A stretch of 32,828 bases of DNA from an uncultured Ruminococcus sp. (GTDB lineage: Bacteria; Bacillota; Clostridia; Oscillospirales; Ruminococcaceae). The translations under genes were made by a program, and so were the position numbers. This document shows, piece by piece, positions 1 through 32,828 of this stretch (positions within the stretch are counted from its first letter, which is position 1; each line of letters starts with the position of its first letter). Under the pieces are notes generated by a model. It was not told the DNA's origin, did no database searches, and worked only from the letters and a program-made list of their open reading frames with translations. The stretch covers positions 1-32,828 of the forward strand of contig CACZGM010000017.1 of the NCBI GenBank assembly GCA_902780695.1, given 5' to 3'.

Positions 1-34
1 TTTGATTATTTTTGGATTTTCCTTGCACTTTTGC

Positions 35-80
35 AACCACGAACAGGATTCAAGCTGCGCTATGAAGCCTGTTCGCGGTT
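35..80 (-). other. Long stem-loop downstream of yaaA
   Basis: Two 13-base arms (35-47 and 68-80) are complementary except at one position, and an inner TTCA/TGAA pair (49-52 and 63-66) extends the stem. No T-tract follows on either strand, so it is not a canonical intrinsic terminator. It may be a processing or 3'-stabilising hairpin for the dnaN-yaaA transcript, or a dispersed palindrome. The rest of 1-127 holds no gene I can support; recF, the usual next gene, is not visible. Confidence 0.5.
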
Positions 81-127
81 GATGAGCAGACATTAAATAT
101 TATTCATATATATCAAAAAAATGAACA

Positions 128-352
128 TTATTTTATACGGCAGACAAATTCTTCCGTTCCTTCTTCAAAATTAACGTTTACTTTATCGCCGTCATAGAGC
201 TTTTTTCCGCGCATGGTGCAGATCTCTCCGTTTACTTCGACTATACCGTCAAGTATCATCATTTTTGCCATACCGCCTGTCTCGGCTATATCGGCAAGTT
301 TAAGGAACTGCTCCAGCTTAATGAAAGGAGGAAGAACTTCTATTTCTGTCAT
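128..352 (-). CDS. yaaA: YaaA family S4-domain RNA-binding protein
   Basis: This 74-residue protein is almost entirely one S4 RNA-binding fold, with the family pattern of a Leu-rich first helix (IKLEQFLKLAD), a Gly-containing turn (TGGMAK) and the VEVNGE strand. Its length matches the YaaA family, which in Firmicutes sits between dnaN and recF. It lies 36 bases after dnaN on the same strand, so it is probably co-transcribed with dnaN. The biochemical role of YaaA is poorly defined; ribosome or RNA binding is inferred from the fold. The family assignment is strong because fold, size and position agree. Confidence 0.9.
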   Translation of the reverse strand: MTEIEVLPPFIKLEQFLKLADIAETGGMAKMMILDGIVEVNGEICTMRGKKLYDGDKVNVNFEEGTEEFVCRIK

Positions 353-388
353 ATCATATACCTGCTGTAAATATTTATTTTATTTATA

Positions 389-1489
389 CTATTTGCTTCT
401 TACAGGAAGAACTATTCCCACAAAGCTCTCATCTTCAAGAGGACGAATTCTGATAGGGAAGAGAGGACCTGTAAAATCTATCCTTACTTCATCACATTCA
501 CTGTTTTTGAGAGCGTCTATCATATAACGGGCGTTGAAAGCTATTTCGAGCTTATCTCCGGTATATTTGATCGGAATGTCATCATTCATCTTGCCGACAG
601 AAGTCTTTATCTCTATATGCACGTTGTCATTTTCAAAGGTGCATATAACGGGACACTTATACTTATCTGTATTAAGAAGCAGCGTTCTGTCCAGAGAGGT
701 TGAAAAATCTACCGCATTTACAACAGCAGTGGATTTTTCCTCAAAATTCATGATCTTATTGTAATCAATAAAATTACCTTCCAGCAGACGCGAAATTATA
801 ATGTAATCTTCTTTTGAGAAGCATATCTGATTGCGGTCTATGCAGATAGATACCTGCTTTTCGTTCGGCTCGTCCGAAAGCATCTTCATAAATTCGTCAA
901 GTGTTTTCTTCGGAACAACGAAATCAATATCATTGTACATAACAGGCTCGACACGCTTTGCCATTCTTACTCCGTCAACGGAAACAACACTTAACACATT
1001 ATCCTCAATATGGAATTTGCTTCCCATGTGTACCGGCTTGATATCTGTTACCGCTACTGCGTGGATAGTCTGACGTATCATGCTCTTCATGACCGATTCA
1101 TCTACCGTAAAGCAGATATCGTTCTTAAGCTCGGGTATATTCGGATAATTGTCTCCGGAAACACCTACTACATTGAATACTACCGAACCTGATCTGATAG
1201 TTACGTTGTCTCCCTCGGAGATAACTTCAACAAGACCGGCGGGCATCTTTCTTATCATCTCACCGAATATCTTGGCATTTACAACTATCTCTCCTTCCTC
1301 AATAGCTTCAACGGGAGATACTATACATTTGATACCAATTTCAAGATCATATCCGGTTATGGTTATCATCTCGTTTTTAAGACAAATAAGGACACCTTCA
1401 AGAGCAGGGATAGTTGAACGCACAGCACTTGCTTTTGATGCATTTGAAAGAGCGTCGGACAATGTTGTTCTGTCGATAGTAAATTTCAT
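389..1489 (-). CDS. dnaN: DNA polymerase III beta subunit (sliding clamp)
   Basis: The 366-residue protein is a full-length beta clamp. The beginning (MKFTIDRTTLSDAL) and the end (RPLEDESFVGIVLPVRSK) are typical, and the length fits three clamp domains of roughly 120 residues each. The clamp forms a dimeric ring on DNA and tethers the replicative polymerase; MutS, ligase and translesion polymerases also dock on it. A GAAAGGAT ribosome site lies just before the ATG. It follows dnaA after an unusually long 445-base AT-rich spacer and precedes yaaA by 36 bases, which is the classic dnaA-dnaN-yaaA order. No disruption is seen. Confidence 0.97.
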   Translation of the reverse strand: MKFTIDRTTLSDALSNASKASAVRSTIPALEGVLICLKNEMITITGYDLEIGIKCIVSPVEAIEEGEIVVNAKIFGEMIRKMPAGLVEVISEGDNVTIRSGSVVFNVVGVSGDNYPNIPELKNDICFTVDESVMKSMIRQTIHAVAVTDIKPVHMGSKFHIEDNVLSVVSVDGVRMAKRVEPVMYNDIDFVVPKKTLDEFMKMLSDEPNEKQVSICIDRNQICFSKEDYIIISRLLEGNFIDYNKIMNFEEKSTAVVNAVDFSTSLDRTLLLNTDKYKCPVICTFENDNVHIEIKTSVGKMNDDIPIKYTGDKLEIAFNARYMIDALKNSECDEVRIDFTGPLFPIRIRPLEDESFVGIVLPVRSK

Positions 1490-1934
1490 AGCTTTTATCC
1501 TTTCGGAATTAATTAAAAAAATTCAAAATAAAACCAAACAAATAATATATTTTTTAGTAGTTGTTATAGGGACGGGCAAAGAGTGTAAAACCCTGTTTTT
1601 TCCTTTATTTACGCATATTGGAGATGTTGATTTACCGGTGAATAAAAAGTTGACTTTGTTAAATCGGTTTTTAACATACTCACATTTGAACTTTTTTCTT
1701 TCAACCGGTAAAAGAAAGTTGAAAGATACGGGAAATATTATTATAATTTCTAATTATATTTCAAGCTCTGTTTCAGTGTAACTTTCACATAATTGAACAG
1801 AATGAAAAAGGATTACATTGTCGATACTTACAAAACGATTATAATGATGTAAGATGTTTTTTTAAAGATAAAATGAATTTCTACATTTTTCCGTTTTCCC
1901 CGACATTCAACAGGCAAAAGTTGAAAGATAGAGA
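1490..1934. other. AT-rich dnaA-dnaN spacer, candidate oriC region
   Basis: This 445-base gap has no credible gene. It is strongly AT-rich, especially around 1505-1560 and 1730-1765, as expected of an unwinding element. It holds a perfect 14-base direct repeat, AAAGTTGAAAGATA, at 1715-1728 and 1917-1930. A related motif, ACCGGT followed by A-rich sequence and AAAGTTGA, occurs at 1634-1653 and 1704-1722, and CTTTCAAC/GTTGAAAG (1698-1705, 1718-1725) forms an inverted repeat. I found no consensus DnaA box (TTATCCACA or its complement). The origin assignment therefore rests on position and base composition; it could simply be a long leader for dnaN. Confidence 0.45.
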
Positions 1935-3326
1935 TCAGACGTTGCTTATATTCTTGATAAGATCTTCAACAGTGGCACGGTAAGCGGGGTCAGACTGCAT
2001 TACCTTCTTCACCTTATTCGTGGCATACACTACCGTGGAGTGATCGCGTCCGCCGAATTCCTTGCCGATAGATGTATAGGAAAGATCTGTGACCTTACTT
2101 ATGACATACATAGCTACCTGACGGGCAGTAGATACCTGTGAATTGCGGTTTTTGGAACGCATTTCCTCAGCAGATACATTGAAGATATGGGAAACGTCCG
2201 TTATAACGTGCTCAACTGTGACCGGAACAGGCTGCACCTCTGTCATAACGTCCTTGATTATATTCTGCGCCATTATAATAGTAGGTGTTGTACCGGTAAG
2301 GAATACGATATGGTACATCTTTACGATAGCGCCTTCGATCTGACGGATATTGTTCTTGAGCTTGTCCGCCATATATTCCATAACATTGTTTGGGATCTTC
2401 AGATCCATAAGCTCTGCCTTGCGCTTGATTATTGCAAGTCTTGTCTCAAACTCCGGAGCAGCTATATCGGTGAGAAGTCCCCATTCAAAACGTGTGATAA
2501 GTCTTGTCTCAATATCGTTTATCTCTTTCGGAGGGCGATCTGAGGTGAGGATTATTTCTTTTCCTCTTCTGTGAAGTTCCTCAAAAGTATGGAAAAGCTC
2601 GTTCTGGGATTCCTTCTTGCCGGAGAAGAACTGAACATCATCGACAAGCAGCATTTCGGCATTTCTGTATTTTTTCTTGAATTCTTCCGTGGTATTCATT
2701 TTAACGCTGTTGACAAATTCGTTTACAAATGTTTCCGCGGATACATATACTATATTATAATCGGGGTGACGTGTCTCAACTTCATTTTTTATCGCATAGA
2801 GAAGATGAGTTTTTCCAAGACCGGGTTCGCTGTAAATATAAAGAGGATTGAAATCAGCTTTTCCCTGTGCAATTGATCTGCACGCTGCGCAGGCAAGTCT
2901 GTTGCTCTCGCCTACGATAAAAGTATCGAAAGTATATTTGTAATTGCTGTTTTCTTCTGTTTCATGCAGCCTTGTCTTTGCGTAAGGATCGTCATCGAGC
3001 TCCGGAATAGGGTCTGCGACACGGACAAGCTCTTCTGGCGTAACGGAATGATCGTCATTTGTGACATACTTGATATCAACTTCAAATCCGAGAATATCTC
3101 TTAAATGCTTTTTGAATATCTCGTCATAATTTTCCTGTATTACCTGCTTTACCCAGTCGTTGGCAATAAAAAGAATAGCTGTTTTGTTGTTCAGCTTGAT
3201 AGGCTTGATGGGATTTATAAAAAGCTCGCGTGCCGTATCTGTGATATCAAGCCTTGTTTTCATCAGTTCAAATATATCACCGAATGAATTCATACTGTTT
3301 TCCTTTGAGTTTTCAAAAGAGCTCAT
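1935..3326 (-). CDS. dnaA: Chromosomal replication initiator protein DnaA
   Basis: DnaA binds origin DNA, oligomerises with ATP and opens the duplex. From the ATG at 3326 the product is 463 residues with the usual four domains: an N-terminal interaction domain (about 1-90), a short acidic linker, the AAA+ domain with Walker A around 166-174 (SEPGLGKT), Walker B (LLVDDVQFF) and the RFEWGL arginine-finger region, and domain IV with the DnaA-box signature GRDHSTV. I chose 3326 rather than the upstream in-frame ATG at 3404 because GGAAGG lies 10 bases before it and because the extra 26 residues would overlap the promoter's transcribed leader. The first Walker A glycine is Ser here, a variant. It has its own promoter and is separated from recR by a terminator. 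Confidence 0.96.
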   Translation of the reverse strand: MSSFENSKENSMNSFGDIFELMKTRLDITDTARELFINPIKPIKLNNKTAILFIANDWVKQVIQENYDEIFKKHLRDILGFEVDIKYVTNDDHSVTPEELVRVADPIPELDDDPYAKTRLHETEENSNYKYTFDTFIVGESNRLACAACRSIAQGKADFNPLYIYSEPGLGKTHLLYAIKNEVETRHPDYNIVYVSAETFVNEFVNSVKMNTTEEFKKKYRNAEMLLVDDVQFFSGKKESQNELFHTFEELHRRGKEIILTSDRPPKEINDIETRLITRFEWGLLTDIAAPEFETRLAIIKRKAELMDLKIPNNVMEYMADKLKNNIRQIEGAIVKMYHIVFLTGTTPTIIMAQNIIKDVMTEVQPVPVTVEHVITDVSHIFNVSAEEMRSKNRNSQVSTARQVAMYVISKVTDLSYTSIGKEFGGRDHSTVVYATNKVKKVMQSDPAYRATVEDLIKNISNV

Positions 3327-3394
3327 TTCATTTTTTCCTTCCGTTTGCTTATATAATAAACATATTTTTCTTAAACATAATGATAAGTATAAAT

Positions 3395-3423
3395 ATTTTA
3401 CCATATTCTAATATTTTTTTCAA
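3395..3423 (-). promoter_or_regulatory. Promoter of dnaA
   Basis: On the minus strand TTGAAA (3418-3423) and TAAAAT (3395-3400) are separated by exactly 17 bases in an AT-rich context. Transcription would begin near 3388, giving a leader of about 60 bases to the chosen dnaA start. No DnaA box that would suggest autoregulation was seen nearby. Confidence 0.65.
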
Positions 3424-3481
3424 CAGCAAAACATATAAATTTTATCGTTATAATTAACAATTTCTGTTATATATACATAAA

Positions 3482-3514
3482 AAACAGTCTGCTGTATTGT
3501 ACAACAGACTGTTT
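3482..3514 (-). terminator. Intrinsic terminator after recR
   Basis: Fourteen-base arms (3482-3495 and 3501-3514) pair with one G-T type mismatch around a 5-base loop, and on the minus strand the stem is followed by TTTTTTATG. This ends the SRP RNA-dnaX-ybaB-recR transcript and isolates dnaA, which starts from its own promoter. The rest of the recR-dnaA gap shows nothing further. Confidence 0.85.
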
Positions 3515-3581
3515 AAGTAAGAAATTAAATTTTCTGAAAGATTATTTCTGTGCGGAAATCAGCAATATTCTGCTAATTTCA

Positions 3582-4181
3582 TCACAGCTCGTTGCGGTTT
3601 TCCAAAGCTCTCTGCAAGGTAACATCGTCTGCATATTCCAGAGAAGAACCTGCCGGAAGACCGTAAGCAAGACGCGTTACTTTTATTCCGAGCGGTTTTA
3701 TCATTCTGCTTATATATGAAGCCGTTGTTTCACCCTCAACTGTCGGATTTGTTGCCATTATGACTTCATCAACATCTCCGGAAAGACGCTTCATAAGCTC
3801 GGCTATCCTGATATCATTCGGACCTATATTCTCCATAGGAGATAAAAGACCGTGAAGAACGTGGTAAACTCCGCCGAATCCCCCGGCTCTTTCAAGCGCG
3901 GAAACGTCCTTCGGTGCTTCAACCACACATATCAGTTTCTTATTTCTTTTTTCGTCGCCGCAGATAGAACACTGTTCAGTATCCGTAAAATTCTGACATA
4001 TACGGCAGCAATGCACGCTTTTTCTTGCCTTGAGTATTTCCGAAGAAAAAATCTCGACTTCCTCCACGGGCTGGTTGAGAATATAGTATGCAAGACGCTG
4101 CGCAGTCTTCATCCCTATGCCCGGCAGCTTTGCAAACTGCTCTGCCGCAGACACAAGAGGAAGTGAATTATATTCAGCCAT
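3582..4181 (-). CDS. recR: Recombination mediator protein RecR
   Basis: RecR works with RecF and RecO to load RecA at single-strand gaps. The 199-residue product has normal length and all family parts: an N-terminal helix-hairpin-helix (LPGIGMKTAQRLAYY, about 19-33), a four-cysteine zinc finger (C59, C62, C71, C74) and a Toprim domain from about 83 with VEAPKD and TNPTVEGE. The gene starts one base after the ybaB stop, so the two are translationally coupled, and dnaX lies just upstream. This dnaX-ybaB-recR order is widely conserved. It ends before a strong terminator. No unusual residues are seen. Confidence 0.97.
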   Translation of the reverse strand: MAEYNSLPLVSAAEQFAKLPGIGMKTAQRLAYYILNQPVEEVEIFSSEILKARKSVHCCRICQNFTDTEQCSICGDEKRNKKLICVVEAPKDVSALERAGGFGGVYHVLHGLLSPMENIGPNDIRIAELMKRLSGDVDEVIMATNPTVEGETTASYISRMIKPLGIKVTRLAYGLPAGSSLEYADDVTLQRALENRNEL

Positions 4182-4182
4182 A

Positions 4183-4533
4183 TCAGAAAAGACCCGGGAA
4201 GCTGACGCCGCCTGTTACCTTTTCCATTTCTTTTGCACTTTCTTCATCGATCTTCTGGATTATTGCGTTTACACCGGCAACAATAACATCCTGAAGTCCC
4301 TCGATATCGTCCTTGTCAACGATCTCGGGATCGAGCTTTATGGATTTGAGAACTCTGCCGCCTGTCATGGTAAGCTCTACCATTCCGCCGCCTGCTGTCT
4401 CTGTAAATTCAGTCTGTTCCATTCTTTCCTGAACAGCCTGAATATCTTCCTGCATCTTCTGTGCCTGCTTTACCATAGAATTCATGTTGGAGGCACCCTT
4501 GTTTGCGTAACCCTGGGGTAATCTTGCTTTCAT
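4183..4533 (-). CDS. ybaB: YbaB/EbfC family nucleoid-associated protein
   Basis: The 116-residue protein matches the YbaB/EbfC family of small dimeric DNA-binding proteins. It has the diagnostic helical segment MVKQAQKMQEDIQAVQERM followed by the beta region with GGGMVELTMTGG and the C-terminal amphipathic helix. Family members bind DNA as tweezers-like dimers and are thought to shape the nucleoid; the exact role is unsettled. AAAGGAAT precedes the ATG. It sits between dnaX (24 bases away) and recR (1 base away) in a conserved replication/repair operon. The N-terminal 15 residues are basic and somewhat longer than the core family, which is common in Firmicutes. Confidence 0.93.
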   Translation of the reverse strand: MKARLPQGYANKGASNMNSMVKQAQKMQEDIQAVQERMEQTEFTETAGGGMVELTMTGGRVLKSIKLDPEIVDKDDIEGLQDVIVAGVNAIIQKIDEESAKEMEKVTGGVSFPGLF

Positions 4534-4557
4534 AATGTTATTCCTTTCTGATATAAG

Positions 4558-6327
4558 TTATTTCTTTTTTATTTCAATTCCCTTTGACCTTGCAAGGTCA
4601 AGAAAAATGCTGACTTTGTCGGTTTTAGACTCGGAAATCTGCTGTTTCTCTATATTATTATCAATGTTATCCGCGGAAGATATTGCAACATTCCTGCCGA
4701 TTGCTTTTGAAGCGGCTTTCTGTATCATTTCCCTGTAATCTGTTACTGCCATTGTTACCGCGAGCTTACCGCCGCTGATATACAGTGTGTTTCCGGATAT
4801 ACTTGCGGTTGTGTTTTCAAGTCCGTATTGTATAGACACAGGCAGAGTTGATATGATATCCTGCCATATAGCAAGGGGAGCGGGTCTGTCCGGCTGTTTC
4901 GGTTTTGTTTCCGGGGGAATATTTTCGTCTGCTCTCGGAAGCTCTACCGCAGGAAAATCGACATTTGCCTGTTTTTCCGGAAGAGGGTCTGTTCCGAATA
5001 CCGCGCTTTTCAGATCCTCGGGCATTGACTTCCGGGTGTTTTCTTTTTCCTTTTCTTTCAGTTTTTCCGGAAGCTCAATTCCGAACGGCTCTGACTTCAC
5101 CGGTTCGGTATATTCTTTAATTACGGATTTTTCCGGAGCCGATATACTGCTGCCTATACCATTATAATATGGGGCAGGTGAGGGAGCTCCGTTTTCGATA
5201 ATCTGTTCAAGTCTGTCTATTCTTGCGGAAAGTGCTTTTTCGTCTATATCGAGTTTTGGTGTGCAAAGTCTGATAAAGCACATTTCAAGCAGCAGAGCGG
5301 GAGTTCTTACTCTGCCCATCTGAGAAAATGTATCACTGAGAATGGAGATGCATCGCATTATCTGTTCAAGCGAATATCTGTCGGACTGCTCTTTGAGCTT
5401 TTCAAAATCGTCCGATGTGACACAGACCGCAAGAGCGTCCGCACCCGCCTTTGTGAGCATAAGTCCGCGGTAGTGAGAGATAAGCTCCTCGCAAAGCCTT
5501 GTTACGTCCTTTGATTTTGAGATAAGCTCATCCAGGAGCATAAGCAGCTCGGCTGTTGATTGTTCGTATATGAGACCGGCAATCCTGAAAAGATAATCAC
5601 TTCCGGATATTCCCGCACATTCACGGACTGTATCGGCAGTAACGTTATCGCTTACGGAAAAGCACTGATCGAGCAGGGACAGTGCGTCTCTCATTCCGCC
5701 CTCCGATATCTTTGATATCAGAAAAGCCGCGTCTTCTGTAAGGGTCTTTCCTTCCTGTTCAGCTACCCACAGAAGTCTCTTTTTACTGTCGTTTATGTCG
5801 ATACGTCTGAATTCAAAGCGCTGACATCGTGAAAGTATAGTTGCCGGAACTTTGTGAACTTCGGTAGTCGCGAGAATAAAGACAACGTGTGCCGGAGGTT
5901 CCTCGATCAGCTTTAACAGGGCATTGAACGCCTGTATTGAGAGCATGTGTACTTCGTCTATGATATAGACTTTGTACTTGCCGGACATTGGGGCGTAGAA
6001 GGATTCTTCCTTCATTATCCTTACGTCATCGACACTGTTGTTTGATGCCGCGTCGATCTCGGTTATGTCGGAAAAGTCCTCGTCTATGCTTTTGCACAGA
6101 TCACATTCAAGACAGGGATTGCCGTCTTTGAGATTTGTGCAGTTGAGTGCTTTTGCAAGAATTTTCGCACAGGTGGTCTTACCTGTTCCACGGGAACCGG
6201 TAAAGAGGTATGCGTGTGAAGACTGTCCGTTTTTCAGCTGATTCTTGAGGGTAGTGGTGATATGCTCCTGCGAGATAACGTCGTCAAATGTACGAGGACG
6301 ATATTTTCTGTAAAGTGCAAGATACAT
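4558..6327 (-). CDS. dnaX: DNA polymerase III subunit gamma/tau
   Basis: This is the clamp-loader ATPase. From the ATG at 6327 the product is 589 residues, beginning MYLALYRKYRPRTF, the canonical DnaX start. Visible parts are Walker A GSRGTGKT (44-51), a zinc module with C63, C72, C75 and C78, Walker B IIDEVH (122-127) and the sensor/arginine-finger SRC (166-168). After the collar domain (to about 370) comes a Pro/Glu/Lys-rich linker and a short C-terminal tau-like domain. The reading frame stays open upstream to 6588, but that extension would translate the SRP RNA, whereas GGGAGGTG at 6333-6340 fixes the start at 6327. No slippery frameshift site was identified. Confidence 0.97.
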   Translation of the reverse strand: MYLALYRKYRPRTFDDVISQEHITTTLKNQLKNGQSSHAYLFTGSRGTGKTTCAKILAKALNCTNLKDGNPCLECDLCKSIDEDFSDITEIDAASNNSVDDVRIMKEESFYAPMSGKYKVYIIDEVHMLSIQAFNALLKLIEEPPAHVVFILATTEVHKVPATILSRCQRFEFRRIDINDSKKRLLWVAEQEGKTLTEDAAFLISKISEGGMRDALSLLDQCFSVSDNVTADTVRECAGISGSDYLFRIAGLIYEQSTAELLMLLDELISKSKDVTRLCEELISHYRGLMLTKAGADALAVCVTSDDFEKLKEQSDRYSLEQIMRCISILSDTFSQMGRVRTPALLLEMCFIRLCTPKLDIDEKALSARIDRLEQIIENGAPSPAPYYNGIGSSISAPEKSVIKEYTEPVKSEPFGIELPEKLKEKEKENTRKSMPEDLKSAVFGTDPLPEKQANVDFPAVELPRADENIPPETKPKQPDRPAPLAIWQDIISTLPVSIQYGLENTTASISGNTLYISGGKLAVTMAVTDYREMIQKAASKAIGRNVAISSADNIDNNIEKQQISESKTDKVSIFLDLARSKGIEIKKK

Positions 6328-6362
6328 TATCACACCTCCCGTCTTTCGGCTGAATAAAAGCC

Positions 6363-6480
6363 CTTGATTATGAACACAGGCTGGCTGCGCACAAGCCGAA
6401 GATTTGCTTAATGCTGCTCGGTTCCCCGCCTGACATGGTTCACAACACGACCTTGCACAGGGTCTGTGTTCATATTCAAG
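6363..6480 (-). ncRNA. ffs: Signal recognition particle RNA (4.5S/small SRP type)
   Basis: Read on the minus strand, the ends of this 118-base segment pair almost perfectly (TATGAACACAG with CTGTGTTCATA), giving a single long rod. Near the tip is the hallmark SRP domain IV sequence GTCAGGCGGGGAACCGAGCAGC-type core, with the GGGGAAC tetraloop region and the asymmetric AGCAGC side that binds Ffh. No Alu domain is present, so this is the small bacterial form. A strong promoter lies immediately upstream and dnaX 35 bases downstream, the same neighbourhood as scr-dnaX in Bacillus. No terminator separates it from dnaX, so it may be processed from a longer transcript. Confidence 0.93.
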
Positions 6481-6492
6481 AGCTTTCAATAT

Positions 6493-6521
6493 ATTATAAA
6501 CTATTTTCAAAAAAAAATCAA
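6493..6521 (-). promoter_or_regulatory. Strong promoter for SRP RNA and dnaX operon
   Basis: On the minus strand TTGATT (6516-6521) and a perfect TATAAT (6493-6498) are 17 bases apart, with a run of nine T inside the spacer. Transcription would start near 6486, a few bases before the SRP RNA stem. This supports a primary transcript carrying the SRP RNA and reading on into dnaX. Confidence 0.75.
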
Positions 6522-6624
6522 GTGTTTTTGAGATATTAATAAATGAAATATTGCCTGCCTCGCTGCATTTAGATCTGCGGATGTCCATAGCAGAGAACTC
6601 TGAAATACAGCAGTCTGTTTAGGG

Positions 6625-6698
6625 GGTCAAGACACCTTTTTTAAAGGGGGATTGCGGGGTTTGGGGCGGCGCCCCATCAGCCGAAGGCGGTTCCCCGA
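6625..6698. repeat. GC-rich palindromic filler after patatin gene
   Basis: Between the SRP RNA promoter and the patatin gene lies a G-rich segment with nested short hairpins: GGGGCGGCGCCCC near 6661-6675 and AGCCGAAGGCGG near 6680-6691. Its composition differs sharply from the neighbouring AT-rich promoter. It lies just past the patatin stop codon and might end that transcript, although no T-tract follows. It resembles dispersed palindromic repeats of Ruminococcaceae; that comparison is from memory, not from a search. Confidence 0.35.
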
Positions 6699-7562
6699 TT
6701 AATCCATATCACTATTTTTAACAAAATCTCTGATCTTATCGAGATTTCTTATCGCGTAGTTATAACCTTCCTTTTCAAAGGGCAGCAGGATTTTCGGATC
6801 GTTTTCCGTCCTGTGTATGCCGTAGTCTTTCTCCGGTGCGAGAACAAGCGCTTTTCCTTCTTTTTCGAGAGCGGATAGCTCCTCAGTTTCACGGTTGTAC
6901 ATTATATGTCTGTTCTTCATTGCTTCCGCAAGTTTTGGATATTTCGGATATGCTGCCTTTACCAGACCGGCGAGCTTTTCCGGGGTCTTGACATAACCTC
7001 TCGGACGGGTGAGAATGACTATTACCTTATCAAGTCCGCTGTCCAGCGCATATTTAAATGGTATAGAATCGGTGATGCCGCCGTCCATATAGTACATACC
7101 GTTTATTTTTATCGGCCGGAACAGGAAGGGAAGGGCGCAGGAAGCGCGGAGTACAGTCCACTTTTTGTCGTCCGCCTTTACACGCATATACTCGGTCTTT
7201 CCCGTTTCAATATTTGTGACTGCTCCGAAGCCGTTCTCGCCGGAGCGACGGTATTCCTCAAAATCATAAGGTATCAGTTTTGAGGGTATCTCTCCGAACA
7301 CAAATTCAAGACCGTAGTAGGAACGATTGTCTTTTCTGAACAGGTTTGACATACCCATATATCTGCGGTCATTCATATATTTTTCGGTGATCTGATGATT
7401 TCTGCCGATCTGCTTTGACAGATATGAAACACCGTATGAAATACCGGCGGAAGCTCCGGCAACATAGTTTATGAAGATGTTGTTTTCGAGAAGGGCATCG
7501 AGAATTCCGCAGGTGAATATTGTTCTGCTTGCGCCGCCTTCGAGTACGAGTCCGATTTTCAT
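6699..7562 (-). CDS. Patatin-like phospholipase family protein (YjjU-like)
   Basis: The 287-residue cytosolic protein has the Ser-Asp dyad of patatin-like hydrolases. The oxyanion loop is LEGGASR (7-13), the nucleophile elbow is GASAG with Ser38 (36-40), and the second catalytic residue is Asp160 in DGG. The start GLVLEGGASR with FTCGILDALLE close by resembles the bacterial YjjU branch. It has no signal peptide, so it probably acts on membrane lipids or acyl esters from the inner face. The true substrate cannot be told. It is monocistronic, with its own promoter at 7641-7669, and divergent from the ABC ATPase pair. GGAG lies about 12 bases before the ATG. Confidence 0.88.
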   Translation of the reverse strand: MKIGLVLEGGASRTIFTCGILDALLENNIFINYVAGASAGISYGVSYLSKQIGRNHQITEKYMNDRRYMGMSNLFRKDNRSYYGLEFVFGEIPSKLIPYDFEEYRRSGENGFGAVTNIETGKTEYMRVKADDKKWTVLRASCALPFLFRPIKINGMYYMDGGITDSIPFKYALDSGLDKVIVILTRPRGYVKTPEKLAGLVKAAYPKYPKLAEAMKNRHIMYNRETEELSALEKEGKALVLAPEKDYGIHRTENDPKILLPFEKEGYNYAIRNLDKIRDFVKNSDMD

Positions 7563-7640
7563 ATTTTCGGCAGTCTCCTTTTTGGATATGTGTCATTTTC
7601 CGTGTTAAAAAAATTTAAAAAAAATAAAAAAGTTTTATTA

Positions 7641-7669
7641 ATGATAACACTTTCCTGCACAAAAATCAA
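7641..7669 (-). promoter_or_regulatory. Promoter of patatin-like gene
   Basis: On the minus strand TTGATT (7664-7669) and TATCAT (7641-7646) are 17 bases apart. The start would be near 7634, leaving an AT-rich leader of about 70 bases. The remaining part of the 7563-7926 divergent gap is AT-rich and contains only this promoter and the opposite one at 7823. Confidence 0.6.
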
Positions 7670-7822
7670 GACTTATTTTTTGATAACGATTACTTTTTTC
7701 ATCAATATATTGTATGTGAAAATTGATTTAATATCAATATCTGCTAATTTTCTTATATTCATCACCTTTTTTGGCTAATTCGCTACAAGAAAACAAAAGG
7801 CTCCAAAAGTTTTTTAGAGATA

Positions 7823-7851
7823 TTGACAATCGAAAAAATATCTGATATAAT
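7823..7851 (+). promoter_or_regulatory. Consensus promoter of the ABC ATPase pair
   Basis: TTGACA (7823-7828) and TATAAT (7846-7851) are both perfect and 17 bases apart. Transcription would begin near 7858, giving a leader of about 70 bases before the first ATPase. No terminator-type hairpin was found in that leader. Confidence 0.85.
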
Positions 7852-7926
7852 AGTAGATACAAGTATGGGCTAACTATGCTCTTTTGTAGAAAACGTTAAT
7901 TTTTATTCAAATTTCATCAGTTATTT

Positions 7927-8628
7927 ATGGAAAATATACTAAAAGCCGAACATATATCCCGTGAGTTCCCTATAGGAGACGGGAGCGTTGTTCATGCCCT
8001 TACCGATATAAATCTGGAAGTAAATGAGGGTGAGCTTGTCTGTCTCCGAGGAAGATCGGGTTCCGGCAAGACTACACTCATCAATATCCTCGGCGCTCTT
8101 GACCGCCAGAACAGCGGAAGCGTGATGTTCTGCGGGGAAGATATAGGTAAACTCAGCGATACCGCAAGAGATAAGCTGCGCAGAGAAAAGCTCGCTTTTG
8201 TGTTCCAGTCTGTCGCGCTCATTTCAACTATGACTGCGCTCGAAAATGTGGAATTCTCGCTGCGGCTTTCCGGACACCCGATAGCCGGAAGAACAAAACG
8301 CGCAAAGGAATGCCTTACCCGCGTCGGTCTCGGAAAGCGTATGGATCACCGTCCCGGAGAGCTTTCCGGCGGTGAGCAGCAGAGAGTGGCAATAGCACGG
8401 GCTGTGGCGAATAAGCCGAAGGTGATCTTTGCCGACGAGCCTACCGCGGCTCTTGACTCTACCACCGGAACCGCTGTGCTTGCGCTTTTCAGAGAGCTGG
8501 TAAGAGATGACGGGATAACGGTTGTAATGACGACGCATGACGAAGCAATGATGCAGCTTGCGGACGTTGTTTATTCTCTCGAAGACGGAGAGATCGTAAA
8601 CATAACAAGAAACGATATACCATTATAA
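7927..8628 (+). CDS. ABC transporter ATP-binding protein, LolD/MacB type
   Basis: The 233-residue protein is a stand-alone nucleotide-binding domain. It shows Walker A GRSGSGKT (42-49), a Q-loop Q94 in FVFQS, the signature LSGGEQQ (146-152), Walker B VIFADE (166-171) and switch His204. The ADEPTAALD segment and the VFQS Q-loop place it in the LolD/MacB/FtsE-like group, which normally powers FtsX-type permeases, rather than in the MalK group. No such permease is in the window. No clear ribosome site precedes the ATG, which is unusual compared with all neighbours. It ends 17 bases before a second ATPase, with which it should form a heterodimer or act as an alternative partner. Confidence 0.92.
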   Translation: MENILKAEHISREFPIGDGSVVHALTDINLEVNEGELVCLRGRSGSGKTTLINILGALDRQNSGSVMFCGEDIGKLSDTARDKLRREKLAFVFQSVALISTMTALENVEFSLRLSGHPIAGRTKRAKECLTRVGLGKRMDHRPGELSGGEQQRVAIARAVANKPKVIFADEPTAALDSTTGTAVLALFRELVRDDGITVVMTTHDEAMMQLADVVYSLEDGEIVNITRNDIPL

Positions 8629-8645
8629 TATATAAGGATAAATAT

Positions 8646-9587
8646 ATGCCGAAGACCATACTCCTCGCTCCTCCCGAAAATGTCATGGTGAGATGCGACA
8701 ATCTGGTCAAGATCTATAAGAGCAGAGATATTGAGGTAATGGCGCTTCAGGGTCTCGATCTTACGGTAGAGCGCGGCGAGCTTATGGGTATAGTCGGAGC
8801 CTCGGGTTCCGGAAAATCCACGCTGCTCAATATGCTCGGAGGTCTTGACAAGCCGTCTGCCGGAAGCCTTTTCGTTGACGGTAAGGATATGCTGAAGTTC
8901 ACTGAAAAGGATTTCATAGAATATAAAAGACATACCGTCGGGTTCGTGTGGCAGAACAATGCCCGCAACCTGATACCGTATCTTACCGCGCTGGAGAATG
9001 TCGAAATGCCGATGATGCTCAGCGGGTATGAGGGAAGGCGGAAACGCGCGGAGCACCTGCTGGATATGGTAGGGCTTTCGGCAAGAAAGAATTCGATGCT
9101 CGGGCAGATGTCCGGCGGTGAGCAGCAGAGAGTTGCTATCGCTATTGCGCTTGCAAACAACCCGAAGCTGCTGCTTGCGGACGAACCGACCGGTGCTGTC
9201 GATACAAAGACCGCGGGAAATGTACTCGATGTGTTCAAGCGGCTGAACAGGGAGACCGGCGTAACGGTGATAATCGTCACCCACGACGTGAACCTCGCAA
9301 AGTCGATAGACCGCGTAGTGGCAATACGCGACGGAAAGACGTCAAGTGAGCTTATCCGTAAAAAGCCGGTAATGACCGATATCTCCTTCGAGCAGCTGAG
9401 CGAGCTCCAGCAGGCGGAGATCAGGGCGATGCAGGAGGAAAATGACGGTCATGAAGAACTGGTGCTTCTCGATAAAGCGGGAAGACTTCAGATCCCGAAG
9501 GAATATCTGTCGGCTCTCGGCATAAACGGCGGAGATAAAGTCCGCGTTGAGCTCGACGGAGACAAGATCAGTATATATAAGCAGTGA
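8646..9587 (+). CDS. ABC ATPase of LolD/MacB type with C-terminal AbrB-like domain
   Basis: Residues 1-235 form an ABC ATPase with Walker A GASGSGKST (51-59), signature MSGGEQQ (155-161), Walker B LLLADE (175-180) and switch His213. A helical linker (about 240-268) leads to residues 270-313, which read like a SpoVT/AbrB swapped-hairpin domain: LDKAGRLQIPKEYL, then LGINGGDKVRVELDGDKISI. That domain usually dimerises and binds DNA (AbrB, MazE), so this is either a dimerisation tail or a regulator built into the transporter. It has a clear AAGGA ribosome site. No permease follows; the next gene is the large sugar-binding protein after a 228-base structured gap. Confidence 0.88.
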   Translation: MPKTILLAPPENVMVRCDNLVKIYKSRDIEVMALQGLDLTVERGELMGIVGASGSGKSTLLNMLGGLDKPSAGSLFVDGKDMLKFTEKDFIEYKRHTVGFVWQNNARNLIPYLTALENVEMPMMLSGYEGRRKRAEHLLDMVGLSARKNSMLGQMSGGEQQRVAIAIALANNPKLLLADEPTGAVDTKTAGNVLDVFKRLNRETGVTVIIVTHDVNLAKSIDRVVAIRDGKTSSELIRKKPVMTDISFEQLSELQQAEIRAMQEENDGHEELVLLDKAGRLQIPKEYLSALGINGGDKVRVELDGDKISIYKQ

Positions 9588-9815
9588 TTGCTTATTAATG
9601 CTAAATTTAAATCAATATACAGTCGGCTGACGGTATCACGGTTTAGAATTAGCAGAATAAAACAGTAAATATATAATAAAGATCGGTATTCCGGTCATAT
9701 TCTTCCTGTGAGCCGGGAGGAAAAGACCGGTTTTTGAGACAGTCGGGAAGCCGTGTCTCAGCCGGCTGTGCGGAGTTCCGCGGCAGCCGGACTTCAAGGA
9801 AAGGTGGAGCTTATT
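9588..9815 (+). promoter_or_regulatory. Structured leader of the glycan-uptake operon
   Basis: A possible promoter, TTAGCA (9649-9654) and TATAAT (9672-9677) with a 17-base gap, would start transcription near 9684. After it come three hairpins in a row: a terminator-like one (9691-9735), TGAGACA/TGTCTCA (9735-9741 with 9754-9760), and CCGGCTG/CAGCCGG (9762-9768 with 9784-9790) with an inner CGG/CCG pair. The ribosome site AAGGTGG (9801-9807) follows directly. No known riboswitch class was recognised. No small open frame with a ribosome site was seen. Confidence 0.5.
9691..9735 (+). terminator. Terminator-like hairpin between ATPase pair and sugar operon
   Basis: CCGGTC (9691-9696) pairs with GACCGG (9725-9730), with an inner TTCCT/AGGAA pair (9703-9707, 9718-9722), and TTTTT follows at 9731-9735. 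An overlapping upstream hairpin, GATCGG with CCGGTC (9681-9696), would use the same left arm and so compete with it. It either ends the ATPase transcript or attenuates the downstream operon. Confidence 0.6.
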
Positions 9816-12776
9816 TTGGGCAAAAAGAAAAGGATCACAGCGATACTTCTTACGGCCGCAATGGTTCTGGCTATGCAGAGTTTCCCTGCATACGCCGAAA
9901 ACGAGACCGCGGCGGACGCGGAAGAACAGAGCGAGATATCCACGATTACCAACATCATGAACACCGGTAACAGGGATAACGCTTACAGCGCTTATTACGA
10001 GAAGCATCACGAGGATAAATTCCCCGATGATGAGATCGTGATTGAGGCGAAGAACGCGGTCGCAGGTAAGGACAGCGGAGGAGAGGTGCCTCTGTATGAG
10101 ATCACCGACTATTCCGGTCAGGAAGACTGTCTTGTCTGGACAAACAACCGCGGACTGCTTACATACGATTTTGAGGTCACCAAACCGGGCAACTACTGCC
10201 TTGAGCTTTACTACTACACCATTTCCGGAGGAAGCACGACCGTAGATGTGGGCATTCTCATAGACGGCGAATATCCTTTCACCGCCTGCAACGATATCAC
10301 GCTCGACAGGTATTGGGAAGATGCTTCCGAGATAAAGAAGGACAGCAAGGACAACGAGCTCAAGCCTACACAGATCGAAAAGGATATGTGGGTAACTTAT
10401 CCGATAAAGGATAAAGAGGGTCTGTTCAACGATCCGTACTTCTTCAACCTTTCTGCCGGAACGCATACGATAACTCTTGAAGGTATCAGAACAAATATAG
10501 CCCTCAAATCCATTACCTTCAAAAATTATCATGACGCTCCCGATTATGTGGAGCCCGCTATGGGAGATATCGAAGCTACGCCCGCACTGAGCTCCGGCAA
10601 GAACGATATCGGCTCATCAACGATACTGATACAGGGTGAAAAACCATTATACAAGACAGCCTCCACTCTGTACGCTACATACGACAGAACTAACAGCTAC
10701 ACAAGCCCGTCCCACCCCACTAAGCAGAGATACAACACAGTCGGCGCCGAGACATGGAAAAAGGCTTCGCAGGCTATAACATGGAGCTTCACGGTTCCCT
10801 CCGACGGCTACTATAACCTTTCATTCAAGGCAAGACAGAACACGATGCGCGGCTTCTACTCCAACAGACGCATCTACATTGACGGTGTTGTACCGAACAA
10901 GGACATGGAGATAGTTTCCTTCCCTTATGATCCCAACTGGTATATCCAGAGGCTCAAGGATTCAAACGGCAAGGATATGTACCTGTTCCTCGAAGCCGGT
11001 GAGCATACCATTACAATGGAAGTTGTTCCCGGTGACATAGGCGAGATAATGAGAAGACTCGATGATCTCGTTTATACTCTCAACTACTACTACAGAAGAA
11101 TACTTATGATAACCGGTCCGTCTCCCGACGAGTATAACGATTACCTCGTTGACAGACAGATACCCGAACTTATCCCGACATTCAAAAACGCTATCGATAC
11201 TCTTTACAGAGAAAAGGCAAACATCGAAAAGCTCGGTCAGGGCTCGGAGGCTTCTTCGCTCCAGTCACTTGCGGTCATCCTCAAGAGATGCGTTGACAAG
11301 GTTGACGATATCCCGTCAATGGTCGGCACACTGAAGGATTACATCTCCGCGGTATCCGCGTGGATGAGAGACTACCGCGACCAGCCGCTTGAGATAGACT
11401 ACATCGAAGTTCTTACAATTCACGAAAAGACCGGTGTGGCAAGAGGAAACTTCTTTGAGGAATTCGCGTTCGGCTTCCAGGCATTTATCGGCTCCTTCTT
11501 TGAGGACTACACGATGCTTTCCGATACCAGCGAAAAGTCCCTCAACGTATGGGTATCCCTCGGACGTGACCAGGCAACTGTCGTAAAGGATCTCGTTGAT
11601 AACGACTTCAACCAGAACAACACAGGCGTTCAGGCGAGCATAAACCTCGTACAGGGCGCGATACTTGAAGCAACACTCGCGGGCAAGGGTCCCGATATAG
11701 CGCTCTTCCTCGGCGGCGACTTCCCGATACAGTGCGCGGCAAGAGGACTGCTTGTGAACATCAAGGAATTCAGAGATTACGAAGATGTCGTTTCCTCACG
11801 GTTCACTCCCACGATAGAAACACTTTACAGCTACAACGGCGGCGTTTACGGACTTCCCGTTTCGCAGACCTTCCCGATGATGTTCTACAGAACGGATATC
11901 CTCGAAGAGCTCAATGTAAAGAAAGTTCCCGAGACATGGGATCAGCTCATTGAAATAATCCCTGTTCTCCAGCGTTCGTACCTCACAGTCGGTCTTGTAC
12001 AGCCGACTTCCAACCTGTCAAGCTCGATATTCGAGTCCGGCGATACCTTCTCGATGCTGGTTCTCCAGACAGGCAACAATATGTACATCGACGACCTTTC
12101 AAAGACTACATTTGATCAGAAAGTGATCGTTGACGTGTTCAAGAAGTGGACCGATTTCTACACAATCTACGACTTTGAACAGACTTATGACCCCTTCACA
12201 CGTTTCAGAACAGGCGAAATGCCTATCATCATCAACAACTATCCGTTCTTCAACCAGCTTACGGTTTCCGCTCCGGAGATCAAGGGACTCTGGGATTTCA
12301 CACACGTTCCCGGAACTCCCGACGATACGGATATAAACGGCAACCCAATCGGACAGATACACTACAACGCGAACTCCAGCAGCGCCGGCGCGGTAATCTT
12401 CTCGAAGTGCGTCGATAAGAATGCGGCATGGGAATTCATCAAGTGGTTCACCTCCGACGACGTAATGATAAGCTACGGCAGAACGATCGAGGGTCAGATG
12501 GGTCAGATGGGACGTTTCGATACCGCGAACAAGAATGCGCTCGCAGCGCTTCCGTGGTCGAACGCGGAGTATGAAAAGATCTCCGACCAGATGAACCAGA
12601 CCGTCGAGATACCGATAATCCCTGCATCGTACGCAACCACCCGTCATGTCAAGAACTCGTTCAGAGCCGTTGTAAATGACGCATGGAATCCGAGATACGC
12701 TCTCTCGTCCTACAACAGAGATATCAACGCCGAGATCACGAGAAAGAATCAGGATCTTGCGCTGAACAACCAGTAA
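9816..12776 (+). CDS. Large extracellular solute-binding protein with N-terminal carbohydrate-binding-like modules
   Basis: The start is taken as the TTG at 9816, eight bases after AAGGTGG; it gives a clean signal peptide (KKKR, a hydrophobic stretch, then AYA before the cut near residue 27) and a 986-residue protein. Two beta-rich Tyr/Trp-containing segments (about 60-260 and 265-430) resemble carbohydrate-binding sandwich domains, each with a GTHTITLEG- or GEHTITMEV-type strand. A helical linker follows (about 430-570), then a family 1 binding-protein domain (about 575-960) of the maltose/oligosaccharide type (GKGPDIALFLGGDFP, YGLPVSQTFPMMFYRTD). There is no lipobox cysteine and no C-terminal membrane segment, so its retention at the cell is unexplained. 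It heads an operon with two CUT1 permease pairs. The ligand is probably an oligosaccharide. Confidence 0.88.
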   Translation: MGKKKRITAILLTAAMVLAMQSFPAYAENETAADAEEQSEISTITNIMNTGNRDNAYSAYYEKHHEDKFPDDEIVIEAKNAVAGKDSGGEVPLYEITDYSGQEDCLVWTNNRGLLTYDFEVTKPGNYCLELYYYTISGGSTTVDVGILIDGEYPFTACNDITLDRYWEDASEIKKDSKDNELKPTQIEKDMWVTYPIKDKEGLFNDPYFFNLSAGTHTITLEGIRTNIALKSITFKNYHDAPDYVEPAMGDIEATPALSSGKNDIGSSTILIQGEKPLYKTASTLYATYDRTNSYTSPSHPTKQRYNTVGAETWKKASQAITWSFTVPSDGYYNLSFKARQNTMRGFYSNRRIYIDGVVPNKDMEIVSFPYDPNWYIQRLKDSNGKDMYLFLEAGEHTITMEVVPGDIGEIMRRLDDLVYTLNYYYRRILMITGPSPDEYNDYLVDRQIPELIPTFKNAIDTLYREKANIEKLGQGSEASSLQSLAVILKRCVDKVDDIPSMVGTLKDYISAVSAWMRDYRDQPLEIDYIEVLTIHEKTGVARGNFFEEFAFGFQAFIGSFFEDYTMLSDTSEKSLNVWVSLGRDQATVVKDLVDNDFNQNNTGVQASINLVQGAILEATLAGKGPDIALFLGGDFPIQCAARGLLVNIKEFRDYEDVVSSRFTPTIETLYSYNGGVYGLPVSQTFPMMFYRTDILEELNVKKVPETWDQLIEIIPVLQRSYLTVGLVQPTSNLSSSIFESGDTFSMLVLQTGNNMYIDDLSKTTFDQKVIVDVFKKWTDFYTIYDFEQTYDPFTRFRTGEMPIIINNYPFFNQLTVSAPEIKGLWDFTHVPGTPDDTDINGNPIGQIHYNANSSSAGAVIFSKCVDKNAAWEFIKWFTSDDVMISYGRTIEGQMGQMGRFDTANKNALAALPWSNAEYEKISDQMNQTVEIPIIPASYATTRHVKNSFRAVVNDAWNPRYALSSYNRDINAEITRKNQDLALNNQ

Positions 12777-12796
12777 AGAATCGGGAGGAATTGGAA

Positions 12797-13732
12797 TTGG
12801 CAAAGCAAGATAAATCTCTGTATATCGAAGACAATAAGTTCCGATATACTCTCAGAGAAATGAAAAAGAACATAGGAGTTTACGGACTTATCGCTCCGTA
12901 CTTCCTGCTGTTCCTGGTATTTATGATAATACCTGTTTGTATCTCCCTCCCTATGGGCTTTACAAACTTCAACATGGCACAGTTCCCCCGTTGGGTGGGA
13001 CTCAGCAACTTCTACTCGCTGTTCCTCGAAGATGAGGTCTTCCTGAAAGCTATCGAGAACACTCTCGTCTTCGCGGTAGTTACAGGACCTATAAGCTACA
13101 TACTCTGCTTCATTCTCGCGTGGCTTATAAACGAGCTTCCCGGACCGCTGAAAACGGTATTCACATTCGTTTTCTACGCTCCGACTCTTGCGGGTAACAT
13201 CTACACCACATGGCAGCTCATCTTCTCCGGTGATACTTACGGTATCATGAACGCTTACCTCATCAACCTCGGTATCTCGAACGGCGCGATACAGTGGCTC
13301 ACCGACGCGAACTACATCATGGGCGTACTGATCGTGGTACAGCTCTGGATGGCGCTGGGCGCGGGCTTCCTCGCGATAAGAGCGGGTCTTCAGGGTATCC
13401 CGCGTGACCGTTACGAAGCAGGCGCTATTGAGGGAATCAAGAACAGAGGACAGGAGCTTATCTACGTTACTATCCCCGCTATGGGACCGCAGCTGATGTT
13501 CGCGGCAGTAATGCAGATCACATCGTCCTTCACGGCAGGCGATATCGGAAGAATGCTGACAGCGTTCCCGACTACCGACTACGCGGGTCATACGATAATG
13601 ACTCACGCCTTTGACTACGGTTCTATCAGATACGAAATGGGTTACTCCTCGGCAATATGCTTCGTCTTGTTCGCGGTCATGCTGATAGCGAACTGGGCGA
13701 TAAAGAAGCTGCTCGGCAAGTATCTCGATTAA
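12797..13732 (+). CDS. Sugar ABC transporter permease, MalF-type (pair 1)
   Basis: I place the start at the TTG at 12797, eight bases after GGGAGG, which gives 311 residues; frames further upstream overlap the binding-protein gene and lack a ribosome site. A short polar N-terminus is followed by about six membrane helices, beginning around residue 33 (YGLIAPYFLLFLVFM). The coupling loop carries the EAA-type motif YEAGAIEGIKNRG near 205, ending in IP, which docks on the transporter's ATPase. It belongs to the CUT1 carbohydrate-import family and should pair with the MalG-type gene 86 bases downstream. It begins 20 bases after the binding-protein stop. No ATPase gene of the matching MalK type is present. 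Confidence 0.9.
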   Translation: MAKQDKSLYIEDNKFRYTLREMKKNIGVYGLIAPYFLLFLVFMIIPVCISLPMGFTNFNMAQFPRWVGLSNFYSLFLEDEVFLKAIENTLVFAVVTGPISYILCFILAWLINELPGPLKTVFTFVFYAPTLAGNIYTTWQLIFSGDTYGIMNAYLINLGISNGAIQWLTDANYIMGVLIVVQLWMALGAGFLAIRAGLQGIPRDRYEAGAIEGIKNRGQELIYVTIPAMGPQLMFAAVMQITSSFTAGDIGRMLTAFPTTDYAGHTIMTHAFDYGSIRYEMGYSSAICFVLFAVMLIANWAIKKLLGKYLD

Positions 13733-13761
13733 ACGTAAAAAAGAAATGATATGATATCCGC

Positions 13762-13782
13762 TCCCCGCTACGCAGGCGGGGA
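13762..13782 (+). other. Intercistronic hairpin between the pair 1 permeases
   Basis: TCCCCGC (13762-13768) and GCGGGGA (13776-13782) pair perfectly around a 7-base loop in the only sizeable gap inside the operon. No T-tract follows, so it is probably an RNA-processing or stability element that could uncouple the expression of the two permeases. Confidence 0.5.
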
Positions 13783-13818
13783 AGCAATCCGAAATAATCA
13801 ACCGAAAGGACGGTAGTC

Positions 13819-14679
13819 ATGAGGGTTAAAAAATCCAGAAAAAAATATGGCGGAAGCCGCGGCGGCGACATAGCCATTTTTATACTGTTGGTACTGCTCG
13901 GACTGTTCATGCTGTTCCCGATCTATCTGTCGGCGATACAGTCTATAAAACCGAGCGAGGAGTTATTCCTGTTCCCGCCTAAACTGTACGCGATGGCACC
14001 TACAAATCAGAACTATGTCGATCTTATAAATACGGCATCGAATATGTGGGTACCTTTCAGCCGCTACATCTTCAACTCAGTATTTGTAGCGATCGTAGTT
14101 ACCATATCACAGCTCATATTCTCCTCTTCCGCTGCTTACGCGCTTGCAAAGGTGCAGTTCCCCGGAAGAAAGTTCCTTAACAAGATCATAGAAATCACGC
14201 TTCTTTTCACAAGTACGGTACTTTACATAATGCAGTACATCGTAATGGCAACAATAGGTATCATTGATACATATTTCGCTATCACGCTCCCGTACATCGC
14301 AACATCAATGGGTCTGTTCCTTATGAGACAGTTTATCGGTCAGCTGCCGGACGCTCTCATCGAAGCCGCTTACCTCGACGGTGCGGGTCAGATGAGGATC
14401 TGCTGGCAGATAGTAATGCCGAACGTTAAGCCCGCGTGGCTCACACTTATGATCTTCGCCTTCAACGGCGCATGGCAGATAAACGGTTACTCGTTCATCT
14501 ATAACGAAGCATTAAAACCTATCCCGACAGTCCTGCAGCAGATAAGCGCCTCGGGTATCGCGCGAGCCGGTGTCGCGGCAGCCGCGACGGTCGTGCTGAT
14601 GATACCGCCGATGCTGATATTCCTGCTGTGTCAGAGCTCGGTCGTTGAGACAATGGCGCAGAGCGGTCTTAAAGATTAA
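13819..14679 (+). CDS. Carbohydrate ABC transporter permease, MalG-type (pair 1)
   Basis: The 286-residue protein has about six membrane helices starting near residue 14 (DIAIFILLVLLGLFMLFP) and the conserved EAA coupling loop EAAYLDGAGQMRICWQ near 180, ending in MP. These are features of CUT1 MalG-type permeases, which form the translocation pore with a MalF-type partner. The N-terminus is short and basic. GAAAGGACGG precedes the ATG. It completes pair 1 with the gene just upstream and is followed after 19 bases by the NHL/TPR protein. The substrate cannot be read from the permease alone. Confidence 0.92.
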   Translation: MRVKKSRKKYGGSRGGDIAIFILLVLLGLFMLFPIYLSAIQSIKPSEELFLFPPKLYAMAPTNQNYVDLINTASNMWVPFSRYIFNSVFVAIVVTISQLIFSSSAAYALAKVQFPGRKFLNKIIEITLLFTSTVLYIMQYIVMATIGIIDTYFAITLPYIATSMGLFLMRQFIGQLPDALIEAAYLDGAGQMRICWQIVMPNVKPAWLTLMIFAFNGAWQINGYSFIYNEALKPIPTVLQQISASGIARAGVAAAATVVLMIPPMLIFLLCQSSVVETMAQSGLKD

Positions 14680-14698
14680 TCAAGAAAGGATGATTTTA

Positions 14699-16297
14699 AT
14701 GTCGTTAATGAAAAAGCTTGCAGCTTCGGTACTTGCCGCCGCTGTATCGCTTACCGCTCTGGCTGTGACGGCACATGCCGACGAGCCTTATACGGGTTAT
14801 AACTACGACTGGTGGGGCGACCCGATACCGTCACAGAACGGATTTGTCGTTGACAGAGTCGTTGACGGAAGCGACCTCGGACTCGACAAGCTGGATTACA
14901 GCGATCAGAGCAGCACCATGCAGGAGCAGTTAAAGAGCTTCTCGGAGCCTTCCGACATATTCATAGATCAGAAGACCGGAAAGTTCTACATAGTTGACAG
15001 CAAGAACAACAGACTTATAATAACCGACGAGAATTTCTCCCCGGAGAACACTCAGGTGGTTACCGAGCTCAAGTACGGCACGGTATTCCCGGAGAGCAGA
15101 AGTACCGTCAAAAACACAAAGTTCAAGGCTCCCGCGGGCGTATATGTAAGAACAAACACCGACGGATATACGCTTATATACGTTGCCGACTACGACAACA
15201 ACAGAGTCGTGGCGTTCAACGAGAACCTTGAGATCGATATGGAATATGTCCGTCCGTCCAGCGACGTTTATGACGCGAACGTGACATTCAACCCGAAGAA
15301 GGTCATAGTTGACAGCGCGTTCAACGTTTATGTAATAGTTCCTTCGATAACACAGGGTGCCGTTCAGTTCTCGGCGGACGGTCTGTTCAACGGATACTAC
15401 GGCGCTAACAGAGTTGAGGCTACCGCAGAGGTTATCGCGCAGCAGTTCTGGAAGCTCATATACACAAGAGATCAGATCATAGCGATGCGCCGTTCGGTCG
15501 CTATCTCGATAGCGAATATGGATATCGACGAAGAAGGCTTCATCTACACCGTTACAGAAAACAAGACAGCGGATACAGATATCCTCAAAAAGCTCAACCC
15601 CGCAGGTACGAACATATACATCAATCTCGGATATTCCGACTACACCTACGGTGATTACGCAACAAGATACTACAAGGGCAACAACTACGCTTCCGCAATA
15701 ACCGATGTCGATGTTGACACAATGGGCAATATCTACCTGCTCGACTTCGCAACGGGACGTGTGTTCCAGTACACCGACGAGTGCGACCTGCTCTTTATCT
15801 TCGGAACAAAGGGCTTCAAGAACTCGCAGGGTACACAGAAGGGAACATTCAGATCGGTTTCCGCAGTTGAATCCTACAACGGTAAGGTCTATGTCGTGGA
15901 TAACATCAAGAACAGCATTACCGTATTCAGACAGACAGAATTCGGTGCGATAGTGCAGCACGCTATACAGCTGTTCAATGAGGGTCTCTACGATGAGGCG
16001 AAGGAGCCGTGGGAGGAAGTCCTCAGAAGAGACGCAAACTACTGGCTCGCGTATATCGGTCTCGGAAACGCATACCTTAACCAGAACGACTACGCTACCG
16101 CGCTCGATTACTTCTACCGCACATCGAGAGCCGGCTACAACAGAGCGTTCAAGAGCTTCAGAATCGAGTTCATAAGAGCGAACTTCACATGGATGCTCAC
16201 GATAGTGCTCGTAGTAATACTCGGACTTATAATCTTAAGCTACGTCAGAAAGGCGCGCAGAAAGAAAAAAGCCGCTAACAAAGGAGGGTCACAATAA
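14699..16297 (+). CDS. Secreted NHL-repeat propeller protein with TPR segment and C-terminal membrane anchor
   Basis: Starting at the ATG at 14699, behind GAAAGGATG, the product is 532 residues. A signal peptide ends near AHA (about residue 24). Residues 55-420 contain repeated NHL/beta-propeller blades of the type SDIFIDQKTGKFYIVDSKNN and NRVVAFNENLEI. Residues 425-490 look like two TPR hairpins (AIQLFNEGLYDEAKEPWEEV, YIGLGNAYLNQNDYATALDYF). One membrane helix (about 500-518, TWMLTIVLVVILGLIIL) is followed by a Lys/Arg tail, which fits an outside propeller anchored in the membrane. It overlaps the YIP1 gene by one base, implying coupled translation. Its role is unknown; a scaffold or glycan sensor beside the transporters is a guess. 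Confidence 0.85.
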   Translation: MSLMKKLAASVLAAAVSLTALAVTAHADEPYTGYNYDWWGDPIPSQNGFVVDRVVDGSDLGLDKLDYSDQSSTMQEQLKSFSEPSDIFIDQKTGKFYIVDSKNNRLIITDENFSPENTQVVTELKYGTVFPESRSTVKNTKFKAPAGVYVRTNTDGYTLIYVADYDNNRVVAFNENLEIDMEYVRPSSDVYDANVTFNPKKVIVDSAFNVYVIVPSITQGAVQFSADGLFNGYYGANRVEATAEVIAQQFWKLIYTRDQIIAMRRSVAISIANMDIDEEGFIYTVTENKTADTDILKKLNPAGTNIYINLGYSDYTYGDYATRYYKGNNYASAITDVDVDTMGNIYLLDFATGRVFQYTDECDLLFIFGTKGFKNSQGTQKGTFRSVSAVESYNGKVYVVDNIKNSITVFRQTEFGAIVQHAIQLFNEGLYDEAKEPWEEVLRRDANYWLAYIGLGNAYLNQNDYATALDYFYRTSRAGYNRAFKSFRIEFIRANFTWMLTIVLVVILGLIILSYVRKARRKKKAANKGGSQ

Positions 16298-16935
16298 TGA
16301 GATTTGATCTTGATCTGCCCGCGTGGAAATGGCCCTTCTACGTTATGAGACATCCCTTCGAAGGTTATGATGATCTTCGTTGGAAAAAAGGCTACAATAT
16401 GAAGGTCGCGTGGGTAATAGTTGTCGCGTTCTTCATTATAAGCGTCGCAAGCGCACAGCTCACAGGCTTCCTGTTCAACAACACCTATGTAAAGGTATTC
16501 AACATCGTTCCGTACTTCTCGTCATCTATCATTCTTTTCCTTACATGGGTAGTGGGCAACTGGTCGCTGTGTACGCTGTTCGACGGAGAGGGAACAATGA
16601 AGAACATCTTCTGTGTTTCCGCTTACGCGCTTCTCCCTTACCTCTTCTCTGAGGTCATCGTTATAATCGCCAGCAACTTCCTCTTAAGAACAGAGGGCGG
16701 ATTTATAACATTCTTCAGATATCTCGGCATCGTCTGGTCAGTGGTGCTCATGATATCCGCAATGAAAACAGTTCATCAGTATTCGATACCCAAAACTCTC
16801 GTGGCAATGCTGTTCACGTTGGTCGCAATGATCATAATACTCTTCCTTGCGGTACTGCTGCTCACATTGTTCCAGCAGGTATTCGTATTCGGATATTCGG
16901 TATATACCGAGCTGATGTACCGATTCAGTATTTAG
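16297..16935 (+). CDS. YIP1-family integral membrane protein
   Basis: The 212-residue protein has roughly five membrane helices after a Trp-rich cytosolic N-terminus (FDLDLPAWKWPFYVMRHPF). The layout fits the Yip1 domain family: a polar start with an F-x-x-P-like membrane-approach segment, then closely spaced helices with YALLPYLFSEV in the middle. In bacteria these proteins often lie beside sugar transporters; no biochemical function is established. The start codon overlaps the previous stop (TAATG) and AAAGGAGGG precedes it, so it is co-translated with the propeller protein and may form a complex with it. The family call is moderately secure and the function open. Confidence 0.78.
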   Translation: MRFDLDLPAWKWPFYVMRHPFEGYDDLRWKKGYNMKVAWVIVVAFFIISVASAQLTGFLFNNTYVKVFNIVPYFSSSIILFLTWVVGNWSLCTLFDGEGTMKNIFCVSAYALLPYLFSEVIVIIASNFLLRTEGGFITFFRYLGIVWSVVLMISAMKTVHQYSIPKTLVAMLFTLVAMIIILFLAVLLLTLFQQVFVFGYSVYTELMYRFSI

Positions 16936-16990
16936 CGGTAACAGATCAGACTTAAAAACGATACCGAATGACCATATTGGAGGTTATAAA

Positions 16991-19336
16991 ATGCAGAATA
17001 TAAGGAAAAGGCTGATGACGGCCTGCCTTGCCGCGGTCGTCGCGGTCTCCGCGGCTTCTATGCCCGCATGGTCCGATAACGAAGATACGGCGGATATCGC
17101 CGATGCTTCGGAGGAGACAGCCGGAGAGCAGGAAGCCGGAGAAGAGGATAACGGCATATTCGTTACCGAGGAAGAGGCTATGGCAGATATGAAGGTCTAT
17201 GCCGAAAACTCGAAGCTCGCGCTTTATGTAAACGAAAAGACTGCCGTGTTCATGATCGAGGACAAAGGCACCGGTCATAAGTGGTGGTCGAGTTACTATA
17301 ATTCCGACCCGTCAAACAAGACAAAGGTAAGCAAGCGTAATACCACGATCTCGATAGATGTTGTCGGAACGGAGAGCAAGACCGTTGAGTCATCTGTCCG
17401 CGCTTACGACAGCAGCGTCAAGAAAAAGTGCGAGAAGATCGACGGCGGCGTTCGCTTCACGTTCACCTACACAAAGTACAGTATAGATATCCCGCTGGAT
17501 ATCGTGATAAATCCGGACGGCACATTCTCGGCTACGGTACCTTCGACGGAGATCGTTGAAAACAGACCGGAGACCGACCCCGAAACAAAGGAGACCGGAT
17601 ATCAGCTCCTCAACGTCCATGTCCTTGAAAACTTCGGTGCGGCAGGATATGACGAGGAAGGCATGATGATAGTTCCCGACGGTTCCGGAGCCGTTATCAA
17701 CTATAACAACGGTACTGCCTACGGTGACAACAACACGTTCGAGTCCAAGGTTTACGGCGACGACCTCGCAGTCGGAAAGCTGTACGCGGGTGACCTTATC
17801 GAGAAGGTTACGATGCCTGTAATGGCAAACATCAACAAGACCCATGACGCGGGACTTGTGATGATAGCGACAGACGGCGATGCCTACGCTATCGAGCACG
17901 CTATGGTTACCGGACAGAACGTTACCGACCTTAACTCCTGCTGGTTCGAGTTCACGCTCAGAACAAGAGACAACTACTTCATGGGCAACAACAACACAGC
18001 GCTTACGGTCTATGAAGCAGAAGGAATAAAGGCGGGCAACCTCACCACGACATATTACCCGATCTACGGTGACGATCTTTCGTACGCGGATGCGGCGAAT
18101 ATTTACAGAGACTATCTTATAAACAAGATAGGCGTTCAGAAAAAGACAGTTTCCGACAGCGCTCCCTTCTACCTCACCCTTTACGGCGGAACGGTAAAGA
18201 CTCAGTCTATACTCGGCTTCCCGGCTAAGGTACAGACCGCTGCCACGACGTACAAGCAAGCCCTTGAAATAGTCAAGGAGCTTGAAAGCAACGGTGTCAG
18301 AAACATCAAGATAATCTATGAGGACTTCAATGAAGCCGGCATCGTCGGAAAGATCGCGGCGAGCTTTGAATACTCCGGCCTTCTCGGCGGCAAGGGCGAC
18401 TACACCGAGTTCAAGAATTACATCACTGCACAGGGATATGAAGTATTCCCGAGCTGCGACATAATGGAATTCTATGAGTCCGGAAACGGCTACTCCTTCA
18501 CCCTCAACTCCTCGAAGCAGATAACAAAGGCATACGCGACACAGACTCCGTTTGAGCTGGCGTTCGGTCTTCCGCACCTCTCAAAACCGAGCTGGACGAT
18601 ACTTTCGCCTTACTACTACAAGGATATCTTCACCAAGCTCTCCGACAGCTTCCGCAGTGAAGGCTCCTCCGGAATATCGCTCAATCAGGCTTCTAACACC
18701 CTGTACAGCGATTTCAGCCGCTACAACAAGGACGGCAGACCTTATTTCGTAAGAGAAGACTCCGTGGGCATACTCAAAGATGGCTATCAGAAGCTCAAGG
18801 ACAGCGGACTCACGATAATGACCGAGAACGCCAACCAGTACATTCTGCCTTACGCGGATCAGATCAAGGATGTTCCGCTCTACTCGTCGAACTACGATAT
18901 CTTTGATTACGATATCCCGTTTGCGGAAATGGTACTGCACGGACTTGTTCCCTACACGACAAGAGGTATCAACAAGAGCGCCGACGCAGAGGAGCTGAGA
19001 ATGCTCGCGCTGGTGACAGGTACTCCGATACATTATGAGATGATGTACAACAACCCGAACAAGTTCGCGGACAGTGAGTACGATTATCTCTACTACACCA
19101 ACTACAAGGGCTGGCTCAGCAGAGCGGTGAGTGAATACAAGCTCTTTGATGAGATCGTAAGGTCGGTTTCCGACGCTAAGATCACAAAGTACGAGAGATT
19201 TGATGACGGTTCTGTACAGTCAACATTCGACAACGGAAACACTATCCGTGTCAACACCAAGACGGGCGAGATCGTCTTCAACAATAATTCCGTCAATATG
19301 AAGGATTACGGATTGGGGGTCGCAGAATATGAGTGA
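16991..19336 (+). CDS. Secreted DUF5696-like protein, possible glycoside-active barrel
   Basis: The 781-residue protein has a signal peptide (basic MQNIRKR, hydrophobic core, cleavage near residue 27) and then an acidic linker (about 28-55). The mature part starts with a beta region (LALYVNEKTAVFMIEDKGTG) like the DUF5696 family found beside CUT1 transporters. From about 390 the pattern of alternating strands and helices (NGVRNIKIIYEDFNEAGI, YEVFPSCDIMEF, SGLTIMTENANQYI) resembles a TIM barrel of glycosidase type, but I cannot name catalytic residues. There is no lipobox or membrane anchor. GGAGG precedes the start. Its stop overlaps the start of the next permease by eight bases. A role in trimming the imported glycan is plausible but unproven. 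Confidence 0.72.
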   Translation: MQNIRKRLMTACLAAVVAVSAASMPAWSDNEDTADIADASEETAGEQEAGEEDNGIFVTEEEAMADMKVYAENSKLALYVNEKTAVFMIEDKGTGHKWWSSYYNSDPSNKTKVSKRNTTISIDVVGTESKTVESSVRAYDSSVKKKCEKIDGGVRFTFTYTKYSIDIPLDIVINPDGTFSATVPSTEIVENRPETDPETKETGYQLLNVHVLENFGAAGYDEEGMMIVPDGSGAVINYNNGTAYGDNNTFESKVYGDDLAVGKLYAGDLIEKVTMPVMANINKTHDAGLVMIATDGDAYAIEHAMVTGQNVTDLNSCWFEFTLRTRDNYFMGNNNTALTVYEAEGIKAGNLTTTYYPIYGDDLSYADAANIYRDYLINKIGVQKKTVSDSAPFYLTLYGGTVKTQSILGFPAKVQTAATTYKQALEIVKELESNGVRNIKIIYEDFNEAGIVGKIAASFEYSGLLGGKGDYTEFKNYITAQGYEVFPSCDIMEFYESGNGYSFTLNSSKQITKAYATQTPFELAFGLPHLSKPSWTILSPYYYKDIFTKLSDSFRSEGSSGISLNQASNTLYSDFSRYNKDGRPYFVREDSVGILKDGYQKLKDSGLTIMTENANQYILPYADQIKDVPLYSSNYDIFDYDIPFAEMVLHGLVPYTTRGINKSADAEELRMLALVTGTPIHYEMMYNNPNKFADSEYDYLYYTNYKGWLSRAVSEYKLFDEIVRSVSDAKITKYERFDDGSVQSTFDNGNTIRVNTKTGEIVFNNNSVNMKDYGLGVAEYE

Positions 19337-20483
19337 ATTTGAAAATGAAAACATAAATGAGCTCGAAAGCGCTGCCGAAACTGCCTCCGAGACTGTTGAA
19401 GAGGTCACCGGAACTGCCGTGGAGCCTGTTGAGGAAGCGGCTCCCGTCAGAAAGACCGCTGTCCACATGACCGCCTCCGCTGCCGCGCTCAACGCGGAGG
19501 GCGAGGTGGATATCCGCAGAAGAAAGCCCAGAGAAGTCAAGCAGATAAAGCAGTCCAAGATATCGTATGAGCGCAAGAAGGGACTGTACGGCTACGGCTT
19601 CGTGGCACTGTGGATCATCGGTGTTCTGTATATGTTCATCGTGCCGATGTGCCAGTCGCTCTGGTACGCGATGTGCAAGACAGAGCTCGTAAACGATGCC
19701 GCGAGACAGGCAGAGCTCGGAATGAGCGGACCAGGAATTTACACCACATGGAACGATTTCGAGAATATCCGCTGGGCATTCACGGTAAACCCCGACTACC
19801 CGAAGAACCTCGCAGCTTCCCTCGGTGAAACGGCTTACACAGTACCGCTGGTACTTGTATTCTCGCTGTTCGTCGCACTGCTGCTCAACGATAAGTTCAA
19901 GGGCAGAACGCTCGCGAGAGCGATATTCTTCCTGCCGGTACTGATAGCAACGGGACCTGTGCTCGGAGTTATCAACGGTGATATGCTGTCGCAGGGTATT
20001 TCGGACGCGTCACAGTTCAGCGCCCTGTTCAAGACCGACTTCGTTCAGGACTTCCTGCAATTCATGGGACTGAACAACATAAGTCAGCAGCTTGCCGACA
20101 CCGTGTCGGAAGTCACGAGCTCGATACTTAACCTGATATGGGATTCCGGTATCCAGATACTGATATTCATTTCCGCACTCCAGACGATACCCGTTTCCGC
20201 GAAGGAAGCGGCATCTATGGAAGGCGCAACGGGCTGGGAATTCTTCTGGAAGATAACTTTCCCGACGATCTCCCCGATGATCTTTGCGAACCTCATCTAT
20301 ACAACGATAGACGCGTTCGTTAAGTCCGACAACCCCGTAATGCAGCAGGTAATGACCTATATCAAGCAGTGGGAATACGACCACGCGTCGGCAATGGCAT
20401 GGGTATATTTCGCAATAGTCGGAGTTATCCTCGCTATTATTTCCGCAATAGTTTCGAGATTCATATTCTATCAGGTAGATTAA
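19329..20483 (+). CDS. Sugar ABC transporter permease, MalF-type (pair 2) with long N-terminal tail
   Basis: The 384-residue permease has a roughly 90-residue cytosolic N-terminal tail before its first membrane helix near 93 (LYGYGFVALWIIGVLYMFI). The first half of the tail is Glu/Ala-rich and the second half strongly basic (IRRRKPREVKQIKQSK). About six helices follow, with the coupling motif KEAASMEGATGWEFF near 291 ending in FP. It belongs to the CUT1 family, like pair 1, but is only a distant match to it, so this is a second transporter and not a recent copy. Translation is coupled to the DUF5696-like gene by an eight-base overlap, and the partner permease starts 12 bases downstream. Confidence 0.9.
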   Translation: MSEFENENINELESAAETASETVEEVTGTAVEPVEEAAPVRKTAVHMTASAAALNAEGEVDIRRRKPREVKQIKQSKISYERKKGLYGYGFVALWIIGVLYMFIVPMCQSLWYAMCKTELVNDAARQAELGMSGPGIYTTWNDFENIRWAFTVNPDYPKNLAASLGETAYTVPLVLVFSLFVALLLNDKFKGRTLARAIFFLPVLIATGPVLGVINGDMLSQGISDASQFSALFKTDFVQDFLQFMGLNNISQQLADTVSEVTSSILNLIWDSGIQILIFISALQTIPVSAKEAASMEGATGWEFFWKITFPTISPMIFANLIYTTIDAFVKSDNPVMQQVMTYIKQWEYDHASAMAWVYFAIVGVILAIISAIVSRFIFYQVD

Positions 20484-20495
20484 GGAGGTGCTTCA

Positions 20496-21602
20496 ATGGA
20501 CAACGAAAATATTCAGACTGTACCGGGAGCTGCTTCCGCTGCAAAGAAATCAAAACGTCAGCTCAAGAAGGAAGAGAAGAAGCGCTTAAGCAAATTCCAC
20601 GTTTCGAGCTGGGAGATCATAACCCATTACTTCAAATATACCGATGCCGAGAAGAAGCATTACCGCTACATCCTCGGAAGACGCACCGGTGAAAAGGTAT
20701 GGCCGGTCTTCCGTTTCCTCATTCTTTTCGGACTTGCGTTCGTCGTAGTTTACCCGATAATCTACATGATATCCTGTGCGATCAGACCTCAGGTCGAAAT
20801 GTCCGACCCGTCTATCATGTGGATACCCAAGACATTCACATTAAGCAACCTTGAAGAGACATGGCTCGCGATCGACTACCCGAAGCTCGTATGGGATACG
20901 GTAACGGTAAATGTAGTCTGCTCAATCATACAGGTTCTTACCTGCTCGATAGCCGGCTACGGATTTGCAAGATTCAAGTTCAAGGGCAAGGGACTGATGT
21001 TCGCGATAGTTATTCTCCAGATCATCGTTCCTACGCAGGTTATCCTGATACCGCAGTATATGCAGTTCAGATACTTCAACCCCCTCGGAATCGTCGGTCT
21101 TTTCAACAACGGCGCGGCGATAAACCTCGCGGACTCTCCGTGGGCGCTCTACCTGCAGGCATTCTTCTGCAACGGTATCCGTGCGGGTCTGTTCATCTTC
21201 CTGTTCAGACAGTTCTTCAGAGGACTTCCGAAGGAACTCGAAGATGCAGCGTATCTTGACGGCTGCGGACCTTTCGAGACATTCGTAAGAATAATGGTTC
21301 CGAATGCGTCCAACTCCTTCCTTACAGTTTTCATCTTCTCCGTTGTATGGTACTGGAACGACTCCTATGTATCGGGTATGTTCTTCACAAAGTCCAACAC
21401 GGTAGCGCTTATGGTAAGCAACCTCTATCAGACGATATCCGCTTACTACAGCCCGAACGGAACCCCGACAGGCGTACCGTCCGACTGGCTCGTTTGGATA
21501 GAGTCCGGATGCCTGCTCTCGATACTTCCTATCCTCGTTATGTACATCTTCCTCCAGAAGAACTTCGTCGAGGGTATCGAAAGATCCGGTATCGTAGGAT
21601 GA
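20496..21602 (+). CDS. Carbohydrate ABC transporter permease, MalG-type (pair 2) with long N-terminal tail
   Basis: The 368-residue protein has a highly basic N-terminal tail of about 70 residues (KSKRQLKKEEKKRLSK, then YRYILGRRTGEKVW) before the first of about six membrane helices (FRFLILFGLAFVVVYPIIYM, near 75). The coupling motif is LEDAAYLDGCGPFE around 247, ending in VP, with Asp in place of the first Ala of EAA. It is a CUT1 MalG-type permease and pairs with the gene just upstream. The ribosome site AAGGAGGTG is ideal. It is the last gene of the operon; a GC-rich palindromic stretch and then a clear terminator follow. Confidence 0.92.
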   Translation: MDNENIQTVPGAASAAKKSKRQLKKEEKKRLSKFHVSSWEIITHYFKYTDAEKKHYRYILGRRTGEKVWPVFRFLILFGLAFVVVYPIIYMISCAIRPQVEMSDPSIMWIPKTFTLSNLEETWLAIDYPKLVWDTVTVNVVCSIIQVLTCSIAGYGFARFKFKGKGLMFAIVILQIIVPTQVILIPQYMQFRYFNPLGIVGLFNNGAAINLADSPWALYLQAFFCNGIRAGLFIFLFRQFFRGLPKELEDAAYLDGCGPFETFVRIMVPNASNSFLTVFIFSVVWYWNDSYVSGMFFTKSNTVALMVSNLYQTISAYYSPNGTPTGVPSDWLVWIESGCLLSILPILVMYIFLQKNFVEGIERSGIVG

Positions 21603-21680
21603 TGCGCTGACGCGCTTGTCCTGCGCGGACGGCGCCAGCCTACGCGGCTGGACCGCGCAAGCGCACGGGCGCTTGACCCC
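21603..21680 (+). repeat. Compact GC-rich palindrome cluster after the sugar operon
   Basis: Right after the last stop codon lies a dense set of nested hairpins: GTCC/GGAC around 21618-21630, CCAGCC/GGCTGG around 21635-21652, and CAAGCGC/GCGCTTG around 21658-21675. An outer GCGCTTG/CAAGCGC pair encloses most of it. No T-tract follows. It resembles other GC-rich fillers in this window (6625-6698, 27904-28018) and may be a dispersed palindromic element that protects the 3' end of the transcript. Confidence 0.45.
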
Positions 21681-21724
21681 GATGACCGTAATACGGAAAT
21701 CTGAAAGTTTTGTTAAAGATCTGA

Positions 21725-21756
21725 AACCCGGCTGACCGAAAATCAGCCGGGTTTTT
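21725..21756 (+). terminator. Intrinsic terminator of the glycan-uptake operon
   Basis: AACCCGGCTGA (21725-21735) and TCAGCCGGGTT (21743-21753) form a perfect 11-base stem with a 7-base loop, followed by a run of T. It closes the plus-strand operon about 120 bases after its last stop codon and just before the metal-efflux promoter. Confidence 0.92.
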
Positions 21757-21777
21757 CTATTTCTTTTTTAAAACCAC

Positions 21778-21806
21778 TTGACAAATCATTCTCACAGGTA
21801 TATAAT
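21778..21806 (+). promoter_or_regulatory. Consensus promoter of the metal-efflux operon
   Basis: TTGACA (21778-21783) and TATAAT (21801-21806) are both perfect with a 17-base spacer. Such a strong promoter on an efflux operon normally needs repression, which fits the palindrome that begins four bases downstream. Confidence 0.88.
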
Positions 21807-21830
21807 ACAATTGAACGGTTGTTCAAGTGT
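21807..21830 (+). promoter_or_regulatory. ArsR/SmtB-type operator palindrome
   Basis: The perfect palindrome TTGAACGGTTGTTCAA (21811-21826) extends to 24 bases with one mismatch and covers the expected transcription start. It contains TGAA-N6-TTCA, the half-site arrangement recognised by metal-sensing ArsR/SmtB repressors such as CzrA. The location is right for a repressor that leaves DNA when Zn, Cd or Pb binds. No ArsR-family gene is in this window, so the regulator must be encoded elsewhere. Confidence 0.7.
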
Positions 21831-21852
21831 TTGTAAAATAAATTTCGCTTTC

Positions 21853-21939
21853 GCTTCCTTTCGCGTCCGAAAGGAAGCAGAGTAAGAGCGCGAGAGAGGG
21901 GCAGCGCTCCTCTCTCGCCCGCAGCCCTCAAGGCTGCGG
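21853..21939 (+). other. Three tandem hairpins in the metal-efflux leader
   Basis: Three perfect stems stand in a row: 11 bases (21853-21863 with 21868-21878), 10 bases (21890-21899 with 21909-21918) and 8 bases (21919-21926 with 21932-21939). None is followed by a T-tract. They lie between the promoter and the HMA gene, whose ribosome site (AGGAG at 21955-21959) stays exposed. They may stabilise the RNA or be inserted palindromic elements. Confidence 0.55.
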
Positions 21940-21965
21940 CGGCATACAGCAGATAGGAGAAATAT

Positions 21966-22184
21966 ATGAAGAAGAAATTCAAATTACAGGATCTTGACTG
22001 CGCAAACTGCGCACAGAAAATGGAAGATGCGATAAAGAAGATCGACGGTGTGACCGATGCTTCAGTGAACTTCATGATGCAGAAGATGACGGTTGAAGCG
22101 GACGACGACAGGTTCGACGATATTATGAAAAAAATTGTTGATACCTGCAAAAAGGTTGAGCCGGAATGTGTAATTCTGATGTAA
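21966..22184 (+). CDS. HMA-domain heavy-metal chaperone-like protein
   Basis: The 72-residue protein is a single heavy-metal-associated domain with metal-binding C12 and C15 in DLDCANCAQKMEDAI and a ferredoxin-like beta-alpha-beta pattern (VTDASVNFMMQKMTVEADD). The DCANC form is typical of the metal-binding domain of Zn/Cd ATPases rather than of CopZ. It sits two bases before the ATPase start and in another frame, and the ATPase lacks its own N-terminal HMA domain. It therefore works as a detached metal-binding domain or chaperone for that pump. AGGAG precedes the ATG. Expression should follow the upstream metal-responsive operator. Confidence 0.9.
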   Translation: MKKKFKLQDLDCANCAQKMEDAIKKIDGVTDASVNFMMQKMTVEADDDRFDDIMKKIVDTCKKVEPECVILM

Positions 22185-22185
22185 A

Positions 22186-24063
22186 ATGGGAAGTCTGACG
22201 AAAAAACAGCGCACCGCGCTCCTGCGGATAGTCGTGACCTTCGTATTGTTCGCGGGACTTATGATATGCGAGCATACGGGGGTCTTTGAGCCTTTGCCGT
22301 GGTGGGCGGCTGCGCTGATATTTATTGTTCCGTACCTTATAATAGGCTATGACATAATTCTGAAAGCCATGAAGAACATACTGCACGGGCAGGTCTTTGA
22401 CGAGAATTTTCTGATGCTCGTCGCAACGGTCGCAGCGTTCTGTATCGGGGAGTATTCCGAAGCTGTTGCGGTCATGCTGTTCTACCAGGTCGGTGAGCTG
22501 TTCCAGAGCTACGCTGTCGGCAAGTCACGCCAATCTATAACAGAACTTATGAATATCGTCCCGGAATATGCCAATATCGAATGGAACGGAGAGCTTCGGC
22601 AGGTCGATCCGGATGATGTCGAGGTAGGAGACACCATAATCATAAAGCCCGGAGAGAGAATACCGCTCGATGCTGTGATAGCCGAGGGCGATACTATGAT
22701 CGATACCGCGGCGCTTACAGGCGAGTCCGTGCCGCGGCACGCTTCAGTCGGTGACGAGATCATAAGCGGCTGCATTAACGGCAGCGGCACGATAAAAGCG
22801 ACGGTAACAAAGGCTTTTGAAGACTCCACGGTTACCCGCATACTTGAACTCGTCGAAAATGCGGGAAGCAAAAAGGCAAAGACCGAGAATTTCATAACGC
22901 GTTTCGCAAAAGTATATACACCGTTCGTGACGATAGCCGCTCTGATACTTGCTGTTATTCCTCCGTTGTTCGACGGTGACTGGAGCGAGTGGATAGCCCG
23001 TGCCTGCACTTTCCTTGTAATATCCTGTCCGTGTGCGCTGGTGATATCCGTGCCGCTGGGATTTTTCGGCGGTATCGGTTCGGCTTCCCGGCAGGGAATA
23101 CTCGTCAAGGGCGGCAGCTATCTTGAAGCGGTCGCAGAGCTGAAAACCGTTGTTTTCGATAAGACCGGTACTCTTACCAAGGGCGAGTTCCGGGTAAGCA
23201 AAGCTGCGGCGGTGGGCTGCACAGAGGAAGAACTCATCGAAACTGCGGCTCTTGCGGAATGCTTTTCAAATCACCCTATTGCCGTTTCGATACGCGAGGC
23301 ATACGGAAAGACCATAAATACGGAGCGCGTTTCCGACACGGAAGAGACTGCCGGACACGGTGTTGCCGCGCTTGTTGACGGCAGACGAGTGCTGCTCGGA
23401 AATATGGCTCTTATGCGTGACAACGGCATAGAAGCGAACGAACTTACTTCACCCGGAACTGTGGTTTACGCGGCAAGGGACGGAAAATACATCGGTGCTA
23501 TCGTGATCTCCGACAGCGTAAAGGAAGGCTCCGCAGAAGCGATCACTGAGCTTAAAGCCGCGGGAGCGAAAAGATGTGTAATGCTTACGGGCGACCGTGA
23601 AGCGGAAGCCGGTGCGGTTTCTGCGCAGCTCGGGCTTGATATGCACTATTCCGAACTCCTGCCCTCCGACAAGGTGGGCATAGTCGAGAAGCTGCTCGGC
23701 GAGTGCGGCAAGGGCGAAAATCTCGCGTTCGTCGGTGACGGCATCAATGATGCGCCTGTGCTTGCGAGAGCAGATATAGGAATCGCAATGGGAAGCATGG
23801 GCAGCGATGCGGCGATAGAAGCGGCAGACATAGTAATAATGGACGACGATCTCCGCAAGATACCTGAAGTGATGAAGACAGCGTCAAAGACTATGCGCAT
23901 AGTGCGTGAGAATATCGTGTTCGCGCTGGGCGTAAAGCTCGCGGTTCTTGTGCTCGGTGCGCTCGGTATCGCGAATATGTGGCTCGCGGTTTTTGCGGAC
24001 GTGGGAGTCGCGGTAATAGCGATACTGAATTCAATGCGTATGCTGAAAAAAACACGCACATAG
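22186..24063 (+). CDS. cadA: Heavy-metal efflux P1B-type ATPase (Zn/Cd/Pb class)
   Basis: The 625-residue pump exports divalent metal from the cytosol using ATP. It shows the actuator motif TGE (178-180), the metal site CPC (281-283) in the membrane, the phosphorylated Asp325 in DKTGTLT, the nucleotide-binding HP pair (363-364), TGD (468-470) and GDGINDAP (517-524). The last membrane segment carries Asp605 in FADVGVAV, the mark of the Zn/Cd/Pb (P1B-2) class rather than the copper class. The N-terminus starts directly with a membrane helix, since the usual HMA domain is encoded by the preceding gene. A terminator follows. The metal preference is inferred from these residues. Confidence 0.93.
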   Translation: MGSLTKKQRTALLRIVVTFVLFAGLMICEHTGVFEPLPWWAAALIFIVPYLIIGYDIILKAMKNILHGQVFDENFLMLVATVAAFCIGEYSEAVAVMLFYQVGELFQSYAVGKSRQSITELMNIVPEYANIEWNGELRQVDPDDVEVGDTIIIKPGERIPLDAVIAEGDTMIDTAALTGESVPRHASVGDEIISGCINGSGTIKATVTKAFEDSTVTRILELVENAGSKKAKTENFITRFAKVYTPFVTIAALILAVIPPLFDGDWSEWIARACTFLVISCPCALVISVPLGFFGGIGSASRQGILVKGGSYLEAVAELKTVVFDKTGTLTKGEFRVSKAAAVGCTEEELIETAALAECFSNHPIAVSIREAYGKTINTERVSDTEETAGHGVAALVDGRRVLLGNMALMRDNGIEANELTSPGTVVYAARDGKYIGAIVISDSVKEGSAEAITELKAAGAKRCVMLTGDREAEAGAVSAQLGLDMHYSELLPSDKVGIVEKLLGECGKGENLAFVGDGINDAPVLARADIGIAMGSMGSDAAIEAADIVIMDDDLRKIPEVMKTASKTMRIVRENIVFALGVKLAVLVLGALGIANMWLAVFADVGVAVIAILNSMRMLKKTRT

Positions 24064-24133
24064 AAGACTTGTCCTGAACGCAAACGGAAAAAGACGGTCT
24101 TGCCGTAAATTAAAATCCGGATATGATTCACAG

Positions 24134-24176
24134 AATAATGTGTTTTCCCGCTGAGACCGGGGAACACATTATTTTT
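24134..24176 (+). terminator. Intrinsic terminator of the metal-efflux operon
   Basis: AATAATGTGTT (24134-24144) pairs with AACACATTATT (24163-24173), and CCC/GGG pairs extend the stem inward; TTTTT follows. It ends the HMA-ATPase transcript 70 bases after its stop codon. Confidence 0.88.
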
Positions 24177-24215
24177 ATTAAGGCAATAAAATTGACAAAA
24201 AAACAAAGAAATATA

Positions 24216-24244
24216 TTGAAATTTCAAAAAAAATATGTTATTAT
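24216..24244 (+). promoter_or_regulatory. Promoter of the ABC exporter pair, with palindrome over -35
   Basis: TTGAAA (24216-24221) and TATTAT (24239-24244) are 17 bases apart. The -35 lies inside a perfect 12-base palindrome, TTGAAATTTCAA (24216-24227), which may be an operator. The 110-base leader that follows (to 24361) holds no obvious terminator; GAGGTGA precedes the first ATG. Confidence 0.6.
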
Positions 24245-24361
24245 AGTGAGACTTGAAAAAACGTTTACATGACTACTATTATTGGCGCGGCATTCTGACC
24301 GGATCACTCGCGCATCATTACGGCTGACAAGCAATCAGATGACATAAAATGAGGTGACAGT

Positions 24362-26101
24362 ATGTTTATGTTAAGATGGCTCTGGAAAAATATGAAGGGC
24401 GACAGGGCTATTTACTGCTTCGCGCTTTGCCTTACCCTTATCTGCCAGTCCATGTATATCATAACCCCGTACATAACACAAAGTATCATAGACACATTTC
24501 TTGTCGGAGATGAAGCCGCGGAAAACCTCCGGCAGGGTGCGGACACTCTGATGTGGATGCTCGCCGCTATGATAGGGTTCACGCTCCTGCGGTGCATTAT
24601 CCAGTACAGCTCGAATATGTGCTATGAGCACGCGTCACAGGGGATAATCTACCGCGTGAGAAAGATACTTTTCGACAACATCGAGAAACAGGACGCGGGG
24701 TTCTATGACAGCCACAGGACAGGCGATATAATGACCGTCATCACCGGAGACCTCGAAATGGTGCGTCATTCGATAGCGTGGATAATCAAGACCACACTTG
24801 AATGTATCGTGCTGTTTTCCGCGACGATGATATACTTCTTCACGATAGACTGGCTTATGGCGGTATGTATGCTGATACTCACGCCTGTCATTCTTATGAT
24901 AACAAAGAGTTTCAAGAACAAGGTAGGCCCGTTCTATGTCGATCTTCGTGAAAAGCTGTCGGCAATGAATACGAGAGCGGAGGAAAATATCTCCGGAAAC
25001 CGCGTGGTCAAGGCTTTTGCCCGTGAGGAAACGGAAATAGAGCGCTTCGACGTGTGCAACAAGTCCTACAATGAAGCAAACAAGAAAGCCGCTTTCACTT
25101 GGCTGAAATATTTCCCGGGACTTGAAATAACTGCGCAGGGACTGAGCGTTGTATGTCTGATGTTCGGCGGTCTTTTTGTAGCGCTTGGCAGACTTACCTT
25201 CGGTGAGTACGCCGCATTTGCGGGACTTGTCTGGACTATCTCAAACCCCATGAGGACTCTCGGAAACATCGTCAACGACTATCAGAGATTTACCGCTTCT
25301 GCGAACAAGATCATTGAGCTCTACTACGGCAGACCGTTCATTACCGACCGCGAGGACGCGGAGGAGATAGAAGGACGCATAAAGGGCAGTGTTGAGTTTA
25401 AGAACGTGTCTTTCTCCTACGGCAATACAGAGGTACTGAAGGATATCAGTTTCAAGGCGGAAGCGGGTGAGACCGTCGCGATCATGGGTGCCACCGGAAC
25501 CGGCAAGACCACCCTTATAGACCTTATCCCGAGAATATATGACGTGTCCTCCGGTTCGGTGCTTGTTGACGGTCATGATGTGAGAATGATGAAACTGAAA
25601 CAGCTCCGCGGCGCGATAGGTATCGCCACACAGGACGTGCTGCTGTATTCCGACACCATAGAGGGCAATATCTGCTTCGGCAATATTGATCTTCCCGAGG
25701 AGGATGTCATTAAATACGCAAAGGCTGCCGATGCGCACAACTTTATCGAAAAGACTTCCGACGGCTATGACACGATAATCGGCGAGCGCGGAGTCGGACT
25801 TTCCGGCGGACAGAAGCAGCGTATCTCTCTGGCGAGAGCGCTGGCGGTAAAGCCGTCGATACTGATACTTGACGATACGACCTCGGCTGTCGATCTCGAA
25901 ACCGAAAAGCATATCCAGGACGCGCTTGCCGCGCTGGATTTTCCGTGTACTAAGATAATAGTTGCGCAGAGAATATCCACCGCAAGGACAGCGGACAGGA
26001 TAATCGTACTGAAGGACGGCATGATCGCAGAATCCGGCACGCATGAGGAACTCATACAGCAGAACGGTTACTACCGCGAAGTATATGAGCTGCAAAAGTA
26101 A
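24362..26101 (+). CDS. ABC exporter half-transporter, heterodimer subunit with degenerate site
   Basis: The 579-residue protein joins an exporter membrane domain (six helices, about 15-310) to an ATPase domain. Walker A is GATGTGKT (376-383), the signature LSGGQ (480-484) is intact, and Walker B is ILILDD (500-505), where the catalytic Glu is replaced by Asp505. That change marks one half of BmrCD/LmrCD/TM287-288-type heterodimers. The partner follows after 14 bases. Such pairs export drugs, lipids or peptides; the substrate cannot be told. There is no peptidase domain for bacteriocin leader cleavage. The start at 24362 follows GAGGTGA by seven bases. Confidence 0.92.
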   Translation: MFMLRWLWKNMKGDRAIYCFALCLTLICQSMYIITPYITQSIIDTFLVGDEAAENLRQGADTLMWMLAAMIGFTLLRCIIQYSSNMCYEHASQGIIYRVRKILFDNIEKQDAGFYDSHRTGDIMTVITGDLEMVRHSIAWIIKTTLECIVLFSATMIYFFTIDWLMAVCMLILTPVILMITKSFKNKVGPFYVDLREKLSAMNTRAEENISGNRVVKAFAREETEIERFDVCNKSYNEANKKAAFTWLKYFPGLEITAQGLSVVCLMFGGLFVALGRLTFGEYAAFAGLVWTISNPMRTLGNIVNDYQRFTASANKIIELYYGRPFITDREDAEEIEGRIKGSVEFKNVSFSYGNTEVLKDISFKAEAGETVAIMGATGTGKTTLIDLIPRIYDVSSGSVLVDGHDVRMMKLKQLRGAIGIATQDVLLYSDTIEGNICFGNIDLPEEDVIKYAKAADAHNFIEKTSDGYDTIIGERGVGLSGGQKQRISLARALAVKPSILILDDTTSAVDLETEKHIQDALAALDFPCTKIIVAQRISTARTADRIIVLKDGMIAESGTHEELIQQNGYYREVYELQK

Positions 26102-26115
26102 GGGCGGTGATATAA

Positions 26116-27882
26116 ATGGCAAGAAATAAATTTGATATAGACGAGACCCTTGAAACACCGTTTGACATACGGCATTTAAAACGCGCGCTCAAATATGCCG
26201 GAAAATACAAAAAGCGGATTTTTCTGTCGCTTTTTGTGAGCATACTTGCCGCGGTAATATCTCTGCTGTCGCCGCTTATCGTGCAGTATGCCGTTGACAA
26301 CTGCATGAAGAGCACGGAAACCATTCCGCAGCTTATTGCCTGTGCCGCTGTCCTGCTTGTATGCATAATTCTGAGCGTATTTATGGCGCAGAAGCGCTCG
26401 AAGATGATGACGAGAGTGGGGCAGGACATAATCTACGACATAAGAAAAGACCTGTTCCGTCATATGCAGGAACTTCCGTTCGAGTATTACGACAGCCGTC
26501 CTCACGGAAAGATACTTGTGCGTGTGATAAACTACGTCAACAGCGTTTCAGACCTTATGACCAACGGTATCATCAACTTTGTGCTTGAAATGATGAACCT
26601 GCTGTTTATAATGGTATTCATGTTCTTTGTGAACTGGCAGCTCGCGCTTGTTGTACTATGCGGACTTCCGGTCTATGGCGCTATAATAATGTTCATCAAG
26701 GACCGTCAGCGCAAGGCGTGGCAGAACGCGTCTAACAAAAGCTCGAACCTTTCGGCGTACCTGCACGAGAGTATCGTGGGCGTGCAGATATCTCAGGTAT
26801 TCACCCGTGAGGAAGTGAACGCGGATATCAACGACAGGCTTGCGAAGAGCTACCGCAAGGCATGGATGAGGGCGGTCAGCTACTCGAACCTTGTGTGGCC
26901 GTCAACCGATATCGTGTCGATATCCACCCGTGCGGCGATATATCTTGTGGGACTTCTGTTTATACCCGGACTGTCACTCGGAACGATACTTGCTATGGGA
27001 GATTATTCCGCGCGTTTCTGGCAGCCGCTCATGAACCTGTCCAATCTGATGAACACGTTCATCAACGCCGTAGCGTATCTCGAACGTATATTTGAGATGC
27101 TCGACGAGCCTGTGACGGTAAAGGACAAGGTCGGCGCGAAGGAGATGCCGGCGATAAAGGGCGATGTGCATTTCAGAAACGTTACTTTCTCCTACGACGA
27201 CGGCACTACTGTGCTTGAGAATCTGAGCTTTGATGTGAAGGCGGGGCAGAGCATAGCGCTTGTCGGACCCACAGGTGCGGGAAAGACTACGATAGTGAGC
27301 CTTATCTCGCGGTTTTACGACATTGATTCCGGCGCGGTGCTGATAGACGACACGGATATTGCGGACGTTACGCTGCACTCTCTGCGCAGTCAGATGGGCA
27401 TAATGCTTCAGGACAGCTTTATTTTCAGCGGAACGATAATGGATAATCTGAAATACGGGCGGCTCGATGCCACAGATCATGAGGCTTATGAAGCGTGCAG
27501 GATAGTCGGCATAGACGAGTACATAAACACGCTGAAACACGGTTACGAAACAAAGGTGAGCGAGCGCGGAGCGGGACTGTCGCAGGGACAGAAACAGCTT
27601 ATCGCTCTGGCGAGAACGATATTGTCAAACCCGAAGATACTTGTGCTTGACGAAGCGACATCTTCCATTGACGCAAAGACCGAGCGCAATCTGCAGAACG
27701 GACTTAATCATCTGATGAAAGGACGCACGTCGTTCATTATCGCGCACCGTCTTTCCACTGTCCGCAACTGCGACAAGATAATGTATGTTTCGGACAAGGG
27801 CATAACCGAAGCCGGCACTCATGACGAGCTTATCGCAAAGAAAGGCGATTATTACAGGCTCTACACTGCGCAGGCAGTTTAG
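26116..27882 (+). CDS. ABC exporter half-transporter, heterodimer partner
   Basis: The 588-residue protein has a longer cytosolic N-terminus, six membrane helices (about 33-320) and an ATPase domain with Walker A GPTGAGKT (384-391) and a full Walker B ILVLDE with Glu513, but a changed signature LSQGQ (488-492). Combined with the Asp505 variant of its partner, this gives one competent ATP site (this Walker B with the partner's LSGGQ) and one degenerate site, as expected of heterodimeric multidrug-type exporters. It begins 14 bases after the partner, behind AGGGCGGTGA. No regulator gene is adjacent. A palindromic stretch and then a terminator at 28103 follow. Confidence 0.92.
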   Translation: MARNKFDIDETLETPFDIRHLKRALKYAGKYKKRIFLSLFVSILAAVISLLSPLIVQYAVDNCMKSTETIPQLIACAAVLLVCIILSVFMAQKRSKMMTRVGQDIIYDIRKDLFRHMQELPFEYYDSRPHGKILVRVINYVNSVSDLMTNGIINFVLEMMNLLFIMVFMFFVNWQLALVVLCGLPVYGAIIMFIKDRQRKAWQNASNKSSNLSAYLHESIVGVQISQVFTREEVNADINDRLAKSYRKAWMRAVSYSNLVWPSTDIVSISTRAAIYLVGLLFIPGLSLGTILAMGDYSARFWQPLMNLSNLMNTFINAVAYLERIFEMLDEPVTVKDKVGAKEMPAIKGDVHFRNVTFSYDDGTTVLENLSFDVKAGQSIALVGPTGAGKTTIVSLISRFYDIDSGAVLIDDTDIADVTLHSLRSQMGIMLQDSFIFSGTIMDNLKYGRLDATDHEAYEACRIVGIDEYINTLKHGYETKVSERGAGLSQGQKQLIALARTILSNPKILVLDEATSSIDAKTERNLQNGLNHLMKGRTSFIIAHRLSTVRNCDKIMYVSDKGITEAGTHDELIAKKGDYYRLYTAQAV

Positions 27883-27903
27883 CGCAGAGTCTGCGCCCAC
27901 ATT

Positions 27904-28018
27904 CCGCCGCGCGAGTGAGGTTTAAGGGGCGGGTCTCGCATAGGCGGCGGCGCGGTAGCCCGCGCTGTCGATCCGCCGCACGAGCGAGGTTTAATGTACA
28001 GCTCTCGCATAGGCGGCG
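27904..28018 (+). repeat. Two copies of a 46-base palindromic GC-rich repeat
   Basis: Copies at about 27904-27949 and 27973-28018 share CCGCCGC, CGAG, GAGGTTTAA, CTCGCATAGGCGGCG, with a variable centre. Each can fold because CCGCC and GAG pair with CTC and GGCGG. They lie directly after the exporter pair and before the terminator. They look like a dispersed palindromic repeat family rather than coding DNA. Confidence 0.6.
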
Positions 28019-28050
28019 ACTCATTGACCGCCGCAGACAAAAATAAAAAC

Positions 28051-28136
28051 CTGTCTCTACTATTCGGTTCACATCAATGGGGAGACAGATCCCGGAGTAC
28101 AGGTGCAGGGCTTTTTACGGGCTCTGCACTTTTTTT
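28051..28136 (+). terminator. Terminator of the ABC exporter operon with an extra hairpin
   Basis: GTGCAGGGC (28103-28111) pairs with GCTCTGCAC (28121-28129) with one wobble and is followed by seven T, a good intrinsic terminator. A second stem, CTGTCTC (28051-28057) with GAGACAG (28082-28088), stands just before it and could extend the structure. Confidence 0.85.
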
Positions 28137-28627
28137 GAAAAATTTTGCGGAATTTACTGCCACATCGGAAATTTCTGCGTATAAATAAACAGAAAGCAAA
28201 AAACAAATGATTGATCCCCTCCATTGAGTTCTTCATAAAATTTTCTCTTCAAGTGGCGCACCCCGATGAAACAACATTCTGCTTACGGTTGTTTTATCGG
28301 GGTGCGTCATTTGTATCTGCACAATGAAAAAATATTTTCAAAATCACTGCCACATCGGAATTTCCTGCGTATAAATAAACAGAAAGCAAAAAAACAAATG
28401 ATTAATCCCTCCATTGAGTTCTTCATAAAATTTTCTCTCCAAGTGGCGCACCCCGATGAAACAACATTCTGCTTACGGTTGTTTTATCGGGGTGCGTCAT
28501 TTGTATTTGCGAAATGACAGAAATATTTTCAAGATCGCTGCCACATCGGAAATTACTGCGTATAAATAAACAGAAAGCAAAAAACAAATGATTAAACAAA
28601 ACTAAAAGACTAAAGGAGAAAACACAA

Positions 28628-28732
28628 ATGGTACTTACAGCATTTTTAATCTGCGCAGCAGTTGGTATTGCAGCCGGCCTGATGAAAGGCGAATTTGAAA
28701 GCCAAAACGAATCACTGGCAATTGAAAAATAA
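28628..28732 (+). CDS. 34-residue single-span membrane peptide inside the tandem array
   Basis: The frame begins ATG GTA CTT behind AAAGGAGA (28613-28620) and encodes 34 residues. The first half is a membrane helix (VLTAFLICAAVGIAAGLM, residues 2-19). The second half is polar and acidic (KGEFESQNESLAIEK). Size and layout resemble Fst-like type I toxin peptides, but there is no sequence match I can claim. It occupies the place of the hairpin in unit 3 of the array. A second tiny frame with its own GGA-type site (28763-28792, nine residues) starts similarly (MMTAF) and then runs into repeat sequence, so it looks like a truncated sister. Confidence 0.55.
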   Translation: MVLTAFLICAAVGIAAGLMKGEFESQNESLAIEK

Positions 28733-28762
28733 AAACACAGCATAAGAAAGAAGGAAAACAAC

Positions 28763-28792
28763 ATGATGACAGCATTTGTATTTGCGAAATGA
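28763..28792 (+). pseudogene. Nine-residue truncated copy of the array peptide
   Basis: Behind AAGAAGGA, ATG ATG ACA GCA TTT opens a frame that resembles the start of the 34-residue peptide (MVLTAF against MMTAF), but after nine codons it reads into the repeat's FVFAK end and stops. The same FVFAK end closes a 39-residue open frame in unit 2 (28398-28517). I read it as the product of recombination between a peptide cassette and the repeat; it may be untranslated. Confidence 0.35.
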
Positions 28793-28969
28793 CAGAAATT
28801 TTTTCAAGATCGCTGCCACATCAGAACTTTCTGCGTATAAATAAACAGAAAGCAAAAAAACAAATGATTGATCCCCTCCATTGAGTTCTTCATAAAATTT
28901 TCTCTCCAAGTGTCAAACCCCGATCAAACGGCAGATGCATTCTACCGCTTGACCGGGGTTTGGCATATA

Positions 28970-30898
28970 TTATGATTCCCTGCTTATCTCTTCCAGTTTC
29001 TCCGAGGCTTCCGCCCATTCTTCCGTCTGTTCGTCAAGCTCTGTCTGGAGTTCCACCAGCTTTGCCGAAAGCTCCGCTACTTTGCCGTAATCGGCGGATA
29101 TCTCCGGTGACTGCATCTGCCCGTTTATACCGGCGATCTCTGATTCAAGCTCTTCTATGCGGGCTTCCGCGCGGGAAACGCGTGTCGTCAGCTTGCGGAT
29201 ATCGCTTTGCAGCTCCTTGCGCCGCTTGTAGTCGAGCTTGTTTGAACTGTCGGTTTCCGGCTTGTCGAGTTTTGCGGCGGTGAGAACAGCCGCGCCCTCC
29301 GCTGCCGCGAGATAATCGTCATAGCCGCCGTTTATGCTCTGCGCTCCGTCCGGTGACAGCTTATACAGCCGTGTCGCGATCTTGTTTATCAGATATCGGT
29401 CGTGGGAGATGATAAATACTGTGCCTCCGTAGCCCGCAAGTGCGTCATCAAGCGCCTCGCGTGAGTTTATATCCAGATGGTTTGTCGGCTCGTCCAGCAG
29501 CAGGAAATTGCATCCGCTCAACATCAGCTTAAGCAGAGCAACGCGCGCTTTTTCTCCGCCGCTCAGCACGCCTATCTTCTTGAATACGTCCTCGCCGCCG
29601 AACAAAAAACTGCCCAGCGCGGTGCGCACCTGAGTCTGTGTCATTTTCGGGTAAGCATCCCATATCTCGTTTATGACCGTCTTGTCATCGGATAGCCCGG
29701 TCATCAGCTGATCGTAATAACCGGCGCGGACACCGGGCCCGTAAACCACGTTCCCGGTCTCGGGCGCAAGCTGTTTCATAAGTATTTTGAACAGTGTGGT
29801 CTTGCCGCTGCCGTTTGCGCCGAGCAGGAATACCCGCTCGCCCTTGCGCACTTCGATATCCACGCCGCCGAACAGTTTCTCTCCGTCAAAGCTCATGGAT
29901 ATATTGCGCGCTGTCATGATCTCGTCGGTAACCGGGTCGGTGCAGTGGAACGCGAAGCGCAGCTTCTTCGGGAGCGTCTGCGGCTTCACAAGATCGGCTT
30001 CAAGGCGCTCGATCTGTTTTTCCTTGCTTGCTATTGTGATATAGTTGCGCTCCTGATTGAAACGCTTCTGCTGTTCGATTATACCTTTTATGCGGTTTAT
30101 CTCTTCAAGCTGATTTTCGTAATGCCGCCATGCGATTTCAAGGTCTTCTTCCTTCTTTTGGCGGTAGGCGCTGTACCCGCCCTTGTACGCGGTAAGCCGC
30201 TTGTTTTCAAGCTCGAAAGTCCGTGTTGTAACCGTATCGAGAAAATAACGGTCATGTGAGATTATGATATACGCGCCCTTGTAGTCGAGCAGGAACTTTT
30301 CAAGCCATGTCGAAGCGGCAATGTCAAGGTGGTTTGTCGGCTCGTCGAGGAGCAGGAGATTTGCTCCCGACAGCAGGAGCTTTGCAAGCTGCACCTTTGC
30401 CTTTTCTCCTCCGCTCAGTACCGAAACAGGCTTTTCCTGCTCCGGCAGCGAGAATCCGAGACCGAGCAGGCTGCTCATGGCACGGGTTCGGTAAGTAAGA
30501 CCGCCCTCCGCTTCAAAGCGCTCGCGCAGTGTCATCTGCTTTTCGAGCTGTTCGGGAGTGGGACTGCCGCCCGCTACCTCAGAGTTGATCTCCTCCAGCT
30601 CTCCTTCGAGTTTCATAAGCGGAGCAAATACGGACAGCACCTCATCGTATACGCTGACGCTGCTCTCGCGGATAACGTGCTGCTCCATATAACCGAGAAC
30701 AGCGTCCTTTGATTTTACGAATTCGCCGCCGTCGTATTCGATATCGCCGCGTATAGCCTTGAACAGCGTTGTTTTTCCGCAGCCGTTCACTCCGACAAGA
30801 CCTATCCTGTCGCCTTTTTCGACTTCAAAGGTCACGCCGCCGAAAAGCATTTCCGCGCCGAAGTAAAGTGTAATGTCTTTTGCATTGAATATTGCCAT
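28970..30898 (-). CDS. ABC-F family ATPase (ribosome-associated type)
   Basis: The 642-residue protein has two ABC domains in one chain and no membrane part. Domain 1 has Walker A GVNGCGKT (36-43) and LSGGEKA (161-167); domain 2 has Walker A GANGSGKT (360-367) and LSGGEKA (445-451); both have LLLDEPTNHLD. The connecting arm (about 240-310, rich in Lys, Arg and Glu) is the tRNA-contacting linker of ABC-F proteins. A C-terminal coiled coil (about 555-642) follows. Such proteins act on the ribosome as translation factors or antibiotic-protection factors. I cannot tell which; the general features fit a housekeeping YdiF/Uup-type member. It lies 13 bases after the pseudo-amidase gene, behind AAGGAAT. 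Confidence 0.92.
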   Translation of the reverse strand: MAIFNAKDITLYFGAEMLFGGVTFEVEKGDRIGLVGVNGCGKTTLFKAIRGDIEYDGGEFVKSKDAVLGYMEQHVIRESSVSVYDEVLSVFAPLMKLEGELEEINSEVAGGSPTPEQLEKQMTLRERFEAEGGLTYRTRAMSSLLGLGFSLPEQEKPVSVLSGGEKAKVQLAKLLLSGANLLLLDEPTNHLDIAASTWLEKFLLDYKGAYIIISHDRYFLDTVTTRTFELENKRLTAYKGGYSAYRQKKEEDLEIAWRHYENQLEEINRIKGIIEQQKRFNQERNYITIASKEKQIERLEADLVKPQTLPKKLRFAFHCTDPVTDEIMTARNISMSFDGEKLFGGVDIEVRKGERVFLLGANGSGKTTLFKILMKQLAPETGNVVYGPGVRAGYYDQLMTGLSDDKTVINEIWDAYPKMTQTQVRTALGSFLFGGEDVFKKIGVLSGGEKARVALLKLMLSGCNFLLLDEPTNHLDINSREALDDALAGYGGTVFIISHDRYLINKIATRLYKLSPDGAQSINGGYDDYLAAAEGAAVLTAAKLDKPETDSSNKLDYKRRKELQSDIRKLTTRVSRAEARIEELESEIAGINGQMQSPEISADYGKVAELSAKLVELQTELDEQTEEWAEASEKLEEISRES

Positions 30899-30911
30899 TT
30901 TAGTATATTCC

Positions 30912-32192
30912 TTATATGTTTGCGGTATTGTAGCCTGCTATGTGCAGTATCCGGAATTCCGGGCAGCCGACCGAGATCAGCGATACCGACGAACGCCGGT
31001 CATTCGATATCAGATAATCGTGGACTTTTCCGCTGTTGTCCGTCATAACTCCGGTTATCATATATTCCGAAACGGCGTTTTCCCCGTTCATCAGCTGTAT
31101 CACATCGCCTATCTCGCCGCCGCCCGACGAGGTTTCAAAGCCGACGAGACCAAATCCGCTGTTGGCGAGAACGTATTTATAGAATGCCTCACGGTCGAAC
31201 CAGCTTTGTGAACAGCCGGTTTTTTTGCGTTCGGTGTTGACTTCCTCGTCATACCATTTCCATTGGTCGTACTTTTCGCCCTGTGCGTCCATGGGGATAT
31301 TTCCCTCGAATATGCAGCGCGAAACGAAATTCGCATCGTTTTCCTCATACTCGGTGAAAGCACCGTTGCCCGAAAATCCGTTTATAGCGGTATTTGCGGC
31401 TGTATCACGGTCATATTCGTACTCCGGCTTCGGGTGGACTGTCGAATCCGGGGCTGTGAACTTTATCGCCGTCATTTCGTCTTTGAGCATTTCGAGAGCC
31501 GGTTCGGTGTACTTCGGGAAGAAAGTGTATGCAAGATCGCTCTGCGTAAGCCTGTTTGCGGCAAGTACCTTGTCGAGTCCGGCTTCAAAAAATACGCGGG
31601 AGGGGCGCTCGGTGGAGTGCTCCTCTATGAGCAGGTACTTGTTTTTTCGCTCGAGGATAAAGGTGTGCTTCTCCCCGCGTGTAACGGCGTGTCTGCCTGT
31701 GGTGACATAATCGGATTCGGCGGTAAGATCCAGCTCGATCTCGATCTTCTGCGAACGCGGGACTTCGTGCCGACGGCTTATGTCGAGCGACAGGGTACAT
31801 TCCTCAAACGAAAGATCGACCGGACATTGTTTTGCAAGCCAGATCTCATAATTGAGGGCAGTTGAGTCAAACAGCTCGCTGACGACCTGCGTATTGTAGA
31901 ACCGGGATATCTTTTCGGCTTTCAGAGCGCCGAGACCGGCGTAATAGTAGGTGAAGTAGTCTGTGAGCAGAAGCTCCTCCTCCTCCGAGATCGTCTTCCC
32001 GCCGACCGAGATATCGACTTTTGTGGAGGAATCCGGAGATTTATCGGAGCCGTAGAGGTCTTTGTTTATAAGCTCGTCAAGAGTGTCCTCGACGTTGAAT
32101 ACATCCCAGAAAAGAAAAATGCCGACAATATAGATAGCCGTCAGAACGACGACTATCATCGCTGTCAGCACTGTTTTGAATTTGCGATCCAT
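30912..32192 (-). CDS. Membrane-anchored protein with degenerate Amidase_6-like domain
   Basis: The 426-residue protein has one N-terminal membrane helix (about 7-30) and a long outer part. Residues 68-230 form an alpha/beta region of unknown type. Residues 258-422 follow the Amidase_6 layout: YEYDRDTAANTAI, then the segment that is normally DCTNFVSQ, then CSQSWFDREAFYKYV, GDVIQLM and HDYLIS. In place of the catalytic Cys there is Ala287 (NDANFVSRC), and where His of the HSMIV-type segment is expected there is Glu376. It is therefore probably an inactive binding version of a cell-wall or peptide amidase. It starts one base after the 56-residue membrane peptide gene. Confidence 0.72.
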   Translation of the reverse strand: MDRKFKTVLTAMIVVVLTAIYIVGIFLFWDVFNVEDTLDELINKDLYGSDKSPDSSTKVDISVGGKTISEEEELLLTDYFTYYYAGLGALKAEKISRFYNTQVVSELFDSTALNYEIWLAKQCPVDLSFEECTLSLDISRRHEVPRSQKIEIELDLTAESDYVTTGRHAVTRGEKHTFILERKNKYLLIEEHSTERPSRVFFEAGLDKVLAANRLTQSDLAYTFFPKYTEPALEMLKDEMTAIKFTAPDSTVHPKPEYEYDRDTAANTAINGFSGNGAFTEYEENDANFVSRCIFEGNIPMDAQGEKYDQWKWYDEEVNTERKKTGCSQSWFDREAFYKYVLANSGFGLVGFETSSGGGEIGDVIQLMNGENAVSEYMITGVMTDNSGKVHDYLISNDRRSSVSLISVGCPEFRILHIAGYNTANI

Positions 32193-32193
32193 A

Positions 32194-32364
32194 TTATGAC
32201 CAACCGCAGTCGTCGTAATCCGACCATTTGTTGTAGGCGGTCTGCTGCGTGAGCTTGAATACGATATATACGGCAGCAGAGATTATGAGTGCAACGGCAG
32301 CAAATACGGGGATGAGCATTGAAGCGGCAGAAGATTTATTCTGCTGTGCGGGAGTATTTTTCAT
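32194..32364 (-). CDS. 56-residue single-span membrane protein
   Basis: This short frame encodes a polar N-terminus (KNTPAQQNKSSAAS), one membrane helix (about 16-36, MLIPVFAAVALIISAAVYIVF) and a Trp/Asp-rich tail (YNKWSDYDDCGWS). AAAGGAATGTG precedes the ATG at 32364. Its stop lies one base before the next ATG, so the two genes are translationally coupled and their products may interact; both are single-span. It is the first gene of a minus-strand operon with a perfect promoter. I recognise no family. Homologues conserved beside Amidase_6-like genes would support it. Confidence 0.7.
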   Translation of the reverse strand: MKNTPAQQNKSSAASMLIPVFAAVALIISAAVYIVFKLTQQTAYNKWSDYDDCGWS

Positions 32365-32408
32365 ATAATCACATTCCTTTCGGCATAATCTTTTGTAAAT
32401 ATACCATT

Positions 32409-32437
32409 ATTATACTATACAACATCACTTTTGTCAA
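32409..32437 (-). promoter_or_regulatory. Consensus promoter of the membrane peptide, pseudo-amidase, ABC-F operon
   Basis: On the minus strand TTGACA (32432-32437) and TATAAT (32409-32414) are both perfect and 17 bases apart. Transcription would start near 32402, giving a short leader of about 40 bases to the first small gene. Confidence 0.85.
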
Positions 32438-32633
32438 TGACAGATATTGAAATAATTGCAGCGGCAGATACCGGACATCGGAGTTACTATGGTTTTGGAC
32501 GGTAAAATATGATATTCGGTACATTTACAGCAGTTTCAGTTGTGTCTTTTACCAATTGAAGGCGTGTCAAAGACGTCATTATAAGTAATATGTACCGATA
32601 TTGAAGAAATTTGGAAAATTTTAAAAAATGCTA
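32438..32633. other. Intergenic stretch without a recognised gene
   Basis: About 200 bases separate the divergent promoters. I see no frame with a ribosome site. An imperfect inverted repeat, CGGTACAT near 32517-32524 with ATGTACCG near 32591-32598, encloses about 66 bases and might be an operator pair or a remnant of a small mobile element; neither can be decided here. Confidence 0.3.
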
Positions 32634-32662
32634 TTGACAAAGCGGTACAAGCGTGATATAAT
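32634..32662 (+). promoter_or_regulatory. Upstream member of a tandem strong promoter pair
   Basis: TTGACA (32634-32639) and TATAAT (32657-32662) are perfect, with 17 bases between. A-rich sequence (TTGGAAAATTTTAAAAAA) lies directly upstream, like an UP element. Transcription reads toward the right edge of the window. Confidence 0.85.
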
Positions 32663-32738
32663 AAACAAGTCCCACCAAAAAACGGAAGTTTTCGGGAGTC
32701 AGACAATAAAAAAATTTGAAAAAAATTTTAAAAAGGTA

Positions 32739-32767
32739 TTGACAAACGGGTGGAGATGTGATAAAAT
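32739..32767 (+). promoter_or_regulatory. Downstream member of a tandem strong promoter pair
   Basis: TTGACA (32739-32744) and TAAAAT (32762-32767), 17 bases apart, repeat the arrangement of the promoter 105 bases upstream, including the A/T-rich upstream tract and the TATTGACAAA start. A small stem CTGTC-GAAA-GACAG (32775-32788) follows. The two-promoter layout is typical of rRNA or tRNA operons in Firmicutes, but the transcribed gene lies outside the window. Confidence 0.75.
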
Positions 32768-32828
32768 ATTAAAGCTGTCGAAAGACAGGGCATTAACGAA
32801 CCGAGCGAAGCGAGGGGAGGAAATGCGG

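Follow-up and report, generated by a model that had tools for sequence, protein, structure and literature searches.

The window analysed here is a 32,828-nt stretch of a contig from an uncultured Ruminococcus sp., a relative of rumen species, and its forward strand carries the following run of genes and flanking signals.

7823..7851, forward strand: sigma-70-like promoter site, perfect (TTGACA-17-TATAAT), a consensus match only
7927..8628, forward strand: ATP1, LolD/MacB-type ABC ATPase, 233 aa
8646..9587, forward strand: ATP2, LolD/MacB-type ABC ATPase, 313 aa, whose C-terminal tail is MazE/AbrB-like (24.0 bits with that model, below its cut-off of 24.7)
about 9804..12776, forward strand: giant binding protein, with signal peptide, two beta-sandwich domains, a helical domain and an SBP_bac_1 domain (GTG start placed by the length of its relatives; tests were run on 9822-12773)
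about 12797..13732, forward strand: F1, MalF-type CUT1 permease (start placed from relatives; the ORF opens at 12683)
13819..14679, forward strand: G1, MalG-type CUT1 permease
about 14690..16297, forward strand: NHL-TPR protein, with signal peptide, NHL propeller, TPR and C-terminal TM segment
16297..16935, forward strand: YIP1, YIP1-domain protein (Yip1, 57.3 bits) with five hydrophobic segments
16991..19336, forward strand: DUF5696 protein (PF18952, 463.5 bits), secreted, with a GH129-like beta-sandwich plus TIM barrel
19329..20483, forward strand: F2, MalF-type CUT1 permease
20496..21602, forward strand: G2, MalG-type CUT1 permease
21723..21755, forward strand: terminator-like hairpin of 13 pairs, the strongest found

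A preliminary description of this DNA had named the eight genes from the binding protein to G2, and all are present at their places with the domains it gave. The overlapping starts and stops that it reported are also there: the ATG of YIP1 begins on the final base of the propeller gene's stop codon (1 nt), and the ATG of F2 lies 8 nt inside the DUF5696 gene. Its unit of eight genes was too short, as ten are conserved in the window's lineage and ATP1 and ATP2, upstream on the same strand, had been overlooked. Given the perfect promoter-like site ahead of ATP1 and the strongest terminator-like hairpin behind G2, 7927-21602 is likely to be a single transcription unit. Promoter-like sites are barely above chance in number (23 observed versus 17.1 expected, sd 4.5), two more perfect ones were found at 14994 and 21778, and the 216 nt between ATP2 and the binding protein gene hold a 10-of-12 site (9649-9677) that could be a separate start for the eight-gene core. 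The operon lies near dnaA-dnaN, and the window contains no glycoside hydrolase genes.

Conservation of the core was examined in 83 loci found through the DUF5696 gene and having enough flank; the counts thus measure association given DUF5696 and are silent on how frequent NHL-YIP1 or F2-G2 are without it. The NHL-TPR propeller, F2 and G2 accompany DUF5696 in all 83, and SBP-F1-G1 lie upstream in 74. In five of the remaining nine, SBP-F1 follow G2, with G1 too in four of the five when wider DNA was examined; SBP-F1-G1 are absent from the DNA examined around DUF5696 in three (L067, L070, L071), and in L076 nothing beyond weak F1/G1-like genes was seen, several kb downstream. Rare occurrence of propeller and YIP1 homologues with these permeases had been set in advance as the sign of an accidental grouping, and by these counts the grouping is not accidental. 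At the level of sequence, the eight-gene core (SBP, F1, G1, NHL-TPR, YIP1, DUF5696, F2, G2), which recurs in distant relatives, is a conserved module of the phylum. Strong DUF5696 matches (E <1e-50) occur in at least 37 of 398 phylum genomes and at least 62 of 197 family genomes sampled; these genome tallies are lower bounds because 3, 11 or 5 first-look candidates per genome, depending on the search, were scored. Some genomes contain multiple copies, with three strong ones in G335 and in G062. The core, three of whose eight proteins are uncharacterised, seems previously undescribed: our literature search found no paper naming the DUF5696 family, and the module is absent among the matches listed for YIP1 or NHL with importer terms.

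Of the 83 loci, 64 encode YIP1 separately, and the remaining 19 have it joined to the propeller protein. An NHL-YIP1 fusion was called in 19/19 loci without separate YIP1 versus 1/77 control loci, the sole control call coming from a fragment truncated at a contig end (L078), and Pfam scanning of three fused proteins found NHL-TPR plus YIP1 in each. These fusions support the earlier proposal that the propeller and YIP1 proteins are assembled jointly. The two genes overlap in 41 of 76 loci by a crude test that takes the first in-frame ATG.

Profile comparison and structure modelling indicate distant homology between the DUF5696 protein and GH129 glycosidases. The DUF5696 profile finds GH129-type chains of solved structure (5opq, E 8.7e-10; 5wzn, E 1.4e-6), and the best Foldseek matches of the protein's structure model, which is of medium quality (pLDDT 69, pTM 0.73), are the same enzymes (E 2.3e-23). 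In the Pfam scan of the protein the GH129 model was unmatched and PF18952 was the only match at E up to 0.01, and a single-sequence search of solved structures gave chance-level matches only. A Pfam GH129 search of 199 genomes gave no match and hence no sequence bridge; its control was silent too, so absence of GH129 from these genomes is not shown. Although homologous in profile and fold to the GH129 members ZgGH129 and NagBb, DUF5696 has 11-15% identity to them, appears to lack conservation at the expected catalytic position, and bears a Pfam name of its own, DUF5696.

Placing the catalytic residues by alignment to GH129 was abandoned, since the profile match to the solved chains ends before strand 4. 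Positions were mapped approximately, from strand order and spacing, onto the catalytic residues of NagBb. It is possible, albeit doubtful, that DUF5696 acts as a GH129-type glycosidase at this one step of the process. Besides the homology and fold, two near-invariant Asp residues (D574 in 92 and D639 in 93 of 103 sequences) would suit an active enzyme, whereas on the approximate mapping the expected nucleophile, position 566, is mostly not Asp (Asp 30/103, Gln 20/103, Ser 16/103; Gln in the window) and position 612 is variable (E 36, D 26 and N 12 among the 103).

The importer components look like standard CUT1 parts. The binding protein scores 77 bits with SBP_bac_1 against a cut-off of 26, three of the four permeases exceed the BPD_transp_1 cut-off with F2 just under it (25.9 versus 26.4 bits), and all four retain an EAA-type loop by a loose pattern. 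The two beta-sandwich domains of the binding protein are CBM-like by appearance, and its structure model is poor (pTM 0.48). The preliminary description had assigned one binding protein to two permease pairs; this stands for the window, but beyond it a second binding-protein gene lies within 1.5 kb after G2 in 19 of 93 loci. Such a gene is what independent importers would be expected to have. The arrangement could be a glycan locus containing two ordinary CUT1 importers, with NHL-TPR, YIP1 and DUF5696 as co-expressed accessories not directly involved in import or assembly. We regard this as unlikely, because NHL(-YIP1) and DUF5696 adjoin F2-G2 in every one of the 83 loci, and the DUF5696 and F2 genes overlap in 64 of 102 by the crude first-ATG test.

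No MalK-type ATPase is encoded in the operon, as had been noted, but this is no oddity, since CUT1 importers can have one ATPase in common (PMC8579813). The CUT1 oligosaccharide importers of C. bescii with their shared MsmX/MsmK ATPase (PMC8579813) likewise comprise a binding protein and two permeases, and resemble the window locus in having EAA-type loops and no dedicated ATPase in the locus. The window locus differs from them in its two permease pairs within one unit, its three extra conserved proteins and its giant binding protein with extra domains. Four UgpC-type ATPases above cut-off are encoded elsewhere in the window's genome, one of them adjoining recA with no permease within the 16 kb examined (L193). 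The probable power source of CUT1 import is a shared MsmX/UgpC-type ATPase whose gene lies outside the operon.

The two ATPases at the head of the operon appear to belong to another system. The best curated models for ATP1/ATP2 are MacB and LolD; neither UgpC nor MalK features in the 25 top models listed, and a Pfam scan found no OB_MalK or TOBE domain in either. HlyD-FtsX/MacB-class ABC transporters, including MacAB and LolCDE, are a known class. In 18 of 19 ATP2 loci outside the operon type, an FtsX gene lies in the same gene run, the nineteenth being at a contig end. The window's genome encodes an FtsX-type permease away from the operon (G000:C6:37273-40113, 637 bits; FtsX by Pfam, with HlyD adjoining), of about 950 aa with FtsX matched in two stretches and no relative among solved structures at E up to 0.01. 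A strong FtsX match is present in 21/21 family genomes with ATP2 and the operon type versus 1/42 with the operon but without ATP2, these being related genomes rather than independent events; matches that are weak and partial (E 1e-6 to 9e-6) occur in six of the 42. The sole exception, G467, is a 200-contig assembly, and the other sampled member of its genus, G558, has ATP2. Genome-wide counts for this ATPase pair are counts of ATP2. From these distributions, the partner of ATP1-ATP2 is probably an HlyD-FtsX transporter encoded elsewhere and not the CUT1 permeases.

This transporter shares with the MacAB/LolCDE class an HlyD-type protein, an FtsX-matching permease and LolD/MacB-type ATPases, but differs in the size and doubled FtsX match of its permease, in having two different ATPases, and in that, in this lineage, the genes of these ATPases belong to a sugar operon at a distance from the permease gene. 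We found no paper on FtsX/HlyD with two ATPases. The conserved ten-gene order was first read as ATP1-ATP2 energising the CUT1 pairs, a reading set aside because ATP1-ATP2 were found with HlyD-FtsX elsewhere and FtsX tracks ATP2. A switch of ATPase partner, with ATP1-ATP2 themselves powering both pairs, is in our view very improbable. It would account for the pair heading 24 of 83 loci, with several different upstream neighbourhoods in the 13 examined, for the retained EAA-type loops, and for the top solved relatives of ATP2, the peptide-importer ATPases Rv1281c and DppD, which rank ahead of MJ0796 and LolD; the FtsX distribution, the 59 of 83 core loci without the pair, and the LolD and MacB models all stand against it. 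The 29 operon ATP2s form a single clade (SH-aLRT 97). In the phylum, DUF5696 was found in 8 of 13 ATP2-positive genomes versus 29 of 385 others, as lower bounds on genomes that are not independent events. ATPases of an FtsX transporter in a sugar operon illustrate that genes can share an operon without their products being direct partners, and the tie makes coupling of the two systems testable.

In several relatives, GH26, GH95, GH3, GH8 and GH10 genes and LacI or AraC-type regulators lie near the module, and these glycoside hydrolases support the glycan capture and uptake first suggested for the locus. Gram-positive polysaccharide utilization loci are a known class, and the module's relatives share with them importer genes near regulators and hydrolases; unlike them, the module has constant NHL-TPR, YIP1 and DUF5696, and the window copy has no adjoining hydrolase. 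The operon probably serves the uptake of plant-derived sugars, and a ten-gene plant-glycan uptake operon working as follows is, as a whole, somewhat likely. The giant binding protein, which carries extra carbohydrate-binding-like domains, would catch oligosaccharides outside the cell and hand them to CUT1 pair 1. Pair 2 would import a second product, with either a different binding protein or DUF5696 serving it; a shared MsmX/UgpC-type ATPase would power both. The secreted, GH129-fold DUF5696 protein may bind or trim glycan near the membrane, and the propeller-TPR and YIP1 proteins may act as one membrane-anchored unit keeping the outer proteins close to the permeases. ATP1-ATP2, as ATPases of the separate HlyD-FtsX transporter, would be made together with the sugar system, their genes having joined the operon head in the window's lineage, with a single event as the simplest account.

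We infer that these parts may form one surface machine. If so, the usual account of Gram-positive sugar import would gain a conserved layer of surface proteins, and there would be a testable role for the YIP1 and NHL-TPR proteins of bacteria. A bolder and rather improbable version is a Gram-positive counterpart of the Sus-type machine, in which a membrane-anchored NHL-TPR/YIP1 scaffold and a non-catalytic GH129-fold DUF5696 receptor would keep the giant binding protein above both CUT1 importers, all as a single complex, with the HlyD-FtsX transporter of the window's lineage, using ATPases from the same operon, contributing a cell-surface step, either mechanical or of export.

Alternatively, the operon might recycle or sense the cell's own envelope glycans, with HlyD-FtsX and ATP1-ATP2 acting on the envelope and the CUT1 pairs salvaging fragments. 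The LolD/MacB and FtsX class of ATP1-ATP2 and the trans permease fits this, as does a window operon near dnaA-dnaN without an adjacent glycosidase. We think it improbable nonetheless, given the three strong DUF5696 copies in some genomes (G335, G062) and the hydrolases near the module in relatives. Multiple DUF5696 copies together with nearby hydrolases fit diet-type substrates.

The preliminary description of two CUT1 importers encoded alongside accessory genes is confirmed, as eight genes at ~9804-21602 fit the set it named: a giant binding protein (SBP), two MalF/MalG-type permease pairs (F1/G1 and F2/G2), an NHL-TPR propeller protein, a YIP1 protein and a DUF5696 protein. It is also extended, both by conservation across loci and by two additional same-strand ABC ATPase genes, ATP1 (7927-8628) and ATP2 (8646-9587), which among curated models match MacB and LolD best. 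What is new is a set of accessory proteins around two CUT1 importers, widely conserved and apparently undescribed, rather than another kind of transporter. A single transcript likely spans the ten genes from ATP1 to G2, which are flanked by two consensus matches:

5' of ATP1: promoter-like site, perfect consensus
3' of G2: terminator-like hairpin, strong

Promoter-like matches occur in numbers close to chance level, and a weaker one 5' of the SBP gene could be an internal start. The window is the initial 32,828 bases of contig C17 in a 3.29 Mb assembly of 153 contigs, and among named genomes it is closest to metagenome assemblies that carry the labels Ruminiclostridium, Ruminococcaceae or Clostridia and in several cases come from ruminant stomachs.

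Conservation was assessed in 102 DUF5696 loci picked among the stronger matches (22 from named genomes, 40 places from a 398-genome phylum sample and 40 from a 197-genome family sample), of which 83 had at least 7.5 kb of upstream and 2.5 kb of downstream sequence. NHL, F2 and G2 were present in all 83, SBP, F1 and G1 lay upstream in 74, YIP1 was a separate gene in 64, and ATP1-ATP2 were present in 24; these counts are not of independent events, since some loci, including the 22 named ones, are closely related, and, being taken from DUF5696-bearing loci, they do not give the frequency of NHL-YIP1 without DUF5696. Among the nine loci without upstream SBP-F1-G1, five (L079, L085, L090, L091 and L092) carry SBP-F1 3' of G2, and G1 was also found in all four extended loci (L207-L210, continuing L079, L085, L090 and L091). 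At L076 the only candidates are weak F1/G1-like genes lying several kb further downstream, in L206, and no SBP-F1-G1 was found within the sequenced stretch examined at L067, L070 and L071. A possible sister family occurs in seven genomes (G475, G478, G493, G538, G541, G564 and G578), where frames of ~630-690 aa match DUF5696 weakly and only in part (E 8e-21 to 9e-14).

NHL-TPR has a signal peptide, an NHL propeller, TPR and a single C-terminal hydrophobic segment, and YIP1 has five hydrophobic segments. In all 19 loci without a separate YIP1 gene, a YIP1 part is fused onto the propeller protein, as a Pfam scan confirmed for 3 of 3 scanned, whereas only one of 77 shorter propeller control frames has such a part (L078, a fragment cut by a contig end). 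This fusion is the best evidence that NHL-TPR and YIP1 work together.

ATP2 has strong matches (E up to 1e-85) in 33 of the 197 family genomes and in 13 of the 398 from the phylum sample. Outside the DUF5696 operon type (L171-L189), a long FtsX permease lies in the same gene run in 18 of 19 ATP2 loci, the remaining one (L177) sitting at a contig end, and G335, from another family, has consecutive genes for ATP1, HlyD, FtsX, ATP2 and a binding protein. A strong FtsX match was present in all 21 family genomes having ATP2 and the operon type (20 with DUF5696, plus G466, where ATP2 adjoins SBP; in G432, ATP2 and DUF5696 are on separate contigs), but in only one (G467) of 42 DUF5696-positive, ATP2-negative family genomes (38 + 4, including a few incomplete assemblies), six others giving weak partial matches only. 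HlyD-FtsX lies one gene, encoding a GH26 protein, downstream of G2 in G441 and G544, and FtsX is close downstream of the operon in G461, judged by coordinates. In the ATP2 tree, a short search with some long branches, all 29 operon copies form a single clade (SH-aLRT 97) among FtsX-linked ATP2s; the SBP tree calls for three changes, consistent with a single gain and two losses. On the simplest reading, the ATPase genes entered the sugar operon once and remain tied to the FtsX permease, although the top solved relatives of ATP2 by whole-sequence score, peptide-importer ATPases, do not favour this reading. In the window genome, HlyD and FtsX are on contig C6 with no ATPase immediately adjoining. 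Two genes past them is an 812-aa ABC ATPase gene (L190, 14487-16925), with its ATPase part at residues 21-169 and the remainder lacking a Pfam match. In G342, ATP1-HlyD-FtsX-ATP2 precedes a same-strand SBP-F1-G1-NHL run by ~4 kb (L188, 4891-19901).

The window genome has four ATPases above the UgpC cut-off that might energise the CUT1 pairs. Two are on contig C6, one of them (L191) beside glucuronate isomerase and altronate-type dehydratase genes; that at L192 adjoins permease-like genes, and that at L193 adjoins recA, with no permease match within the 16 kb examined. In C. bescii, one ATPase of this type, MsmK, supplies those CUT1 importers that have none of their own, and without it the organism grows severely worse on di-, oligo- and polysaccharides (PMC8579813). 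A missing MalK gene, as here, is therefore ordinary.

A DUF5696 profile (58 sequences) hits two chains of solved structure, 5opq (E 8.7e-10) and 5wzn (1.4e-6), and a structure search with the predicted model (pLDDT 69, pTM 0.73) returned the same enzymes on top, followed by endo-alpha-N-acetylgalactosaminidases (GH101) and GH31 members. Profile and predicted structure thus indicate that DUF5696 is homologous to GH129, a label taken from the title of 8rzk; NagBb is also a GH129 member. From strand order, spacing and the NagBb catalytic residues, we infer that 566 and 612 correspond to the catalytic pair. Among 103 sequences, residue 566 (strand 4 end) is Asp in 30, the window protein having Gln instead, an acidic residue (Glu or Asp) occupies 612 in 62, and D574 and D639 are near-invariant; catalysis by DUF5696 is doubtful.

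Sequence and fold both place the C-terminal part of SBP nearest to Lin1841, which binds beta-1,2-glucooligosaccharides (22% identity), a likeness that does not by itself define what SBP binds. The N-terminal half is predicted to form two beta-sandwich domains, CBM-like by appearance only, and a helical domain (the full-length model was poor); its sole Pfam match, DUF5077, is sub-threshold. Near the module in relatives, scanned with one representative each for 10 of the 28 listed clusters, are glycosidases (GH26 with CBM27/CBM6 or CBM35, GH95, GH3, GH8 and GH10) as well as regulators of the LacI or AraC type. These neighbours point to plant cell-wall glycans, but the window copy has no GH or LacI/AraC-type regulator neighbour of the kind seen in relatives. 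The glycan probably differs between module copies. The proposed role in glycan capture is plausible and has partial support; the parts may act as one machine.

Elsewhere in the window, 389-6588 (-) is an origin-type neighbourhood with dnaN, dnaA and recR, together with presumed YbaB-like and dnaX-like genes assigned by eye. The long ORF 4558-6588 has a small SRP RNA (6371-6469, -, 63.8 bits) within its 5' part; the start of the dnaX-like gene is therefore probably further downstream. G+C is 0.37-0.46 across 1-8000, below the remainder of the window. Past the operon, 21778-24063 (+) holds a heavy-metal P-type ATPase gene (cadmium family model); ~380 nt 5' of its start is a promoter-like site with perfect consensus (21778-21806). 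Two adjoining MsbA-like ABC exporter genes (24362-27882, +) and an ABC-F protein gene (28970-30898, -) follow.
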